Source of the DNA: Acidimicrobiales bacterium mtb01
GTDB lineage: Bacteria; Actinomycetota; Acidimicrobiia; Acidimicrobiales; Ilumatobacteraceae
Assembly: GCA_004379135.1 (NCBI GenBank)
Contig: NBNI01000007.1
Location: 669,501-733,500, forward strand
Direction of reading: 5' to 3'
Length of the DNA: 64,000 nucleotides
Shown here: positions 1 to 64,000 of the stretch, one piece after another
Layout of the letters: each line of letters begins with the position of its first letter
Numbering within the stretch: position 1 is the stretch's first letter
Notes under the pieces: generated by a model
Told to the model about the DNA's origin: nothing
The model's input: only the letters and a program-made list of their open reading frames with translations
Database searches by the model: none
Program-made: the position numbers and the translations under genes

Positions 1-31
1 CGGCGACGGTCGAAACCCCGACGGCGTGTGG

Positions 32-37
32 GACAAT
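32..37 (+). promoter_or_regulatory. Leaderless -10 element of the first gene
   Basis: The hexamer GACAAT ends 6 nt before the ATG at 44. That spacing would start the transcript on or next to the start codon. There is no Shine-Dalgarno sequence in between. The same arrangement recurs at many genes here. Confidence 0.45.
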
Positions 38-43
38 GAGCAC

Positions 44-424
44 ATGACCGACACGCTCATCGGCATCCTTGGCATCGCCGGCTGCATCGCCATGCTCTGG
101 GGTGCGTCGAGAATCGAGCCGCACTGGGTCAGCAAGGACGGTCGTCGATTCGTGTGCCGCGTGCAGACGCTCGGCTCCCACGACCTTCCCGACGGACCGT
201 GGCGCGAGATGCGCGCATTCGTCGACGGCTCGAACCTCGTGATCAGCTCTCGATCGCGCCGAGCCAAGCGCTTGGGCGGCACCTATCGGGTGGCCGGTCG
301 GGCTCCCGAGACACCGGCCAACCGGGCCATCTTCGTGCTCCAGGGCGATTCGCGCCTCCTGCTGCGCATCCCGGCCAAGAGCCGGGCCACGAGCACACTC
401 GACTCGCTCGTCAACGAGCGTTGA
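44..424 (+). CDS. Small membrane-anchored protein of unknown function
   Basis: A 126-residue protein. Residues 3-20 form one hydrophobic segment (IGILGIAGCIAMLW), so it is probably held in the membrane by its N-terminus with a basic soluble domain in the cytoplasm. The remainder is about 100 residues of alternating short strands rich in Arg, somewhat like the DUF2550-type small actinobacterial proteins, but I cannot assign it. I start it at 44 rather than at the GTG-like codon at 26 because a -10-like GACAAT sits 6 nt upstream of 44. It runs convergent to metX and the two stop codons lie inside one inverted repeat (407-428). Confidence 0.6.
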   Translation: MTDTLIGILGIAGCIAMLWGASRIEPHWVSKDGRRFVCRVQTLGSHDLPDGPWREMRAFVDGSNLVISSRSRRAKRLGGTYRVAGRAPETPANRAIFVLQGDSRLLLRIPAKSRATSTLDSLVNER

Positions 425-428
425 CGAG
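407..428. terminator. Hairpin spanning two convergent stop codons
   Basis: CTCGTCAACG, two bases, then CGTTGACGAG: a perfect 10-bp stem. The TGA of the upstream plus-strand gene (422-424) and the TGA of metX (411-413) are in opposite arms. It probably acts as a bidirectional terminator. No U-tract follows. The 2-nt loop would open to 4 nt in RNA. Confidence 0.55.
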
Positions 429-1565
429 GAAGTGTCGCAACGGCGGCCCCACCTGATCGAGGTCGATCAGGAACGAATCGTGTCCGTGCGGTGAATCGAT
501 CTCGATGTACTCGGCCGGAACACCGCGGTCGACGAGCATGTCGCGGATCTGGATCTGCTGGTACGCCGGATACAGCATGTCGCTGTGGATGCCCAGCGTC
601 AGAGTGGGCACGTTGATCCGCGCCATCGCGGCGTCGAGTCCGCCGCGACCTCGTCCGATGTCGTGGAGATCCATCGCCTTGCCGATCACGAGATACGAGT
701 TGGCGTCGAAACGGCGAACGAGTTTGTCGCCGTGGTATTCGAGGTAACGCTCGACTTCGAATTTCTGATCGATCGACTTCAGGGCGTTGTCGCCACCGAC
801 GATCTGGCGCCCGAACCGCTCGGTGAACACGTTGTCGCTCCGGAAGGTCACCTGGGCGACCATGCGCGCGGTCGACAGACCTTCGTGGGGGCCATCGCCC
901 GGTACCGCGTCGTAGTAGTCGCCGCCGCGCCACTTCGGGTCGGTCATGATCGCACGGCGACCGATGGAACCCCAGGCGATCTGCTGAGCCGATGCTTGTG
1001 CGCACGTGGCGATCGGAACGATCGATGCGACTCGGTCGGGGTACGTGGTGGCCCACTCGAGCACCTGCATGCCACCCATCGATCCGCCGATGATCGCATG
1101 CCAACGGCCGACGCCGAGATGATCGGCCAATCGCACCTGGGCGCGCACCATGTCGCGAATCGTGACCACCGGAAAGCGCGAACCGTACGGCTTGCCGTCG
1201 TCGGGATGCGGCGAAGCCGGACCCGTCGTTCCCTGGCAGCCACCGAGCACATTCGTGCACACCACAAACCATTCGTTCGTGTCGATCGCGAGGCCGGGTC
1301 CGACCGCGGTCTCCCACCAGCCGGGTGTGGGATGGCCGAGATCGGCCGGGCCCGCCACATGACTGTCGCCGGTCCAGGCGTGACACATCAGCACCGCGTT
1401 GCTCGCATCGGAGTTCAGCGTTCCCCACGTCTCGTACGCGATCACCACGCCGTCGAGGACCTGACCCGAGTCGAGCGCCAACTTGCGGTCGAGCGACAAG
1501 AACTGCCGATGACCCACGGGGTCGTTCGGACGCCAGGCGCCCGACACGGGCACTGCATCGTTCAC
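411..1565 (-). CDS. metX: Homoserine O-acetyltransferase
   Basis: Transfers an acyl group (normally acetyl from acetyl-CoA) to the hydroxyl of homoserine, the first committed step of direct-sulfhydrylation methionine synthesis. The 384-residue protein is an alpha/beta hydrolase of normal family length. The nucleophile elbow GGSMGG puts the catalytic Ser near residue 162. The NAVLMCHAWTGDSH stretch near residue 56 is the usual MetX N-terminal motif, and a Gly-His-Asp-Ser (GHDS) segment near the C-terminus supplies the catalytic His. The GTG at 1565 is chosen because AAAGGAG lies 7 nt upstream; an in-frame start at 1652 would lie inside the riboswitch. A SAM-clan riboswitch sits in the 5' leader, so expression should fall when SAM is abundant. 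O-succinyl specificity cannot be ruled out by eye. Confidence 0.95.
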   Translation of the reverse strand: MNDAVPVSGAWRPNDPVGHRQFLSLDRKLALDSGQVLDGVVIAYETWGTLNSDASNAVLMCHAWTGDSHVAGPADLGHPTPGWWETAVGPGLAIDTNEWFVVCTNVLGGCQGTTGPASPHPDDGKPYGSRFPVVTIRDMVRAQVRLADHLGVGRWHAIIGGSMGGMQVLEWATTYPDRVASIVPIATCAQASAQQIAWGSIGRRAIMTDPKWRGGDYYDAVPGDGPHEGLSTARMVAQVTFRSDNVFTERFGRQIVGGDNALKSIDQKFEVERYLEYHGDKLVRRFDANSYLVIGKAMDLHDIGRGRGGLDAAMARINVPTLTLGIHSDMLYPAYQQIQIRDMLVDRGVPAEYIEIDSPHGHDSFLIDLDQVGPPLRHFLVNAR

Positions 1566-1638
1566 TTCGGGCTCCTTTCGTCGACTCGTCGCGGCAGGTG
1601 ACCCATCCAGGGAAGCTTCGTTGCCGGCGAGCCGGCCA

Positions 1639-1724
1639 CATCCCCACCGCACGAGGCGGCAGGAGGCACCTTGGGGCTTCCGCCCAGGTTGCCGGGCCCG
1701 ATCGCTCGGGCCGCTCTGGATGAG
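1639..1724 (-). promoter_or_regulatory. SAM-I/IV-like riboswitch upstream of metX
   Basis: Read on the minus strand from 1724. P1 pairs CATCC (near 1720) with GGATG (near 1641). P2 is a simple 7-bp hairpin, GGCCCGA-GCGA-TCGGGCC, followed by the diagnostic CGGCAACC. P3 is TGGGC-GGAA-GCCCCA, then AAGGTGCC, then a P4 hairpin around CCGC-CTCGT-GCGG. P2 lacks the SAM-I kink-turn while a P4 is present, which fits the SAM-I/IV variant type better than classic SAM-I. A further hairpin, GCCGG-CTCG-CCGGC (about 1622-1636), follows. A CTCCT in the J3/4 region could pair with the AGGAG of metX, so control at translation is possible (inference). Confidence 0.88.
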
Positions 1725-1743
1725 ACGAGGTCAGGTTACCGAC

Positions 1744-2595
1744 TCAGCGGTAGCGCTCCTCGGTGGTTTGGTGCTCGGGCAGACCCACCAGGTCGGTGAA
1801 CTCGTCGAAACGACCCGGTCGCACCGCCCCGAGAGAACCCTGTGCGGCCAGCGTGGACGCCGCGCGCGCCATGGCGTCGACGGCCGCGAACAGCAGTCCG
1901 ACCGGCGACACCAGGAGCCGGAATCCGCGCTCGATCAAGTCGTCGGCCGCGAGATGGGCGATGCCGCCCTTCTCGGCCATGTTGGCCACCAGCGGCACGT
2001 CGGGAAGTTCGCGCGCGATCTCGTCGAGTTCGGCCTCCGACGACGGCGCTTCGATGAACACCGCGTCCGCTCCCAGGTCGCGGGCGCGCTTACCACGTTC
2101 GATCGCGTCGCGGAGCCCGAGCGCTCCGCGCGCGTCGGTGCGCGCCGTCACCACGAGGTCGGTTCGATGGTCGAGAGCGGCCCGCACCTTGGCCAACCAG
2201 TCGTCGAGAGGAACCACTTGCTTGTTCGGCATGTGGCCGCACTTCTTCGGCCACACCTGGTCTTCGAGGAACAGGCCCGCGGCACCCGCCTCCTCCCACA
2301 ACTCGACGGTGCGCCTGACGTTCATCGCGTTTCCGTAGCCGGTGTCGGCGTCGACCACCACCGACAGTGTCGGAACCGCGCGGCAGATGCGTCGCGCGGT
2401 CTCGGCCATCTCCACCTGCGACAGGTGTCCGACATCGGGCTCTCCGAGCAACGCACCCGAGACGGCGAAACCCGACACGAAGAGCGAACGGAAGCCGGCG
2501 CGTTCGGCAACCAGAGCGGATGCGGCATCCCACACGCCTGGCATCACGACCGGTTCGCGCCGTGCGAGTCGCGCTCGCAGGGCGTCGGCCGTCAC
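1744..2595 (-). CDS. Isocitrate lyase/PEP mutase-family C-C lyase
   Basis: A 283-residue TIM-barrel enzyme of the isocitrate lyase/PEP mutase superfamily, which cleaves or forms C-C or P-C bonds next to a carboxylate. Metal-binding acids are in VVDADTGYGN (about residue 83). The lyase signature KKCGHMPNK (about residue 122) keeps the catalytic Cys expected of methylisocitrate lyase or oxaloacetate-hydrolase-type members. The size matches PrpB and 2,3-dimethylmalate lyase, not isocitrate lyase proper. Its GTG start overlaps the stop of the upstream acyl-CoA synthetase (GTGA), so the two are translationally coupled. With a ligase and an acyl-CoA dehydrogenase in the operon, it may act on a small acid released from a branched substrate (inference). 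No methylcitrate synthase is nearby. Confidence 0.85.
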   Translation of the reverse strand: MTADALRARLARREPVVMPGVWDAASALVAERAGFRSLFVSGFAVSGALLGEPDVGHLSQVEMAETARRICRAVPTLSVVVDADTGYGNAMNVRRTVELWEEAGAAGLFLEDQVWPKKCGHMPNKQVVPLDDWLAKVRAALDHRTDLVVTARTDARGALGLRDAIERGKRARDLGADAVFIEAPSSEAELDEIARELPDVPLVANMAEKGGIAHLAADDLIERGFRLLVSPVGLLFAAVDAMARAASTLAAQGSLGAVRPGRFDEFTDLVGLPEHQTTEERYR

Positions 2596-4220
2596 GACGA
2601 GACACCGAGTCGATCGAACGCCACACCCTTCAGGCGCTTGTAGTCGACCTTGCCATTCGGAGCGCGCCCGATCGTGTCGACGAGCACGAGATGGCGAGGG
2701 GCCTTGTACGCCGCGAGCGACGACTTCACGTGGGCGTTGAGTTCGTCGAGGCTCGGTGCGGCACCAGGAGCCGCTTCGACCACGGCGCAGATCGTCTCGC
2801 CGAATCGTTGATCGGGAATGCCCACCGCCACCGCGTCGCGCACCGATGGATGGCGCTTCAGCGCTTCCTCCACTTCCTCCGGGAACACCTTCTCGCCGCC
2901 GGTGTTGATGCACACCGATCCACGACCGAGCAGGTTGATCGTGCCGTCGGCCAAGACCTCGGCCCAGTCACCGGGAACGCTCCAACGCCGACCCTCGAAG
3001 GTGCGGAACGTCTGGGCCGTCTTGGCCTCGTCGCGGTAGTAGCCGAGCGGAATGAAACCGCCGACCGCCACGAGCCCGCGTTCACCCGAGCCCGGTTCGA
3101 CGCGGCGTCCGTCCTCGGTGAACACCACGCAGGCCGGTCCGAGTTGGAACTTGGCCGTCTCGCTCGCCGCGCCGGCGGCGCTCACCGATCCGCCCAGACC
3201 CACCGCCTCCGACGATCCGAACGAGTCGAACAGGATCACCTGCGGGATGTGCCGCAACAGGCCCTGCTTGTTCTCCTGGCTCCACATCACACCCGAGGAC
3301 GACATCACCAGCAGACTCGACAAGTCGTACGCCGACGGATGGGTGTCGAGATGCTCGAGGATCGGCCCGGCGAACGCCTGCCCCACGATCACGAGGGTCT
3401 GCACCTTGTTGCGCTGGACCTCGCCCAGCAGTTCGTCGACGTCGAACGAGCGCGACGGCAGCGTCGCGATGCATCCACCCAGGTTCATGGTGATGAGACT
3501 CGAGAACTGGCCGGTTCCGTGCATGAGCGGACAGGCCGACAGCGTGACGAGCGGCGGCGCCGACACGCCGATGCGCCCGATCAACTCGTCGAACGTCGTC
3601 GCCGGCGGAACGCCGATCAACGCCTGGCCACCGGCTCCGAGAACGTTGAAGAGATCGTCCTGGCGCCACATCACACCCTTGGGCATGCCCGTGGTTCCAC
3701 CGGTGTACAGAAGAAGGAGATCGTCGGGGCTGCGACCCCACGGTCCGTGCACCGGACCCGACACCGAACGACCGACCACCTCGTCGTAATCGACGGCCCA
3801 CGACGGCACGTCGTGCGAACCGTCGGCGACGCAGTACCAACGGCGGACCTTCGGGAGTCGGGACCGCACCTCGTCCACCAGCGGCACGAACGTCGCGTGG
3901 AACACCACCGCCTCGGCTTCGGCGTTGTCGAACAGATACGTGACCTCTTCGGGTCCGTAGCGATAGTTGGTGTTGACGGGCGCGAAGCCTCCCTTGAAGG
4001 CCGCGATGTACGTCTCGAGATATTCCGGGCAGTTGTACAAGTACGCCGCAACCTTGCTCTGCTTGGTGAGGCCGGCCTCGATGAAGTCGGCCGCCAGGGC
4101 AGCGGTGCGCTGGTCGAACTGTCGCCACGTGAAGCGACGGTCGCCCTGGATCTGGCACGGCGCGTCCGGCGTCTTGGCGGCGATCGCCTCGTAGACGTCG
4201 GCGAAGTTCCACTCGGTCAT
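2592..4220 (-). CDS. FadD19-type acyl-CoA synthetase
   Basis: A 542-residue ATP-dependent acyl-CoA ligase (ANL superfamily) that would activate a carboxylate to its CoA thioester through an acyl-adenylate. The P-loop is LLLYTGGTTGMPKGVMWRQ (about residues 175-193). The MWRQ extension is typical of the FadD19 group that activates steroid side-chain acids in mycobacteria. The late motif GSVCINTGGEKVFPEEVEE and a C-terminal catalytic Lys in NGKVDYKR are present. The ATG at 4220 has GAGGGGG 6 nt upstream. It is preceded by an acyl-CoA dehydrogenase and a DUF2256 protein on the same strand and coupled to a lyase downstream. FadD19-like is a family call; the substrate is not known. Confidence 0.88.
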   Translation of the reverse strand: MTEWNFADVYEAIAAKTPDAPCQIQGDRRFTWRQFDQRTAALAADFIEAGLTKQSKVAAYLYNCPEYLETYIAAFKGGFAPVNTNYRYGPEEVTYLFDNAEAEAVVFHATFVPLVDEVRSRLPKVRRWYCVADGSHDVPSWAVDYDEVVGRSVSGPVHGPWGRSPDDLLLLYTGGTTGMPKGVMWRQDDLFNVLGAGGQALIGVPPATTFDELIGRIGVSAPPLVTLSACPLMHGTGQFSSLITMNLGGCIATLPSRSFDVDELLGEVQRNKVQTLVIVGQAFAGPILEHLDTHPSAYDLSSLLVMSSSGVMWSQENKQGLLRHIPQVILFDSFGSSEAVGLGGSVSAAGAASETAKFQLGPACVVFTEDGRRVEPGSGERGLVAVGGFIPLGYYRDEAKTAQTFRTFEGRRWSVPGDWAEVLADGTINLLGRGSVCINTGGEKVFPEEVEEALKRHPSVRDAVAVGIPDQRFGETICAVVEAAPGAAPSLDELNAHVKSSLAAYKAPRHLVLVDTIGRAPNGKVDYKRLKGVAFDRLGVSS

Positions 4221-4264
4221 GCGTCCCCCTCGCAGTTGCGAACGGCGTAACGGTAACCGACGTT

Positions 4265-4636
4265 TCAGGTACGGCGCAGACGAATCGGGCCCTTGGCGGT
4301 CGACGGGTCGACCACTCGTCCGCCCTGCGTGAAGACGAGGAATCCTCGGGCCGCCAATCGGCGGGCGGCGGCGCGCACCGGCTCCATCAGATCGCGCCAT
4401 TCGTCGCTCTCGGCCCGGGCGACTTCCGATGGGCACATGGTTCCCGACCTGTTCGCGAGCATCTCCTCGATCCGCGTCTCGAGACGGCGATCGAGATCCG
4501 AGATCCTGGTCCGGCGGCAGCGGTCGCTGCAGTACTTCACCGAGTCCCAGTTGAGTTCCCACTTCTTGCGCCACTCCATGCGACGACCGCAGGAGGCGCA
4601 GATCTTGTGCTCGCGCGCCGTGCCGTCGGCCGGCAT
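4265..4636 (-). CDS. DUF2256-DUF3253 fusion protein
   Basis: A 123-residue protein joining two small domains that are often separate genes. Residues about 8-45 carry KICASCGRRMEWRKKW and a second CSDRCRR pair, the four-Cys zinc-ribbon-like DUF2256. Residues about 50-120 match DUF3253, a winged-helix-like domain, with MCPSEVAR, PVRAAARRLAARG and TQGGRVVDP. The function is unknown. The fold suggests a nucleic-acid or protein contact. The ATG at 4636 lies one base after the acyl-CoA dehydrogenase stop (TGACATG). An alternative ATG at 4666 would overlap that gene and is less likely. Confidence 0.8.
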   Translation of the reverse strand: MPADGTAREHKICASCGRRMEWRKKWELNWDSVKYCSDRCRRTRISDLDRRLETRIEEMLANRSGTMCPSEVARAESDEWRDLMEPVRAAARRLAARGFLVFTQGGRVVDPSTAKGPIRLRRT

Positions 4637-4637
4637 G

Positions 4638-5735
4638 TCAGCGCGGTAGGCCGAGGACTCGTTCACCCAGGATGTTGCGCATCACGTTCGAGGTGCCGCC
4701 CATGATGGTGTAACCGGGTGCGTAGGCGAGCCCTTGAGTGACCTGGTTCCAGAGCGTCGCCTCCGGACCGAGGACGTGGCTCACGAATTCGGCAACGTCC
4801 CACTCGTGCTCGGTGCAGAAGCACTTGGTGGCGGCCGAGAATCCGGCCGGTGCCTGATGGAGCACTTCGCGGATCACGAGGATGCGGCCGATGCGGTACT
4901 TCTCCTCGAGTCGCGCGATCCGCTGACGAACACGCGGATCGGAGCGGTCGGCCCGTTCGAGGGCGACCTTGTAGAGGGCGTGGTTCGACACGAGTCGATC
5001 GATGCCGCCGCGCTCGTGTTCGAGTTGGCGCATTGTCTGCTTGAAGGCGCCGCCTTCAGCACCCACCAGATTGATGACCGGCACGCGCACGTCGGTGAAG
5101 AAGACTTCGCAGAAGTGGCGATTGGTGGTCATGTCCTTGATCGGCCGGACTTCGATGCCGGGAGTATCCATCGGCACGATGATCTCGCTGATGCCGGCGT
5201 GCGGCGGACCTTCGGTGGTGGTTCGGCAGATCAGGTAGCAGTAGTCGGCGACGGCACCGAAGCTCGTCCAGATCTTCTGACCGTTGATGACCCAGTCGTC
5301 GCCTTCGCGCACGGCCTGCGTCTTCAACGACGCGAGGTCGGAACCCGAGTTGGGCTCCGACATGCCGATGCACCAGACGCTCTGCCCGGCCAGGATTCCG
5401 GGCAGGTACTCGGCCTGCTGATCGGGCCGGCCGTACGTCATGAGAGCCGGACCCATCTGACGGTCGGCGAACCACATCGATCCGATGGGAGCGCCGGCAC
5501 TGATGAGTTCTTCACCGATGATCAATCGATCGATGGCCGGGCGTCCGCCGCCACCGAATTCCTTCGGCCAAGTGAGGCCGATCCAGCCGCGGGCACCGAG
5601 TTCGGCGGCGAATTCCTTCGACCAGCCGTTGATCCACGAGTCGTTGGCCCGGCCGTACTTCTCCACGGCCTTGGCCGCGACCTCGCGGGCCTCCTCACGA
5701 AGGGCGAGTTGGTCGTTGGTCCAGGCGAATTCCAC
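4638..5735 (-). CDS. Acyl-CoA dehydrogenase (FadE type)
   Basis: A 365-residue FAD enzyme that would introduce an alpha,beta double bond into an acyl-CoA. The N-terminal helical domain runs to about residue 120. WCIGMSEPNSGSDLASL (about residue 125) is the FAD/substrate-binding strand motif. The C-terminal helical domain ends with GYTIMGGTSNVMRNILGERVLG, the usual FAD-contacting tail. The length is at the short end for the family, like the steroid-type FadE subunits that pair as heterodimers, but no partner FadE is adjacent. The GTG at 5735 is chosen since upstream in-frame codons have no ribosome site and run into the divergent gene. It is the first gene of the leftward ligase operon. Confidence 0.88.
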   Translation of the reverse strand: MEFAWTNDQLALREEAREVAAKAVEKYGRANDSWINGWSKEFAAELGARGWIGLTWPKEFGGGGRPAIDRLIIGEELISAGAPIGSMWFADRQMGPALMTYGRPDQQAEYLPGILAGQSVWCIGMSEPNSGSDLASLKTQAVREGDDWVINGQKIWTSFGAVADYCYLICRTTTEGPPHAGISEIIVPMDTPGIEVRPIKDMTTNRHFCEVFFTDVRVPVINLVGAEGGAFKQTMRQLEHERGGIDRLVSNHALYKVALERADRSDPRVRQRIARLEEKYRIGRILVIREVLHQAPAGFSAATKCFCTEHEWDVAEFVSHVLGPEATLWNQVTQGLAYAPGYTIMGGTSNVMRNILGERVLGLPR

Positions 5736-5814
5736 GACTCGAGTCTCGCCGATCCGCAGGGTCCGACACCAACGTCGGGACTGTGAAGTCGAGCGCACAT
5801 GGAAGACTGGGCCG

Positions 5815-6645
5815 ATGAACGACCGGGCCTCCCTCCTGGACGAGCCGTACGCCCTGGCCCCGGGCACGGTCGAGAAGTTCACCGAAGACGGCCACGCGGT
5901 GGTCCGCAGCCTCGCTCCCCGCACCCTGGTCGAGCGGTACAAACCGGCCATCGACGAGGCGACCATGGCCCTGCGTTGGGACCAGCGGCCCCTCGCCGAA
6001 CGCGACACCTACGGGCGCGCGTTCATCCAGTCGGGCAACGTGCATCGGCACAGCCCCGCCGTCGCCGAGTTCGCCCTGGCCCGTCGCTTCGCCCGGGTGG
6101 CCGCCGAACTCCTGCAGTGCGACGGCGTCCGGCTCTACCACGATCAAGCGCTCTACAAGGAGCCCGGTGGCGGCTTCACTCCCTGGCACCAGGACCAGGT
6201 GTACTGGCCGCTCGACTCCGATCGGACGATCACGATGTGGATGCCACTCGTCGACATTCCACGCGACGTCGGCGGAATGACGTTCGCCGATGGTTCGTGG
6301 CGCCACGGCAACCTCGGCGAACTCGTGATCGGCGATGCGTCGCACGAGTACTTCGACTCCCTCGTGGTCGAGCGGGGATTCTCGTTGTCCACCCATGGCC
6401 CGTTCGATGCGGGTGACGCGACGTTCCATCGCGGCTGGACGTTGCACTCGGCGCCCGCCAACGATTCCGAACTCATGCGCGCCGTGCTGACCGTCATCTA
6501 CTACGCCGACGGCACGCGAATCTCCGAGGCCGATCATCCGGCTCGCCGATTCGACCAGGCCCTGTGGCTCGACGGCCGCCCGACCGGATCGCTCGCCGAC
6601 GGACCGGGCAACCCGTTGCTCTGGCATCGCTCGTGGGAATCCTGA
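5815..6645 (+). CDS. Phytanoyl-CoA dioxygenase (PhyH) family protein
   Basis: A 276-residue Fe(II)/2-oxoglutarate oxygenase of the PhyH family. Such enzymes hydroxylate or otherwise oxidise CoA esters or small molecules. The iron triad is visible as the HxD in WHQDQVYW (about residues 122-129) and the distal His in GWTLHSAP (about residue 207). An Arg some 11 residues later is the likely 2-oxoglutarate anchor. The ATG at 5815 follows the divergent acyl-CoA dehydrogenase start by 80 bp. Its stop is 4 nt before the next gene, a radical SAM enzyme, so the two form an operon. That pairing is unusual, and the substrate is unknown. Confidence 0.85.
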   Translation: MNDRASLLDEPYALAPGTVEKFTEDGHAVVRSLAPRTLVERYKPAIDEATMALRWDQRPLAERDTYGRAFIQSGNVHRHSPAVAEFALARRFARVAAELLQCDGVRLYHDQALYKEPGGGFTPWHQDQVYWPLDSDRTITMWMPLVDIPRDVGGMTFADGSWRHGNLGELVIGDASHEYFDSLVVERGFSLSTHGPFDAGDATFHRGWTLHSAPANDSELMRAVLTVIYYADGTRISEADHPARRFDQALWLDGRPTGSLADGPGNPLLWHRSWES

Positions 6646-6649
6646 CCTC

Positions 6650-7873
6650 GTGACGCGACGCGCGTTCCACCTGCTCGCCAAACCCACCGGAGCCACCTGC
6701 AACCTCGACTGCTCGTACTGCTTCTTCCTGTCGAAGGACGCGCTGTACCCGAACCAGAGCCATCGCATGTCGACGGCGACGTTGACCGAGTACATCGGCC
6801 AATTGCTCGACGCCCAACCCGACGGCGACGTGAACGTCGCGTGGCAAGGCGGCGAGCCGACCCTCATGGGACTCGACTTCTTCCGCCAGGCGATCGAAAT
6901 GGCCGAACGAGTCCGGCGACCGAAGCAGAACCTGCACCACAGCGTGCAGACGAATGGCGTGCTGTTGGACGGCGAGTGGGCCCGATTGTTCGCCGACCAT
7001 CGCGTACTCGTCGGGCTGAGCATCGACGGTCCGGCTTCCCTGCACGACGTCCACCGGGTCGACAAGAAGGGTGACGGCACGCACGCCGACGTCGTCGCCG
7101 CGTGGAGCCTGCTGCGATCCCACGGCGTCGACGTGAACGTGCTGTGCTCGGTCTCGAGCGCCAACGTCCACCAACCCCTGACGGTCTACCGATACTTCCG
7201 CGACGACCTCGGGGCCGAGTTCGTCCAATTCATCCCCATCGTCGAACGAGCCACTCCGGTCACGCTCGAGATCGCCGAGAAGGGCTGGAGCGACAAGCCC
7301 GGTCGCCGCCGGATCCTCTACACGCAGTCGGGCGATCTGACGACGAGCCGTTCGATCACCGGCCAGCAGTACGGCGAGTTCCTCACGGCGGTGTTCGACG
7401 AGTGGGTCGCGCGCGACGTGGGACGCGTCTTCGTGCAGATGTTCGACGTGACGCTCGGGGCGCACCTCGGCCAGTACTCGCTGTGCATCCATTCGCCCAC
7501 CTGCGGCGACGCGCTGGCCCTCGAATTCAACGGGGACCTGTACTCGTGCGACCACTTCGTGGAGCCCGATCATCTGATCGGCAACATTCACGACACACCG
7601 ATGCGAACACTCGTCGACGACGAGAAGCAACGGGCTTTCGGTCGAGCCAAGCAGTCGACCCTTCCCCGCCAATGCCGCGACTGCGACGTGCTGTTCGCGT
7701 GCCACGGCGGCTGCCCGAAGGACCGCTTCGCGACCACCGCCGATGGCGAACCGGGCCTCAACCACTTGTGCGACGGGTACCTGCACTTCTTCCGGCACAC
7801 CGCACCGGCCATGAAGCGGATGGGCGATTTGCTGCGAGCCGGCCGTTACGCCGACGAGATCATGACGAGCTGA
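6650..7873 (+). CDS. Radical SAM/SPASM enzyme, sulfatase-maturase-like
   Basis: A 407-residue protein laid out like the anaerobic sulfatase-maturating enzymes, which oxidise a Cys or Ser of a sulfatase to formylglycine. The radical SAM cluster is CNLDCSYC at residues 17-24. WQGGEPTLMG (about residue 64) is the SAM-contacting motif, and SIDGP follows. The SPASM region holds the auxiliary-cluster cysteines in SPTCGD, YSCDHF, CRDCDVLFACHGGC and HLCDGY. The start is GTG, 4 nt after the PhyH-type gene. No sulfatase with a CxPxR motif is in the window, so the target may be elsewhere or may be a different peptide. The gene ends in a 14-bp convergent overlap with the next SDR. Confidence 0.85.
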   Translation: MTRRAFHLLAKPTGATCNLDCSYCFFLSKDALYPNQSHRMSTATLTEYIGQLLDAQPDGDVNVAWQGGEPTLMGLDFFRQAIEMAERVRRPKQNLHHSVQTNGVLLDGEWARLFADHRVLVGLSIDGPASLHDVHRVDKKGDGTHADVVAAWSLLRSHGVDVNVLCSVSSANVHQPLTVYRYFRDDLGAEFVQFIPIVERATPVTLEIAEKGWSDKPGRRRILYTQSGDLTTSRSITGQQYGEFLTAVFDEWVARDVGRVFVQMFDVTLGAHLGQYSLCIHSPTCGDALALEFNGDLYSCDHFVEPDHLIGNIHDTPMRTLVDDEKQRAFGRAKQSTLPRQCRDCDVLFACHGGCPKDRFATTADGEPGLNHLCDGYLHFFRHTAPAMKRMGDLLRAGRYADEIMTS

Positions 7874-8816
7874 TCGCGTCGTCGACCCATCGTTTCAACG
7901 CGTCGCGATTCGCGTCGTCGTCGGTGCGGCGAGTGGTGGGGAGGCGATGGATGGGGCGCTCGGCCCGATCGCACCAGAACCGGCCCGACTCGTAGCGGCG
8001 ACCGGTGGCCACCAACCACACGATGGTGTCGGCGCCCTGCTCGGCCGTTCGCAGGATGGGTGCCGTGACTCGGGCGAAACCGGGCAGGGACGAGCGCACC
8101 CCTGGGGTGTCGGCCCAGCCCGGATGCATGGCCGAGAACACGACTTTCGGGTGGCTCGCCGCATCGATCTCGTTGAGCGTGACCTGCATCCGCTTGGCGA
8201 TGGCGTACTGCTTGGTGCCGTCGTATCTCTGCTCGCTCATTTCGGGCGATTCGCCGCGGTCGAATCGCGGCAACGGCGCGGCGTACATCCCACCCGACGA
8301 GACCGTGATCACGCGACCACCGTCGAGGAGCGCGAGCAGTTCACGCGTGAGCAGTCGCGGCCCGAGCACATGAGTGGCGATGGTCGCCTCGTGATCCTGG
8401 GGCGTGGTGCGCCGATCGGAGGTGAGCGCTCCGGCGTTGTGCACGAGAGCGTGGATACGGCGTCCGGTCGAACCCAACTCGCTGGCGACCCTCCGTACAG
8501 CGGTGAGGTCGCCGATGTCGGCCACGAGCGTGACGGCTCGATCGGCTCCGACGAGCCGCGCGCGCACGGAGTCGAGGCGTTCGCGGTCGCGTCCGATCAG
8601 GACGAGGTCGGCACCGAGACGATCGAATTCGTGCGTGGCCGCCAACCCGAGACCCGACGTGGGGCCGGTCACCACGACCGTGCGACCGGTGAGACATCCG
8701 GGTGGGAACGATTCCCACTGCCCGAGACGCGAACGCACCGCCGGCCCGAGGCGGGAGAAGCCGCCCACGATGGACGCATCGAGAAGGCGATCGGCGAAAC
8801 GGTCGAGCACGTTCAT
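7860..8816 (-). CDS. Short-chain dehydrogenase, retinol dehydrogenase-like
   Basis: A 318-residue NAD(P)-dependent oxidoreductase. An N-terminal extension of about 45 residues precedes the Rossmann motif TGPTSGLG, which is followed by NAG in VHNAGA. The catalytic pair is in KQYAIAKRMQ (YxxxK) with the preceding Ser in VSSGGM. The long N-terminal part and the GGM segment resemble the retinol dehydrogenase/WW-oxidoreductase branch that acts on lipid alcohols. It is a single gene, convergent with and overlapping the radical SAM gene. No clear ribosome-binding site precedes the ATG. Confidence 0.82.
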   Translation of the reverse strand: MNVLDRFADRLLDASIVGGFSRLGPAVRSRLGQWESFPPGCLTGRTVVVTGPTSGLGLAATHEFDRLGADLVLIGRDRERLDSVRARLVGADRAVTLVADIGDLTAVRRVASELGSTGRRIHALVHNAGALTSDRRTTPQDHEATIATHVLGPRLLTRELLALLDGGRVITVSSGGMYAAPLPRFDRGESPEMSEQRYDGTKQYAIAKRMQVTLNEIDAASHPKVVFSAMHPGWADTPGVRSSLPGFARVTAPILRTAEQGADTIVWLVATGRRYESGRFWCDRAERPIHRLPTTRRTDDDANRDALKRWVDDAISSS

Positions 8817-8887
8817 ATTCCAGCGGAAGCCGCCGAGCGATGCGACATCGCCGAGGGGATTGTCCCTTCGTCAGGGGTCACAGCGGG

Positions 8888-8893
8888 GATAAT
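8888..8893 (+). promoter_or_regulatory. -10-like element of the His-rich gene
   Basis: GATAAT lies 6 nt before the ATG at 8900. A TGGAG in the same spacer could also act as a weak ribosome-binding site if transcription begins further upstream. No good -35 is seen at 16-18 bp. Confidence 0.4.
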
Positions 8894-8899
8894 GGAGTC

Positions 8900-9193
8900 A
8901 TGAGCGAGCACGCCCCGGCACCGACTCACCCGCATGTGCACGGCCCCGATTGCGGCCACGTGATGGTGCAGCACGGCGACCATGTCGACTTCGTGCACGA
9001 CGGCCACCGGCATCGCCAGCACGGCGATCACTGGGACATGTGCGACGCGGACGAGTGCGTTGCACACTCGCACCACGAGCATGTGCATGGTCCGGGTTGC
9101 GGCCACCAAGCCGTCCCGCACGGCGACCACGTCGACTACCTGCACGACGGCCACCTGCACGCCCAGCACGACGGCCACTGGGACGAGCACTAG
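8900..9193 (+). CDS. His-rich duplicated metal-binding small protein
   Basis: A 97-residue protein with 26 His residues and no membrane segment. It contains two copies of a 35-residue unit (residues 12-46 and 61-95; 25 of 35 positions the same). Each begins HVHGPxCGH, continues HGDHVD and HDGHxH, and ends HWD. Between them is a Cys pair, MCDADEC. I recall similar proteins beside zinc uptake genes in other actinobacteria, but know of no characterised member. It faces znuABC tail to tail, so a role in storing, buffering or delivering zinc is likely (inference). The ATG at 8900 is the first codon of the repetitive protein; the upstream in-frame stretch is non-repetitive and overlaps the SDR antisense. 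Confidence 0.85.
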   Translation: MSEHAPAPTHPHVHGPDCGHVMVQHGDHVDFVHDGHRHRQHGDHWDMCDADECVAHSHHEHVHGPGCGHQAVPHGDHVDYLHDGHLHAQHDGHWDEH

Positions 9194-9210
9194 GAGCGTT
9201 CAGTGCTCGT
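9183..9210. terminator. Hairpin across convergent His-rich gene and znuC stops
   Basis: ACGAGCACT, a 10-nt loop, then AGTGCTCGT: a perfect 9-bp stem. The TAG of the His-rich gene is at 9191-9193, ending the left arm. The TGA of znuC (9200-9202) starts just before the right arm. It is a likely bidirectional terminator. Confidence 0.6.
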
Positions 9211-9967
9211 GCGAGTCGTGGTGATGCTCGGTGACCACGAGTTGGTCGTGCACCCTCGTCAGGCCCACACCGAACGTCGCCAGTAGGTTCTCCGGGGTCA
9301 GCACCACATCGGGCGGACCGTCGGCGATCAGGCGGCCGGCCAACAGCAGCACGCGGTCGCAGGTCGATGCCTCGCCGATGTCGTGGGTCGCGCTGATGAC
9401 GGCGACTCCCCTCTCGCGTTCGCGTTCGACCGCTCGCAGGTAGGCCGCGCGTCCCGCGGCATCGAGCCCGCTCGTCGGTTCGTCGAGGAGCAGCAATGCG
9501 CCCTGTCGAGCCAGAGCCTGCGCCAAGTACACGCGTTGCTGCTGACCACCCGACAAGTCGCGAAGGGCGACATCGGCCAGATCTCCGATCTCCATGGTCT
9601 GCATCGCATCGTGAACGGCCCGCTCGTCCTCGGCCGAGGCTCGCGAGAAACGTCCGCGGTGATCGAAGCGGGACATCCGCACGACATCGATCGATCGCAA
9701 CGGCAGGGCCAGGGCGTTGCGATGGAACTGACTCACGTACGCGATCGATCGACTCGCATCGTGCGGTTCGCCGCCCAGGACTTCGACGACTCCGCCGAGA
9801 GGCGGAAGGAGCCCGGCGAAGGTCTTCAACAACGTCGACTTCCCCGATCCGTTCGAACCGACGAGCGCGATCGAGCCGCCGCCGGCGAGGAACGTGTCGA
9901 CTCCCTCGAGAACACGGTGCTCGCCGTAACCCACCGTGAGACGCCGCGCGACGACGACCGCACTCAT
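9200..9967 (-). CDS. znuC: Zinc ABC transporter ATP-binding protein
   Basis: The 255-residue ATPase of a zinc importer. Walker A is GSNGSGKST (about residues 36-44), the signature is LSGGQQQR, and Walker B is LLLLDEP followed by the SGLD loop and the H-loop in ATHD. The C-terminus ends in a short metal-binding tail, EHHHDSHEH. Its ATG overlaps the znuB stop (ATGA), so the two are made together. It is third in the leftward znuA-znuB-znuC operon under the Zur-like site at 11703-11728. Manganese specificity is possible for this family, but the His-rich partners favour zinc. Confidence 0.9.
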   Translation of the reverse strand: MSAVVVARRLTVGYGEHRVLEGVDTFLAGGGSIALVGSNGSGKSTLLKTFAGLLPPLGGVVEVLGGEPHDASRSIAYVSQFHRNALALPLRSIDVVRMSRFDHRGRFSRASAEDERAVHDAMQTMEIGDLADVALRDLSGGQQQRVYLAQALARQGALLLLDEPTSGLDAAGRAAYLRAVERERERGVAVISATHDIGEASTCDRVLLLAGRLIADGPPDVVLTPENLLATFGVGLTRVHDQLVVTEHHHDSHEH

Positions 9968-10800
9968 CCGGGCCTCCGTGGCACCAACGACGTGGCGATC
10001 AAGGTGACGAAGAAGAGAACGACCGACACCAGAACGACCGTGGCGCCGGCCGCCCAGCCGTAGTGGTACGAGAGAAGCAGACCCACATACGTGGAAAGCA
10101 CCCCCGCCACCGAGGCCCAGAGCATCATCACCCCGACGCGACGGGCCAGCAGCGAACCCACACCGGCTGGCGCCAGCAACATGCCGAAGACGAGCAGCGA
10201 GCCGACGGTCTGGAACGCGACCACGATCGTTCCGGCGACCAACGCCAGCATCAACTGGTGGTAACGGCCGGCGCGGTAGCCCATCACGCTCGCCAGGTCG
10301 GGATCGAAGCACAGCAGGAGGAACGGACGAGCCGACCAGACAGCGATCGCACCGACCACGAGCACCGCGATCCCGAGCGTCCACAGGTCGCCATCGCTCA
10401 CGCCGAGGAACTCGCCGAAGAGAATCGCCTCGACACTCGTGGTGATCGAGTCGGAACTGGAGATCACCACGATGCCGAGCGCCAGCAATCCGACGAACAG
10501 CAGTCCGATGGCCGCGTCGCTCGACAATCGTGAACGCCGGGTCACGACACCGACCCCACCGATCATCACGCCCGCACCCACCGCCGCACCGAGCATGGTG
10601 GGCCAGCCGAGGAGCAATGCCCCGGCCACACCAGGCAGGACACCGTGCGCCAACGCGTCGCCGATGAACGACATTCCCCGCAAAACGACGTAGGTGCCGA
10701 CGATCGCGCAGGCGATGGAAACCAATGCGCCGGCCAGCAAAGCCCGGAGCATGAAGTCGTTGTCGACGAACGGATCGATCAACGGGCCCACTCGCGACAC
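9964..10800 (-). CDS. znuB: Zinc ABC transporter permease
   Basis: A 278-residue integral membrane protein of the ABC-3 family with about eight hydrophobic segments. The segment YVVLRGMSFIGDALAHGVLPG (near residue 45) is the conserved metal-permease region with Asp and His facing the pore. DPDLASVMGYRAGRYHQ is the cytoplasmic coupling loop that contacts ZnuC. The start is GTG at 10800, two bases after the znuA TAG. It forms the channel of the importer with ZnuC as ATPase and ZnuA as zinc receptor. Confidence 0.9.
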   Translation of the reverse strand: MSRVGPLIDPFVDNDFMLRALLAGALVSIACAIVGTYVVLRGMSFIGDALAHGVLPGVAGALLLGWPTMLGAAVGAGVMIGGVGVVTRRSRLSSDAAIGLLFVGLLALGIVVISSSDSITTSVEAILFGEFLGVSDGDLWTLGIAVLVVGAIAVWSARPFLLLCFDPDLASVMGYRAGRYHQLMLALVAGTIVVAFQTVGSLLVFGMLLAPAGVGSLLARRVGVMMLWASVAGVLSTYVGLLLSYHYGWAAGATVVLVSVVLFFVTLIATSLVPRRPG

Positions 10801-10801
10801 A

Positions 10802-11701
10802 CTATGAAGTCGCCGACAGGGCCGCCACGATGTCCGATGCGAGGTTCAACAGGAACGAGCGATACAGACCGTCCGCGGGCACGAGGTGCGTCGCCAATTC
10901 GACGACACGTGTACCGGTCTCGGACGCCAGGGCCTCGGCGACGTCGGTCGGTGTTCCGAGTTCCGAGAAGATCACGGTTGCTCCGGTCGTCGCGATCGCC
11001 TCTTTCAGCTCGGCGAGATCCCCGGCGTTCACGTCGGCAGCCGATGTGAATCCGGGGATGATCGAACCGAGAAGCGTGAATCCGTAGTGCTCGGCGAAGT
11101 AACCGAGCGAGTCGTGACCCGTCACGAGCACTCGTCGATCGTCGGGCAGCGACGACAGCAACTGCGTGATCACACCGTCGACGTCCTTCAGGTCGGTGAC
11201 GACCCGGGTGACACGATCGTCGACCTCGATTCCGAGATTCGACAGTTCGGCTCCGAACGCCTCGACCACTGCGGCCATGGCCAGTGGATCGGTCCAGAAG
11301 TGCGGATCGCCGTCGTCATGCGAATGACCATGATCGTCCTCGGTCGGCGCCAACGGTTCGATGTGATCGGTCGCATGGAAGACGCGAACACCGTTCGCCT
11401 CGGCCGACTCCAGCGCTTCCACCAACTTCTCTTCGAGGTCGAGGCCGTTGGACACCACGAGATCGGCTCGCCCGATCGCCTCGACGTCCTTGGCCGACGG
11501 TTCCCAGTCATGCGGATCGGTTCCATTCGGAACGAGAACGATCACATCGGCGGCGTCACCCACCACATCGGTCACGACCGCACCGAGGATCGACGTCGTG
11601 ACCACGACCGACGGCCGTTCCGACGACTGATCATCGGAGCCGCATCCGACGGCGAGAGAACCGAGACCGAGGAGACCGAGAACGGATACGAGTCGACGCA
11701 T
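10802..11701 (-). CDS. znuA: Zinc ABC transporter substrate-binding lipoprotein
   Basis: A 299-residue cluster A-I metal receptor. The signal peptide ends in the lipobox LAVGC, with lipidation at Cys20. The metal-site residues follow family order: a His in DPHDWEPS, a His-rich loop DDHGHSHDDGDPHFWTDP (the zinc-capturing loop typical of ZnuA rather than manganese receptors), HDSLGYFAEHYGF, and an acidic residue in FSELGTP. I choose the ATG at 11701 because it begins the signal peptide and lies 7 nt after a TATCAT -10. The upstream ATG at 11737 would put the promoter inside the gene. Confidence 0.92.
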   Translation of the reverse strand: MRRLVSVLGLLGLGSLAVGCGSDDQSSERPSVVVTTSILGAVVTDVVGDAADVIVLVPNGTDPHDWEPSAKDVEAIGRADLVVSNGLDLEEKLVEALESAEANGVRVFHATDHIEPLAPTEDDHGHSHDDGDPHFWTDPLAMAAVVEAFGAELSNLGIEVDDRVTRVVTDLKDVDGVITQLLSSLPDDRRVLVTGHDSLGYFAEHYGFTLLGSIIPGFTSAADVNAGDLAELKEAIATTGATVIFSELGTPTDVAEALASETGTRVVELATHLVPADGLYRSFLLNLASDIVAALSATS

Positions 11702-11702
11702 G

Positions 11703-11728
11703 AGAGAAATGATAATCGTTCTCATTTC
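11703..11728. promoter_or_regulatory. Zur-box-like operator
   Basis: An AT-rich island in GC-rich DNA centred on ATGATAATCGTTCTCAT. It has nested inverted repeats, GAAATGA...TCATTTC and GAGAA...TTCTC, around a core of the AATGATAATCATT type used by Zur/Fur proteins. It covers the -10 and spacer of the znuA promoter, so binding should block transcription when zinc is plentiful. Zur rather than Fur is inferred from the zinc operon. Confidence 0.75.
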
Positions 11729-11737
11729 TTTCGGCAA
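11709..11737 (-). promoter_or_regulatory. Leaderless znuA promoter
   Basis: On the minus strand, TTGCCG (11737-11732), a 17-bp spacer and TATCAT (11714-11709) form a good -35/-10 pair. The ATG at 11701 is 7 nt past the -10, with no ribosome-binding site. It would produce a leaderless mRNA. Confidence 0.7.
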
Positions 11738-11756
11738 CCCGGGAGACCCACCCCAC

Positions 11757-11762
11757 TAGCGT
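11757..11762 (+). promoter_or_regulatory. Leaderless -10 of the aminotransferase gene
   Basis: TAGCGT lies 7 nt before the ATG at 11770, with no Shine-Dalgarno sequence between. It is divergent from, and about 20 bp away from, the znuA promoter. Confidence 0.45.
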
Positions 11763-11769
11763 TCAAGGC

Positions 11770-12984
11770 ATGCCCTCGGCCTTCCTGCACCCCTTCGCCA
11801 AGCCCACGCGCGAGTCGTTCATCACCCTCGTGCGCGGCCAGGGGGCCGTGGTGACCGACTCACAGGGGCGCGACTACATCGACGGGATGGCTGCGCTCTG
11901 GTACTGCGCCGTCGGCCACGGGCGAGCTGAGATCGCCCAGGCGATCGGCGAGCAGGCCGCCACCCTCGCCGGCTACTCCACCTTCGATCCCTTCACCAAC
12001 GAGCCCGTCGAGCGTCTCGCCGAGCGCCTCGTGGACATCGCACCCATGAGCGACTGCCGGGTGTTCTTCACGTCGTCGGGCTCGGAGGCCGTCGACACCG
12101 CCATGAAGCTCGCCCGACTCGCCCATGTGCAGTCCGGCCGCCCCGAGAAGACCGTCATCATTTCGCGTCAGCGCGGTTACCACGGCACCACCTACGGCGG
12201 TACGAGCGCACAGGGCATCGCGCCGAATCGCGAAGGGTACGGCCCGCTCGTGGGCGACGTCCTGCAAGTGCCCGCCGACGATCTCGAAGCCCTCTCGGTC
12301 GCCATGTCGCAGAATCAGGATCGTCTGGCCGCCGTTCTGATCGAGCCCGTTCAAGGCGCCGGAGGCGTCTTTCCTCCCTCCGAGGGATACATCGAAGGCG
12401 TTCGCCGCCTGTGCGATCAACACGGCGCATTTCTCATCTTCGACGAAGTGATCAGCGGATTCGGTCGTCTCGGGCATTGGTTCGCCGCGCACCGCTTCGG
12501 CGTGCGCCCCGATCTGGTCACCTTCGCCAAGGCGGTGACGTCGGGATATCAGCCGCTCGGCGGCGTGTTCGTCGGACCCGCCGTGCGCGGTCCACTCGAA
12601 GCCGATCCCAACTTTTTCCTGCGCACCGGGTTCACCTATTCAGGGCACCCCACCGCGTGTCGCGCCGCTTTGGCCAACATCGACATCATCGAGCGCGAGG
12701 GTCTGATCGAACGCGCGCACCACGTCGGCCGGCGGCTCTCGGCCGGATTGCAATCGTTGCACTCCGACGGACAGATCGCGGCCGTGCGCGGCGACGGCGC
12801 CGTCTGGGCGGTGGCCCAGCATCCGCACATCGATCCGGTGAAGGTGCGCGATCGAATGCTCGAGCACGGCGTGATCACTCGCGCTGTGGGCACCGACACT
12901 AACACGTTCTGCCCTCCGCTCGTCATCAGCGACGCGCAGATCGACGCGATCATCGACGCCCTGGCCACGTGCTCGCAGCCATGA
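11770..12984 (+). CDS. Class III PLP aminotransferase
   Basis: A 404-residue PLP enzyme of the omega-amino acid:pyruvate transaminase group, which moves amino groups from beta- or omega-amines and amino acids to a keto acid. The Schiff-base Lys is in TFAKAVTSGY (about residue 257). The phosphate-binding SSGSEAVDTAMKLAR (about residue 99) and the PLP-stacking Asp in LIFDEVISGFGR are intact. The start is supported by a -10-like TAGCGT 7 nt upstream. Its stop overlaps the ATG of a P450 (ATGA), so the two enzymes probably serve one pathway, oxidising and (de)aminating the same molecule. The amine substrate is unknown. Confidence 0.87.
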   Translation: MPSAFLHPFAKPTRESFITLVRGQGAVVTDSQGRDYIDGMAALWYCAVGHGRAEIAQAIGEQAATLAGYSTFDPFTNEPVERLAERLVDIAPMSDCRVFFTSSGSEAVDTAMKLARLAHVQSGRPEKTVIISRQRGYHGTTYGGTSAQGIAPNREGYGPLVGDVLQVPADDLEALSVAMSQNQDRLAAVLIEPVQGAGGVFPPSEGYIEGVRRLCDQHGAFLIFDEVISGFGRLGHWFAAHRFGVRPDLVTFAKAVTSGYQPLGGVFVGPAVRGPLEADPNFFLRTGFTYSGHPTACRAALANIDIIEREGLIERAHHVGRRLSAGLQSLHSDGQIAAVRGDGAVWAVAQHPHIDPVKVRDRMLEHGVITRAVGTDTNTFCPPLVISDAQIDAIIDALATCSQP

Positions 12985-14198
12985 GCAAGCCCGTCTTCAA
13001 CCCGTTCGATCCGGCCTTCCGCGCCAACCCCTATCCGTTCTACGACGCGTTGCGCGAGCACGATCCGGTGCACGTCACCCCGTTCGGCACCGTCGTTCTC
13101 ACCCGGTACGAGGACATCGCCCACACGCTTCGCAGCAACGACTTCAGCCGCGATATCGAGGCCAACGCCAACGAACCCACCGACCCGTTGAACAAGGCCA
13201 AGCGCGACCGCCGGCGCGGTCGCGAAGGGGCCAAGTCGATCCTCAACCTCGACCCGCCCGATCACACGCGATTGCGACGTCTGGTCAGCAAGGCCTTCAC
13301 GCCATCGGCCATCGAGAGGTTGCGTGGCCGTGTCCAGCAACTCGTCGACGACGTGCTCGACACGGCGGCCGCGCGCGGAGGCATGGAGCTCATCGACGAA
13401 CTTGCTTTCCCGATCCCGTTCCAGGTGATCTCCGATCTGCTGGCCATGCCCACCGATCGCGCCGAAGAAATGCGCGAGTGGAGCCAGATCATCACCCAGA
13501 ACCTCGAACCCACGTCGACTCTCGACGACCTCGACAGGTCCGACGAGGTGTTCGCACTTCTCATCCCATACCTGCTGAACGTGATCGAGGACCGCCGTCG
13601 GCATCCGGGCGACGATCTGTTGTCGGCTCTCATCGCGGTCGAGGAGGACGGCGACGTTCTCTCGCTCCCCGAACTCATCTCGTTCGTGGTCTTGCTCTAC
13701 ATCGCGGGTCACGAGACCACCGTCAACCTGATCGGCAATTCGATCAACGCCCTCCTCGCCCACCCCGACCAATTGGCCCGCTGGCACGCCGATCCGAGTA
13801 TCGGATCGCGCGCGGTCGACGAGTGTCTGCGCCTGGACGGACCCGTGCAACAGACGGTTCGAGTGCCGATCGTTCCCGTCACGTACCAAGGAATCGACGG
13901 GCCGGTCGTTGCCCAGCCCGGCACGATCGTGACGACGGTCCTCGGTGCCGCCAACCACGATCCGTCGGTGTTCGCCGATCCGCATCGACTCGATCTCGGA
14001 CGCGAGAACGCCAACCGGCACCTGGCCCTGGCCGCCGGCATCCACTACTGCCTCGGCGCGAACCTCGCGCGACTCGAAGCCGAAGTCGCGGTCGGTTCAC
14101 TCGTGGCCCGCTTCCCGTCGATGAAAGCGGCGGGCGCGATCACCTGGCGCGATCGGCTCACCATCCGCGGCGTCGACCACCTCGAACTCGAGTTCTAG
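12981..14198 (+). CDS. Cytochrome P450 (coupled to aminotransferase)
   Basis: A 405-residue soluble bacterial P450 monooxygenase. The oxygen-activation motif AGHETT is at residues 242-247, ExxR at 281-284, and the heme thiolate Cys357 is in LAAGIHYCLG. The heme loop has Leu-Ala where the consensus has Phe-Gly, a known variation in actinobacterial members. It would hydroxylate a hydrophobic substrate with electrons from ferredoxin, but no ferredoxin gene is close by. It is translated from an ATG overlapping the aminotransferase stop. The end abuts a convergent SDR. Confidence 0.9.
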   Translation: MSKPVFNPFDPAFRANPYPFYDALREHDPVHVTPFGTVVLTRYEDIAHTLRSNDFSRDIEANANEPTDPLNKAKRDRRRGREGAKSILNLDPPDHTRLRRLVSKAFTPSAIERLRGRVQQLVDDVLDTAAARGGMELIDELAFPIPFQVISDLLAMPTDRAEEMREWSQIITQNLEPTSTLDDLDRSDEVFALLIPYLLNVIEDRRRHPGDDLLSALIAVEEDGDVLSLPELISFVVLLYIAGHETTVNLIGNSINALLAHPDQLARWHADPSIGSRAVDECLRLDGPVQQTVRVPIVPVTYQGIDGPVVAQPGTIVTTVLGAANHDPSVFADPHRLDLGRENANRHLALAAGIHYCLGANLARLEAEVAVGSLVARFPSMKAAGAITWRDRLTIRGVDHLELEF

Positions 14199-14209
14199 AG
14201 GCTCCGCGA

Positions 14210-15025
14210 TCAGCGTTGGCGCGAGTGGTACCGCACCGCGAGATTGCCGTTCTCGTCGCGCACGTCGAACTGCTCGGAGATGTCCTCGACCCACTGGATG
14301 GTTCCGCTGCGATCCATGAGATCGGGAGCGACCGCCAGCGCGGCGATCGCGCGACCCACGCCGAGCGTCGTCTGCGCCTGCGAGAGATCGCTCCCCCGCT
14401 TGCCCGCCCATTCCTGGATGAACTCGGTGGCGACCGAGCCCGGGTAGATCGAACAGCAGGCGATCCCCTTGGGACGCAACTCGATCGCCATGTCGGCGCT
14501 CAGGCGGTCGAGTCCGGCCTTGCCGGCTCCGTACGACGAACTGAAGTGGTACGACGATCCGCCCGGTGACGACACGTTCATGATCGAACCGCCCACGCCG
14601 CCTTCGAAGAGCAGCGGAGCCGCGTGCCACGACGCGACGTAGTGCGCGCGCAAGCCGATGCCGACCTGGTCGTCCCAGATGCTCACCGGGTGCTCCCAGA
14701 AGCCGCCGCCCCAGGCCGGCGGATCGGGAATCTTGTACACGTTGTTCACGAGGATGTTCAGCTTGCCGAAGTCGGACTTCACGCGTGCGAACAGCGCGGC
14801 GATCTGCGCATCGTCACCGTGGTCGACCGCCACGGCGATTCCGGTGCCGCCGGCGTCGTTCACCATCTTCACGGTGGTGTCGATCGTGAGCGGACCCGAG
14901 CCGGTGGAACGGCCGGTGATGTACACCGTGGCGCCCATCTCGGCCAGCGCGATGGCGGTTCCGCGGCCGATGCCACGGCTCGAACCGGTGACGACCGCGA
15001 CCTTGCCGGCCAACTGGCCGCTCAT
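14210..15025 (-). CDS. Short-chain dehydrogenase, DHRS1-like
   Basis: A 271-residue SDR. The cofactor loop is TGSSRGIGRG (residues about 14-23). The NNV motif, VNNVYKIPDPP, replaces the usual NNAG, as in the DHRS1-type branch. The catalytic motif is SYGAGKAGLDR, with the preceding Ser in VSSPGG. It is last in a leftward operon of swivelling-domain protein, LLM oxidoreductase, P450 and this SDR. It is translationally coupled to the P450 by ATGA, so it probably oxidises the alcohol the P450 makes (inference). Confidence 0.85.
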   Translation of the reverse strand: MSGQLAGKVAVVTGSSRGIGRGTAIALAEMGATVYITGRSTGSGPLTIDTTVKMVNDAGGTGIAVAVDHGDDAQIAALFARVKSDFGKLNILVNNVYKIPDPPAWGGGFWEHPVSIWDDQVGIGLRAHYVASWHAAPLLFEGGVGGSIMNVSSPGGSSYHFSSSYGAGKAGLDRLSADMAIELRPKGIACCSIYPGSVATEFIQEWAGKRGSDLSQAQTTLGVGRAIAALAVAPDLMDRSGTIQWVEDISEQFDVRDENGNLAVRYHSRQR

Positions 15026-16293
15026 GCCTTCACTCCGGCCGGCGTGAACTCGACATCGAGGCTGGTGAGTCCGCGCAACATGAACGACGGGAAGTACTCG
15101 TACTTGTTGGAATCGGGAAGCGTGATGGTGTCGATTCGCTTCGACAACTCTTCGAGCGCGACCTTGCCCTCGAGGCGAGACAAGTTGGCCCCGAGGCAGA
15201 AGTGGATGCCCTTTCCGAAGGCCAGGTGGTCGCGCAGGTTCTCGCGGTCGGGATCGAAGGCATCGGGGTTCGAGTACAGGCACTCGTCGCGATTGGCCGA
15301 CGAGAACACGATGATGAGGCGGTCGCCCTTCTTCAGCGGGAATCCGCCCAACTCGGTGTCCTTCGTGACCATGCGCCACATGCCCTGAGTGGGCGTCGAC
15401 ATGCGAAGCGTCTCTTCGACGATGCGTTCGACGCGTGACGGATCCTCCTTGACCTTGCGCCACTGCTCGGGATTCTCGGCCAACAGGCGGATCATCTCGG
15501 TGAGCATCTTGGTGGTGGTCTCGTTACCGGCCACGAGGAGCTGCTGGATGATGCTCAGCATCTCGGGCATGTCGAGCTGACGCTTGTCGGAGATCTCGGG
15601 GTCGTCGTCCTCGATGGTCGCGTTGAGCAGATTGGTGAGGATGTCGTCCTGCGGCTCGGCGCGACGCTTGTCGATCTGCTCGGCGAAGTAGTGCTGGAAC
15701 TCGTTGACGCCGTACTCGGCCTGGATCCGCTCGTCGACGGAGATGTTGGTTCCGATGCCGGCGATCGAATCGTCGGACCAGCGCTTGAAGTCGTCGAGCC
15801 GATCATCGGGGACGTTCAGCGCCTTGGCGATCACGCGCACCGGGAGCGGAACGCCGAATTCGGTCACGAACTCGATGCGACCCTTGTCGATCCAGGAGTC
15901 GATGAGTCGGACCGTGATCTCGCGAACCGTCGGCTCGAGTTCGGCGATCACCTTGGGGTGGAAGGCGCGCGACACCAGTCGGCGGTAACGGGTGTGGTCG
16001 GGCTGATCGGCGGTGAGCATCGTGCTCACGCGCGGATAACCCTCGGCGTACACCTCTTCGAACCGTTTGCGGATCTCGGCCGGCAACGGCATTCCGGACG
16101 ACCCGAACTGGGACGAATACGTCTGCGGATCGCGCAAGGTCTGCATCACGAGATCGTGGCGGGTCACCAACTTGATGCCCATGCCCGGAATCTCCATGAC
16201 CGGTGCGTCCTCGCGCATCTTGGCGTAGTGCGGGAACGGACACTGCATGGTGGCCGGATCGAACGGATTGAACTTGCTGATGTCGACGCTCAT
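15022..16293 (-). CDS. Cytochrome P450 (swivelling-domain operon)
   Basis: A 423-residue P450 with AGNETT at 255-260, ExxR at 294-297 and heme Cys366 in FGKGIHFCLG. Asn replaces the more common Asp or His next to the acid-alcohol pair, a feature shared with the P450 at 19126-20451. The stretch LTADQPDHTRYRRLVSRAF is the heme-propionate-contacting C-helix region. The ATG has GAGGAGA 8 nt upstream. It is third in the operon and coupled to the SDR. The N-terminus has no membrane anchor. Confidence 0.92.
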   Translation of the reverse strand: MSVDISKFNPFDPATMQCPFPHYAKMREDAPVMEIPGMGIKLVTRHDLVMQTLRDPQTYSSQFGSSGMPLPAEIRKRFEEVYAEGYPRVSTMLTADQPDHTRYRRLVSRAFHPKVIAELEPTVREITVRLIDSWIDKGRIEFVTEFGVPLPVRVIAKALNVPDDRLDDFKRWSDDSIAGIGTNISVDERIQAEYGVNEFQHYFAEQIDKRRAEPQDDILTNLLNATIEDDDPEISDKRQLDMPEMLSIIQQLLVAGNETTTKMLTEMIRLLAENPEQWRKVKEDPSRVERIVEETLRMSTPTQGMWRMVTKDTELGGFPLKKGDRLIIVFSSANRDECLYSNPDAFDPDRENLRDHLAFGKGIHFCLGANLSRLEGKVALEELSKRIDTITLPDSNKYEYFPSFMLRGLTSLDVEFTPAGVKA

Positions 16294-16324
16294 GATGATG
16301 TCTCCTCGTTGATTCTCGGCCGGA

Positions 16325-17296
16325 TCACTTGCCGGCCAGGCGTTCGACCACGGGGGCCACGGACTCCATGACCGACGAGCCGAAGCTGACGTACGAAATT
16401 CCGAAACGCTCGCGGCGCTCGACGATGCGGTCGCAGATCTCGTCGACCGATCCGATGAGCACGTTGGGGTGCTCGCCGAACTGCTCGGGGGTGAGCCCGA
16501 ACATGGGGGCCATCTTCTCGCGGGTCTTGGCGCCCTCGGGCGTGACGACCGTGAAGTAGGCCGCGATCTCGAGTTCGATGTCGCCGAATCGCGAACCAGC
16601 GCCGTCCTTGATCCACTGGATCTTCTGATCGGTGAGCTCGGCCGTGGACGAGCCGATGCCTTCGGGTCCGAGACGGCCGGTGGAGTTGTTGAAGTTCAGA
16701 CTCACGATGTCGGCCTCGCGGCCGGCGATGGTGAGAACGCGCTTGGCACCGCCGCCGATCATGATCGGCGGACAGGGCTTGTTGACGGGCTTCGGAACCG
16801 CCTCGAAGCCGACGGCGTGCACGTGCTTGCCGTCGATGTTCAACTCTCCGTCGGCGAACGATGCGCGAATGAGCGCGATCACTTCCTCCATGCGGTCGAG
16901 GCGAACTCCGGCCGAATCGAACGTGATCCCCATGGCCTCGTATTCGTTCTTGAGCCAGCCGGCACCGATGCCGAGTTCGAGACGACCTTCGGAGAAGAAG
17001 TCGAGCGTGGCCAATTCCTTGGTGAGCATCACCGGATTGCGGTAGTCGACGCACAACACGCGGCAGCCGACCTTGATGGTGCTGGTGGCTTCGGCCGCCA
17101 CCGCCATGGCCGGAATGGCCGCCACCGTCTGCACCGGATGACCCGTCGCGCTGAGGGCCGGGCCGGGTCCGATCACGTGGTCGGCCAAGTGGAACGAAGA
17201 GAAACCGAGCGACTCGGCGCGCTTGGCCAGATCGCGCCATTCCTTCGCCGAGGCCGGCGCGTACGCCTGCACTCCGAAGCGGAACGAGTGGCTCAT
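16325..17296 (-). CDS. LLM-class F420-dependent oxidoreductase
   Basis: A 323-residue luciferase-like TIM-barrel protein of the class that uses reduced F420 (some members use FMNH2). The N-terminus FRFGVQAYAP and the central GRLELGIGAGWLKNEYEAMGI are the usual cofactor-contacting strands. PPIMIGGGAKRVLTIAGREADI is typical of the F420-type subfamily seen in mycobacteria. It could reduce a ketone or double bond, or work as a two-electron oxidant on the P450 product. Its ATG overlaps the stop of the swivelling-domain protein, which ties the two together. Confidence 0.85.
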   Translation of the reverse strand: MSHSFRFGVQAYAPASAKEWRDLAKRAESLGFSSFHLADHVIGPGPALSATGHPVQTVAAIPAMAVAAEATSTIKVGCRVLCVDYRNPVMLTKELATLDFFSEGRLELGIGAGWLKNEYEAMGITFDSAGVRLDRMEEVIALIRASFADGELNIDGKHVHAVGFEAVPKPVNKPCPPIMIGGGAKRVLTIAGREADIVSLNFNNSTGRLGPEGIGSSTAELTDQKIQWIKDGAGSRFGDIELEIAAYFTVVTPEGAKTREKMAPMFGLTPEQFGEHPNVLIGSVDEICDRIVERRERFGISYVSFGSSVMESVAPVVERLAGK

Positions 17297-19035
17297 GACG
17301 GAACCTCCAGGATCGTGACGGCTCCGGTATCGCCGTCGACTTCGATGAGCGCTCCGTTGGGGATGCGCTTGGTCGCGTCGGTGGCCGACACGACGCACGG
17401 CAGACCGAGCTCGCGACTGACGATGATCGCGTGGCTGATGGCGGCCCCCACGTTCACCACCACCGCGCCGCAGGGCATGAACAGTGGCGTCCAGGCCGGG
17501 TCGGTATTCGGCGCGATGAGAACATCGCCGGGTTCGAGATCGCCCGGTTCGGTCGGGTCGAGGATCACACGGGCACGACCGACGTATTTGCCCGGGCAAC
17601 CCGGCACGCCCTGCACGGTGTCGCCGACACCGTGCATGGCCACGCTGGTCTCGCCCTTCTTCGCGTACGAACCGAGCGGCGGGACGACACCGTTCTTGAT
17701 GAAGAACGGTGGTTCGAGGGTCTGCAACTGCTGCCACTGGCGATAACGCTCGGCCAGAGGCACCGAGAACGACTTCGGATCGGCCACGAACTTCTCGAGT
17801 TCGGCGTCGAGAAGCATGAACACGTGGTGCGCGTTGGCGAGATTGCCGAGCGCCGCATGACGGCGACCCAATTCGCGCACCGCGACACGCACTTCGTTGA
17901 CCGCGCGGATGATGTTGGTCTTGGTGCGTTCGCGAATGGCCATCTGCGATGACGCCACGATCGCGCCTTCGAACTGGCCGGCCAGTTCGGCCCCGAGCGG
18001 AGCGACCTTGGCGCGAATATCAGCCGTGAGGCGCTGGCGCTCCTCGGCCTTCTTCTTCTGACGCGTTCGCGGCGACTCGTCGTCGGTCTGCAGACGGATC
18101 CGGTCGATGGCCGCCAGCGCGATCTCGGGTCGGGTCTCCCACGTGTCGGCGCTGATCTCCCACTCATTGGGGCCGCGCGAGCCGAAGTCGAACAAGAACT
18201 GTTCGAAATCGGCCAGGAAAGCCTGCGCATCAGGCGAATTCGAAGCCGACAAACGGCCGAGCAAGCCGCTCACTCCGGCGTCGAATGCCTTGGTGAGGTC
18301 GGCCGACGAACGTACGCGGCGCGAGATGTCCCACATCCGGTAGCTCGGCTCGGCCGAGTCGACGTCGCCGATGCCGGCCAGCAGCTTCATGGCCGTCTCG
18401 GGTTCGCCGAGGGCGGCGCACACCGCGCCGAGGATGCCGGGCGCGATGGCCGAGTCGGAACTCGGCGGCGTGTGGCTGTCGAACAACTTGCGCAGCAGTG
18501 GCTGCAGCATGCGGATGCGCGCCACCAGATCGGCGTCGGATGCCGAAGCGAGGTCGGGGCGGTTGCGACGCAGCCCGATCGTCATCTCCTTCTCGGCGTC
18601 GACTTCGGGAACCGATGTGGTGGTCATGACCCAACCGAGGTGGCCCATGATTCCCTCCACCAGGTCGGGTCGTTCGTCGAGCGGATGCGGCTCGTACGGT
18701 GGTACCTCGGGATGATCGCCGAAGAACGCCAGGTCGAGTTGCTCGACGGTGAGGAGCGGACTGCGCACACCCTGCATGCGCACGTTCGAGAGGTTGATGT
18801 AGAAGTAGCCAGCGAAGAATCCGGCCACTTCCGGGTGGCCCTCGGTGAACTCGTCGATCGTGTAGTTGCCGCCGCGCACGTAGCCGTCGCGCCAACCGAG
18901 CAGGATGCCGTTCTCCCAGCAGAGCTGCTGGCTGAGGGGGCTGGCGGCCGACGGCAGCACCTCACCGGCATTGGCCCGCGTGTAGTGCGGCCAGCGCGGA
19001 CTCGGGTCCCGGTCAGTGATCCAGCGATCGGCCAT
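17293..19035 (-). CDS. PEP-utilizing enzyme swivelling-domain protein lacking ATP-grasp
   Basis: A 580-residue protein. Residues about 470-575 are the phosphohistidine swivelling domain of PEP synthase-type enzymes, ending in VGAAISHAIIVSRELGLPCV with the phospho-accepting His. Residues 1-460 are helix-rich and include a charged, coiled-coil-like stretch (ESPRTRQKKKAEERQR). There is no ATP-grasp nucleotide-binding domain, unlike rifampin phosphotransferase, which carries all parts on one chain. It may work with a separate ATP-binding subunit, as in phenylphosphate synthase, or be catalytically altered. The ATG at 19035 follows a TGGGGGAG ribosome site; the GTG at 19053 has none. It is first gene of the operon, 45 bp from operator-like site A. 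Confidence 0.8.
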   Translation of the reverse strand: MADRWITDRDPSPRWPHYTRANAGEVLPSAASPLSQQLCWENGILLGWRDGYVRGGNYTIDEFTEGHPEVAGFFAGYFYINLSNVRMQGVRSPLLTVEQLDLAFFGDHPEVPPYEPHPLDERPDLVEGIMGHLGWVMTTTSVPEVDAEKEMTIGLRRNRPDLASASDADLVARIRMLQPLLRKLFDSHTPPSSDSAIAPGILGAVCAALGEPETAMKLLAGIGDVDSAEPSYRMWDISRRVRSSADLTKAFDAGVSGLLGRLSASNSPDAQAFLADFEQFLFDFGSRGPNEWEISADTWETRPEIALAAIDRIRLQTDDESPRTRQKKKAEERQRLTADIRAKVAPLGAELAGQFEGAIVASSQMAIRERTKTNIIRAVNEVRVAVRELGRRHAALGNLANAHHVFMLLDAELEKFVADPKSFSVPLAERYRQWQQLQTLEPPFFIKNGVVPPLGSYAKKGETSVAMHGVGDTVQGVPGCPGKYVGRARVILDPTEPGDLEPGDVLIAPNTDPAWTPLFMPCGAVVVNVGAAISHAIIVSRELGLPCVVSATDATKRIPNGALIEVDGDTGAVTILEVPS

Positions 19036-19080
19036 GGCGCTCCCCCATCTCACCGCCCGATCCCCCGGACGACCGCCTCA

Positions 19081-19100
19081 AACTAACCGACCGATCAGTT
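19081..19100. promoter_or_regulatory. Operator-like palindrome, site A
   Basis: AACTAACCGACCGATCAGTT, an imperfect 20-bp inverted repeat 45 bp upstream of the swivelling-domain gene. It shares ACTAA, the central CG and the terminal TT with sites B (20490-20509) and C (29013-29032). The form is typical of TetR-type repressor sites. Confidence 0.55.
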
Positions 19101-19125
19101 CGGCCGCTATGCCGACCGGGGGCGC

Positions 19126-20451
19126 TCAGGACCGGGGTCGAGCGGCGATCACGAGCCGCTTGAGACCCCGCAGAACGAACGAATCCTCGAACTCGAAGTC
19201 GTTGCCCGGGGCCAGGGAGATGTCGTCGAGACGATCGAGGATGAGGTCGACCGCGATCCGGGCCTCGGTTCGGGCCAGGCCGGCTCCCGGGCAGAAGTGC
19301 TCGCCGTTGCCGAACGCCAAGTGCTCCTTCACGTTCGGCCGATCGAGGTCGACGCGGTCGGGTTCGGCGAACTTGCACTCGTCGCGATTGGCCGACGCGA
19401 AGAGGAGCCACATGTGGTCGCCAGCCGGAATGCGCGTGCCGTTGATCTCGACGTCGACCTTGGCCTGGCGGAAGAGACCGCCCACCGGGGCCTCGATGCG
19501 CAACATCTCCTCCACGAGGGTCTCGACCAGGCTGCGGTCGGCTCGCACGCGCGCCTGCAGAGCCGGATCCTCCGCGAGACAACGAATCGTGTTGGTGATG
19601 AGTTTGGTCGTGGTCTCGTTGCCGGCCACGAGGAATTGCGTGAGCATTCCGAGCTGCTCGTCGTCGGAGAGTTCTTCGCCGTCGATCTCGGCGTTGGCGA
19701 TATCGGACAAGATGTCGTCGGTCGGGGTCACTCGACGTTCGGCGACGCGCGCCAAGAAGTACTCGTTGAACGCCTTGGTGGACAACACGAACCCGCGCAC
19801 CTGCTCGGTGGATGGGTCGTGATTGCCCACCGGCATCACGAGGTCGTCCGACCAGCGCTTGAAGGTCGCCAGGTCGTCGTCGGGCACGCCGAGCGCGAGG
19901 GCGATGATCGTCATGGGGAGACCCACCGCGAACCGCGACACGATCTCGACCGTGCCGTTCTCACGGAGGTCGCGACAGACGTCGTCGAGGAGCCGCTCGG
20001 TGGTGGCGACGATGGCCGGCTCCATGCCGCGGATCCGATCGGGCCGAAACGCGGGATTCACGAGTCGGCGCTGACGACGGTGCTCGGGTGGATCGGCGTT
20101 GAGCAGGACCGCCGCGCGGCCTCGCTGCATCGACGTGGAGCCCAGCACGGCCTGCATCTCGGGCTCCTGCATCAACTGCATGATTCCCTTCATGAGGGCT
20201 TCGCCACCGGCGGCCGGTCCGGTGGGGAACAGACTCGAGAAACGCTCGGTGTCGCGCAGGATCGCGCGCACGTCGTCGTACCGGGTGATCATCCAAGCGC
20301 CCAGGCTCTCGACCCAGGCCACGCCGCCACCCGAACGCAGGTCGGCGAAGATCGGATACGGACACGCGATGGCCGACTGCTCGCGGTGGATCAGATCGTC
20401 CACGCGCGAGCGGGCCTCTCCTGTCGTGCCGTGGTCGTGGGTCGTGGTCAT
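19126..20451 (-). CDS. Cytochrome P450 (divergent from molybdopterin operon)
   Basis: A 441-residue P450 with AGNETT at 276-281, ExxR at 315-318 and heme Cys387 in FGNGEHFCPG. The Pro after the heme Cys (CPG) and an insertion around residues 75-110 (FPTGPAAGGEALMKGIMQ) set it apart from its neighbour. The ATG at 20451 follows AGGAGA. The intergenic region with the divergent molybdopterin gene carries operator-like site B. The gene ends 26 bp before site A. Confidence 0.92.
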   Translation of the reverse strand: MTTTHDHGTTGEARSRVDDLIHREQSAIACPYPIFADLRSGGGVAWVESLGAWMITRYDDVRAILRDTERFSSLFPTGPAAGGEALMKGIMQLMQEPEMQAVLGSTSMQRGRAAVLLNADPPEHRRQRRLVNPAFRPDRIRGMEPAIVATTERLLDDVCRDLRENGTVEIVSRFAVGLPMTIIALALGVPDDDLATFKRWSDDLVMPVGNHDPSTEQVRGFVLSTKAFNEYFLARVAERRVTPTDDILSDIANAEIDGEELSDDEQLGMLTQFLVAGNETTTKLITNTIRCLAEDPALQARVRADRSLVETLVEEMLRIEAPVGGLFRQAKVDVEINGTRIPAGDHMWLLFASANRDECKFAEPDRVDLDRPNVKEHLAFGNGEHFCPGAGLARTEARIAVDLILDRLDDISLAPGNDFEFEDSFVLRGLKRLVIAARPRS

Positions 20452-20489
20452 GAGGTCTCCTGTCCGGTCCGGGGTCCGGTCACGCCCAA

Positions 20490-20509
20490 AAGTTACCGTT
20501 CGATTAGTT
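20490..20509. promoter_or_regulatory. Operator-like palindrome, site B
   Basis: Read on the minus strand, AACTAATCGAACGGTAACTT. It lies between the divergent P450 (starts 20451) and molybdopterin oxidoreductase (starts 20552), so one bound regulator could control both. Thirteen of its 20 positions match site C and 14 match site A. Confidence 0.55.
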
Positions 20510-20551
20510 TGTGGGTCGGAGCGGACGGGGGTCCCTCCGAGGGGGTACCCG

Positions 20552-22699
20552 ATGTCCGACACCGTCTCCACCCAGCACACGTTCTGCCGCGTGTGCCACG
20601 CCAGTTGTCCTCTCGAAGTCGACGTGCAGTTCGGACGCGTCACCGCGGTGCGCGGCGTTCCCGAGGACCCGATCTTCGCCGGTTACACCTGCATCAAGGG
20701 TCGCCAACTCCCCGATCAGATGGTGCACGACTCGCGACTGCGCTCGGCGTTGCGCCGCCGCCCCGACGGGACCTTCGAACCGGTGTCTTCCGGCGATGCT
20801 CTCGATGCCATCGCCTCCGAACTGCGCCGCATCATCGACACGTACGGTCCGCGCGCGGTGGCCAGCTACACCGGCACCGGCGGCTACCAGAACTCGCTCG
20901 CGGTTCCGGCCGCGCGCGCGTTCCACCAGGGCATCGGTTCGTCGTCGTTCTACACGTCGGTCACCATCGATCAACCGGCCAAGGGGACCGCGCCGTTCCG
21001 TACCGGGATCTGGGAAGCCGGCTACCACAACTTCACCGGCGCCGACGTTCTGCTCGCCGTGGGCTACAACCCGATGGTGTCGAGTTTCGGCCCGACCGGC
21101 GGCCTGCAGGGCACCAACCCGTTCGTCGTCATCCGCGACGCGAAGAAGCGCGGCCTCAAGTTGATCGTGATCGATCCGCGGCGCACCGAACTCGCCACGC
21201 AGGCCGACATCCACCTGGCCGTCAAGCCGGGCGAGGACCCCACGCTGCTCGCCGGCATCACCAAGATCATCCTCGACGAGGATCTGATCGACCACGAGTT
21301 CTGCGATCGGTGGGTCGGCGACCTCGACCAGTTGGCCGCGTCGGTGCGCGATTTCGACCTCGAGTACGTGGCCCGTCGCTGCGACGTACCGGCCCACGAC
21401 ATCATGGCCGCCGCACACATGTTCGCCAACGGAACGCGTGGCACAGCGGGGTGCGGAACCGGCCCGAACATGGCGCCGCACTCGAGCCTGGCCGAGCACT
21501 TCGTGATCGTGCTCAACACCATCTGCGGTCGCGTCAATCGCGAGGGCGATGAGGTCGAGAGCGGATTCTTCCTGTACCCCGACATGCCGCGCCGCGCGCA
21601 GGTGATCGCACCGCGCAACCCGACACCCGGACCGGCCGCACGCTTCCGCAATCTGCACGGCATGCGGGGCGAGATGCCCACCACCACACTGGCCGAGGAA
21701 ATCCTGACGCCGGGCGAAGGCCAGGTGCGCGCGCTCATCGTGAGCGGCGGCAATCCGGTGGTGGCCTGGCCCGACCAGGAACTCACCATTCGCGCCATGA
21801 AGGATCTCGAACTTCTCGTGGTCGTCGACCATCGCATGTCGGCCACCGCCGAGTTCGCCCACTACGTGGTCGCGCCCACTCTGTCGCTCGAGCGAGCCGA
21901 CGTTCCGCATCTCATGGACCGCTGGTTCCGCGCGCCGTACACCAACTACACCGAGGCCATCGTGCCGCGGCTCGGCGACGTGCTCAACGAGTGGGAAGTG
22001 TTCTACGAACTCACCAAGCGTCTCGGCGTGCCGCTCCCCTTCCCCGGCGGCGCGGCACCGACCGATCACCAGCCGAGCGACGACGAGATCCTCGAATTGG
22101 CCTACGCGGGTTCGCGCATGTCTTTGGCCGACATCAAGAACAACCGCATGAAGGTGCACCCCGAGAAGTCGCTGCGCGTGCAAGGCGCCGACCCCGATTG
22201 CACCGCCAGGTTCACCCTCGCGCCATCCGACATCGCCGACGAGTTGGCGGTCGTCCGCTCGGAATCCGATGCCGCCGAGGCACTCGGTGCGTCGTCGTCC
22301 GAGTATCCGTTCCGGTTGGTCAGCCGTCGGTTGAAGCACGTTCTCAATTCGCTCGGCAGCGAACTCCCCGGCCTGGCCGTCAAGGGCACCACCAACCCGG
22401 CCTACATGAACCCCGACGACATGGCCGACCACGGACTGAGCGACGGCGACATCATCGAGATCACGTCGCCGCGCGCATCGCTTCATGCCGTCGTCGAAAC
22501 GGCCCCCGACATCCGGCGCGGCGTGATCTCCATGGCCCACTCGTGGGGTGGTTCGTCGCTCACCGACGAGAAGGTGCGCGACATCGGCTCGCCCACCAAT
22601 CGCTTGGTGTCGGTCGATCAGGGCTACGACCGGGTCACGGGTATGGTCGTGCAGAGCGCCATCCCGGTGCGCATCCGCATCTTCGAATCAGTCAAGTAA
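20552..22699 (+). CDS. Molybdopterin oxidoreductase
   Basis: A 715-residue molybdo- or tungsto-bis(MGD) enzyme of the DMSO reductase superfamily. An N-terminal [4Fe-4S] site is made by CRVCHASC (residues 12-19) and the later Cys in YTCIKG. The MGD-binding domains follow, with VIDPRRTELA typical of the first dinucleotide site. The C-terminal MopB domain shows GDIIEITSPRASLHAVVE. There is no Tat signal, so it is probably cytoplasmic. The start is preceded by CGAGGGGG. The length resembles the compact assimilatory or hydroxylase-type members, and the substrate is unknown. It is followed by an AhpD-type protein and a limonene-epoxide-hydrolase-like protein in one operon. Confidence 0.87.
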   Translation: MSDTVSTQHTFCRVCHASCPLEVDVQFGRVTAVRGVPEDPIFAGYTCIKGRQLPDQMVHDSRLRSALRRRPDGTFEPVSSGDALDAIASELRRIIDTYGPRAVASYTGTGGYQNSLAVPAARAFHQGIGSSSFYTSVTIDQPAKGTAPFRTGIWEAGYHNFTGADVLLAVGYNPMVSSFGPTGGLQGTNPFVVIRDAKKRGLKLIVIDPRRTELATQADIHLAVKPGEDPTLLAGITKIILDEDLIDHEFCDRWVGDLDQLAASVRDFDLEYVARRCDVPAHDIMAAAHMFANGTRGTAGCGTGPNMAPHSSLAEHFVIVLNTICGRVNREGDEVESGFFLYPDMPRRAQVIAPRNPTPGPAARFRNLHGMRGEMPTTTLAEEILTPGEGQVRALIVSGGNPVVAWPDQELTIRAMKDLELLVVVDHRMSATAEFAHYVVAPTLSLERADVPHLMDRWFRAPYTNYTEAIVPRLGDVLNEWEVFYELTKRLGVPLPFPGGAAPTDHQPSDDEILELAYAGSRMSLADIKNNRMKVHPEKSLRVQGADPDCTARFTLAPSDIADELAVVRSESDAAEALGASSSEYPFRLVSRRLKHVLNSLGSELPGLAVKGTTNPAYMNPDDMADHGLSDGDIIEITSPRASLHAVVETAPDIRRGVISMAHSWGGSSLTDEKVRDIGSPTNRLVSVDQGYDRVTGMVVQSAIPVRIRIFESVK

Positions 22700-22728
22700 C
22701 AACACCTCACTCAACCGAAAGAGGAGCC

Positions 22729-23250
22729 ATGGCTCGTATCGACGTTCCCGAAGGAGAGGGCCTCGAGGCCGCCCGCATGTGGCAATTGGCGCCGCACATG
22801 GGCGCCGGAGTGCACGCCGTCACCGATGCGGTGTACGTGCACTCGACGCTGGGAATCCGCGAACGGGAGGTGATGCGCATGCGCATCGCCCAGTTGAACC
22901 GTTGCGAGGTGTGCATGAACACCCGAGCGCGAACAGCGGTCGATCAGGGGCTGACCGACGCGCACTACAACTCGGTTCAGAACTACTACGACCACCCGGA
23001 CTTCTCTCCGCGCGAACGGCTCGCTGCCGAGTTCGGTGAGCGCTTCGCCATCGACCACACCGCGGTCGACGACGAACTGTGGAGTCGTCTGCGCGAGCAC
23101 TTTTCCGACAGCGAGATACTGGAGCTCACGATCACTGCCGGTGTGTGCGTCGGCTTGGGACGGGCCTTCCACGTCCTCGACGTTGAACGAGACTTCGAGA
23201 CTCTCTGGAGCAAGGAAGCTGCTCATCCCAAGGGTGGAGTCACGCTGTGA
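22729..23250 (+). CDS. Carboxymuconolactone decarboxylase/AhpD-like protein
   Basis: A 173-residue all-helical protein of the CMD/AhpD family. The redox-active pair CEVC at residues 59-62, preceded by REREVMRMRIAQLNR, is the hallmark of the AhpD-like alkylhydroperoxidase branch. A thiol-disulfide or peroxidase role is therefore more likely than decarboxylation. The ATG has AAAGAGGAG 5 nt upstream, among the strongest ribosome sites here. It sits 29 bp after the molybdenum enzyme and overlaps the next gene by GTGA. Confidence 0.85.
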   Translation: MARIDVPEGEGLEAARMWQLAPHMGAGVHAVTDAVYVHSTLGIREREVMRMRIAQLNRCEVCMNTRARTAVDQGLTDAHYNSVQNYYDHPDFSPRERLAAEFGERFAIDHTAVDDELWSRLREHFSDSEILELTITAGVCVGLGRAFHVLDVERDFETLWSKEAAHPKGGVTL

Positions 23251-23627
23251 CACCGCTCGACACCGTCAACGCCTTCATCGCCGCCATCGAGCGCAACGAC
23301 CTCGATGCCGCCCTGACCCTCGTCTCACCCGACTGCGAATATGACAACGTGCCGATGATGAAGGTGCACGGCCCCGAGGCGATGCGCGGCATCCTCGGGC
23401 CGATGTTCGCGCGCTGTCACGAGATCTCGTGGCCCGTGCATAGGCAGGCCGCCGCCGGCAACGTGGTGTTCAATGAGCGCACCGACAAGTTCCGCATGGA
23501 CCACGGCTGGGTGGAGCTGCCGGTGAACGGCGTGTGGGAAGTGGTCGACGGCAAGATCACGTTGTGGCGCGATTACTTCGACCTGCAGAGCTACCTCAAG
23601 CAGTTCCCCGCCGACAACCCGCGCTGA
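23247..23627 (+). CDS. Limonene-1,2-epoxide hydrolase-like NTF2-fold protein
   Basis: A 126-residue cone-shaped alpha+beta (NTF2-fold) protein. Its closest fit is the limonene epoxide hydrolase catalytic-domain family: VNAFIAAIERNDLDAALTLVSPDCEYDNVPM at the N-terminus and ITLWRDYFDLQSY at the end, where the Arg-Asp pair is part of the LEH active site. It may open an epoxide or isomerise a product of the oxidoreductase pathway. The GTG start overlaps the stop of the CMD gene. It is followed by a very strong hairpin. Confidence 0.8.
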   Translation: MTPLDTVNAFIAAIERNDLDAALTLVSPDCEYDNVPMMKVHGPEAMRGILGPMFARCHEISWPVHRQAAAGNVVFNERTDKFRMDHGWVELPVNGVWEVVDGKITLWRDYFDLQSYLKQFPADNPR

Positions 23628-23646
23628 TCCTGCGTGGATCTACTGA

Positions 23647-23697
23647 GGATCTGGTGACTGAAAGTCACCTAATAGGTGACTTTCAGTCACCAGATCC
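23647..23697. terminator. 24-bp perfect inverted repeat between convergent operons
   Basis: Each arm is 24 nt and the loop is AAT, with no mismatch. Each arm is itself a smaller hairpin (GGTGACT-GAA-AGTCACC), so DNA or RNA could fold as one long stem or two short ones. CCAGATCC and GGTTAACC-type repeats follow to about 23735. It is probably a bidirectional terminator for the molybdopterin operon and the Liv-type operon. It is also notably AT-rich for this DNA. Confidence 0.75.
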
Positions 23698-23736
23698 CCG
23701 GGTTACCAGAACCCCGGTTAACCAGATCCTCGCGGG

Positions 23737-24444
23737 TTAGTGGGATTCGCCGAGGTAGGAGGCTTCGATGAGGCTGCGATCCTTGGCCAGTTCGGCCGCA
23801 CTGCCCTGCATCGCCAACTCGCCGTGACTCAACACATACGCACGATCGGCCACTTCGAGGGCCATGTGCACATGCTGCTCGACGAGCAGAACTCCGGCCC
23901 CGGTCTCGGTCGCGATCTGACGCAGGATCGGCAGCAGCCGTTCGACGATGATCGGCGCCAGGCCCAGGCTCATCTCGTCGACCATGAGCAACTTGGGGCT
24001 CACCGTCAGGGCGCGCGCCATGGCGAGCATCTGCTGCTCTCCACCCGACAACAAGCCGGCGCGGCGATCGAGAATGGCTTCGAGGGCCGGGAAGTAGCCG
24101 AGCGCCTTCTTGATGTCGGCCGAACCCTTGGCGGCGCCCAGACGCAGGTTCTCGGCCACCGTGAGTTGGTAGAACAGCGAACGGCCCTCGGGCACGTGGG
24201 CCAAGCCCTCGCGCGCGATGAGGTGCGGACGGCGGCCCTTCACGCTCTTGCCGAAGACCTTGATGTCGCCTGAGATGATCGGAACGAGGCCCGACGTCGT
24301 GAGCAGGGTGGTGGTCTTGCCGGCTCCGTTCGGGCCGAGCAGGGCGACCACTTCGCCCTCGTTGACCTGAAGATTCAGGCCTCGCACGACCGACACACCG
24401 TTGTATCCGGTGTTGAGGTTCTCGATTTCCAGAAGTGCCGCCAT
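23737..24444 (-). CDS. livF: LivF-type ABC transporter ATPase
   Basis: A 235-residue ATPase of the hydrophobic amino acid transporter class. Walker A is GPNGAGKTT (about residues 37-45), the signature is [16 protein letters not shown], Walker B is [11 protein letters not shown] and the H-loop is [10 protein letters not shown]. The Met-Ser-Leu-Gly-Leu sequence after Walker B is typical of LivF. It is last of the SBP-permease-LivG-LivF operon and starts two bases after the LivG stop. The transported compound need not be an amino acid (see the shared operator finding). Confidence 0.9.
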
Positions 24445-24445
24445 G

Positions 24446-25198
24446 TCAGGCCTCCTTCGCGCTGCTGCCGAGGTACGCCTCGATCACCTTGGGATTCCGC
24501 TTCACTTCGGCGGGCGTTCCCTCGGCGATCTTGACGCCGAACTCGATGACGTAGATGTAGTCGCACACGTCGAGCACGAGACCCATGTCGTGGTCGACGA
24601 GGAAGATGGTGATGCCGGCGTCGATGATCTGGCGAAGGCGCTTGCCGAGTTCCTGCGATTCGGTGGTGTCGAGACCGGCAGCTGGTTCGTCCATGCACAC
24701 CAACTCGGGGCGAGCCGCGAGAGCACGCGCGGCCGACACCAGCTTGCGCTGACCCTGGCTGATCTCGTTGGGGTATTTGTCGGCTAGGTCGCCGATACCG
24801 AGAACGTCGAACGCGAAGTCGACACCGTCGCTGCCGCGCTTGCGATTGGGCTTCACCAGGTCGAGCAGGAAGTTCTTGGTGGACTGACGCTCGGCCGCCA
24901 CCTGCACGTTCTCCTGGATGGTGAGATCGTCGAACAACTCGAGTGACTGCCACGTGCGGCCCAGGCCCAGTCGAGCGCGCGCGTGCACGGGCATCGAGTT
25001 GATCTCCTCGCCCTTGAACTCGATACGACCGGTGGTGGGAACGAACCCGGTGATGCCGTCGATGAAGGTGGTCTTACCGGCGCCGTTGGGGCCGATCAGA
25101 CCCACCAACTTGCCCTTCTCCACCGTGAGGTCGACGTTGTTCACGGCGCGAAGACCGCCGAACGTCACCGACATTCCCGTCGTTTGAAGCAGACTCAT
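24446..25198 (-). CDS. livG: LivG-type ABC transporter ATPase
   Basis: A 250-residue ATPase paired with LivF. Walker A is GPNGAGKTT (about residues 37-45), followed by FIDGITGF. Walker B is [12 protein letters not shown] and the H-loop is LVDHDMGLV, all standard for LivG. The ABC signature is ISQGQRKL in place of LSGGQ, with the first Gly replaced by Gln, a variant seen in LivG proteins. The ATG overlaps the stop of the fused permease (ATGA). Confidence 0.9.
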
Positions 25199-27408
25199 TT
25201 CGAACCCTCCCCCGCTGCGACCTTACTTCGTTCGGTCAGAGCTTTCTTCCGAACCGCCTTGTCGATCTGTCTCTGTTTGATCAGTCTCGGAGCTCCGGCC
25301 AGACCCTCGGGGTTCTGCACCGCGGTGATGATGAGACCGATGCCGCCGATGAGAGTCGCGTAGCTCTGAGGGATGTGGAGGATGTTCTCGAGGAAGTTGA
25401 AGTTGAGGCCGTTTGGAGCCACCACGCCGGCCAGAACGGCGCCACTTACCGACGCGATTCCGCCCAGGTAGGCGAACGCCAACACGGTGAGCGATGCGAA
25501 GGCCCCGAAGTAGGCCGGCGTCACCGAACCGAAGCGGTAACCCGACAGCGTTCCGCCCAGACCAGCGATGAACGCGGCCAGACCGAACGCGAGGATCTTG
25601 GTGCGCGCCACGTCGATCCCGGCGGCGGCCGCGGCGCGTTCGTTGGATCGCACAGCCAAGAACTGGCGGCCGGTGTTCGACCGACGCACGTTGACGACCA
25701 TCAAGCACAGGATGACCACGAACACCAGACAGACCACGCCGAACCACACGTTGGGCGGGATGTCGTCGCGACCCTTCAGGCCGGCCACTTTGAGAGCGGT
25801 GTTATTGGGGCCGAAGTCCTTGCCACCGATCTTGGGAGGCTTCACGGGTAATGCTCCAAGCTCGCCGGCGAACGTCTTGTTCTTGAAGACCAGCTGCTCG
25901 ATGGCCACCGCAGCCGACAACGTGATGACGGCCAGGTTGACGCCCCGCAATCGCAGGGCCGGAATGGAAATGATGGCTCCGAAAATGGCCGCCACGAGCG
26001 CTCCGATGATCGGCGCGATCGGGAAGGGTAGACCTTCGAAATACTTCGACATGAAGAAGCCCGCCGTACCGGCGATGGCCATCTGAGCAAGCGAGATCTG
26101 GCCGACGAAGCCGACGAGTACCACCAGTGACAGCGCGATCACCGTGGCCACCAAGGTGTTGATGACCGACTGACGCCAGTCGTAACTCCAGCCGAACAAC
26201 AGCGCCAACACGACGGCCGACGCGCCGATGGTGAGCGGAATCACGTTCTTCGGTGCCGCCGCGAAGGGCATCTTGCCCACCGAAATCGCACCGCGGACCG
26301 GCAGCGACTTGCCGCGCAGGAACATGGCCACCACGATCACGAAGAACGGCAAGGCCAAGGTGAGCCCCGCTGTGGGAAGCACACCGCGAGGGAACCACGT
26401 CTGCGCACCCTGATACTGCACCCAACCCTGCAGCATCGCGATTCCCACCCCGGCGACGACCGTCATGCCGAACGACGTGAAGTTGGCCAGCAACGCCGCG
26501 CCGAGAGCCGGCACGATGAAGAGCGGCAGGGTGATGGTGTCGAGGTTGGTGATGGGCGCCGCCAGGATCCCGAGAAGTCCGGCGATGAGCGTGGACAGGA
26601 CCCAGTTGGCGCCGGCCAGGAAGTCGGGCGAGAAACCGAGGACGATGGCGCCCTTTTCGTTCTCGGCCGCGGCACGCGTGGCCAGGCCGAAGCGCGTGTA
26701 CTTGAACAACGCCCACAAACCGAACGCGATGACGGACACCACGATCACGAGGAACAACTGGTTCTTGGGCACGATGCCCAATTCGCCAGGAAGATCGAAC
26801 TTGCCCTTGGGAAGCGGGAAGGGAACACCCGTCTTGGCCAGTTCGCCGAAGCGAATGCGAAGGAATTCCTGCAGGACGACGAAGAGACCGACAGTGGTGA
26901 CGACCTTGGCCAGTACCGGGGCATTGCGTAGTGGCTTGAAGATCACGAAGTGCAGGAACAGGCCGAGGAGAACGGCCACGATCAGAGCGATGACCGTCGC
27001 GGCAGCGGTGGTCAGACGATCACCGGGCATGTCGATGGTGGTGGGCCAGTTCGGCAAGTCGAGGTACTTGCCCTCGTCGCGGAACCAGTTGACCGGGATC
27101 TCGATGAGAACGAGCGGATTGGGCAACGGTGGGATGTAGAACTTGCCCTCGACCTTGAGGCCGTAATACCAGTAAGCCACGAACACGGTGATCACGCCGT
27201 TGGCGAAGTTCACGACGCCCGAACCGCGGAACGTGAGCACCACGCCCAGGCCGACGGCCGCCATGAGAGCACCGGTTCCGATGTTCGAGAACATCGGAGC
27301 CAACTGGCGCGCGTCCCAGGCGTACAGGATCGCGAACACCGCGATCACGGCCACGATGCCGACCAGAACCTTCTGCTTCTTCACGAAGGCCTTGAGCGAT
27401 TGCTCCAT
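25195..27408 (-). CDS. Fused LivH-LivM-type ABC permease
   Basis: A 737-residue membrane protein containing both permease halves that are usually two genes. Residues about 1-370 form the LivH-like half (GVVLTFRGSGVVNFANG near residue 55; coupling loop RAAAENEKGAIVLGF). A linker with KMPFAAAPKNV (near residue 380) leads to the LivM-like half (VGQISLAQMAIAGTAGFF; coupling loop RSNERAAAAAGIDVARTK). Around 16-18 hydrophobic segments are visible. An insertion of about 50 residues (VEGKFYIPPLPNPLVLIEIP) in the first half is probably extracytoplasmic. It would make a single-chain channel for LivF and LivG. It is separated from the SBP gene by two hairpins. Confidence 0.9.
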   Translation of the reverse strand: MEQSLKAFVKKQKVLVGIVAVIAVFAILYAWDARQLAPMFSNIGTGALMAAVGLGVVLTFRGSGVVNFANGVITVFVAYWYYGLKVEGKFYIPPLPNPLVLIEIPVNWFRDEGKYLDLPNWPTTIDMPGDRLTTAAATVIALIVAVLLGLFLHFVIFKPLRNAPVLAKVVTTVGLFVVLQEFLRIRFGELAKTGVPFPLPKGKFDLPGELGIVPKNQLFLVIVVSVIAFGLWALFKYTRFGLATRAAAENEKGAIVLGFSPDFLAGANWVLSTLIAGLLGILAAPITNLDTITLPLFIVPALGAALLANFTSFGMTVVAGVGIAMLQGWVQYQGAQTWFPRGVLPTAGLTLALPFFVIVVAMFLRGKSLPVRGAISVGKMPFAAAPKNVIPLTIGASAVVLALLFGWSYDWRQSVINTLVATVIALSLVVLVGFVGQISLAQMAIAGTAGFFMSKYFEGLPFPIAPIIGALVAAIFGAIISIPALRLRGVNLAVITLSAAVAIEQLVFKNKTFAGELGALPVKPPKIGGKDFGPNNTALKVAGLKGRDDIPPNVWFGVVCLVFVVILCLMVVNVRRSNTGRQFLAVRSNERAAAAAGIDVARTKILAFGLAAFIAGLGGTLSGYRFGSVTPAYFGAFASLTVLAFAYLGGIASVSGAVLAGVVAPNGLNFNFLENILHIPQSYATLIGGIGLIITAVQNPEGLAGAPRLIKQRQIDKAVRKKALTERSKVAAGEGSK

Positions 27409-27450
27409 GTCACTCCCCCTGATCGCCCCTGCAGGCGAAACCCCAACGAG

Positions 27451-27466
27451 TGGACCGAACGGTCCA
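27451..27466 (-). terminator. Small hairpin between SBP and permease genes
   Basis: TGGACC-GAAC-GGTCCA, a 6-bp stem with a tetraloop, just before the larger hairpin when read toward the permease. It may help hold the upstream mRNA end in place. Confidence 0.35.
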
Positions 27467-27471
27467 TGCGG

Positions 27472-27501
27472 GAGGGTGCGGGGATCGCTCCCCGCACCCT
27501 C
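27472..27501 (-). terminator. Strong attenuating hairpin after the SBP gene
   Basis: A perfect 13-bp GC-rich stem (GAGGGTGCGGGGA and its complement) with loop TCGC. It lies in the 140-bp gap between the receptor gene and the permease gene of one operon, with no U-tract. It probably gives partial termination or protects the receptor mRNA, so that more receptor than channel is made. Confidence 0.6.
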
Positions 27502-27548
27502 GACGCGATGTACTGACTACGTACTGACTAACTGGTGCTGATCGGAGA

Positions 27549-28943
27549 TCAGCCAGCCAGTTCGGCGATCGGGTTGATCGCCTTGCCGTTGTAACCGTCG
27601 GCGATGGAGACGTACTCGGTGCCCTGCTGCTGCTGGATACCGATCGAGAAACCACAGAGCGACGGGAAGGTGGGGTTGCCACCGCACTTGAAGTCGCCCA
27701 CGCCGGCCCACATCGGGCCGGTGAAGGCCTTGGCTGCCTCACGGAAACCCGCCGAGTCGGTCACACCTTCGTTGATGAACTTCACGAGGGTCATGAGCGT
27801 TCCGAAGGTCGGTCCACCGAAGCCGGTGTACTCGGGGTTCTCCACGCCGGTCTCCTTGGCCCAGGCCAGGGCTGCGTCGATGTAGGCGTCGTTCTCGGGG
27901 TTGCCCGGAATCTCGTACGAGTAGCCGTAGCCGCCGAAGTACCAGCCGTCAGGCAGATTGCCCTGTTCACCGACCGACTTCAGGTGGTCCTGCATCGGGA
28001 TTCCGAAGCAGAGACCAGTGGTGACGACCGTGGTCTCGATCTCGAGGGTCTTGAGCGCGTCGTACACGCCGATGCAACCCTGGATGGTCACGAGCGGATA
28101 GAAGACGTCGGCCTTGTCGGCGCCCGACGACTGGATGGCGGTGGCCATTTCGGTCGCGCCAGCGGTGTCGGCCACCGGAACGCCAGTGACTTCCACGCCG
28201 AGAGCTTCGAGGATCGGCTTGGTGAGAGCGGTGAAGGCCACCGTTCCGGCCGGGTTGTCGTTGTACACGACCGCCACAGACTTCACTTCCTTGCCTTCGA
28301 TCTCAGGCACGTACTTGGCCGCGAACACGGCGAGGCCCTGAACCACGCCGGGCGAGCCGGGCGTGAACGCGTACGCGTCGGTGGCGAGGAACTCAGGCGT
28401 GGTGACGGGGTTCGGCAAGAAGACCGGCTTCTTGTCCTTCAAGGTGTCGAGGAGCGGAGCGTTGCCGTTGAACATCGCACCGACCAGCACGGCCTGGATC
28501 TCATCATTGGCGAGGAACTCCTGGGCGCACTTCTGGCCGTCCTCTTCCTTGGTGACGAAGCACTTGACGAGTTCGATCGGGCGACCGCCGACGCCACCGA
28601 GGAAGTTATTGATGAACCACACGCCGGCGTCAGCGCCCACGGAGGCTTCGGGGAACGCGGGGGTGCCGCCTTCCTGGTTCACGTAACCGATCTTGATCGG
28701 ATCACCCGAAGCGACGCCGCCGGGTCCGCCGGTGTACGCGACACCGGTGTCGATCGACGACTGCAGAACCGGCAATTCGCCGGCCGGTGCCTCGGTGGCC
28801 GGAGCTTCCGAACCAGCCGGAGCCTCAGTCGCCGCCGGGGCTTCCGTGGCCGGAGCATCCGAGCCGCTGTCTTCGCTACATGCCGCCGCGAACAAGCCGA
28901 GAACGGCGATGCCCGCGACAAGAGCAGTACTTCTCTTTCTCAC
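27549..28943 (-). CDS. ABC transporter substrate-binding lipoprotein (LivK type)
   Basis: A 464-residue periplasmic-binding type I receptor. The signal peptide ends with LFAAACS, lipidated at Cys22. Next comes a 30-residue linker of repeated ATEAPA units (about residues 30-58), a flexible tether common in actinobacterial lipoproteins. The binding domain starts near PIKIGYVNQEGG and has the usual order of the leucine-binding fold (VLVGAMFNGNAPL, FVYN-like AVVYNDNPAG). Extra Cys residues (KCFVTKEEDGQKC, FKCGGNPTFPSLC) could form disulfides. It is first in the importer operon, with operator-like site C about 70 bp upstream. The ligand is unknown. Confidence 0.9.
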   Translation of the reverse strand: MRKRSTALVAGIAVLGLFAAACSEDSGSDAPATEAPAATEAPAGSEAPATEAPAGELPVLQSSIDTGVAYTGGPGGVASGDPIKIGYVNQEGGTPAFPEASVGADAGVWFINNFLGGVGGRPIELVKCFVTKEEDGQKCAQEFLANDEIQAVLVGAMFNGNAPLLDTLKDKKPVFLPNPVTTPEFLATDAYAFTPGSPGVVQGLAVFAAKYVPEIEGKEVKSVAVVYNDNPAGTVAFTALTKPILEALGVEVTGVPVADTAGATEMATAIQSSGADKADVFYPLVTIQGCIGVYDALKTLEIETTVVTTGLCFGIPMQDHLKSVGEQGNLPDGWYFGGYGYSYEIPGNPENDAYIDAALAWAKETGVENPEYTGFGGPTFGTLMTLVKFINEGVTDSAGFREAAKAFTGPMWAGVGDFKCGGNPTFPSLCGFSIGIQQQQGTEYVSIADGYNGKAINPIAELAG

Positions 28944-29012
28944 GTGATTATCCCCCTGGATGGACGACCGGTTGCCGGGTGGTAACCGGATTCAGAGTGC
29001 TTTCCTAGCACG

Positions 29013-29032
29013 AAGTAACCGTCTGGTTAGTA
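29013..29032. promoter_or_regulatory. Operator-like palindrome, site C
   Basis: Read on the minus strand, TACTAACCAGACGGTTACTT. Its core TAACC-GTCT-GGTTA is an inverted repeat. It lies about 70 bp upstream of the substrate-binding protein gene and downstream of the crotonase stop. It resembles sites A and B near the P450 and molybdopterin genes. Confidence 0.55.
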
Positions 29033-29039
29033 ACCGAAG

Positions 29040-29873
29040 TCACGGATTCGGGCCGGACTCCCGGTAGTCCCCGAAGGCGGCGTCGCGCTCACTGAGGGCG
29101 GCCGTGACCCCCTTGGTGGCGAACGACTGCATGTAGTCCATCGACGATTTCTGATGGAATCCGAGGGCCTGGATCTCGGCGGTGGCTCGGATGCCGGTCC
29201 GGATGCCCATGGCCTCCATCGCCCGGTGGGCGGCCCGCTTGTTGAGGGCCAGAAGATCGGGCGGGATCTTGGCCACCCGTTCGGCCACCGCGACCACCGC
29301 GGCATCCAGGTCGGCGACCGGGAAGGCCCGGTTGGCGAAACCGTTGGCGACGGCCTCGGTCCCCGTCATCGAGTCGCCCGTGAGCAGCGCTTCCATGCCC
29401 CGGCGCAACCCCATCATCCAGGTCTGCCATTGCATGTCGGGCGGCGACATGAGCCGCACCGGCGGGTAGCCGATCTGGGCGTCCTCGGCCACGTACACGA
29501 GGTCGCAGGCCGTGGCGAGTTCGGTTCCGCCGGCCAGGCAGTAGCCATGGACCTGGCCGATGATCGGCGTGGACATGTCCCACATCTCGAACCAGTTGTT
29601 GACGACGTGACGCGACCACCAGCCGTCGGCCCGCGAGATGGCCCTCTCCACGTCGCTGTTGGCCGAACCGAGGTCGTAGCCGGCCGAGAAGCACGGACCG
29701 GCCCCGCGAATGACCATCACCGACACGTTCTTGTCCTTGTCGCCGGCTCGCAGCGCGTCGAACAGCGCCCCGCGAAGCGCATCGTTGAGCGCGTTGCGCT
29801 TCTCGGGGCGGTTGAGCGTGAACCGACGCACCTTCGGCGCCGGATCGTCGACGAGCAGAACGGGTTCGGACAT
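29040..29873 (-). CDS. Enoyl-CoA hydratase/isomerase (crotonase) family protein
   Basis: A 277-residue crotonase-fold enzyme acting on an acyl-CoA thioester. Oxyanion-hole segments are CFSAGYDLG (about residue 65) and HGYCLAGGTELATACD (about residue 110). The latter gives one catalytic Glu, and the second usual acid position lies in IGYPPVRLMSPP, where a Pro-rich sequence replaces the normal Glu region. Hydration is therefore uncertain, and isomerase or lyase activity is possible. The ATG follows GAGAGGGA. It is downstream of an acyl-CoA synthetase with 11 bp between, so ligation followed by crotonase action is expected. Confidence 0.85.
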   Translation of the reverse strand: MSEPVLLVDDPAPKVRRFTLNRPEKRNALNDALRGALFDALRAGDKDKNVSVMVIRGAGPCFSAGYDLGSANSDVERAISRADGWWSRHVVNNWFEMWDMSTPIIGQVHGYCLAGGTELATACDLVYVAEDAQIGYPPVRLMSPPDMQWQTWMMGLRRGMEALLTGDSMTGTEAVANGFANRAFPVADLDAAVVAVAERVAKIPPDLLALNKRAAHRAMEAMGIRTGIRATAEIQALGFHQKSSMDYMQSFATKGVTAALSERDAAFGDYRESGPNP

Positions 29874-29884
29874 GGCGGTCCCTC

Positions 29885-31420
29885 TCACTTCTCCCAGTAC
29901 GGAGCGCGCAACTTGCGCTTGTTGATCTTGCCCATCGTGTTGCGGCCGAGATCGTCGACGAACTCGACGGTGCGCGGGCACTTGAAATGACTCAGACGTT
30001 CGCGGCAGAACCCGAGGATCTCGGACGGGTCGGGCCGCGACGCCGGGTCGCGCAGCATGACCAGGGCCTTCAACTCCTCGCCCATTTCGGGATGCGGCAC
30101 GCCGATGCAGGCGACGTCGAGCACGGCCGGATGCTGGACGAGCACCTGTTCGGCTTCGGCCGGGTAGATGTTCACTCCACCCGACACCACCATGTCGCTG
30201 AAGCGGTCGGTGATGAACACGTAGCCATCGGCATCCACGTAGCCGATCTCGCCGAGCGTGAACACGCCGGGAGCGATGTTCGCCTGCATGGTCTTCTCCG
30301 GATCATTCGGGTACACCACGCCGCGGCCGGTCGCGTCCTTGAAGAACAACCGGCCCTCGGTGTTGGCCGGAACCTCGTTGCCGTCGTCGTCGAGGACCAG
30401 CACCGAGAACGGCGGAATGGGGCGACCCACCGATCCGGGGTGCTCGAGCCACTCGACGCTCGTGATCTGGCACGTGGTGCCCACTTCGGTCGCTCCGTAG
30501 GCGTCGGTGAACACCGGCCCCCACCACTCGATCATCGCCCGCTTCACGTCCACCGGACACGACGCCCCGGTGTGGGCGGCCAACTTCATCGACGAGACGT
30601 CGTACTTCTTCTTCACCTCGTCGGGCAGCGCCAACATGCGCACGAAGTGCGTCGGCACCATGACCGACGATTCGGTCTTGTAGCGGTCGATCGCCTGCAA
30701 TGTCTTCTCGGCGTCGAACTTGGCGAGGATCACCATCGGCACGCCGCACACCAGGAGACGCATGCCGGTGAGCGGACCGGTGTGGTACATCGGGCCGACC
30801 ACCAAGTGGGTGCCGAAGATCGCGAAGCGGTTGCCCTTCATGGCTTCGAGGTGCTCGGCCATGGTCGAGCCGCCGGCGAACATCGTGGGCGGCAGCTCAG
30901 TGCCCTTCGGACGACCGGTCGTGCCCGAGGTGTAGAGCAGATTGGCGCGCGGCTTCACGTCGAGGGGCGGATCGCCCGGATCGCCGGCGGCCAGCCACTC
31001 GTGCCACGGCGTCACTCCCGCCGCACTCACTCCCCAACCGACCAGTTCGACGGTTCGACCTTCGGCCCGCGCGATGTCGACGGCGGCGATTCCGCGGTCG
31101 ACGGTCTCGGGTCCGACGAACACGATGCGTGCATCGGAGTCGACGAGGATGTACGCCGCTTCATCGGCGGTGAGATGGAAGTTCACCGGAACCGTCGACG
31201 CGCTGCCGAGCAGCGAACCGAGGTGGGCCAACGCCGTCTCGGCGGCGTTCTCGGCGAAGACCGCCACGCGACGGGCCTGACCGAGATCGCGTGACAGCAC
31301 GTTGTTGGCCACGCGATTGAGGACGTCGCCAACCTCGGCCCACGTGAGGGTCTTGTCGGGGTCGCGAACGGCGATCTCATCGGGGCGGTCGGCCGCGAGT
31401 TGGCTGGCGAAGGCGGGCAT
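29885..31420 (-). CDS. Acyl-CoA synthetase (AMP-forming)
   Basis: A 511-residue ANL-superfamily ligase making an acyl-CoA from acid, ATP and CoA. The P-loop is LLYTSGTTGRPKGTE (about residue 163). The adenylate motif is DAYGATEVGTT, the hinge motif is ITDRFSDMVVSGGVNIYPAEAE, and the catalytic Lys is in NTMGKINKRKLR near the end. This TSGTTGRPKG type differs from the TGGTTG FadD19-type ligases elsewhere in the window and resembles FadD13- or benzoate-ligase-like enzymes. It is followed by a crotonase and preceded by an NTF2-like gene, all leftward. Confidence 0.88.
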   Translation of the reverse strand: MPAFASQLAADRPDEIAVRDPDKTLTWAEVGDVLNRVANNVLSRDLGQARRVAVFAENAAETALAHLGSLLGSASTVPVNFHLTADEAAYILVDSDARIVFVGPETVDRGIAAVDIARAEGRTVELVGWGVSAAGVTPWHEWLAAGDPGDPPLDVKPRANLLYTSGTTGRPKGTELPPTMFAGGSTMAEHLEAMKGNRFAIFGTHLVVGPMYHTGPLTGMRLLVCGVPMVILAKFDAEKTLQAIDRYKTESSVMVPTHFVRMLALPDEVKKKYDVSSMKLAAHTGASCPVDVKRAMIEWWGPVFTDAYGATEVGTTCQITSVEWLEHPGSVGRPIPPFSVLVLDDDGNEVPANTEGRLFFKDATGRGVVYPNDPEKTMQANIAPGVFTLGEIGYVDADGYVFITDRFSDMVVSGGVNIYPAEAEQVLVQHPAVLDVACIGVPHPEMGEELKALVMLRDPASRPDPSEILGFCRERLSHFKCPRTVEFVDDLGRNTMGKINKRKLRAPYWEK

Positions 31421-31438
31421 TGTCGTGAACCCTCTCGA

Positions 31439-31942
31439 TCAGACGTCGGGCGCGACGCCACGCGCCTCGAGGCCGGCCCGATCGTTGCTGAAGTCGGCCG
31501 ACAGATCGGCCGGGCCGCGATAGTGAGGCTGCAGGAATCGCCGCGTGAAGAGCCACTGGCCGTCCACCTTGCGGTAGGCGTCGTCGTAATGGGCCAACAG
31601 GATCGCGCGGTCGTTGTTGACGGTGCGGAAGCGTTCGCCAATGGCCCACCGGCCCACCGCCTGATCGGTGGCGCCGTTCTCGTACCAGACGTCTCCGTTG
31701 TAGACCTGCTGCACCACCGAGGCCATTCCGCCCATCGCGGCGTACCAGAGCTTCACGATGGATTCCTTGCCCTCGACCAGCCGTCCTCCGCCGAGATCCC
31801 ACACGGCTTCGTCGGCCCAGCAACTGGCCCACTGGACCCCGTTGCGGTGCACCACGGCGTCGGCGTAGCGGTTGATGAGGCGCTGGATCGACACGTAATC
31901 GTCGGTGCTGGCCGGTCGGCCGGGAGCATGCGGTGAAGTCAT
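31439..31942 (-). CDS. NTF2-like (SnoaL) family protein
   Basis: A 167-residue alpha+beta-barrel protein. The N-terminal helix carries IQRLINRYADAVVHRNGVQWASCWADEAVWDL, the signature of the SnoaL_4 group, which contains small cyclases, isomerases and subunits resembling ring-hydroxylase beta chains. A WLFTRRFLQPHYRG strand closes the cone. No catalytic residue set is certain. It heads the ligase-crotonase operon and is divergent from a P450. GGACT...AGTCC flanks a TAGAAC -10-like element just before the ATG. Confidence 0.78.
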   Translation of the reverse strand: MTSPHAPGRPASTDDYVSIQRLINRYADAVVHRNGVQWASCWADEAVWDLGGGRLVEGKESIVKLWYAAMGGMASVVQQVYNGDVWYENGATDQAVGRWAIGERFRTVNNDRAILLAHYDDAYRKVDGQWLFTRRFLQPHYRGPADLSADFSNDRAGLEARGVAPDV

Positions 31943-31973
31943 GGACTCGTTCTAGTCCACCGAGGCGACATGA

Positions 31974-31979
31974 CATGAT
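31974..31979 (+). promoter_or_regulatory. Leaderless -10-like element of a P450 gene
   Basis: CATGAT, 6 nt before the ATG at 31986. It overlaps the palindrome GACATGATGTC, which could be an operator. The shared intergenic region with the divergent NTF2-like gene is only 43 bp. Confidence 0.35.
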
Positions 31980-31985
31980 GTCGAC

Positions 31986-33251
31986 ATGACGGAGGAGGCA
32001 ACGTCCCCGGTCGATCTCGCGCAGTTGACGCTGCTCGACCCCGACGTGTCCGACTGCCCGTACGCGGCGTACGACGCGTTGCGCGACGAGGCTCCGGTGT
32101 GGCGCGATCCGCGCACCGGCATGTTCGTGATCACCCGGTACGAGGACGTGCGCACGGTGCTGCTCGACGTCGAGCGTTTCACCAGTGCCCGCAATCGCGG
32201 TCGCATCGACCCGCGGTCGGCCATGTTGCGGCGCATCTACGAGGAGAAGGGCTGGGTCCCGGCGGCGACACTGGCCGGGCGCGACGACCCCGAGCACCGC
32301 GAGATGCGCGGTCTGTTCAACCACGCGTTCCGGCCGGCCAAGATCAAGGAGCTCGATCCCTTCATCGAGTCGCTCGCCCATCGTCTCATCGACGGCTTCA
32401 TCGACACGGCCCGCTGCGACTGGGTGCGGTCGTTCGCGATTCCGCTACCGCTCATCGTGATCGGCCGACAGATGGGTGCGCGCGAAGAGGACATCTGGCA
32501 GATCAAGGCCTGGACCGACGCGTGGGTGCAGCGGCTCGGCATGATGCAGAGCGAGGAGGAGGCGATCTGGTCGACCGAGCAGGAGATCGCCGCCCAGCAC
32601 TACTTCCAGCCGATCTTCGATCGGCTCCGTCGCGAACCCGACGACACGCTCCTGTCCGACCTGGTCAACACCGTGATCCCCGAATGGGGGCGCACCCTCA
32701 CCGACAACGAGTTGCACTCCGAGATGATGGCCGACACGTTCGTGGGCGGATCGGAGACCACCACCAACGCACTGGCCGAGGGCGTTCGACTTCTCGTGAA
32801 CAATCCGTCCGAATGGGAGAAGGTCACGTCCGACCCCGACAAATACGTGCCCCTGCTCGCCGAAGAGGTGTTGCGCCTCGAAGGTCCGGTGCAGGGTCTG
32901 TTCCGCACCGCGGCCGTCGACGTCGAGATGCACGGGGTGTCCATCCCGGCCGGTTCGGTGGTCAACGTGCGTTACGCGGCCGCCAATCGCGATCCGCAGC
33001 AGTTCGAATGCCCGGCCGACATGGACCTCGATCGCGAGAACCTGCGCAGCCATCTCGCGTTCGGGTTCGGAACGCACCATTGCCTCGGCGCGCCCTTGGC
33101 CCGGCGCGAACTCGTGATCGGATTCCGGGCTCTGGTCGATCGAGTCGAGCGCCTGTGGTTCGTGGACGGAGCCAACGACTTCCGCCATCACCCCAACTTC
33201 TGCCTGCGCGCCCTCAAGGAACTGCACGTCGGTTTCACGCCCCGTCGCTGA
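31986..33251 (+). CDS. Cytochrome P450 (with SDR and Rieske genes)
   Basis: A 421-residue P450. The I-helix motif is GGSETT (254-259), in which Ser replaces the usual Asp or His beside the conserved Glu. ExxR is at 294-297 and heme Cys366 is in FGFGTHHCLG. The C-helix sequence DDPEHREMRGLFNHAF is conserved. It is followed at 32 bp by an SDR and then a Rieske oxygenase, so the three probably act in sequence on one molecule. No redox partner gene is adjacent. Confidence 0.92.
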   Translation: MTEEATSPVDLAQLTLLDPDVSDCPYAAYDALRDEAPVWRDPRTGMFVITRYEDVRTVLLDVERFTSARNRGRIDPRSAMLRRIYEEKGWVPAATLAGRDDPEHREMRGLFNHAFRPAKIKELDPFIESLAHRLIDGFIDTARCDWVRSFAIPLPLIVIGRQMGAREEDIWQIKAWTDAWVQRLGMMQSEEEAIWSTEQEIAAQHYFQPIFDRLRREPDDTLLSDLVNTVIPEWGRTLTDNELHSEMMADTFVGGSETTTNALAEGVRLLVNNPSEWEKVTSDPDKYVPLLAEEVLRLEGPVQGLFRTAAVDVEMHGVSIPAGSVVNVRYAAANRDPQQFECPADMDLDRENLRSHLAFGFGTHHCLGAPLARRELVIGFRALVDRVERLWFVDGANDFRHHPNFCLRALKELHVGFTPRR

Positions 33252-33283
33252 AACCTGTCGACATCACCTTCTCAAGGAGACCC

Positions 33284-34081
33284 ATGATCCCCGACCACTC
33301 GAACAAGACACTGGCTCAACTCCTCGATCTGTCGGGACGGCGGGCGGTCGTCACCGGTGGCGCCAAGGGAATCGGGGCACAGACCGCTCGACGGCTGGCC
33401 GAAGCCGGAGCCGACGTGGTGGTCGCCGACCTCGATCTGTCGGCGGCGACCATGACCGCGACCGACATCGCGAACGCGACCGGGCGCACGATCGTGGCCG
33501 CCTTCATCGACGTGGGCGACACCTCGTCGATCGTCGCCGCCGCCGACGCTGCGATGAGCCGACTCGGAGGCATCGACATCTGGGTCAACAACGCCGGCAT
33601 CTACCCCACCACGGGCCCGGCCATCGAGGCGACCGACGAGTTCATCGACCGCATGCTGTCGATCAACGTGCGCGGAAGCTTCGCCGGCGCCCGTGAGGCG
33701 GCCAAGCGGATGAAGTCGGGCGTGATCATCAACCTGGCCTCGATCGCCGGCTTGAGCGCCACTGCGGGCATCAGTGCGTACGTGATGTCGAAGCACGCGG
33801 TGATCGGCATGACCAAGGTTCTGTCGCGCGAGTTCGCTCCGCTCGACATCCGAGTCGTGGCCGTCGCCCCCGGTCCGATCGACACACCCGGTGTCCAGGA
33901 TCAGCTGGCACCACTCAAGGCGGCCGGTGTCGACGTCGGCGCGATGCTGTCGAAGACTCCGCTCGGTCGCGGTGGCGTGCCCGACGACATCGCGCGGGCG
34001 ATCGTGTTCCTCGCGTCCGACATGGCCGCCTGGGTGAACGCCGAAACCTTGGTCGTGGACGCCGGTTCGCTCGCCCGCTGA
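33284..34081 (+). CDS. Short-chain dehydrogenase
   Basis: A classical SDR of 265 residues. The cofactor motif is TGGAKGIG (about residues 24-31), ADLD follows the second strand (NAD preference), NNAG is in VNNAGIYP, and the catalytic set is Ser in LASIAG and YVMSKHA. The PGPIDTPGVQ loop is near the substrate site. AAGGAGA lies before the ATG. Its TGA overlaps the ATG of the Rieske gene (TGATG). It is likely to oxidise the alcohol made by the P450 (inference). Confidence 0.88.
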   Translation: MIPDHSNKTLAQLLDLSGRRAVVTGGAKGIGAQTARRLAEAGADVVVADLDLSAATMTATDIANATGRTIVAAFIDVGDTSSIVAAADAAMSRLGGIDIWVNNAGIYPTTGPAIEATDEFIDRMLSINVRGSFAGAREAAKRMKSGVIINLASIAGLSATAGISAYVMSKHAVIGMTKVLSREFAPLDIRVVAVAPGPIDTPGVQDQLAPLKAAGVDVGAMLSKTPLGRGGVPDDIARAIVFLASDMAAWVNAETLVVDAGSLAR

Positions 34082-35334
34082 TGTCGCCCGAACTCGTCGC
34101 CCGGCTCACCGAGCAGATGCGCTACGAGTTCGCGCGCACCGCTCCACCCGAGGGTTTCCCGCAGTTCCCCGACATTCCGATCGAGCGTTTCACGAGCGAC
34201 GAGTTCTGGGATCTCGAACGCGAGCACCTGTGGCCGAAGGTGTGGGTGATCGCCGGTCGCGTCGACGACCTGCCCGGCGTCGGCGACTTCATCACCTTCG
34301 ACGACCTCGGCCCGCCCATGCTCCTCGTGCGCGGACGCGACGAGCAGGTCCGCGCGTTCTACAACACGTGCCAGCACCGCGGAGCACCGGTGGTGCGCGA
34401 AACGAAGGGCACGTCGAAACTGCTGCGCTGCCAGTACCACTCGTGGTCGTACGACATCGACAGCGGTCGCCTCGTCTCGGTCCCCGACGAACGCGACTTC
34501 GTCGGTCTCGACAAGGACCAGCGCTGCCTGGCCACGATCCGCTGCGAGGTGTGGGACGGGTGGATCTTCGTCAACCAGGATCCGCACGCCGTGCCGCTCA
34601 CCGAGTGGCTGGGCCCGATCCGCGAGGAGCTGGCCGAACTGCAGGGGCCGAGGCTCCGCACGGTCGCCCGCGAGAGCGAAGTGGTTCCGTGCAACTGGAA
34701 GGTCACGGCCGAGGCGTTCCTGGAGGTGTACCACTTCAAGCACATCCACTCGCGGGGCGGCGACAGCCTGCTCGACAACCGCGGTGCGGTGATGTCGCTG
34801 CTGCCCAACGGCGGATCGCGCATGATCACGCCGTATTCCAAGGGCACGTATTCACTCCTCGGGATGAAGGACTTCGACGACTACCAGCACATCGTCCTGC
34901 CCGGGTTCGAGGACATCGAGACGGTCAACGACATGGTCCGATGCACCAGCACCGCCTACTCGGTGTTCCCCAACCTCATCACGCCCATCGCGGCCCACGG
35001 CTTCCCCTTCATCACCGTCTGGCCGATCGACAAGCGCACCACGCGCATCGACTGGACCCACTACGCCCCGATCGACTTCGACCCGGCTGATGGTCTGCCC
35101 GACAACTGGAAGGGTCGTCTGGCCAACTTCGCCCAGATCATGGCCGAGGATTTCTGGAACATGGCCCCGATGCAAAAGTCGCTCGAGTCGCCCGCGATGC
35201 GCGGCGCACCCATCAACTACCAGGAACGCCGCATCTGGCACTTCCACGAACAGCTCGACACGATGATCGGACGCGATCGGATTCCGTCCGAACTCCAGGT
35301 CGCCCGACTCGTCGGGCCCTACATCGAACGCTGA
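34081..35334 (+). CDS. Rieske non-heme iron oxygenase, alpha subunit type
   Basis: A 417-residue oxygenase. The Rieske [2Fe-2S] ligands are C97-x-H99 and C117-x-x-H120 (CQHRG, CQYHSW). The catalytic iron ligands lie in AEAFLEVYHFKHIHS (His pair about residues 218 and 223), and a likely carboxylate is in MAEDFWNM near the C-terminus. It would hydroxylate or dihydroxylate a ring using electrons from a reductase not encoded nearby. No true beta subunit is present, although a small NTF2-like protein is convergent just downstream. It is translationally coupled to the SDR. Confidence 0.9.
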   Translation: MSPELVARLTEQMRYEFARTAPPEGFPQFPDIPIERFTSDEFWDLEREHLWPKVWVIAGRVDDLPGVGDFITFDDLGPPMLLVRGRDEQVRAFYNTCQHRGAPVVRETKGTSKLLRCQYHSWSYDIDSGRLVSVPDERDFVGLDKDQRCLATIRCEVWDGWIFVNQDPHAVPLTEWLGPIREELAELQGPRLRTVARESEVVPCNWKVTAEAFLEVYHFKHIHSRGGDSLLDNRGAVMSLLPNGGSRMITPYSKGTYSLLGMKDFDDYQHIVLPGFEDIETVNDMVRCTSTAYSVFPNLITPIAAHGFPFITVWPIDKRTTRIDWTHYAPIDFDPADGLPDNWKGRLANFAQIMAEDFWNMAPMQKSLESPAMRGAPINYQERRIWHFHEQLDTMIGRDRIPSELQVARLVGPYIER

Positions 35335-35351
35335 CCCGACCGACCGGTCAG
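35331..35351. terminator. Hairpin across convergent Rieske and NTF2-like stops
   Basis: CTGACC, 9 nt, then GGTCAG. The Rieske TGA (35332-35334) lies in the left arm and the opposite gene's stop (35348-35350) in the right arm. The stem is 6 bp, so it is a weak to moderate terminator. Confidence 0.45.
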
Positions 35352-35824
35352 GCGCGAGCGACCGCCGGATTGCCGTCGGTCCACATGATCACGAGTTCGC
35401 GCCGCGCGATCCGCCAGCCGGCGGCCTTGCGCACGAGTTGATCCTCGTAACGGCCGGCCACGATGAAGTTGGGGCCGCCGTGCGCCGAACGCTTCACGTG
35501 CTGTGCCTGCAGGTAGCAGCGGCACGACGCACGATCGCCCTCGACCACGATCTGGTGGTTGGAGATGATGTGCTGACTGTCGTCGAGGTGCGCGAGGGCC
35601 CGCCGGACGCGATCCTTGATGGCACCGACCCCAACGAGTTCCTCGGTGAGGAAGGCCGTGGCGTCGGGCAGGAACACGTGGTCGAGGTCGTCCCAATTCT
35701 TGGAGTCGAGCGCCCAGGTGTACCGCACGGTGAGATCGACGATCGCCGCCCGATCGACGACAAGACGCGACGGATCGACGTCCTCCACCGATTGCGCTCC
35801 GAATCGAACCGGTCCTCTCTCCAT
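35348..35824 (-). CDS. NTF2-like (SnoaL) family protein
   Basis: A 158-residue protein of the SnoaL_4 group. It opens with DRAAIVDLTVRYTWALDSKNWDDLDHVFLPDATAF-type sequence (quoted here only as the DLTVRYTWALDSKNW helix near residue 24) and closes with GRYEDQLVRKAAGWRIARRE. Such proteins are often small isomerases, dehydratases or decarboxylases of uncertain role. The ATG at 35824 is chosen over the GTG at 35833 because TACCGT lies exactly 7 nt before it. It is convergent with the Rieske gene and divergent from a VOC protein. Confidence 0.78.
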   Translation of the reverse strand: MERGPVRFGAQSVEDVDPSRLVVDRAAIVDLTVRYTWALDSKNWDDLDHVFLPDATAFLTEELVGVGAIKDRVRRALAHLDDSQHIISNHQIVVEGDRASCRCYLQAQHVKRSAHGGPNFIVAGRYEDQLVRKAAGWRIARRELVIMWTDGNPAVARA

Positions 35825-35831
35825 GCGAGCC

Positions 35832-35837
35832 ACGGTA
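35832..35837 (-). promoter_or_regulatory. Leaderless -10 of an NTF2-like gene
   Basis: On the minus strand TACCGT, 7 nt before the ATG at 35824, with no ribosome site between. Confidence 0.45.
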
Positions 35838-35861
35838 GTCGCCGTCTGGCAGGCTTCGGAC

Positions 35862-36338
35862 GTGAGTCCCCTCGGACGGCCGGTACAAATCGCCTACGCC
35901 GCCGATCCGTCACGCGATCTCGACGAGATCGCGACCGAGTTCCGCGAGGCCACGGGCGCCGGGCCTTTCGTCGTCGTGCGCAACATCCCGATCGCGTCGT
36001 GCCTCATCGATGGCCGACCCGGCTCGTTCGACCACTCGTCGGCGTACGGCTGGTGGGGCGATGTGATGGTCGAACTCGTGCAGGAGCACACACCGCCCGT
36101 CATCAGTCGGTCGTCGGGCCTCCATCACATGGCGTTCATGGTGCCCGATCTCGAGCGGGCCATCGACTGGTGTCGTCGCCACGACTGGCCGACTCTTCTC
36201 GACGCAGCGACCGGCGTCGGCCAACGCTTCGTGTTCGCCGACGCGCGCGCGTCACTCGGCCATCTGGTGGAGATGTACGAGCCCTCGGAGCGGCTCCTCG
36301 GGTTCTACGACCACGTTCGCCGGTTGGCGAACGTCTGA
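35862..36338 (+). CDS. VOC (glyoxalase/dioxygenase-fold) family protein
   Basis: A 158-residue protein with two beta-alpha-beta-beta-beta modules of the vicinal oxygen chelate fold. Metal-ligand positions are seen as His in SGLHHMAFMVPDLERA (about residue 88) and Glu in LGHLVEMYEP near the end. The first module is degenerate. It may be an epimerase (methylmalonyl-CoA epimerase-like), a lyase or a dioxygenase. The GTG at 35862 lacks a ribosome site. It shares a 37-bp divergent region with the NTF2-like gene. Confidence 0.75.
   Translation: MSPLGRPVQIAYAADPSRDLDEIATEFREATGAGPFVVVRNIPIASCLIDGRPGSFDHSSAYGWWGDVMVELVQEHTPPVISRSSGLHHMAFMVPDLERAIDWCRRHDWPTLLDAATGVGQRFVFADARASLGHLVEMYEPSERLLGFYDHVRRLANV
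36313..36334. terminator. Hairpin at the 3' end of the VOC gene
   Basis: ACGTTCGCC-GGTT-GGCGAACGT, a perfect 9-bp stem with a tetraloop, one base before the TGA of the VOC gene. The opposite carotenoid oxygenase stop is at 36340-36342. It likely ends both transcripts. Confidence 0.55.
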
Positions 36339-36339
36339 G

Positions 36340-37689
36340 TCAGTTCATCACCGAGTCGTCGATCCAGCTGCCGTGGAAGCCGAAAGGCACGCGCTGGGGC
36401 AGGTGCACCCGCGCCACCGGCGGCTTCGACAGATCGCTGGCGTCGAGAATCACGAGATCGCTCGAGTCGGTGGCGTCGTCGTAGACGAAACCCATGGCCC
36501 AACCCTCGTCCTCACCCGAGGCCGACGTCTCCTGAACGAACACGAACTCGCCCGGATGCGCCGACGGCCCCAGATCGTGAATGGTCTTCGAACCGTTCGA
36601 CATGTCGTAACGCGCCACGACTCCGGGTGCGTCCATGCCGCCCATCGCCTTGGGACGTGTTCCGGACACCCAGCCGTAGCGGTGCTTGAGTCCGACCACG
36701 CGGTCGTCGACGCGCGGGAACGCGTGGGCCCAATCGTCGAGTTGGGTCTCCTTGACCGCACCCGTCTTCATGTTGAACGACCAGCGGTACATGTAGCACG
36801 GCTCGAAGCTGTCCATGGATCCGCGCCACATCGACGCATGGCGGCCGACGTCGCAGATCACTTCGTCACCGTCGACGTACGCGTTGAGCGGATGGAACAC
36901 GTAGCACGGATCGACCTCGAACCACTTCACGTCGGCATCGGTGCCCATGCGGGGCAGGATGCCGATGCGTGCGCCGTAGTCGTCGTCCCAGCCGATGGGC
37001 GGCAGACCCTTGGCCATGTTGTCCATGTTGAAGACCACGGGGAGGTCCATGAAGATCGCGTGGTCGCGCGTGATCATGAAGTCGTGCATCATCGTGCCCT
37101 TGGGCGTGGTGATGGGTGCGGTATGCACGAGATCACCATTGGCATCGAGCACGTGGTAGGTGACGAACGGCGACACCGCGCCGTAGCCGAAGAAGTGCAA
37201 TTCGTTCGTTTCGGGGCACAGCTTGGGATGGGCGGTGAAGGCCGTCTTCAACTTGCCGTCGAAGTCGTCGCAACCCATGGTCTCGAGCTCGCGTGAGAGT
37301 TCCCACGGAAGGTGACCTTCTTCAAGCGCCCAGATGCGGCCGGCGTGGGCGAGCACATGGGTGTTGGCGGCGCTGGCGGTGGGGTCGAAGATGCAATCGG
37401 CGTCCATCGCGTCGAGGCCCTTCTCCAACTTGGGCGTGCGCACGTAGCGGTTGCGGTACCACTTCGCCTGGCCGCCCTCGAGGCGAACGCCGTGCACCAT
37501 GCCGTCGCCGAAGAACCAGTGACCGGCCGTTCCGCTCTTCGGGTTGGAACCGTTGCGCACGTACAGACCCGACAACGCCTTCGGGATGGTGCCGGTGACC
37601 GAGAGGTTCGTCTCGGTCAACTCGTCGAAAACCGGTGCGTAGTTGCCATTCAGGAACCAGGGCTTCTTCTCGTCGAGGATGTCGGTCAT
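36340..37689 (-). CDS. Carotenoid cleavage oxygenase family protein
   Basis: A 449-residue seven-bladed beta-propeller Fe(II) oxygenase of the CCD/lignostilbene dioxygenase family, which cleaves C=C bonds in carotenoids, apocarotenoids or stilbenes. The four iron His ligands appear in order: TAHPK (about residue 155), MMHDF (about 205), VFHPLNA (about 268) and GFHGSW near the C-terminus. WFFGDGMVHGVRL near residue 63 is also conserved. The ATG follows a CGGAGA-type ribosome site. It lies downstream of an ABM monooxygenase with a palindromic site in between. Confidence 0.9.
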   Translation of the reverse strand: MTDILDEKKPWFLNGNYAPVFDELTETNLSVTGTIPKALSGLYVRNGSNPKSGTAGHWFFGDGMVHGVRLEGGQAKWYRNRYVRTPKLEKGLDAMDADCIFDPTASAANTHVLAHAGRIWALEEGHLPWELSRELETMGCDDFDGKLKTAFTAHPKLCPETNELHFFGYGAVSPFVTYHVLDANGDLVHTAPITTPKGTMMHDFMITRDHAIFMDLPVVFNMDNMAKGLPPIGWDDDYGARIGILPRMGTDADVKWFEVDPCYVFHPLNAYVDGDEVICDVGRHASMWRGSMDSFEPCYMYRWSFNMKTGAVKETQLDDWAHAFPRVDDRVVGLKHRYGWVSGTRPKAMGGMDAPGVVARYDMSNGSKTIHDLGPSAHPGEFVFVQETSASGEDEGWAMGFVYDDATDSSDLVILDASDLSKPPVARVHLPQRVPFGFHGSWIDDSVMN

Positions 37690-37726
37690 GATCTCTCCGG
37701 TTTCGTGATGTCTCGTGATGTTCTCG

Positions 37727-38134
37727 TTACGACCGTACGGTCGCCCACCACGGGGCGACCTGGGCGGCGAAGCGTTTGGCGTACAGGCGCGTCAATTCAT
37801 CGGCGGCCTGCGACAGATCTTGAGTCTCGGTGCGCGGAAGTGGAGCCGCGCCATCCACCGGGTCGAGCCATTCGAGTTTCAGGCCGGCCAGGACCGAGCC
37901 CAACTGCGGCGACGCCGCCTCGTGGTGATCGCTCGTCTGGTGGGCGATGAACGACGCGAAGTCGTGGAACGCGAGCAGCGTGTAATACGTGCCGGGTTCG
38001 CTGCCCCGCCAGTATTCGTAGCGAATCAGACCTTCTTCGCCGGCGTGACTGGCCGCGTACAAATCGCGCGAGATGGCCTCGAAAGCCGCCTCGGAGCCGG
38101 GTTTCACGGTGATATGGGCCAGGATCGTCGCCAC
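37727..38134 (-). CDS. Antibiotic biosynthesis monooxygenase (ABM) domain protein
   Basis: A 135-residue dimeric ferredoxin-like-fold protein: ILAHITVKPGSEAAFEAI at the N-terminus, then IRYEYWRGSEPGTYYTLLAFHDFASFIAHQTSDHH (paired strands; quoted in part as TYYTLLAFHDF). Members are cofactor-free quinol monooxygenases or small-molecule-binding proteins. A C-terminal helix of about 35 residues extends beyond the ABM core. It starts at GTG 38134 with TACGGT 6 nt upstream. The last codons form the palindrome described at 37730-37743. Confidence 0.78.
   Translation of the reverse strand: MATILAHITVKPGSEAAFEAISRDLYAASHAGEEGLIRYEYWRGSEPGTYYTLLAFHDFASFIAHQTSDHHEAASPQLGSVLAGLKLEWLDPVDGAAPLPRTETQDLSQAADELTRLYAKRFAAQVAPWWATVRS
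37730..37743. promoter_or_regulatory. Perfect 14-bp palindrome upstream of carotenoid oxygenase
   Basis: CGACCGTACGGTCG, perfectly symmetric, 40 bp before the carotenoid oxygenase ATG and overlapping the last codons of the ABM gene. The GACCG-n-CGGTC form suits a TetR-type operator. It could be a coding coincidence. Confidence 0.4.
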
Positions 38135-38140
38135 GAGCGA

Positions 38141-38146
38141 ACCGTA
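38141..38146 (-). promoter_or_regulatory. Leaderless -10 of the ABM gene
   Basis: On the minus strand TACGGT, 6 nt before the GTG at 38134. It lies in the 18-bp gap after the SDR stop, so the ABM gene may have its own promoter within the leftward series. Confidence 0.45.
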
Positions 38147-38152
38147 ACAAAC

Positions 38153-39139
38153 TCAGCCGACGATGCGTTCGCTGAGCGCCCAGAGGGCCTCGGCCTTCAC
38201 CGGGTCGACGGCCCGGGCCGCGACGCCCCGCCCATCCACCGTCGTCACGTCGTCGGCGAGAACAGGCGACACGTCGCAATCCTCGCAGTACATGCCGCCT
38301 CGACCCTCCAGGAATGGCGAGGTGAGGGCCCACACCTGGGTCGCGGCGCCCTGCGGAATCGACTTCCAAGAGAACGACGATCCGCCACCCTCCATGCGCG
38401 ACATCAGCGCCTTGATGACCTCGGGGGTCATGTAGCGCCCGAGTTCGGTGTGGATGCCGCCGGGGTGGATCGCGATGCCGCGAACGCCGCGATCCTTCCA
38501 GCGCCGATCGATCTCCACCGCGTGGAGGACGTTGCTCGACTTGGCGGCTCCGTAGGCGAGGAAAGGCTCGTACGGACGACGCTCGAAGTTGAGATCGTCG
38601 AGGTCGACGTCACCCATGCGATGACCAGCCGAACTCACGCACACCACCCGGGCCGGCGCGGAGCCGGCGAGCATCGGAAGGAGTTCGCGCACGAGCAGGA
38701 AGTGTCCGAGGTGATCGACCGCGAACTGGCTCTCGAATCCGTCGACCGACAACGCGAACGGCGTGGCCATGATGCCGGCGTTGGCCACCACTCCGTGCAG
38801 AGGTCCGCCGCCGGCCACGAACTCGCGAGTCGCCGAACGAACCGATTCGAGCGAACCGAGGTCGACGTCGAGAATTTCGAGACGCGCGCTCGGATGAGCC
38901 GCGCGTATTCCGGCCGCCGCACCCTCGTTCTTGGCCCGATCACGGGCCGCCATCACCACCGTCGCACCGTGGGCGGCGAGGACGCGAGCGGTTTCCAGAC
39001 CCAGGCCGCCCGACGAGCCGGTGACGAGATAACGACGACCCGACAGATCGAGACCCGCCAACACGTCGTCGGTGGTGCTCGTCGCGTCGAATCCGCTTCC
39101 ACGCCGGTCGTCGTACGCGTGATTCGTGTTGGTGGTCAT
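38153..39139 (-). CDS. Short-chain dehydrogenase, WWOX/retinol dehydrogenase-like
   Basis: A 328-residue SDR with a 36-residue N-terminal lead (TNTNHAYDDRRGSGFDATS). The cofactor motif is TGSSGGLG (about residues 41-48), then VANAGIM, Ser in VSSAGHRMGD, and the catalytic AYGAAKSSN. The GHRMGD and DDLNFERRPYEPFLAYG features place it in the retinol dehydrogenase/protochlorophyllide reductase-like branch acting on isoprenoid or lipid alcohols. Its ATG overlaps the VOC gene stop (ATGA). Confidence 0.85.
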   Translation of the reverse strand: MTTNTNHAYDDRRGSGFDATSTTDDVLAGLDLSGRRYLVTGSSGGLGLETARVLAAHGATVVMAARDRAKNEGAAAGIRAAHPSARLEILDVDLGSLESVRSATREFVAGGGPLHGVVANAGIMATPFALSVDGFESQFAVDHLGHFLLVRELLPMLAGSAPARVVCVSSAGHRMGDVDLDDLNFERRPYEPFLAYGAAKSSNVLHAVEIDRRWKDRGVRGIAIHPGGIHTELGRYMTPEVIKALMSRMEGGGSSFSWKSIPQGAATQVWALTSPFLEGRGGMYCEDCDVSPVLADDVTTVDGRGVAARAVDPVKAEALWALSERIVG

Positions 39140-39603
39140 CCGAGCGGCCCTCCTGCGAACCAGCGGTCGAACATCGGCTCGATGGCACTCCACACGAGTT
39201 CGACGATGAGACCCGACGGTGGCTGCACGTAGGTGAACGCACCGAAACCCTGAGCCGGTTCGGCCTGGGCCATCAGCAGGGTCCAGCCGGCGTCGACCAA
39301 GGCTTGGGTGTCGGTGCGAACGTCGTCGGACCACACGCCGATGTGATGCGCTCCGGGCGACACTCGTCCATCCCAGATGGAGCCGGGTGCGCCTTCGAGA
39401 AGTTCGAGGTGCATCGGATCCTCGGCCGAATAGGTGAACTTGAGCGGAATCGTGACCGAGCCGGCGTCGGGAGTCCAGACCGATTGCTCACGCTCCTGCA
39501 GCGAGCACCAGGTGACGCCCAGTGTCGAGCCCATCTCGGCCATCGCCGATTCGATGTCGGGCACCCGGATACCGAGGTGGTAGGCGCGCCCGAAGTCGAT
39601 CAT
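39136..39603 (-). CDS. VOC (glyoxalase_4) family protein
   Basis: A 155-residue VOC protein. The N-terminal module starts AYHLGIRVPDIESAM, and the second module has SPGAHHIGVWSDDVRTDTQAL, with putative metal ligands His in AYHLG, Glu in MHLELLEG, His in GAHHIG and Glu near LIVELVW. This spacing matches methylmalonyl-CoA epimerase-like proteins, which deprotonate alpha to a thioester. That would suit its place after an acyl-CoA synthetase and Ltp. It starts 2 bases after the ligase stop. Confidence 0.8.
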   Translation of the reverse strand: MIDFGRAYHLGIRVPDIESAMAEMGSTLGVTWCSLQEREQSVWTPDAGSVTIPLKFTYSAEDPMHLELLEGAPGSIWDGRVSPGAHHIGVWSDDVRTDTQALVDAGWTLLMAQAEPAQGFGAFTYVQPPSGLIVELVWSAIEPMFDRWFAGGPLG

Positions 39604-39605
39604 GA

Positions 39606-41183
39606 TCAGATGCGCCTCTGCTGGCCTTCCCAGTACGGCGCGCGTAGCGGCGCCTTCTGGATCTTGCCGGTGCCGGTGCGCGGGATGGCGTCGATGAAAT
39701 CGACCGAACGCGGCGACTTGTAGCCGGCCAGCAGTTTGCGGCAATGCGCGATCAAGTCGGCCGCCAACTGATCGGACGCGCCGTGGCCTTCGGCAACCTG
39801 CACGACGGCCTTCACGCTCTCGCCGAATTCCTCGTCGGGAACACCGATCACCGCGACGTCCTCGACGGCCGGGTGCGAGGCGAGAACACCTTCGATCTCG
39901 GCCGGATAGATGTTCACGCCGCCCGAGATGATCATGTCGATCTTCCGATCGGACAACCACAGATAACCGTCTGCATCGATGTAACCGACGTCGCCGGTGG
40001 TGAACACCCCCGGCTCGAGGTGGGCGGCCTTCGTCTTGGCCTCGTCGTTGTGGTACGTGAAGTCGGTTCCCATCTTGTTGCGGAAATAGAGAGTGCCCTC
40101 GCTCCCCTGGGCCACACGCTGGCCCGCGTCGTCGACGACGATCACCTCGACTGTCTCGAGCGGCTTTCCGACGCTGCCGCCCTTCTTCAACCACTCGTCG
40201 GCCGGGATCACCGAGATGATCGAGCCTTCGGTGGATCCGTAGTACTCGGTGACCTTCGGCCCCCACCACTCGATGAGTCCGCGCTTCACGGCCGGTGGAC
40301 ACGGCGCCGCGCCGTGCCAGGCCACCGCGAGCGACGAGCCCGAGAACGATTTCTTCTGCTCGTCGGACAGATCGAGCAGACGCTTCATCTGTGTGGGGAC
40401 CAGGTGCACGTTGGTGCATTGGTGACGATCGATCAACTCGATCGCGCCGGCCGAGTCGTACTTGTGCTGCATCACGACCGAGGACCCGTTGATCATGGGG
40501 AGGAACGAGAACGCCCATTGCGCCGAGTGGTAGAACGGCCCGCACAGCAGCGTGCGCCCCGGACTCGGCACGAAATTGTTGAAACCGGCCGCGACCAACT
40601 TCATGATGTCGGGGGTGACCGCGAGTCCGCCCGACAGAGCTCCGCGCACTCCCTTCGGCCGACCGGTCGTGCCCGAGGTGTAGAACATCGGTCCGCCCAG
40701 GGCCTGATCGGAGGGTTCGGAAGGATCGCCGCCGGCCACCACGGCCTCGAACTCGACGAAGCGCGAGTCGGTGCGCACGGCCGAAGCCGCACCGGTGCCC
40801 ACACCGACCACGATCCGGACGTCGTTCGCACGCTCGTCGCGCAAGGCCTCGGCCACCGCCGATCCGAATCGCTCGTCGACCACCACCGCCTTCGCATCGG
40901 CATCGGCGAACACGTACGCCAACTCGTCGGCCACCCAGTGCCAGTTGACCGGGACGTACGTCCAGCCACCGTGCGCGCAGGCCATCGCGATCTCGAACCA
41001 TTCGCATTGATTGCCGGCGATCACCGCGATGGTGTCGCCAGCGTTCAGGCCGCGATCGCGCAGGCCGTTGACGAGGCGATTGACGCGCTCGTCGAACTCG
41101 GCCCACGTGACGGTGCGACGCTCGTCGACGAGTGCCATCTCGGCCCCGCGCGACGATGCGGAATCACGCGTGAGCGTGGCCAT
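39606..41183 (-). CDS. Acyl-CoA synthetase (AMP-forming)
   Basis: A 525-residue ligase. The P-loop is MFYTSGTTGRPKGVRG (about residue 177), followed by the adenylate motif EYYGSTEGSI, the hinge motif LSDRKIDMIISGGVNIYPAEIE and the C-terminal catalytic Lys in GTGKIQKAPLR. A CGPFYHSAQWAFSF stretch lines the acyl site. It shares the APYWE tail (LRAPYWEG) with the ligase at 29885-31420 (LRAPYWEK), so the two are close paralogues. It starts one base after the Ltp stop and is followed by a VOC epimerase-like gene. Confidence 0.9.
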   Translation of the reverse strand: MATLTRDSASSRGAEMALVDERRTVTWAEFDERVNRLVNGLRDRGLNAGDTIAVIAGNQCEWFEIAMACAHGGWTYVPVNWHWVADELAYVFADADAKAVVVDERFGSAVAEALRDERANDVRIVVGVGTGAASAVRTDSRFVEFEAVVAGGDPSEPSDQALGGPMFYTSGTTGRPKGVRGALSGGLAVTPDIMKLVAAGFNNFVPSPGRTLLCGPFYHSAQWAFSFLPMINGSSVVMQHKYDSAGAIELIDRHQCTNVHLVPTQMKRLLDLSDEQKKSFSGSSLAVAWHGAAPCPPAVKRGLIEWWGPKVTEYYGSTEGSIISVIPADEWLKKGGSVGKPLETVEVIVVDDAGQRVAQGSEGTLYFRNKMGTDFTYHNDEAKTKAAHLEPGVFTTGDVGYIDADGYLWLSDRKIDMIISGGVNIYPAEIEGVLASHPAVEDVAVIGVPDEEFGESVKAVVQVAEGHGASDQLAADLIAHCRKLLAGYKSPRSVDFIDAIPRTGTGKIQKAPLRAPYWEGQQRRI

Positions 41184-41184
41184 G

Positions 41185-42333
41185 TCAGCGCGAGAGGATC
41201 GTGACGCCCGAGATGCCCGGTGCGCCGTAGACGTGGGTGTAGGCCACCTTCGGGTTGTTCGGAACCTGGCGAGCGCCAGCGTCGCCCCGCAACTGCAGGA
41301 CGTTCTCGAAGACCTGACGAAGACCCGACGCACCGATGGGCTCACCGTTGGCGAGGCATCCGCCGTCGGTGTTCACCGGGAACTTGCCGCCGATCTCGGT
41401 TTCGCCGGCCTGGATCATCCACTCCTGCTCGCCGTGCTCGCAGAAACCGTTCTCGGCCATGTGCATCACCTCGGCGCCGGCTTCGGTGTCCTGCAACTGC
41501 GCGAGATCGATGTCGTCGGGACCGATGCCCGCCATCTCGAAGGCGGCCTTGGACGCGTCCACCGTGGGACCGGCGTTGTGCTCGAGTGCGATGGATGGGG
41601 CGAGCACCTCGAACGAGCCGAAGCGGCGGCTGCGCACCGCGGCCGCGCGCAGATACACGGGCTTGTCGGTATAAAGGTGCGCCTTGTCGGCCCGGCACAG
41701 AATGAGCGCCACGCCGCCTTCACCCGGGTTGCAGAACATGTACTGCGTGAGCGGGTACGAGAGCATGGGCGAGTTGGCCACTTCTTCCTCGGAGATCGGC
41801 TTGCGGCGCCAGGCCATCGGATTGAGCGAACCGTTGCGGAACGCCTTCGACGAGACCTTGGCCAACGTGGACGGCGTGATGCCGTACTCGTGCATGTACC
41901 GATTGATCTTCATGCCGAAGAACTGGGTGGTGAGGGCCAGACCCGACGCGCCGTACCAGTCGCCCAGACCCGAGCCCTTGGTGTTCACGCGGAACGCGCC
42001 GCGCTCGTGCTTGTCGAAGCCGATGGCGATGCCGAGATCGAAGACCCCCGAGCGAATGGTGTTGTACGCCGAGAAGAGCGCCGAACCGCCCGTGGCGCAG
42101 CCGTTGGCGACGTTGATGAACTGCAGACCCGTGAGACCGAGCAGCGACACCATCGTGTCGGCGGCTCCGGCGGCCATCGAGCCGCCGAACGCGAACTGCA
42201 TGTCCTCCCAACTGAGTCCGGCGTCGGCACACGCGCGACGAACCGCGATGACGCCCTGATCCATGCCGGACACACCTTCGGTGCGTCCGAACTCGTGCAT
42301 TCCGATGCCGACGATGGCGACTTCCGTGGTCAT
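41185..42333 (-). CDS. Thiolase-fold lipid-transfer protein (Ltp/SCP-x-like)
   Basis: A 382-residue thiolase-superfamily protein of the type that, with a DUF35 partner, carries out retro-aldol cleavage of beta-hydroxyacyl-CoAs in steroid side-chain degradation (Ltp2-like). The first catalytic Cys region is NVANGCATGGSALF (about residue 80). The HxxG-type and C-terminal motifs are seen as NTDGGCLANGEPIGASG (about residue 330), and a Tyr/His pair lies in YTHVYGAPG. It is located directly after the DUF35 gene, as expected for the complex. Canonical thiolase activity is less likely. Confidence 0.87.
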   Translation of the reverse strand: MTTEVAIVGIGMHEFGRTEGVSGMDQGVIAVRRACADAGLSWEDMQFAFGGSMAAGAADTMVSLLGLTGLQFINVANGCATGGSALFSAYNTIRSGVFDLGIAIGFDKHERGAFRVNTKGSGLGDWYGASGLALTTQFFGMKINRYMHEYGITPSTLAKVSSKAFRNGSLNPMAWRRKPISEEEVANSPMLSYPLTQYMFCNPGEGGVALILCRADKAHLYTDKPVYLRAAAVRSRRFGSFEVLAPSIALEHNAGPTVDASKAAFEMAGIGPDDIDLAQLQDTEAGAEVMHMAENGFCEHGEQEWMIQAGETEIGGKFPVNTDGGCLANGEPIGASGLRQVFENVLQLRGDAGARQVPNNPKVAYTHVYGAPGISGVTILSR

Positions 42334-42350
42334 GTTCCTACCTCGTCCTC

Positions 42351-42776
42351 TCAGGCCACCGGCGCGAACGCGAAGGTGACGACTTCATTGCCGTTCTCGT
42401 CGGTGCAGAGCGGGATGATGACCATCTCCATCTCCATTCCGATCTTCAACTTCTCGGGATCGGCCTCGGTGAGGCGGGTCTCGATCTTCAATTCACCGGG
42501 CAGTTCGACGTAACCGACGCCGAACGCCTTGAAGGTCTTCGGGTCGGCGTCGCCGGCGTAGGGCGGTGCCTTGGGCGGGAAGCCCTGCACCGTCCAGGTC
42601 CAGAGCGTTCCGCGGCGACCGAGTTCGACCGTCTCGGTCGCGTCGCCGGTGCACTTCGGGCAACCCGACTGGACCGGGAACATATGGTTGCCGCACTTCA
42701 CGCAACGGCTTCCGATGAGAGCCGGCTTGTCGGACGGCCAGGTGAACACACCTTCCGTTACGGGAACTCGGGCCAT
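42351..42776 (-). CDS. DUF35 OB-fold zinc-ribbon protein, Ltp partner
   Basis: A 141-residue two-domain protein. The zinc ribbon has C25, C28, C39 and C42 (RCVKCGN, GCPKC). It is followed by an OB-fold with TLWTWTVQGFPPKAPPY and FGVGYVELPGE. In actinobacterial aldolases such a DUF35 domain (alone or as part of ChsH2) binds the thiolase-fold Ltp and builds the acyl-CoA site. The ATG follows TGGGGGAG, and the Ltp gene begins 17 bp downstream. It is the first gene of a leftward series running to the carotenoid oxygenase. Confidence 0.87.
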   Translation of the reverse strand: MARVPVTEGVFTWPSDKPALIGSRCVKCGNHMFPVQSGCPKCTGDATETVELGRRGTLWTWTVQGFPPKAPPYAGDADPKTFKAFGVGYVELPGELKIETRLTEADPEKLKIGMEMEMVIIPLCTDENGNEVVTFAFAPVA

Positions 42777-42833
42777 CTTCTCCCCCAGGTGAATCGGCGC
42801 GGCTGACTGTCAACCGAGGCCGAGACTAGCCAC

Positions 42834-42839
42834 TACGGT
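42834..42839 (+). promoter_or_regulatory. Leaderless -10 of an NTF2-like gene
   Basis: TACGGT, 6 nt before the ATG at 42846, in the 69-bp region divergent from the DUF35 gene. Confidence 0.45.
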
Positions 42840-42845
42840 TCGGCC

Positions 42846-43349
42846 ATGGTCAGTCCAGCCTCCGTCAACGGACCCCTCGATCCGGCCGCGGCGATCGCCG
42901 CCGAACGCGCGATCCGGCGCTGCCTCCTCGACTACTGCCGAGGCATCGATCGGTGCGACGCCGACCTGGTGGCGTCGGTGTACCACCCCGACGGAACCGA
43001 TGACCACGGATCGTTCAAGGGTCTCGGTGTCGACTTCGCCCGCATGGCCACGACCGTCCTGCGTCAGCACGCGGTGGCCACGACCCACTTCCTGGGCAAC
43101 GCGTTCATCGACTTCACGTCGGCAACCACCGCCGAGGTCGAGTCCCAGGTGTTGGCCTGGCACCGCGTTCGGAAAGAGGATGGTTCCGAGTATCTCGAAC
43201 AGTTCGGCGGCCGCTACTTCGACCGCTTCGAATGCCGCGACGGCGATTGGCGCATCGCACACCGCGCCCTCACCCACGACTGGGATCTCAAGGAAACGAT
43301 CGACCCCGCGTTTCCGCCGGGTCGATTCACACCGTCGCCGCGTTCGTGA
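42846..43349 (+). CDS. NTF2-like (SnoaL) family protein
   Basis: A 167-residue SnoaL_4-type protein. IRRCLLDYCRGIDRCDADLVASVYHPDG forms the N-terminal helix pair (the DYCRGIDRCD part is diagnostic of the group), and RYFDRFECRDGDWRIAHRAL the closing strands. Related members sit with Rieske or SDR genes in aromatic and terpenoid pathways. It is a single gene, divergent from the DUF35-Ltp operon and convergent with an SDR. Confidence 0.78.
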   Translation: MVSPASVNGPLDPAAAIAAERAIRRCLLDYCRGIDRCDADLVASVYHPDGTDDHGSFKGLGVDFARMATTVLRQHAVATTHFLGNAFIDFTSATTAEVESQVLAWHRVRKEDGSEYLEQFGGRYFDRFECRDGDWRIAHRALTHDWDLKETIDPAFPPGRFTPSPRS

Positions 43350-43361
43350 CGAGTCGGACGT

Positions 43362-43375
43362 CCTGACGAGTCAGG
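43362..43375. terminator. Short hairpin at SDR 3' end
   Basis: CCTGAC-GA-GTCAGG (5 bp with a 4-nt loop when folded). It holds the stop codon of the minus-strand SDR (43371-43373) and follows the NTF2-like gene stop by 12 bp. Confidence 0.4.
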
Positions 43376-44288
43376 CTTCGGGCATCGGATAGTGGATGCC
43401 CGGGATTCCCGGGGCGAGCGCCTGATACCAATCGGGCCGCGGCTGGATGCCGGGGTAACCCTTGCCGACCTTCGGTGCGGTGTCGGCGTTCCACTCCTGG
43501 TGGATCGGCGGGATCTGGTAGTAACCGTTGGCGGCGTTCGTTCCGCCGTCCACCAACAGGTCGTGACCCGTGATGTAGCTCGCGGCATCGGACGCGAGGA
43601 ACATCACCGGCGCCACGATCTCGTGGAGTTCGCCGATGCGACGCATCGGTGTGCGGCTGGCGATCCACTTGTCCATGCCCAAGGTCTCGAGGGCCGGACG
43701 CACCATCTCGGTCATGATGAATCCGGGCGACACCGAGTTCACGCGCACGCCGCGATCGGCCCATTCGCAACCCACCTGCATGGTCACGTTGCGCAGACCG
43801 CCCTTGGCCGCGGCGTAGGCGATGATATTCGACTCGTTCGCTCCGCTGCCCATGATCGAGCAGATGTTCACGATCGAGCCCGACTGGCGCTCGAGCATGT
43901 GGCGACCGACCTCGCGCAGGTACATGAACGCACCGGTCAGGTCGATGGAGAGGATCCAGTTCCAAGTGGCGGTGTCGTACTGCTCGGCCGACAGACCGCG
44001 CAAGTCGCTCACGCCGGCGTTGTTGACGAGCACGTCGATCTTGCCGTGCTCCTTGATGCCCGTGGTGACCACGCGCACGACGTCCTCTTCGATGGCGACA
44101 TCACCGGGTGCGACGGTGACCTTCGAGCCGAGTTTGCGGCAGCGATCGGCGACCGCGTCGAGCATGTCCTTCGAACGTGCGGTGAGGACGAGATCGGCCC
44201 CCTCCTTGGCGAAGGCTTCGGCGAATCCCTCGCCCAGGCCGTACGAGGCACCCGTGATGAGAACCGTCTTTCCGCTGAACTGACCCAT
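43371..44288 (-). CDS. Short-chain dehydrogenase with C-terminal extension
   Basis: A 305-residue SDR. The cofactor loop is TGASYGLGEG (about residues 12-21), then VNNAGVSD, Ser in ICSIMGSG, catalytic YAAAKGG, and the PGFIMTEM loop. The core ends with LLVDGGTNAANGYY. About 50 further residues (HQEWNADTAPKVGKGYPG...) rich in Pro and Gly extend beyond it and may cover the active site or a subunit interface. The ATG at 44288 is preferred to the GTG at 44297, since the AAAGGG ribosome site fits it. Confidence 0.87.
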   Translation of the reverse strand: MGQFSGKTVLITGASYGLGEGFAEAFAKEGADLVLTARSKDMLDAVADRCRKLGSKVTVAPGDVAIEEDVVRVVTTGIKEHGKIDVLVNNAGVSDLRGLSAEQYDTATWNWILSIDLTGAFMYLREVGRHMLERQSGSIVNICSIMGSGANESNIIAYAAAKGGLRNVTMQVGCEWADRGVRVNSVSPGFIMTEMVRPALETLGMDKWIASRTPMRRIGELHEIVAPVMFLASDAASYITGHDLLVDGGTNAANGYYQIPPIHQEWNADTAPKVGKGYPGIQPRPDWYQALAPGIPGIHYPMPEA

Positions 44289-44338
44289 GGTGATCACCCT
44301 TTCCGGCGCCCATGCGCCGCGGCGCCACAGTAGAGCCG

Positions 44339-45025
44339 CTACTCCCCCAACGACCGAACGGGAAGGTCCATGTGGACGATTCCGGCGAGATACCGATCGA
44401 GGTCGCCCTCGAACGGGGCCGCCCGCATCTCGTCACGGGTCCGTCGACTGCCGAGCAGACGCAGGCACTCGAACGCCGACGTGCGCAGCGTGAGCTCCGG
44501 TTCACCCTCGCCCACCACGACTTCTTCGCCGTCGATCACGGCCCTGAAGGCGCCGAGTCCGCTCTTGGCGAGGTCCATCTTCACGAGACGCAGCCCGAGC
44601 CGAGCGGCCAGACGCACGCCCTCGGAGTCGCGATCGCCGGGTCGATCGACCGCGGTGCGCAAGTCGTGCTCGTGAACGACAGTGTCGTACGTGAGGCCCC
44701 ACAGGCCCTTGGGCGAAGCGGCGATCATCTCCTCGAACGCCGGCGCCTTCTCGTGCCACTCGTCGACGACGCTCGAGAGCGAACGGTCGCGACGTTCGTC
44801 GATCTGTCGATCGACCCACGCCTGCGAGTCGCCTTGGGGCGGTTTGCCGCCCGAGAGATCGGCGGCGATGCCGGTGACGTGCGAGAACAGATCGCGAACG
44901 GTCCATTCGGGGCAAGCCGACACGATCTTCCGCGCGTCGTCGTCGGACAGCGATGCGGCCACCGTCTCCATGCGCAAGCGCGACGCGCGGTACTGGTCGC
45001 GCAATTCCTCTCCCGACACGATCAT
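44339..45025 (-). CDS. Mycothiol-dependent maleylpyruvate isomerase family protein
   Basis: A 228-residue DinB-like four-helix protein of the MDMPI/TIGR03083 family. The N-terminal domain carries the SACPEWTVRDLFSHVTGIAADL motif (short form: CPEWTVRDLFSHVTG near residue 38), with the metal-binding His. A second His is in YDTVVHEHDLRTAV (about residue 118). The C-terminal part is the SCP2-like MDMPI_C domain. Members use mycothiol to isomerise or detoxify. The specific substrate is unknown. The ATG has AAGGAGG. Confidence 0.83.
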   Translation of the reverse strand: MIVSGEELRDQYRASRLRMETVAASLSDDDARKIVSACPEWTVRDLFSHVTGIAADLSGGKPPQGDSQAWVDRQIDERRDRSLSSVVDEWHEKAPAFEEMIAASPKGLWGLTYDTVVHEHDLRTAVDRPGDRDSEGVRLAARLGLRLVKMDLAKSGLGAFRAVIDGEEVVVGEGEPELTLRTSAFECLRLLGSRRTRDEMRAAPFEGDLDRYLAGIVHMDLPVRSLGE

Positions 45026-45035
45026 GGTGCCTCCT

Positions 45036-45878
45036 TCACTTCGACGTTCGTCCCATGACTGACCTCATTCCCGTCGCACACCGCGCGACGTGTTCGCTCG
45101 CGTTCTCCCAACCCGTCGCCGACGGCGCTTCCACCGACCACGGCACCTTGGCGCCGATCCGACGCAGCGTCTCGATCAGGCCGGTGAGATCGAACTCGCC
45201 GTCGCCCGGAGCCACTCGATTGGCCAGGCAGTCGGTGTAGTAGTCGTCGTGCTGAGGCGCACGTGTTCCGTCGTTCATCTGCACACCCGTCACGAGTTCA
45301 CCGGGCAGACGGCCGATCGCCGCCAAGTCGTTCGCTCCGCGCTGGTGATGCCACGAATCGACGCAGATGCCGCCGTTGGGACGTCCGGCTCCCTCGACGA
45401 TGCGGCGCGCATCATCCACCGAATAGATGTCGGTGAACGGCAGGAACTCGAGACCGAGCACGAGTCCGTGATCGGCGGCCCGATCGCACAACGACCCGAA
45501 GGCTCGCGTTCCCGACTCGACGTCGCCGGCCGGACCGATCACCTGCATGTAGCGGCAACCGAAGAAGTCGGCCATGCGGAAGCCGGCATCCTCGAACAGC
45601 GCCGCCCGCTCGCCACCCACGCCGTCGCGACCGAGACCGGTCACGACTTCGATCTCGGCCAGGCACAGATCGTGTTCGCTCAGCAGATCGGCCAGACCGT
45701 GCGGAGCGAAACCCTCCTTCTCGAGCGCGAGGTACTGCCCCACGAACAGTCCGATGCCGGCGAAACCGTTCGCCGCGGCCAGACGCACGCGTTCCTCGAT
45801 CGGATGCATGGGTGCCAGCGTGAAGTGGCTCAGGATCAACTGCTCGGGGGCCATGGTGCGCGGATTAGGTTGAGCCAC
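45036..45878 (-). CDS. Sugar phosphate isomerase/epimerase-like TIM barrel
   Basis: A 280-residue xylose-isomerase-like TIM barrel (AP_endonuc_2 family). Metal-site acids follow family order: Glu in LGLEFLPFTDI (about residue 140), Asp-His in ICVDSWHHQRG (about 173-176), and Glu in PWSVEAPSATG (about 255). The HFTLAPMHPIEERVRLAAANGF start is typical. It may be an isomerase or epimerase, or an inosose dehydratase-like enzyme of catabolism. The GTG at 45878 has GACACT 6 nt upstream and no ribosome site. Confidence 0.8.
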   Translation of the reverse strand: MAQPNPRTMAPEQLILSHFTLAPMHPIEERVRLAAANGFAGIGLFVGQYLALEKEGFAPHGLADLLSEHDLCLAEIEVVTGLGRDGVGGERAALFEDAGFRMADFFGCRYMQVIGPAGDVESGTRAFGSLCDRAADHGLVLGLEFLPFTDIYSVDDARRIVEGAGRPNGGICVDSWHHQRGANDLAAIGRLPGELVTGVQMNDGTRAPQHDDYYTDCLANRVAPGDGEFDLTGLIETLRRIGAKVPWSVEAPSATGWENASEHVARCATGMRSVMGRTSK

Positions 45879-45927
45879 GTCGCCAGTGTCGCACGACGGC
45901 GACCCAGCGAAGGCACAGGGGGCTCAC

Positions 45928-46776
45928 ATGTCAGCAGCGAACGCGAAGGGCCGACTCGACGGCAAGGTCGCCGTGGTCACCGGCGGATCGAGCGGAATCG
46001 GCGAGGGAACGGTTCGCCGCTTCGTCGAGGAGGGAGCTCGCGTGGTGATCGCCGACATCCAGGACGAACCCGGCCACGCCCTGGCGACGTCGCTCGGTTC
46101 GGTCGCGACCTTCGTGCACACCGACGTCACCGACGAGGATCACGTGACGCGTGCGGTCGACACCGCGGTGTCGGCGTTCGGCCGCCTCGACGTGATGTTC
46201 AACAACGCCGGCATCGTGGGCGCCGTGGGCCGAATTTCCGAGACCCCGGCCGACCAGTGGGATCGCACGGTCGCCATCTTGTTGCGCGGCGTCTTCCTCG
46301 GCATGAAGCACGCGACCCGGGTGATGATCCCGCAGAAGTCGGGTGTGGTCATCTCGACGTCGAGCACAGCCGGGATCCTCGGTGGACTCGGACCGCACTG
46401 CTACACGGCGTGCAAGCACGCCGTGATCGGTCTCACCAAGTCGGTCGCCTCAGAGGTCGCACAGCACGGAATCCGCGTCAACGCGATCTCCCCCGGCAAC
46501 ACGGTCACCGCCATGACGTCGGCGGTGATGACCGGCGACCACACGCAGATCGAAACCGCCACCATGCACATCGCCGCGTCGTCGATGCTCGGAATCCCGG
46601 GTCTCCCCATCGACATCGCCAACGCTGCGGTGTACCTGGCCAGCGACGAGTCGCGCTACGTCACGGCGCACACCCTCGTCGTCGATGCCGGCCAGACCAC
46701 CATCGGCGGCAACGGGCGCTTCCACCAACAGGATGCCCAACTGTTCCGCGAAGCCGGAATTCGCGAACGCTCCTAA
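45928..46776 (+). CDS. Short-chain dehydrogenase
   Basis: A 282-residue classical SDR with TGGSSGIG (about residues 18-25), NAD-type ADIQ after strand 2, FNNAGIVG, Ser in STSSTAG, and YTACKHA, where Cys stands in the Y-x-x-C-K spacing while the Tyr and Lys are kept. The substrate loop is PGNTVTAM, followed by a 20-residue lid. The ATG at 45928 follows AGGGGG; an in-frame GTG at 45886 lacks a site and overlaps the divergent promoter. Its 3' end overlaps the alcohol dehydrogenase gene by 4 bp. Confidence 0.87.
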   Translation: MSAANAKGRLDGKVAVVTGGSSGIGEGTVRRFVEEGARVVIADIQDEPGHALATSLGSVATFVHTDVTDEDHVTRAVDTAVSAFGRLDVMFNNAGIVGAVGRISETPADQWDRTVAILLRGVFLGMKHATRVMIPQKSGVVISTSSTAGILGGLGPHCYTACKHAVIGLTKSVASEVAQHGIRVNAISPGNTVTAMTSAVMTGDHTQIETATMHIAASSMLGIPGLPIDIANAAVYLASDESRYVTAHTLVVDAGQTTIGGNGRFHQQDAQLFREAGIRERS

Positions 46777-47807
46777 CGGCGCGGGTCGACCAGCACCTTC
46801 GTCTGCGACGACGAACCACTGGCCAGATCGGCCAGCGCCGCATCGAGGTCGGCCAAGCCGATGGTCGACGAGTGCAGCGGTTCGGTGCGGAATCGGCCGT
46901 CGGCGATCATGCCCATGGCCATGTCGAACTCCTCGTTCGTGTACGCGAGGGCCGACGTGACGGCGATCTCCTTGATGAGCCACGTGGCCGGAACGATCGA
47001 TGCGTTCTCGTCGGCGAGTCCGATGAGGCACATCGAACCGCCGCGCCGAGCCAAGTCGACGGCCGACTGAACCGCGAACGGTCGACCGACGCACTCGTAC
47101 ACGATGTCGGCGCCGAGGCCGTGCGTGAGTTCCTTCACCAACGCGTCGGCCGATTGGCCGGGTTCGACGGCGTGATGCGCACCGAGTTCGAGCGCGAGCG
47201 CGCGACGCTGCGCGTTGGGTTCGATCACGACCACCACACCCGCGCCGGCCGTACGAACCCACTGCATCGTGCCGAGACCGATGGGGCCGGCTCCTTGCAC
47301 CACCGCGACGTCGCCGAGGCGCAGCCCGCTCTTGCGCACGGCGTGGAACGCCACCGTGGTGGGCTCGACCTGCGCGGCCTGCTCGTCGGACAGCGCCGGG
47401 TTGGTTCGCACCACGCGTTCGGCCGCGACCGCGATGCGCGAGGCGAAACCGCCGTGCGGGGGTGCCAGCGGGTCGCGGCCGAGGGCCGACATGAACGACA
47501 CCAGGCACCGATCGGCTTGGCCGGCGCGGCAGGCCGGGCACTTTCCGCACGACGGCGCGATCGCCACCACGACCCGATCGCCTTCGCTCAGATTCTTCAC
47601 GTCACCGCCGACGGCCGACACGGTTCCGGCCCATTCGTGCCCGCAGATCGCCGGGTTGTAAGGCTGGCCCGATTGATACGCGTGGATGTCGGTGCCGCAG
47701 ATCCCGCACAAGGCGATGTCGACCACGACACCTTTGTCGGCCGGGACCGGATCGGGGAACTCGACCATCTCGACTCGGTTCCGACCGGTGATCAGTGCTG
47801 CGAACAT
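46773..47807 (-). CDS. Zinc-dependent medium-chain alcohol dehydrogenase
   Basis: A 344-residue MDR enzyme. Catalytic zinc ligands are Cys in LCGICGTD (about residue 35) and the GHEWAG His-Glu (about residues 57-58). The structural zinc lobe is in CGKCPACRAGQADRC (about residues 87-101). The Rossmann motif is GAGPIGLG (about residue 171), followed by VVVIEPN, with Glu favouring NAD. It resembles butanediol/threonine/sorbitol dehydrogenase-type enzymes and would oxidise a secondary alcohol. The ATG has GAGGGGGAG. Confidence 0.88.
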   Translation of the reverse strand: MFAALITGRNRVEMVEFPDPVPADKGVVVDIALCGICGTDIHAYQSGQPYNPAICGHEWAGTVSAVGGDVKNLSEGDRVVVAIAPSCGKCPACRAGQADRCLVSFMSALGRDPLAPPHGGFASRIAVAAERVVRTNPALSDEQAAQVEPTTVAFHAVRKSGLRLGDVAVVQGAGPIGLGTMQWVRTAGAGVVVVIEPNAQRRALALELGAHHAVEPGQSADALVKELTHGLGADIVYECVGRPFAVQSAVDLARRGGSMCLIGLADENASIVPATWLIKEIAVTSALAYTNEEFDMAMGMIADGRFRTEPLHSSTIGLADLDAALADLASGSSSQTKVLVDPRR

Positions 47808-47830
47808 GTCTCCCCCTCGATCGGAATCTC

Positions 47831-47861
47831 ACAGTAGGCGAACGATGCCCTAGGGTTCGCC
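47831..47861. promoter_or_regulatory. Divergent promoter with inverted repeat
   Basis: GGCGAAC (47837-47843), 11 bp, GTTCGCC (47855-47861). A minus -10-like TACTGT (47831-47836) abuts one side and a plus -10-like TAGGGT (47851-47856) overlaps the other. A protein bound here could control both the alcohol dehydrogenase and the ABM gene. Confidence 0.4.
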
Positions 47862-47905
47862 CCGTCACACCCGACGACGTTCGGACCGACCGACAGGGGG
47901 AACCC

Positions 47906-48253
47906 ATGGCACTCATCGCGATCGAGGCGGCCATCCGCATCAACGACCCGGCCCAGCGCGACGCCGCCGTCGCCGCATCCATTCCGTTCCAGAAGGGCAC
48001 GCGCGACGACGAACCGGGCTGCCTCGTGTACTGCTTCGCCGCCGACCCAGTGGAGCCCGACCTCATCCAGGTGTACGAGCTCTGGGAGGACGAAGCGACG
48101 CTGGCCGCGCACTTCGAACACCCGAACTATCACGGCATGCGCGATCTGCTCGGCAAATTCGGCCTCAAGTCGGCCGTGAGCCGCAAACTTCGCATCGACA
48201 AGACGGCGCCGGTGTACGGCCCCGATTTCAAGGCCACCGCGTCGTTCGACTGA
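47906..48253 (+). CDS. Antibiotic biosynthesis monooxygenase (ABM) domain protein
   Basis: A 115-residue dimeric alpha+beta barrel protein. The strands IAIEAAIRIND and CLVYCFAADPVEPDLIQVYELWEDE (second half, LIQVYELWED, is the ABM core) are followed by LAAHFEHPNYHGM. Possible quinol monooxygenase or small heme/ligand-binding role. An AGGGGGA ribosome site precedes the ATG. It is divergent from the alcohol dehydrogenase. Confidence 0.8.
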   Translation: MALIAIEAAIRINDPAQRDAAVAASIPFQKGTRDDEPGCLVYCFAADPVEPDLIQVYELWEDEATLAAHFEHPNYHGMRDLLGKFGLKSAVSRKLRIDKTAPVYGPDFKATASFD

Positions 48254-48262
48254 ACGGAGCCG

Positions 48263-49888
48263 TCAGGCCTCGGCGCGTTCGCGGGCCCAGCGGTAGTCGG
48301 CCTTGCCCGACGGGCTCCGATACACCTGGTCGACGAACACTGCGCGGCGTGGCGCCTTGTAATCGGCGATCCGCGTCTTCACGTGGGCGATGAGATCACC
48401 TTCCGTCACCGTGCGGCCATCGGTCGACACAACCGCGACCACGGTCTCGCCGTAGCGCTGATCGGGAACCCCGACGACGACGCAGTCGACCACGTTCGGG
48501 TGCGAACGCACCGCGACCTCGACCTCTTCGGGGTAGACCTTCTCGCCACCCGTGTTGATGCACACCGAGCCGCGACCGAGGAGATGCACCGTGCCGTCGG
48601 CATCGATGCGTGCGTAGTCGCCGGGCACCGTGTAGCGGACTCCATCGATCGTGCGGAACGTGCGCGCGGTGCGCTCGGCGTCGCCGTAGTAGCCGTCGGG
48701 CATCGGTCCGGCCGCGGCGAGCACCCCGGCGCGCTCGGAACCGAAGGGAATCTTCTCCCACGTCTGGTCGTCGAACAGCGCGGTCGCCGGCGTGGCCATG
48801 AACTTGGCGGTGGCCAGCGGGTCCTGGCCGGGCATGGTCATCGCCACCGCGAAGGGTCCGCCCTCCGATGCACCGATCATGTCGAGCACGACGGCACTCT
48901 TCGCCCGTTGCATGAGCGCCGATTTCATCTCGCTCGACAACGTGGCCCCGGTCGACACGATGCGCGCGAGCGACGACAGGTCGTAGGGCTGGCCGGCCGC
49001 CTCGGCGCGTTCGATCTCGGCCACGATCGGACGGGCGAACGCGTCGCCGACGATCGACACCTGGGTCACGCGTTCGCGTTGCACCAGTCGCAGCAATTCG
49101 GCCGGATCGAAACGACGTCCGGCGAGGAGCACGACCGTGCCTCCGAGTACGAAAGTGGAGAACGCGAGGAACATCGCCGTGCCGTGCATGAGCGGCGGCG
49201 CGGTCATGTTGACCGGACCGCGACCGGCCGACTGCAGTTCGACCGCGACTCGCGCGACGTCGTCGACGGTTTCGGGAAGCGGCAGGCCGAGGGACGCGTA
49301 GCCCGTGAACGCCAGCGCACCGAACAAGCCGGTGTGGCTCCACACCACACCCTTGGGCAATCCGGTGGTGCCGCCCGTGTAGAGCAGGAGCGAATCGGTT
49401 CCGGCGCGGGCGATGGGCGTCATGGGCGCGGCCGACGCCTTCACCTCGTGGTACCACGACGCTCCGGAGAGAAGCGCGTTCCCGCTGTCGTCGTCGACCT
49501 GCAGCAGCACGCGGAGAGCCGGCAGGGAACGGCGGGCCTCCTCGACCACCGGAGCGAAGGCCGAGTGGAACACGAGTGCGGTGGCTCCCGAGTCGGAGAG
49601 GACGTGGACGATCTCCGGAGCCTTGTAGCGATAGTTGACGTTGACCGTGCTCGCACGCACCTTGAACGATGCGTAGGCCGATTCGAGGTACTCGGGGCAG
49701 TTGTAGAGCAACTGGCCGACCTTGTGGTCGTGACCCACGCCCCCGGCATCGAGAACCGACGCGATGCGAGCCGCGCCGCCGTCGAGTTGCGACCACGTGA
49801 TGTGGGTGTCGCCGATGACGACCGCGACGTGATCGGGTTGAGCCGCGGCCAACGCCTCCCAGAGCGTGGCCCAGCTCTCGCTCAGCAC
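48263..49888 (-). CDS. FadD19-type acyl-CoA synthetase
   Basis: A 541-residue ligase of the same TGGTTG subgroup as the one at 2592-4220. The P-loop is LLLYTGGTTGLPKGVVWS (about residue 168), the adenylate motif is DMIGASEGG, the hinge is GSVCINTGGEKVYPEEVE, and the catalytic Lys is in SGKADYRWAR. It starts at GTG 49888, two bases after the Rieske gene stop, behind a GAGGG site. It is the last gene of a leftward operon of ligase, Rieske and ligase. The substrate is probably a ring-bearing or branched acid. Confidence 0.87.
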   Translation of the reverse strand: MLSESWATLWEALAAAQPDHVAVVIGDTHITWSQLDGGAARIASVLDAGGVGHDHKVGQLLYNCPEYLESAYASFKVRASTVNVNYRYKAPEIVHVLSDSGATALVFHSAFAPVVEEARRSLPALRVLLQVDDDSGNALLSGASWYHEVKASAAPMTPIARAGTDSLLLYTGGTTGLPKGVVWSHTGLFGALAFTGYASLGLPLPETVDDVARVAVELQSAGRGPVNMTAPPLMHGTAMFLAFSTFVLGGTVVLLAGRRFDPAELLRLVQRERVTQVSIVGDAFARPIVAEIERAEAAGQPYDLSSLARIVSTGATLSSEMKSALMQRAKSAVVLDMIGASEGGPFAVAMTMPGQDPLATAKFMATPATALFDDQTWEKIPFGSERAGVLAAAGPMPDGYYGDAERTARTFRTIDGVRYTVPGDYARIDADGTVHLLGRGSVCINTGGEKVYPEEVEVAVRSHPNVVDCVVVGVPDQRYGETVVAVVSTDGRTVTEGDLIAHVKTRIADYKAPRRAVFVDQVYRSPSGKADYRWARERAEA

Positions 49889-49890
49889 GT

Positions 49891-51336
49891 TCAGCCCTCG
49901 GGGACGCGGAAGGGAGACAGTTCGTCGACGGAACGTCCGTCGGCGACCAGACCCTCGGCGATGAAGCGATCGATGTTGCGGTGGATCAGTCGAATGCGCG
50001 TCTCCTGATACAAGCCGAACGACACGCCCTTCTTCGCGCGCTTCGCCGTCATCTTCAGACCGAGTTGGACCTTGGGCAGGTTCTCCATGTCCTGTTCGAA
50101 CACGTCGGCGAGACCGGCCATGCCCTCGGCTTCCTTCCACGACTGCTCGAGACGCAGACGTTGCGTGGGCGCGGGCGCCGGACGCTCCTTGCCCGGGGGC
50201 ACCGGCATCATGCGCAACACGTCCATGAAGCACGTGTCGGGGGTGCGACCGGGCCGCCAGCGGTACACCAGCGACTGACCGACACCGGCCCACGGCATGA
50301 ACGCCGGGAAGAGGTGATACAGGTGCGCGTCGAGGATCTCGGAATCGGACGCGGTCGACAGGTCGACGCCGAACACCTGACCCATCGCACCGCGGAACAC
50401 CTCGGCCACCACTTCGCGCGCCGACTTTCCTTCGGGAACCTGGATCGCTCCGCGGCCGGCCCGCGCCGAGAACGCGAGGTAGGCGTCGGCCACCTGCTGC
50501 TCGGGAAGATTGCCGAGATGCGGACTCTGCACACCGAAGCCGTTGATGAAGCGCGTGACGTACTGCGAGTCCTCCCAGATGGAGTACTCGCTGTTGGCGT
50601 CACCGGCGAACTCGAGGATCTGCGGATGCGTGGCGATCACGTGATAGCCCTCGGCGAAGGCCTCCATGCAGACCTTCCAGTTGGCCGGAACTTCCTTCAC
50701 CGCGTGGAACGCGACGTACCGGTTGCCCATGTTGAAATCGCGACCGAAGTGCTCGATGAGCTTCGCGGCCACCGACTCGAACGGCTCGGCGTCGGGATCG
50801 AGGTTCACGAACACGAACCCTTCCCACACCGCAACCTTGGCTTCGGGCAGACACGAATCGGGTTGCTGCCACACCTGCGGGAAGTCCCATTCGGCGGGCA
50901 ATTCGACCAACTTGCCGTCGAGATCCCAGCGCCAGCCATGGAACGGACATCGGAACGAGCCGACGCGTCCGTCCTCGGTGCGCAACTTCGTGCCACGGTG
51001 CAGACATGAGTTGTGATAGGCGCGGATCGAACCGTCCTTCGCGCGCGTGACGAGCAGCGACTGGTCGGCCACGTCGTACACCACGTGATCTCCGGGCTGC
51101 GGAATCTCGTCGACGTGACAGGCCATCTGCCACGTGCGCGTCCAGAGGTACTCGTACTCGAGTTCGGCGAACTTGGCCGCGGTGTACCGGATCTTCGGAA
51201 CGTCGGCCTTGCCCTGCGGAACGTACGAATGATCGGTGAGCGACTTCGGTACCGGCCGGGTGTCGGCCGCCAGCAAGTCCTGCACGCTCGGACCCGTGCT
51301 CCGGGCCCTCCCTACCTGATCGTCGATTGCCGTCAC
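49891..51336 (-). CDS. Rieske non-heme iron oxygenase
   Basis: A 481-residue oxygenase. Rieske ligands are C111-x-H113 (CLHRG) and C130-x-x-H133 (CPFHGW). The catalytic iron pair is in AFAEGYHVIATHPQ (His about residues 229 and 234), with a likely Asp in FEQDMENLPKVQ. An insertion around the substrate pocket (about residues 255-330) makes it larger than the 34081 enzyme. Its GTG start overlaps the stop of the upstream FadD (GTGA). A homologous oxygenase at 53040-54398 shares the PKVQLGL tail region. No reductase gene is adjacent. Confidence 0.9.
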   Translation of the reverse strand: MTAIDDQVGRARSTGPSVQDLLAADTRPVPKSLTDHSYVPQGKADVPKIRYTAAKFAELEYEYLWTRTWQMACHVDEIPQPGDHVVYDVADQSLLVTRAKDGSIRAYHNSCLHRGTKLRTEDGRVGSFRCPFHGWRWDLDGKLVELPAEWDFPQVWQQPDSCLPEAKVAVWEGFVFVNLDPDAEPFESVAAKLIEHFGRDFNMGNRYVAFHAVKEVPANWKVCMEAFAEGYHVIATHPQILEFAGDANSEYSIWEDSQYVTRFINGFGVQSPHLGNLPEQQVADAYLAFSARAGRGAIQVPEGKSAREVVAEVFRGAMGQVFGVDLSTASDSEILDAHLYHLFPAFMPWAGVGQSLVYRWRPGRTPDTCFMDVLRMMPVPPGKERPAPAPTQRLRLEQSWKEAEGMAGLADVFEQDMENLPKVQLGLKMTAKRAKKGVSFGLYQETRIRLIHRNIDRFIAEGLVADGRSVDELSPFRVPEG

Positions 51337-52964
51337 GAAACCCCTCCCGTTTCGAACATCGTCTTGGCTGTCTTGTAATCGGCCTTGCCGTTCGGTGCGC
51401 GCGGAACGGTGGCCACGAACACCAACTGCTTGGGCACCTTGTAACTCGACAACTTGGTCTTGGTGTACGCGATCACTTCGTCGCCCGTGGGCGCCGCGGC
51501 TCCGGCCGCCACCGACGCGACACCCACCACGCGGTTGCCGAACTTCTCGTCGGGCACGCCGAACACGAGGCAGTCGGCCACGGCCGGATGTGTCTTCACC
51601 ACTTCTTCGACTTCCTCGGGGAACACCTTCTCGCCGGCGGTGTTGATGCAGTTCGATCCGCGACCGAGCAGCGTGATGGTTCCGTCGGCTTCGACGAGGG
51701 CCATGTCGCCGGGGAAGCTGTAGCGAACGCCGTCGATCTCGCGGAACGTGCGCGCCGACTTCTCGGGATCCTTGTAATAGCCGATCGGCACACCGGGGCC
51801 GCTGACACCGACCATGCCCACCACGCCCGAGCCGGGCGCGACTTCCTCGTCGTCGGGGCCGAACACCTTGGTGTTGGGCATCGCGCCGAACGATGCGGTG
51901 GTGTTGATGTTGTCCTTGGTTGCCATGGTCTGAGCCATGCCACCTTCGCTCGATCCGAGGATGTCCATGACCGCCGATGTGGGCATGTGCTCGAAGATGC
52001 CGGCCTTGATGTCGGACGAGAACATGGCGCCGGTCGAGATGATCATCTGCACCGACGACGTGTCGTACGACGTTCCCGACGCGGCCTTCTCGCGAAGCGC
52101 GTTGAGCATCGGCCGTGCGAAGGCATCGCCGACGATCACGAGCTGTCCGACCCGATGCTTCTCGATGACGCGGAACATCTCGTGCGCATCGAACGAACGA
52201 CCCTCGAGCAGAACGACCTTGCCGGCCATGAGGTGCGGCAGCAGAGCGCCCAGCCACACACCCGTTCCGTGCATCAGCGGACAGCCCGGAATGGCGGTGG
52301 GCTGACCCATGGCCTGGTGCACCACCTTGGCGGTGCCCACGACTTCTTCGACCGAAGTGAACGGTCCGCGGCCCATCGGCGCGGTGTAGAAGCCGAGGAA
52401 ACCCTCGGTGAACGTGCCGAGCGAGTACATGACACCCTTGGGCATGCCGGTCGTGCCACCGGTGTAGAGCATGTAGAGGTCGTCGCGGCCGCGCTCCTGC
52501 CGAGCGGCCGGCTGATGGGATGCCAGGAGCGAGTCCCAGGCGATCGCGCCGGGGACCCCGGCCGACGGACCGTCGAGCACTTCGACCAGGAGTTTGAGTT
52601 TGGGCAGGCGGTCCCTCACACGCTTGATGCGGTCACCCAGACTGGAGTGGAACACCACGGCTTCGCAGTCGGCGTTCTCGAGGAGATAGTGGAGTTCGTC
52701 GTCGAGGTACCGGTAGTTCACGTTGACCGGAGTGACCCTCGATTTGAAGGCCGCGTACTGGGTGACCAGGTACTCGGGGCAGTTGTACATGAACATGCCG
52801 ACCTTGGACCCCAGACCCATGCCCTGGGCCCCGTAGGCGCCGGCCACTCGGGCCGCCTGGTCGTCGTACTGGGCCCACGAGATCTCCCGGTCGCCGTAGG
52901 CAATGGCCGTGGCGTCGGGCGTGGCATCGGCGTGTGCCTCGAAGATGTTGGCGAACGTCAACAT
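51333..52964 (-). CDS. FadD19-type acyl-CoA synthetase
   Basis: A 543-residue ligase and the third of its subgroup here. The P-loop is LYMLYTGGTTGMPKGVMYS (about residue 172), the adenylate motif is DILGSSEGGM, the hinge is GSNCINTAGEKVFPEEVEE, and the catalytic Lys is in NGKADYKTAK. The ATG follows GAGGGAGA. It is first in the leftward operon, with the divergent Rieske gene 75 bp away. The pairing of each FadD with a Rieske enzyme suggests that ring hydroxylation works on CoA esters or their acids (inference). Confidence 0.88.
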   Translation of the reverse strand: MLTFANIFEAHADATPDATAIAYGDREISWAQYDDQAARVAGAYGAQGMGLGSKVGMFMYNCPEYLVTQYAAFKSRVTPVNVNYRYLDDELHYLLENADCEAVVFHSSLGDRIKRVRDRLPKLKLLVEVLDGPSAGVPGAIAWDSLLASHQPAARQERGRDDLYMLYTGGTTGMPKGVMYSLGTFTEGFLGFYTAPMGRGPFTSVEEVVGTAKVVHQAMGQPTAIPGCPLMHGTGVWLGALLPHLMAGKVVLLEGRSFDAHEMFRVIEKHRVGQLVIVGDAFARPMLNALREKAASGTSYDTSSVQMIISTGAMFSSDIKAGIFEHMPTSAVMDILGSSEGGMAQTMATKDNINTTASFGAMPNTKVFGPDDEEVAPGSGVVGMVGVSGPGVPIGYYKDPEKSARTFREIDGVRYSFPGDMALVEADGTITLLGRGSNCINTAGEKVFPEEVEEVVKTHPAVADCLVFGVPDEKFGNRVVGVASVAAGAAAPTGDEVIAYTKTKLSSYKVPKQLVFVATVPRAPNGKADYKTAKTMFETGGVS

Positions 52965-53027
52965 GATGTCTCCCTCGGGTTTTCGCCCGAGAGTAGTCGG
53001 ACCCTGGACGGAACTAATCACCGAGTC

Positions 53028-53033
53028 AATAAT
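53028..53033 (+). promoter_or_regulatory. Leaderless -10 of a Rieske gene
   Basis: AATAAT, 6 nt before the ATG at 53040. It overlaps the end of a weak relative of the A/B/C operator (AACTAATC at 53012-53019). Confidence 0.5.
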
Positions 53034-53039
53034 GGTTGC

Positions 53040-54398
53040 ATGACCGCCCTCGACCCGCGCCCGGCCCGTTCCCCGGGCATCACGTACCAGGAGTTGCTCG
53101 ACACCGACACCCATCCGGTGCCGGCCGTGCTGCGCCTCGAATCGCCGCGTTTCCTCGGCGACGATGACGTGCCGATCGAGCGTTACATCTCGCGCGAGTA
53201 CCACGAACTCGAGAAGGAGCGACTCTGGAAGCGCGTGTGGCAGTTCGCCTGCCGCGAGGAACACATCCCCGGACCGGGCGACTACCACGTGTACGAGATC
53301 GCCGACATGTCGTTCATCGTGGTGCGTCAACCCGACCTGTCGATCAAGGCCTACCCGAACGCGTGTCTGCACCGCGGTCGCCGCCTGAAGGATCACGACG
53401 GCCACTGCTCCGAGTTGCGCTGTCCGTTCCACGGCTTCGCCTGGGCGCTCGACGGTTCGCTGGCCGACGTGCCGGCCCGTTGGGATTTTCCGCATGTCGA
53501 CGATCGCGCCGAGGTCGACTTCATGCTTCCCGAGTGCAAGGTGGCCACGTGGGGCGGGTTCGTGTTCATCAATCCCGATCCGCACTGCGAGCCGTTCGAC
53601 GACTTCGTGCGCGACCTGGCCGAACAGTTCGAGGTCTGGAAACTCGAGGACCGCTACGTGGAGGCCCACGTCACCAAGGTGATCGGCGCCAACTGGAAAA
53701 TCGCCCAGGAGGCCTTCAGCGAGGCGTACCACGTGAACGCCACTCACCCGCAGATCCTCTATTACCTCGGCGACACCAACTCGCAGGTCGACGTGTGGGA
53801 CAACTGCTCGCGTGTCATCACACCGGCGCTCACACCCAGCCCGTTGCTCTGGTACGAGGTGAGCCAGGACGAGATGATGCGATCGATGCTCGACGTGCGC
53901 ACCGATCAGGACTCACCCGTTCCGGTACCCGAGGGCGCGTCGGCGCGTGCCATCGGCGCGGCCATGGGCCGGGAGCGCTGGCGCCCGATCGCCGGCGACA
54001 TGGTCGACTCGATGAGCGACGCCGAGTTCATGGACAGCATCGACTACACGCTGTTCCCCAACTTCCACCCGTGGGGAGCGTTCAATCGCATCGTGTACCG
54101 CTTCCGTCCGAACGGCGACAACCACCGCTCGGCCATCATGGAGGTCCTGTTCCTGTCGCCGTTCGACGGTGAACGTCCGGCCCCGGCCGCCCGCCGCGAT
54201 CTCACGATCGACGAACCCTGGACCACCGCCACCGAACTCGGCATGTTGGCCAAGGTGTTCGACCAGGACGTGTTCAACATGTCGAAGGTGCAACTGGGCC
54301 TCGAGACGACGTTCAAGCCCGGCATCACCCTGGCCAATTACCAGGAAGCCAAGGTGCGCTGGCTGCACACCAAGCTCGGCGAGTGGGTGGGCCGCTGA
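53040..54398 (+). CDS. Rieske non-heme iron oxygenase
   Basis: A 452-residue oxygenase with Rieske ligands C109-x-H111 and C128-x-x-H131 (CLHRG, CPFHGF). The catalytic iron His pair is in AFSEAYHVNATHPQ (about residues 230 and 235), and the carboxylate probably in FDQDVFNMSKVQ. It is a paralogue of the oxygenase at 49891-51336, with the same order of motifs and the same C-terminal region, but transcribed the other way. Its TGA overlaps the ATG of a 72-residue protein. Confidence 0.9.
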   Translation: MTALDPRPARSPGITYQELLDTDTHPVPAVLRLESPRFLGDDDVPIERYISREYHELEKERLWKRVWQFACREEHIPGPGDYHVYEIADMSFIVVRQPDLSIKAYPNACLHRGRRLKDHDGHCSELRCPFHGFAWALDGSLADVPARWDFPHVDDRAEVDFMLPECKVATWGGFVFINPDPHCEPFDDFVRDLAEQFEVWKLEDRYVEAHVTKVIGANWKIAQEAFSEAYHVNATHPQILYYLGDTNSQVDVWDNCSRVITPALTPSPLLWYEVSQDEMMRSMLDVRTDQDSPVPVPEGASARAIGAAMGRERWRPIAGDMVDSMSDAEFMDSIDYTLFPNFHPWGAFNRIVYRFRPNGDNHRSAIMEVLFLSPFDGERPAPAARRDLTIDEPWTTATELGMLAKVFDQDVFNMSKVQLGLETTFKPGITLANYQEAKVRWLHTKLGEWVGR

Positions 54399-54616
54399 TG
54401 CGCGGAATCGTCCACCCCTTCACCAAGGCCCACTACGAGCTCGACGACGACGGCAACATCCGCGTCACCAAGGACGGCCAGTGGGGCGTGTTCGCCACCA
54501 ACGGCCGGCACCTCCACGGCGAGATCCGCGAGTGCGATCCTCAACTGTGCGGCTGGATCGGCGGTCCGCAGATCGCCAATCACCGCGTCAGCAAGGCCCC
54601 CATCGACCGGGCCTGA
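54398..54616 (+). CDS. Small protein coupled to a Rieske oxygenase
   Basis: A 72-residue soluble protein I do not recognise. It begins MRGIVHPFTKAHYELDDDG and continues with predicted short strands (IRVTKDGQWGVFATNG), then an ECDPQLC pair with two Cys five apart and a GWIGGPQIANH segment. Its ATG overlaps the Rieske stop (TGATG), which implies matched amounts. The Cys pair and size would suit a small accessory or electron-transfer-related subunit, but there is no iron-sulfur motif, so that is only a possibility. Confidence 0.7.
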   Translation: MRGIVHPFTKAHYELDDDGNIRVTKDGQWGVFATNGRHLHGEIRECDPQLCGWIGGPQIANHRVSKAPIDRA

Positions 54617-54652
54617 CCCGCTCGACTCATTCGATCGAAACGGAGAATCCCC

Positions 54653-55669
54653 ATGCTCAATCCCGACGAGATGCCGCACCGCCTCGGCGCGTTCCTGACG
54701 GCGCGCGGCGGACGAGAAGCGACCGTCGTGTCGTACGAGCCGATGATCGGCGGATACAGCCGACTCATGGCGCGGGCCGACGTGCGCTGGACGGACGGTC
54801 GTACCGAGACCGTGGTGCTGCGCGGCGATCCGCCTCCCGGCAAGGCGATGATGGAGACCGACCGCGACGTCGAATGGGCGTTGTTGCAGTCGCTCACCCA
54901 GGCCTCGTCGATTCCGATGGCCAAGGCTCTGCACTACGACGGCACCGGTTCCGAACTCGGCACCAAGTGCATCGTCCTCGAATTCGTGGAGGGCAGTTCG
55001 CTGCAGACGCTGCTGAACGGCTGCGATCCGGCGCAGGGCTACGGCCGCCACACCTTCGACCTCGTCGACACGATGGCTCGCGTCCACCGAATCGACCCCA
55101 ACGACGTCGGGGCGGCCATTCCACGCCCCACCGACTGGTCGTCGTACATCGACACTCTCATCGATCGCTTCCGCCAGGCCGAAGCGGCCCACGTCGAGTC
55201 GAACCCGTTCCTGCGCTACGTTGCCGGCTGGCTGCAGGCCAACAAACCGGCCCCGCTCCCCTTGCGCCTCGTGCACAGCGACTTCCAACCGGCCAACATC
55301 ATGGTGAATCCGTCCGGCGAACATCTGATGATCGACTGGGAACTCGCGCACATCGGCGATCCTCGCGAGGACATCGGCTACTACAACGTCTACTCGTCGT
55401 CGTCGGGCCCCAATCTCCTGATGACCGACCCCGAGGCCTTCCTCGCGCGCTATCGCGAGCAGACCGGGTTCGGTGAGGACGCCGTCAATCTGGCCACGCT
55501 CGGTTACTTCTCCTCGCTGGCCGCGATCACGGTGTACGCGCAGGTGCTGGCCGGAGCGGGCGCCATGGCCAAGGGTCTCAACGCCGGCATCCTCACCACG
55601 TACACGCTCAATGCGCTCACCGTCGGACACTCGAACTTCATGGCGGGTTGCATCCCGCCGGCCGCCTAG
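54653..55669 (+). CDS. APH-type phosphotransferase family protein
   Basis: A 338-residue kinase-fold protein of the aminoglycoside phosphotransferase/choline kinase family. The catalytic loop is LVHSDFQPANIMV (HxDxxxxN, about residue 205) and the metal-binding segment is MIDWELAHIGDP. A nucleotide-contacting acid is in VLEFVEGSSL. In actinobacteria this branch commonly stands next to acyl-CoA dehydrogenases, where some members phosphorylate hydroxyacyl-CoAs. That makes a metabolic kinase more likely than antibiotic resistance. It is followed 9 bp downstream by a DUF6285-like protein. Confidence 0.85.
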   Translation: MLNPDEMPHRLGAFLTARGGREATVVSYEPMIGGYSRLMARADVRWTDGRTETVVLRGDPPPGKAMMETDRDVEWALLQSLTQASSIPMAKALHYDGTGSELGTKCIVLEFVEGSSLQTLLNGCDPAQGYGRHTFDLVDTMARVHRIDPNDVGAAIPRPTDWSSYIDTLIDRFRQAEAAHVESNPFLRYVAGWLQANKPAPLPLRLVHSDFQPANIMVNPSGEHLMIDWELAHIGDPREDIGYYNVYSSSSGPNLLMTDPEAFLARYREQTGFGEDAVNLATLGYFSSLAAITVYAQVLAGAGAMAKGLNAGILTTYTLNALTVGHSNFMAGCIPPAA

Positions 55670-55677
55670 GAGGAACC

Positions 55678-56142
55678 GTGCTCACCCGTCCCACCACCGA
55701 TCAGATCCTCCTCGATCTGCGCAACGAATTGCTCACCACCATCGACGGCGCCGTCGAGTCGCCGCCGGTGAAGATCGCCATCCAGATGATGGAGAACGTC
55801 CTGCGCAACTGCGCCGAACGGGCCGCTCACGAGATCGCGTGGATGCGCGAAGAGAGCGATGCGATGGTCGACTACGCCCGCGAGGTCGCGCGAGCGCTGC
55901 CCGGGAACCCGGCCATCGACGCGGCGTTGGGCGCGTTCGATTCGGGTCGTTCCGAGAGCCTGCACCTCGACGACGTCTCGGCCACGTACAGCCTCGCCGG
56001 CCACTGCTTCTCGGCCGCCCTCGAACACTCGGTGGCGCAGAATCACACCGCGCTCCACCTGAAGGCCCGCTCGATCCTCGATCTGCGTCTCGAACACGAG
56101 AACCGCATCAAGGGCGAGTGGTCGTTCGTCGGACGCGCGTGA
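55678..56142 (+). CDS. DUF6285-like helical protein
   Basis: A 154-residue, mostly helical protein: TTDQILLDLRNELLTTIDGAV at the start and KARSILDLRLEHENRIKGEW at the end (about one-third charged). It matches, from memory, the DUF6285 type that accompanies this class of phosphotransferase. Its function is unknown, and a regulatory or scaffold subunit of the kinase is plausible. The GTG at 55678 follows AGGAGG. The stop overlaps the next gene's GTG (GTGA). Confidence 0.75.
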   Translation: MLTRPTTDQILLDLRNELLTTIDGAVESPPVKIAIQMMENVLRNCAERAAHEIAWMREESDAMVDYAREVARALPGNPAIDAALGAFDSGRSESLHLDDVSATYSLAGHCFSAALEHSVAQNHTALHLKARSILDLRLEHENRIKGEWSFVGRA

Positions 56143-56927
56143 CCTCGGTCCTCGTCGTCACCGGAGGACATCCCTTCGAAGCCGATCCGTTCTTCGCGAT
56201 CTTCGACGCACTCGGACTCGATCATTGGTCGCGCGCGACGACTCCGACCATCGGTCACGACGTCGTGGTGTTCTACGACATGCCCGGACTTCGGTTCACC
56301 GGCGGCGATCCGCCGGTGGAGTTTCCCGAGCCGAGTGCCGAGACGCGCGACTTGATCGAGCGACTCGTGAACGACGGCACCGGCCTCGTGTTCATGCACC
56401 ACGCGGTGGCGGGCTGGCCCGCCTGGGAGCGCTACGCCGAGATCGTCGGCGGACGATTCCACTATCAGCCGGGTTCGCTGCGCGGCCGCTCGTACCCCGA
56501 TTCGGGCTACGTGTTCGACGTGACGCACGAGGTGTCGATCCTCGAACCCGACCATCCGGTGTGCGCGGGCGTGGGCCCGTCGTTCTCGATCACCGACGAG
56601 CTCTATTGCTTCCCTGTCCTCGACGACTCGATCGTGCCGCTCATGCGCACCGACTTCCCGGTCCATGACGCGTCGCGCTTCCATTCCGCCGACCTCGCCA
56701 TTCGCGGACGGCGCAACGCGAACGACGGCTGGACGCACCCGGCCGGCAGCCCCTTGGTCGCGTGGGCGAAGACGGCTGGCAACTCGCCGGTCGTGTACCT
56801 GCAGTTCGGCGACGGCCCCGTGACCTACCGCGACGAGAACTTCCGCCGGGTCCTGCGCAATTCGATCGATTGGGTCGCGAGCGACGCGGCCCGCGACTGG
56901 GTCAGGTCCAGGAGTTCCAGCGGATGA
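56139..56927 (+). CDS. ThuA-like (class I glutamine amidotransferase-fold) protein
   Basis: A 262-residue protein of the ThuA/trehalose-utilisation family. Strand VLVVTGGHPFEADPFF opens the flavodoxin-like fold. TGLVFMHHAVAGWPAWERYAEIVGGRFHYQP (core VFMHHAVAGWPAW near residue 87) is the family signature, and VVYLQFGDGPVTYRDENFRRVLRNSIDW closes it. ThuA proteins take part in sugar oxidation, but many homologues are uncharacterised. It is coupled to the DUF6285-like gene and overlaps the nitroreductase gene 3' end by 26 bp. Confidence 0.8.
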   Translation: MTSVLVVTGGHPFEADPFFAIFDALGLDHWSRATTPTIGHDVVVFYDMPGLRFTGGDPPVEFPEPSAETRDLIERLVNDGTGLVFMHHAVAGWPAWERYAEIVGGRFHYQPGSLRGRSYPDSGYVFDVTHEVSILEPDHPVCAGVGPSFSITDELYCFPVLDDSIVPLMRTDFPVHDASRFHSADLAIRGRRNANDGWTHPAGSPLVAWAKTAGNSPVVYLQFGDGPVTYRDENFRRVLRNSIDWVASDAARDWVRSRSSSG

Positions 56928-57534
56928 ACTTCTCGGCCGGTACGCGCTTGGCCAACTTGAAATCGGTGCCGATCGTGTACGCGATCGGGAACAGACCGGC
57001 CTGCGTGTACTGATCGAACGGGACGCCGAGCAGTTCGGCAGCCTCCTTTTCCTGCGGCAGGTGCAACGTGGTCCACGCCGAACCCAACCCGCGTTCGCGC
57101 AGAGCGAGCATGAAACTCCAGACCGCCGGTAGCAACGAACCCCAGGCCGAAGCCTGCTGGAAGGCCGGCGTTCCGGTGTCGAGACGACCAGCGATGAGCG
57201 GGATCAAGAGGACCGGAACCTGATCGAGGACGTCGGCGAGGTACGTGGCCGAATCGAGGATGCGCTCGCCCTGATCGTCGCGCTTCGGGCGATTCGGGTC
57301 GTTGATGTACGGATAGAAGTTGCTGCGGTACATGTCGGCCAGCGCCTTCTTCTTGGCCGGATCGTCGACGAACAGCCAACGCCATCCCTGCATGTTCGAA
57401 CCGGTGGGCGCCTGGTGGGCGATCTCGATGCACTCGACGAGGACGTCGCGCGGCACCGGCTTGGCGAGATCGAGGCGCTTGCGCACCGATCGGGTCGTGG
57501 TCAACACCTCGTCGGCGCTCAATCCCAATTTCAT
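56902..57534 (-). CDS. Nitroreductase-family flavoprotein
   Basis: A 210-residue FMN enzyme. TTTRSVRKRLDL at the N-terminus supplies the phosphate-binding Arg pair. IAHQAPTGSNMQGWRWLFV (about residue 38) is the FMN-binding loop. The GLGSAWTTLHLP segment (about residue 150) is the second flavin contact. It could reduce quinones, nitro groups or enones. It is third in a leftward run after an SDR and a PNPOx-like protein, so it may take part in the same redox pathway as the P450 upstream. Confidence 0.85.
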   Translation of the reverse strand: MKLGLSADEVLTTTRSVRKRLDLAKPVPRDVLVECIEIAHQAPTGSNMQGWRWLFVDDPAKKKALADMYRSNFYPYINDPNRPKRDDQGERILDSATYLADVLDQVPVLLIPLIAGRLDTGTPAFQQASAWGSLLPAVWSFMLALRERGLGSAWTTLHLPQEKEAAELLGVPFDQYTQAGLFPIAYTIGTDFKLAKRVPAEKFIRWNSWT

Positions 57535-57545
57535 GATCTCTCCTG

Positions 57546-58070
57546 TCAGTCGGCCGGCTTGGCGGCGCGCGATTTCATCCACTCGGTGGTGGCCTTGCCC
57601 ATCTTGGTCCCGTCGTACCCGATTCGCTGGGTCGGAGTGACCTTCAGGATGATCCGGCGCGGCGAGTCGAGGAACTCCTCGAAAGCCTGGGCCCGGGCGC
57701 CCTTGCCGCCCATGATCGCTTCGGCGAGTTCGGGGTAGAACCAGTCCTTGGTGGCCTGGTCGTCGAGGATCTCGCACGTCCCCTTCCACGTGACCGTCAT
57801 GTTGCGCGGCATCGCGGTGCCGGTGGACGTGACCACGATGCACACGCGCGGGTCGCGGCGCACGGCCGAGATGCGGGCCCGCTGCGACGACGCGGTGAGC
57901 CAGAAACAGCCCTTGCGCCACACGTACGACATGATCACGCCGACGGGCCAACCCTCCTTGTTCGACCAGATGAAGGTGCACTCGTTGTGCGCGAGGAGCA
58001 GTTGCTGCTCGACATCGTCGTCGAGTCCGTAGACGGTGACGTCCTCGTAGTTCTCGGGATGCTCGCTCAT
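57546..58070 (-). CDS. PNPOx-like split-barrel flavin/F420 protein
   Basis: A 174-residue split-barrel protein of the pyridoxamine phosphate oxidase-like family. Strands CTFIWSNKEGWPVGVIMSYV (about residue 32) and CFWLTASSQRARISAVRRDPRVCIVV (core WLTASSQRARISAVRRD, the phosphate-binding Arg-rich turn) are typical of actinobacterial F420 or FMN members. It may reduce an unsaturated bond or bind a flavin. The ATG follows AGGAGAG. It is between an SDR and the nitroreductase. Confidence 0.8.
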   Translation of the reverse strand: MSEHPENYEDVTVYGLDDDVEQQLLLAHNECTFIWSNKEGWPVGVIMSYVWRKGCFWLTASSQRARISAVRRDPRVCIVVTSTGTAMPRNMTVTWKGTCEILDDQATKDWFYPELAEAIMGGKGARAQAFEEFLDSPRRIILKVTPTQRIGYDGTKMGKATTEWMKSRAAKPAD

Positions 58071-58081
58071 GTTCTCTCCTG

Positions 58082-58831
58082 TCAGTTCTTCTCGCGCGGC
58101 ATGAACTGCCCGGTGTTGGCGGTGATGCCGCCGTCCACCGGAACGACCGCACCGGTGACGAAACTCGCCTCGGCCGAAGCGAGGAATCCGATCACCGCGG
58201 CGACTTCTTCGGGACGGCCCCAGCGCTGCAGCGGCACCGCGCGGCGCAAACCCTCGTACACCGGCTTCACGTTCGCCAGACCCGCGGTCATCCCGGTCTC
58301 GGTGGGCCCGGGGCACACGACGTTCACGGTGATGGCGTCGGCGGCCAGATCGAGAGCCGCACCGCGGGCGAGATTGATGACGGCCGCCTTGGCCGAGTTG
58401 TAGGGCCACATGTTGGGGTCGGCTCCGATGCCCGACGTGGACGCCGTGACGACGATGCGGCCGCCACCGCGACGTCGCAACGCCGGAGTCGCGGCGCGAA
58501 TGCCGAGGAGCACCGCGCGAACGTTCACCTCCCATGTTCGATCGAAGACTTCAATCGGCAACTCGACGATGTCGCCGCTGGCCGGAACACCCGCGTTCAG
58601 CACGATGGCGTCGAGTCCGCCGAATTCGCGCTCGGCGACGGCCACCGCTTCACTGTTGACTCCGGCATCGGTCACGTCACCCGTCAGTGCGCGCACACGA
58701 GCGCCGGCCAGCGACTCGACGTCGTTCGAACGATCGAGAGCGACCACGGAGTCACCGCGCGCAACCAAGAGTTCGACGGTCGCCCGTCCGATTCCGGAGG
58801 CGGCTCCGGTCACGATGGTCACGTGGGTCAT
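58082..58831 (-). CDS. Short-chain dehydrogenase
   Basis: A 249-residue classical SDR with TGAASGIG (about residues 8-15), LNAGVP in place of NNAG, Ser in TASTSG, catalytic YNSAKAA and the substrate loop PGPTETGM. It ends VPVDGGITANTGQFM. The length and motifs are those of 3-oxoacyl reductase- or hydroxysteroid dehydrogenase-like SDRs. Its ATG overlaps the stop of the P450 (ATGA), the same coupling seen at the P450-SDR pair at 15022-15025. Confidence 0.88.
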   Translation of the reverse strand: MTHVTIVTGAASGIGRATVELLVARGDSVVALDRSNDVESLAGARVRALTGDVTDAGVNSEAVAVAEREFGGLDAIVLNAGVPASGDIVELPIEVFDRTWEVNVRAVLLGIRAATPALRRRGGGRIVVTASTSGIGADPNMWPYNSAKAAVINLARGAALDLAADAITVNVVCPGPTETGMTAGLANVKPVYEGLRRAVPLQRWGRPEEVAAVIGFLASAEASFVTGAVVPVDGGITANTGQFMPREKN

Positions 58832-60036
58832 GGCGCGACTCTAGGTGCGGCGACGTCTCGCACGGTCCATCGGATCGGCAGCGTCGTGAGTCCACGCAGG
58901 ATGAACGGCTCGTTGATGCGCACTGGTCCGGTGACTTCAAGGGTTGCGAACGTGTCGAGCATGCGTCGCAGTGCGAACTGGGCCTCGTGACGAGCCAGTG
59001 CGTTGCCGATGCAGTGGTGGACTCCCCAGCCGAAAGCGAGGTGCGAACGACGGCCGTCCTTGAAGCGCTCCAGGCGGATGGCATCGGGGTCGTCCCACAC
59101 GCGCGGATCGCGATTCGCGGCGGCGAACAGCAACTGCACTTTGGTGCCGGCTTCGAGGTGGTGATCACCGAGCGGGCAACCTTCGGCGTTGGTTCGGAAC
59201 AGCCCCTGCACCGGCGAGTCGAAACGCAAGAACTCCTCCACGGCGTGCGGAACGAGGTCGGGTTCGGCCCGCAGACGATTCGCCAACTCGGGCAGGGTCG
59301 CCAGTCGGTACAGCATCAATCCGATGAGGCTGGCCGTGGTCTCGTGGCCCGCGACGAGGATCTGCTGGCACAGTTGCTGCACTTCGCGATAGGCCAGTTC
59401 GCCCGCCAGGTGCGCTCGCGTCAACACGGTGGTGAGGTCGTCCGGCGGCCCACCACCGTTCTCGATCGCGACTCGACGGTCGGCCACCAATCCGTCGACG
59501 ATTCCGTGGATCCCGTCCATCGCGCGCTGCACCAGCGTCAGATCGCCGCCACCGAGACCGTTCACGATGTCGTCGGACCATTCGCCGAAGTGTTCGCGAT
59601 CATCCGGGTGGACACCGAGCATCTCGGCGATCACCTCGGCCGGGAACGGAAACGCGAAGAGGCGCACGAAGTCGCCTTCGCCATCGCGCGAGAACGATTT
59701 CGCCCACAACTCTTCACCGATGCGGTCGACCCGTGGCATGAGCGACGCGATGGCGGCCGGGCGGAAGCCGTCCTGCAGCACCTTGCGCTGACGCCGATGA
59801 TCGGGATCGTCGGCCGATCCGAGCACTCCCCCGCGTTGGGAGAAGACTCCCGGACCATCGCCGTTGCGCCACTGCTCGGGCGCGAGGAGCATGGCCAGGA
59901 CGTCGGCGTGGCGCGAGACGACGTGGAACGGGGGTTCGAACGACTCCTCACGATGGAACGGGCATTCGCTCAGCAGATGATGATGTCCGCTCGCCGGCTC
60001 GAGATCGTTCGCGCGGGCGAGGTGCGAGTACGTCAC
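58828..60036 (-). CDS. Cytochrome P450 (with SDRs)
   Basis: A 402-residue P450 with AGHETT at 229-234, ExxR at 268-271 and heme Cys342 in FGWGVHHCIG. The N-terminal 25 residues contain HHH and a CPFH sequence (residues 18-28). It starts at GTG 60036, 3 bases after the SDR stop, and is coupled to the SDR downstream. It lies in the middle of a run of three SDRs, a PNPOx-like protein and a nitroreductase. No ferredoxin gene is present in the run. Confidence 0.9.
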   Translation of the reverse strand: MTYSHLARANDLEPASGHHHLLSECPFHREESFEPPFHVVSRHADVLAMLLAPEQWRNGDGPGVFSQRGGVLGSADDPDHRRQRKVLQDGFRPAAIASLMPRVDRIGEELWAKSFSRDGEGDFVRLFAFPFPAEVIAEMLGVHPDDREHFGEWSDDIVNGLGGGDLTLVQRAMDGIHGIVDGLVADRRVAIENGGGPPDDLTTVLTRAHLAGELAYREVQQLCQQILVAGHETTASLIGLMLYRLATLPELANRLRAEPDLVPHAVEEFLRFDSPVQGLFRTNAEGCPLGDHHLEAGTKVQLLFAAANRDPRVWDDPDAIRLERFKDGRRSHLAFGWGVHHCIGNALARHEAQFALRRMLDTFATLEVTGPVRINEPFILRGLTTLPIRWTVRDVAAPRVAP

Positions 60037-60039
60037 GGA

Positions 60040-60834
60040 TCAGTACGGAAGGGTTCCGCCGTCGACCGGGAACAGGCAGCCCGTCATGTTGCGAGCCGCA
60101 TCGGAGGCGAGTAGGACCGCGACGGCCGCCACTTCTTCCACTCTGTTCGGTCGCTTGATCGACGACTCGGAGCAGAACATCTCGATGAGCGCCTCGTACG
60201 AGCCGACGCCCATGGCCACCGCCGAGGCCGGGCCGGTCTCGCGCACGATGTCGGTTTCGATGATGCCGGGCAGGATCGCGTTGACGGTGATGCCGAGCGT
60301 TCCCACTTCGTGCGCCGCCGACTTCACGAGTCCGTTGACCGCGTGTTTGGTGGCCACGTAGCCGGGCAGACCGGGTTTGCCGAGCTTGCCCTCGACCGAC
60401 GAGGTGACGATGATCCGACCGCTTTGCCGCGGAATCATGTGCTGCAGGGACTTGCGCATTCCCCAGAAGACGTGATTGAGGTTCCAGTCGACCTCGAGAT
60501 TCCATTCCTCGTCGCTCATCTGGAAGACGGGCGCGGTCGCCTGGACACCGCCCGAGTTCAGGCAGCAGACGTCGAGCTGGCCGTACCGCGCGATGGTGAA
60601 GTCGATCAGACCCTCGACGGTCGACTGCTTGGCCGCGTCACCACCGTAGAAGTCGGCCCGATCGCCGGCGTTCAATTCCTTCAGGGCCTGGCGGCCCTTC
60701 GCCTCGTCGCGGCCGTTGATGACCACGCGCGCACCTTCGGCGAGGAAGGCCTCCGCCATGGCGCGACCGATGCTGCGGGTTCCGCCGGTGATGCAGGCGA
60801 CTTTCCCGTCGAGTTTTCCCGTGCTGTTTGCCAT
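60040..60834 (-). CDS. Short-chain dehydrogenase, tandem copy 2
   Basis: A 264-residue SDR with TGGTRSIG (about residues 16-23), LNSGG in place of NNAG, Ser in TSSVEG, and catalytic YVATKHA. It is plainly homologous to the next gene upstream (60852-61631): both share GKxGKPG, KHAVNGLxKSAAxEVGTLGITVNA and PGxIETDIV. It probably arose by tandem duplication and then diverged in the N-terminal half. Missing Ala in the NNAG motif is a small departure from consensus. Confidence 0.86.
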   Translation of the reverse strand: MANSTGKLDGKVACITGGTRSIGRAMAEAFLAEGARVVINGRDEAKGRQALKELNAGDRADFYGGDAAKQSTVEGLIDFTIARYGQLDVCCLNSGGVQATAPVFQMSDEEWNLEVDWNLNHVFWGMRKSLQHMIPRQSGRIIVTSSVEGKLGKPGLPGYVATKHAVNGLVKSAAHEVGTLGITVNAILPGIIETDIVRETGPASAVAMGVGSYEALIEMFCSESSIKRPNRVEEVAAVAVLLASDAARNMTGCLFPVDGGTLPY

Positions 60835-60851
60835 GTCGGTTCCCTTCGCGA

Positions 60852-61631
60852 TCAGTACGGGGCGGTTCCGCCGTCGATGGAGATGAGCGAGCCGGTGATA
60901 CCGGCTCCGATGTCGGAAGCCAGCAGCACGGCCACGTTGGCGACGTCCTCGACTTCGTTGATGCGCTTGATCGCCGAGTCGGCGGCGAACTGCGCGAGTA
61001 GCTGGTCGTAGGTGAGGCCCATGGCCGCGGCCGCGCCGGCTCCGCCTTCCTTGACGATGTCGGTCTCGATCACACCCGGGCAGAGAGCATTGACCGTGAT
61101 ACCGAGGGTTCCCACTTCCTTGGCCGCCGACTTGGTGAGGCCGTTCACGGCGTGCTTCGCGGCAACGTAGGTGGACATGCCGGGCTTGCCGACCTTGCCC
61201 TCGACCGACGAGATGTTGATGATGCGACCCCACTGCTGCGGGATCATGTAGTTGAACGCGCGGCGCATGACCCAGAAGGAATGCCAGAAGTTCCAGAGCA
61301 AGGCGTCCTGCATGGGCTCGTCAGGAAGCTGCGCGATGGGCGCGAAGTCGGCCGCGCCACCCGCGTTGGCGACCATGATGTCGATGCGACCGAAGTGGGC
61401 GACGGTTCCGTCGACGACCGCCTCGCAGTCGGCCTTCTTCTTGACGTCACCCGCGATGAAATGCACCTGGTCGCCACGGCCGAGTTCGGCCAACGTGCGC
61501 TGCGCCTTGGCGGCGTCGCGACCGTTGATGACGACCTTGGCTCCTTCGTTCAGGAACGCGGTGGCGATCGCCAAACCGATTCCGCGGGTTCCGCCCGTCA
61601 CACAGGCGACCCGTCCGTCCAACGCACCCAT
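60852..61631 (-). CDS. Short-chain dehydrogenase, tandem copy 1
   Basis: A 259-residue SDR with TGGTRGIG (about residues 12-19), VANAGG, Ser in ISSVEG and catalytic YVAAKHA, ending ISIDGGTAPY. The ATG at 61631 follows TGGGGGTG; a start at 61658 has no site. It leads the leftward run of SDRs and P450 and is 77 bp downstream of the TetR gene, on the same strand, so it may share its regulation. Confidence 0.87.
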   Translation of the reverse strand: MGALDGRVACVTGGTRGIGLAIATAFLNEGAKVVINGRDAAKAQRTLAELGRGDQVHFIAGDVKKKADCEAVVDGTVAHFGRIDIMVANAGGAADFAPIAQLPDEPMQDALLWNFWHSFWVMRRAFNYMIPQQWGRIINISSVEGKVGKPGMSTYVAAKHAVNGLTKSAAKEVGTLGITVNALCPGVIETDIVKEGGAGAAAAMGLTYDQLLAQFAADSAIKRINEVEDVANVAVLLASDIGAGITGSLISIDGGTAPY

Positions 61632-61708
61632 CTTCACCCCCAAGCCGCCCGTCCCCACGGGCGTGCGCCGAACAGTAGACGCTCGTCGGCGAACTTGACC
61701 AGGGCGGC

Positions 61709-62347
61709 TCAGGTCTGCGGCAGACGGGCCACCAGATCGCCGCGCACGGCCGCCTTGATGGCCTCCACCGCCAGCGCGTGCTGACGATCGCTGGCCGATT
61801 GGCCCGTGGTGAGTCCGGTAAGGGTGGTCGCGACGAACGACAGGACCAGGGCGCGCCGGGTCCGGTCGATCTCACCGGTGTCGACGCCGTGGTCGACGAT
61901 CGACCGAAAGAACGCGTCGAGGGCGGCCTGATCGACCTGGAGGGCCATCTCGAATTCGGGGTGGCGGGCCACGTCGACCCGCACAGCGCCGAGGAAGCGA
62001 GCCAGCGAGGGGTCCTCGGTGTTCATCCGGTGCGATTCGTCGAGGATCGCCTCCAGTCGGGGCACGAACCCCAGGACGTCGTCGATGGCGTCGTTGAATC
62101 GAGCGAGCACCCGCTCCCGGGTGTCATGGTGAACGGCCACGAAGAGGTCGAGTTTCGACGGGAAGTAGTGGTAGAGCGCGGCCGGGGTGATGCCGGCTTC
62201 GGTGGCGATCTCGCGGTTGGTCGTGACCTCGAACCCGCGATCGGCGAAAGCGGCCCGGGCGACGTCGAGGATCGTTCGCCGGGTATCGGCCGAGTCGGTC
62301 GCCGGCGGACGACCCAGACGCGAACTCGTTTTCTTCTCCCTGCTCAC
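61709..62347 (-). CDS. TetR-family transcriptional regulator
   Basis: A 212-residue repressor. The N-terminal helix-turn-helix is RRTILDVARAAFADRGF followed by VTTNREIATEAGITPAALYHYF (about residues 35-57), standard for TetR. The C-terminal half is helical and has the FadR/KstR2-like architecture for binding an acyl-CoA or similar ligand (fold-level inference). I choose GTG 62347, since CATACT lies 7 nt upstream and the start at 62428 would cover the operator. It is divergent from an acyl-CoA dehydrogenase, with a palindrome between. Confidence 0.87.
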   Translation of the reverse strand: MSREKKTSSRLGRPPATDSADTRRTILDVARAAFADRGFEVTTNREIATEAGITPAALYHYFPSKLDLFVAVHHDTRERVLARFNDAIDDVLGFVPRLEAILDESHRMNTEDPSLARFLGAVRVDVARHPEFEMALQVDQAALDAFFRSIVDHGVDTGEIDRTRRALVLSFVATTLTGLTTGQSASDRQHALAVEAIKAAVRGDLVARLPQT

Positions 62348-62354
62348 GGCTTCG

Positions 62355-62360
62355 AGTATG
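62355..62360 (-). promoter_or_regulatory. Leaderless -10-like element of the TetR gene
   Basis: On the minus strand CATACT, 7 nt before the GTG at 62347. No ribosome site is present. Confidence 0.4.
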
Positions 62361-62411
62361 GCCGGAGCTCCCGTTCCCGAACGGGTCGAGACGTGGGGCC
62401 ACGGTTGCCGT

Positions 62412-62429
62412 ATTGATCGGACGGTCAAT
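62412..62429. promoter_or_regulatory. TetR operator between divergent genes
   Basis: ATTGATCGGACGGTCAAT, an 18-bp near-perfect palindrome. It abuts the -10 (TACCGT, 62430-62435) of the acyl-CoA dehydrogenase and lies 65 bp from the TetR start. It probably represses the dehydrogenase and the regulator itself. Confidence 0.7.
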
Positions 62430-62435
62430 TACCGT
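62430..62435 (+). promoter_or_regulatory. Leaderless -10 of the acyl-CoA dehydrogenase gene
   Basis: TACCGT, 6 nt before the GTG at 62442. It is immediately next to the TetR operator. Confidence 0.5.
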
Positions 62436-62441
62436 GGCCAC

Positions 62442-63725
62442 GTGGCTGACTCGACCGTCCCCAATCCCCCCTCCCTCGACGACTTCACGCGCGAGGCCAA
62501 GGCGTGGCTCGAAGCCAACGCCGAATACCGCACCTCGGGCACCGACGAGAAGGACATCGTCTGGGGCGAGGGCGAGTTCTCCGTCTCGGTGTTCCATTCG
62601 CTGTCGTTCGAGGACGAAAAGGCTCTGCTCGAGCGAGCCAAGTCGTGGACGAAGAAGAAGGCCGAGCGCGGTTATCACGCGATCACGTGGCCGGTCGAGA
62701 ACGGTGGTCTCGGCTACCCGCGCGAATACGCACGTGCTTTTTCGAAACTCGAAGCGCAGTTCCAGACGCCGACGGGCCACGAGACGCACAGCGTCACCGT
62801 CGGCCTCATCGCCCCCACCATCAACATCTACGGCACGCCCGAGCAGAAGAAGCAGTTCGTCGGCCGCTTCCTCGCCACTCAGGATCTGTGCTGCCAGTTG
62901 TTCTCCGAACCGGGCGCCGGCAGCGACCTCGCGTCGCTCGCCTGCCGCGCCGAGCGCGACGGCGACGAATGGGTCATCAACGGCCAGAAGGTCTGGAGCT
63001 CGGGCGCCCAGTTCTCCGAATGGGGCGAACTCATCGCGCGCAGCAACCCCGACGTGGTGAAGCACAAGGGCATGACCGCGTTCATCATCCCGATGGATCT
63101 GCCCGGTATCGAGATCCGACCCATCAAGCAGATGAGCGGCGGTTCGTCGTTCAACGAAGTGTTCTTCAACGACGTGCGCATCCCCGACTCGATGCGCCTC
63201 GGCCCGGAAGGCGAGGGCTGGAAGGTCGCTCTCACGACGCTCGGGTTCGAACGAGACCACTCCGGTGACGGCGGAGGCGGCGGATCGCGTGTGGGCGGAT
63301 CGTGGCGACTCGTCCTGGCCGCCGCACGGGCCATGGGCGTCACCGCCGATCCGGTGATGCGCCAGGAACTCGCGGCGCTGTACACGCATTTCCGCGTCGA
63401 GGGATTCGTGAATCGTCGCGCGGCCGATCTGCGTCGGTCGGGTGCGCCCCCCGGACCGGAAGGATCGCTCGGCAAACTGGTCTGGACCGAGGGCATGCGC
63501 AAGGTCTCCGACGCGATCTCCCGGATCCTCGGACCCGCGCTCATCGCCGACACCGGCGAATGGGGCACGTACGCGTGGGGCGAGCAGGTTCTCGGTGCAC
63601 CCGGTTACCGGATCGCCGGCGGATCCGACGAGACGCAACGCAACATCATCGGCGAGCGCGTTCTCGGCCTCCCCGGTGACGTGCGCGTCGACAAGGACGT
63701 CGCCTGGAAGGACACCCGTCGCTGA
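62442..63725 (+). CDS. Acyl-CoA dehydrogenase
   Basis: A 427-residue FAD acyl-CoA dehydrogenase. N-terminal helices run to about residue 140. CCQLFSEPGAGSDLASL (about residue 147) is the FAD-binding motif, and FNEVFFNDVRIPDSMRLG follows. A flexible Gly-rich stretch, HSGDGGGGGSRVG (about residue 273), is inserted before the C-terminal domain, which ends GYRIAGGSDETQRNIIGERVLGLPGD. GTG 62442 is favoured by the -10 at 6 nt and the operator upstream. It is probably repressed by the divergent TetR. Confidence 0.9.
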   Translation: MADSTVPNPPSLDDFTREAKAWLEANAEYRTSGTDEKDIVWGEGEFSVSVFHSLSFEDEKALLERAKSWTKKKAERGYHAITWPVENGGLGYPREYARAFSKLEAQFQTPTGHETHSVTVGLIAPTINIYGTPEQKKQFVGRFLATQDLCCQLFSEPGAGSDLASLACRAERDGDEWVINGQKVWSSGAQFSEWGELIARSNPDVVKHKGMTAFIIPMDLPGIEIRPIKQMSGGSSFNEVFFNDVRIPDSMRLGPEGEGWKVALTTLGFERDHSGDGGGGGSRVGGSWRLVLAAARAMGVTADPVMRQELAALYTHFRVEGFVNRRAADLRRSGAPPGPEGSLGKLVWTEGMRKVSDAISRILGPALIADTGEWGTYAWGEQVLGAPGYRIAGGSDETQRNIIGERVLGLPGDVRVDKDVAWKDTRR

Positions 63726-63786
63726 CGAGCGGCCGGCGTTCGAAGTTCTCGATCAAGACAACAACACAACACAACAGGGGGACATC

Positions 63787-64000
63787 ATGGATCTCGGACT
63801 CAAGGGCAAGAAGGCCCTGGTGACCGGTTCGACCAAGGGACTCGGGCGGGCGATCGTCGAAGTCCTGCTCGCCGAAGGCGCCTCGGTCGCCATCTGCGCA
63901 CGCAACGCCGACGAGGTGTCGGCGGCCGTGGCCGAACTCTCGTCGAAGGGCAAGGTCGTCGGCTCGGCCGTCGACGCCGGCAACGCCGACACGCTGCGGG
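63787..64000 (+). CDS. Short-chain dehydrogenase, cut by window end
   Basis: The first 71 codons of an SDR. The cofactor loop is TGSTKGLG (about residues 13-20), and CARN follows strand 2, where Arg suggests NADPH. The remainder is outside the window. The ATG follows AGGGGGAC. The 61-bp gap from the acyl-CoA dehydrogenase holds a run of CA repeats (63755-63776). It is probably in the same TetR-controlled operon. Confidence 0.85.
   Translation, partial: MDLGLKGKKALVTGSTKGLGRAIVEVLLAEGASVAICARNADEVSAAVAELSSKGKVVGSAVDAGNADTLR

Follow-up and report, generated by a model that had tools for sequence, protein, structure and literature searches.

The locus described here raises the question of whether three similar 20-bp palindromes, which lie before oxidative genes and before an ABC transporter, are operators of one regulator, and, if this is the case, which protein reads them and how import is connected to oxidation. 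The window, that is, the whole stretch of 64,000 nucleotides that was analysed, constitutes 2.5% of the 2.56-Mb genome. The palindromes and the genes next to them are the following:

19081-19100, no strand: operator-like site 1, AACTAACCGACCGATCAGTT, before the PEP-mobile/LLM/P450/SDR operon; conserved in the genus
20490-20509, no strand: operator-like site 2, AAGTTACCGTTCGATTAGTT, between the divergent P450 and molybdopterin oxidoreductase genes
29013-29032, no strand: operator-like site 3, AAGTAACCGTCTGGTTAGTA, upstream of the gene for the binding protein of the Liv-type transporter
14210-15010, minus strand: short-chain dehydrogenase (SDR), start approximate (PF00106 in the ORF 14210-15463)
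15022-16293, minus strand: cytochrome P450 (PF00067)
16325-17296, minus strand: LLM-class oxidoreductase (PF00296; TIGR03621 above its cut-off)
17293-19035, minus strand: PEP-utilising-enzyme mobile-domain (swivelling) protein (PF00391)
19126-20451, minus strand: cytochrome P450 (PF00067)
20552-22699, plus strand: molybdopterin oxidoreductase, the Mo enzyme (PF00384, PF01568, PF04879)
23737-25198, minus strand: two Liv-type ABC ATPases (PF00005 in both, PF12399 in the second)
25195-27408, minus strand: fused Liv-type permease (PF02653, two stretches)
27549-28943, minus strand: solute-binding protein of the transporter, with a weak match to the solved structure 3i09

Elsewhere in the window there are more AMP ligases, Rieske oxygenases, P450s and SDRs, as well as a thiolase with a ChsH2-type OB protein, and the gene cluster marked by the palindromes is probably a substrate-degrading one.

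The three palindromes were found where an earlier note on this DNA had placed them, and when they are set in one register, 12 of the 20 columns are identical (ACTAA, C, CG, T, A and TT). The shared CG, described in that note as central, is in columns 12-13, just off centre. Site 1 is self-complementary at 14 of 20 positions and sites 2 and 3 at 12 of 20 each. According to the gene table of the window all three are intergenic, with site 1 located 45 bp 5' of the PEP-mobile-domain gene and site 3 located 69 bp 5' of the binding-protein gene. A search of the window for ACTAACCGNNCGGTTAGT with up to three mismatches returns exactly these three sites, compared to a mean of 0.09 in 100 shuffled sequences. 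The sites are genuine, chance being excluded, and in this genome an operator-like site is indeed shared by the PEP-mobile/LLM/P450/SDR operon, the P450/Mo promoters and the Liv-type transporter, as had been claimed.

When the same search is extended to the whole genome, it yields 7 places, 3 of them in the window, while the reversed pattern yields 11; both matches that have two mismatches are in the window. At three mismatches the genome-wide search by itself is at noise level, and the genome-wide evidence was therefore taken from a sharper consensus and from the relatives. With a consensus refined from the relatives and up to two mismatches, 9 places are found in the genome, 5 of them in the window, against 2 for the control. 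The three sites are real, but the count was too low, since two weaker ones had been missed. These two sites, together with their neighbouring genes, are:

53012-53031, no strand: site 4, weaker and of hybrid type, between the AMP-ligase and Rieske oxygenase genes; rank 9 by weight matrix and two mismatches to the refined consensus
62411-62430, no strand: site 5, a weaker copy between the TetR gene and the divergent acyl-CoA dehydrogenase gene; rank 4 by weight matrix
51333-52967, minus strand: AMP-dependent ligase at site 4 (PF00501)
53040-54389, plus strand: Rieske oxygenase alpha subunit at site 4 (PF00355, PF00848)
61709-62347, minus strand: TetR-family regulator, the proposed reader of the sites (TetR_N, PF00440, 64 bits, cut-off 24)
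62442-63725, plus strand: acyl-CoA dehydrogenase (ACAD), divergent to the TetR gene (three acyl-CoA dehydrogenase domains)

The ranks refer to the window as scored with a weight matrix made from sites 1-3, ranks 5-8 being taken by other places. None of the five sites overlaps any gene of the window table, and 9% of the region 11770-63725 is non-coding.

For the comparison over 24 genomes of the genus we used a strict degenerate palindrome, WAYTDAYC-N4-GRTHARTW, with the reversed pattern as control; a pattern allowing up to two mismatches was at noise in the AT-richer congeners and was abandoned in its favour. The strict palindrome occurs at 69 places and the control at 2, and two of the five window sites conform to it. 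All 69 matches were inspected in context, and 67 of them were found to be at six promoter regions of one cluster, namely 15 each at the TetR/ACAD, P450/Mo and PEP-mobile/LLM promoters, 12 at ligase/Rieske, 9 at ChsH2-OB/SnoaL, and 1 before a binding protein in genome G012. None of them falls within a homolog of any gene in the window table. It should be pointed out that the pattern was drawn with many of its sites already in view, so that the count of 69 is not independent evidence, and the informative part is the scarcity of matches elsewhere in these genomes. In alignments of 11, 14 and 14 non-redundant genus rows, the operator columns carry 1.57-1.75 bits, and the adjacent 20-bp flanks 0.61-1.08. 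The earlier note had held that random positions of the motif, or its absence from the same loci in close relatives, would speak against the proposal; neither applies to sites 1 and 2, but for site 3 the objection holds in part (see below).

The two matches outside the cluster, kept in the count as 'other', belong to the near-identical contigs C54 and C158 of genome G015. They precede a short ORF, apparently for a WhiB protein.

We now consider the protein that may read the sites. The remark in the earlier note that no regulator is adjacent is true of sites 1-3, but the window does contain a TetR gene with a site of its own, approximately 33 kb from site 3. The C-terminal part of this TetR matches PF17928 with 23.3 bits, which is below the cut-off of 26.4. 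There are 17 TetR_N matches in the genome and one in the window, where the domain scan covered most genes. Strong orthologs (at least 47% identity) are present in 19 of the 24 genus genomes, and among 248 genomes sampled from the order, 23 have one at E <= 1e-20, the own genome being included in both counts. The orthologs differ little in their helix-turn-helix. The five genus genomes in which no strong ortholog was found (G006, G011, G017, G019 and G020) are all incomplete assemblies (62-88%).

With a threshold of at least 14/16, sites of the same type were found in 18 of the 19 TetR-ortholog loci of the genus (the exception is L141), in 8 of 12 ortholog loci outside the genus (41-51% identity) and in 2 of 15 TetR loci at 31-44% identity; the numbers of sites expected from a Markov model are 0.3, 0.0 and 0.4, respectively. 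At other TetR genes no such site was found, neither in 16 loci of the own genome nor in 11 of the genus (expected 0.2 and 0.0; a few of these loci overlap one another). The expectation that there would be a TetR regulator carrying a copy of the site is borne out by the comparison, with 18 of 19 ortholog loci against 0 of 27 others, and the association is with this TetR and not with the other TetR genes compared. The loci are 1.9-3.7 kb long, which means that some of the sites are away from the TetR promoter proper. In the window, the palindromic site near the TetR gene is the one at 62411-62430. The distance from the operator to the aligned TetR start is 33-123 bp, which makes autoregulation uncertain.

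We consider it likely that the sites are operators of one TetR repressor, the protein encoded at 61709-62347, which would control a multi-operon oxidative cluster. Two other explanations of the repeats have to be weighed against this one. If they had arisen by chance, or were a conserved element of a generic promoter or terminator type with no specific operator function, the three-mismatch count in the genome (7 compared to 11 for the control) and the noise-level two-mismatch counts in the AT-richer congeners would be natural. However, a generic element would spread over the genome, and the concentration of 67 of 69 strict matches in one cluster, with 2 for the control over the 24 genomes, argues against it; this already disfavoured explanation is very improbable. 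The second option starts from the two variants of the half-site, CTAAYC and TGAYC, which differ at two positions. In the genus, the P450/Mo and PEP-mobile promoters have the CTAAYC palindrome and the TetR promoter has mostly the TGAYC type, and one could envisage that the window TetR acts only on the TGAYC-type site next to the TetR gene and that an unlinked protein acts on the CTAAYC-type sites 1-3. The 17 TetR_N matches in the genome leave room for such a protein, and in three genomes (G011, G019 and G020) strict sites of the P450/Mo or PEP-mobile promoters are present although no strong TetR ortholog was found there. However, the ligase/Rieske promoter has hybrid sites, in which one CTAAYC half is joined to one TGAYC half, and this argues that a single protein reads both. 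Furthermore, in other families CTAAYC-type sites accompany the TetR ortholog (for example in L218, L219, L225 and L229), the other TetR genes lack same-type sites in all 27 loci, and the window has a single TetR_N match. We therefore judge the involvement of two regulators to be quite unlikely.

The situation is different for the transporter. An equivalent of site 3 was found in 4 of 17 transporter loci of the genus (G000, G001, G011 and G015), a further, partial locus in G019 being outside the 17 counted. The other 13 lack it, with nothing there standing out from shuffled sequences, and so do both transporter loci outside the genus. These absences would fit with a transporter outside the regulon, site 3 then resembling the operator by coincidence or having arisen very recently. 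Yet in the four loci the site is located 68-73 bp 5' of the gene, with a score reached by none of 300 shuffles, and in G012 a strict site is located 55 bp before another binding protein, which is only 27% identical but is encoded at the same place, beside the same enoyl-CoA hydratase gene. A fortuitous site 3 is for these reasons unlikely. Its presence in few lineages, together with the G012 variant, indicates that importers have been placed under the operator in only part of the lineages. The link between import and oxidation that the earlier note had drawn is supported only in part, with site 3 in 4 of the 17 genus loci, this genome among them, and an analogue in G012.

Where the site is present, the predicted co-regulation points to a role of the transporter in the pathway, although it is no proof of the ligand, and the argument of the earlier note against a branched-chain amino acid is to that extent a hypothesis. 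The permease (PF02653) and the ATPases (PF00005, one also with PF12399) are like those of branched-chain amino acid transporters of the Liv type. The binding protein has no Pfam match at 1e-3, and its best solved relative, 3i09, is a weak match (E 6e-4 in one profile search). The genome has 10 matches to the binding protein at E <= 0.001, itself included, so that other genes could serve amino acid uptake.

In the mechanism that we propose, with one TetR repressor reading all sites, a TetR dimer would bind the palindrome of ca 20 bp at the cluster promoters. It would thereby hold off the PEP-mobile/LLM/P450/SDR operon, the P450 and molybdopterin genes, the ligase/Rieske pair and the acyl-CoA dehydrogenase, and, in this lineage, also the Liv-type transporter. 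A ligand, probably the substrate or a CoA thioester made from it, would then free the TetR from the operators and the targets would be turned on. The binding, the ligand and the substrate are inferred, and repression rather than activation would be expected because the protein belongs to the TetR family.

The consensus of the actinobacterial -10 box is TANNNT. In 14 non-redundant TetR-locus rows, read by eye, the end of the operator that faces the acyl-CoA dehydrogenase gene runs into TAC(C/G)(G/C)T, which in the window is followed by six bases and then GTG. This element could be a -10 box, in which case a repressor bound there would block RNA polymerase.

As predicted from the sequences, this is a new regulon of a TetR protein, under a well-known kind of control. 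The operator was not found in print, as judged by title among the listed motif-fragment matches in the open-access literature. In mycobacteria, the TetR repressor BkaR (Rv2506/MSMEG_4718) controls branched-chain keto-acid genes and has the operator core GTTA(N)T(N4)A(N)TAAC (PMC3920632). The common features are a TetR protein, a palindrome with a 4-bp centre, and operators that serve both the regulator gene and catabolic operons close by. However, the operator here is CTAAYC-N4-GRTTAG, with half-sites pointing in the opposite direction, and the target genes are others; read against the published motif, the genus sites do not contain the BkaR core.

KstR and KstR2, the repressors of cholesterol catabolism, are among the solved sequence relatives of the window TetR. 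They likewise represent one TetR repressor acting on many operons of an oxidative CoA-dependent pathway, and the ChsH2-type OB protein and thiolase of the present cluster are another likeness. The NCBIfam KstR equivalog model gives 40.6 bits for the window TetR, far from its cut-off of 280. EdcR of Caenibius tardaugens (PMC8700777) is a TetR repressor inside its steroid cluster, with palindromes at several promoters of the cluster, which is the arrangement seen here. In a comparison of the operators, that of EdcR, TnnCnnTACnAnTnGTAnnGnnA, is unlike the present one.

A broader reading, which we put forward tentatively, is that an undescribed TetR with one operator and six recurrent promoter targets governs a catabolic island in freshwater Ilumatobacteraceae (acIV) and partly in other families of Acidimicrobiia. 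The island would couple the molybdopterin oxidoreductase, the PEP-mobile-domain protein, P450s, Rieske oxygenases and the ChsH2-type/thiolase pair in a so far undescribed pathway, with different ABC importers under the same operator depending on lineage. The predicted regulon itself provides a regulator, an operator and a list of targets for a large oxidative cluster in freshwater actinobacteria, a group known here mostly from metagenome-assembled genomes. The operator lets genes that act together be told from mere neighbours, and the inducer of the TetR, once found, would offer a direct route to the substrate of the pathway.

Finally, we examined the loci of the Mo enzyme itself. Its named relatives belong mostly to Ilumatobacteraceae/acIV and other Acidimicrobiia, and nearly all are metagenome-assembled genomes. 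There are 55 named loci, of which 5 end too soon upstream and were left out. With a threshold of at least 13 of 16 half-site positions, 23 of the remaining 50 have an equivalent of site 2, starting 56-109 bp before the Mo match, and 5 more have an equivalent of site 1 only. Neither site was found in the other 22, which are 13 Acidimicrobiia-type records (including Ilumatobacter nonamiensis) and 9 proteobacteria. Among the named relatives no TetR gene was found within 3 kb of the Mo enzyme, except at one Pseudomonadales locus (L208). In G271 the TetR ortholog and the Mo enzyme may share one contig, to judge from the equal length (30,755 bases) of C185 and of the named contig of L193. In G040, which belongs to another family, 7 sites are located within 34 kb on one contig, together with the TetR ortholog and the Mo enzyme, these two genes being ca 13 kb apart.

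Three features in or near the oxidative, probably catabolic gene cluster are considered here:

9200-11737, zinc-type ABC uptake system close to the cluster (ZnuA, ABC-3 and ATPase matches)
36340-37689, carotenoid-cleavage-oxygenase family protein inside the cluster (RPE65 match)
41185-42776, thiolase adjoining a ChsH2-type OB/zinc-ribbon protein

A thiolase and a ChsH2-type OB protein side by side are an arrangement known from steroid side-chain degradation. The operator is found at the promoter of this pair in 9 congener places, while a search of the same promoter in the own genome (42776-42846) revealed no operator. The carotenoid-cleavage-oxygenase family protein, which scored under the cut-off against the NCBIfam models, may be a hint at the substrate class of the cluster. 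For the zinc-type ABC system, an operator site was looked for and none was found.

Operator-type sites were also observed away from the cluster. In the congener G015, the strict pattern occurs outside the cluster on two near-identical contigs (L113:532-551 and L114:4843-4862), and the short ORF downstream of it resembles, by reading, a WhiB protein. Elsewhere in the own genome there is a site with two mismatches, AAGTGATCGGCCGGTCAATA, at L160:1501-1520 (G000:C1:435492-435511).

In some congeners, a second palindrome of a different shape, of the AATCAACCGACCGACCAATT type, lies between the TetR gene and the downstream SDR gene; its position is near 1420 in the fetched loci L140, L142, L143 and L144.

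Finally, a contig filed as Bifidobacterium breve (L174) encodes a molybdopterin oxidoreductase 74% identical to that of the window, and the operator is present there too. The species name on this record is probably wrong.
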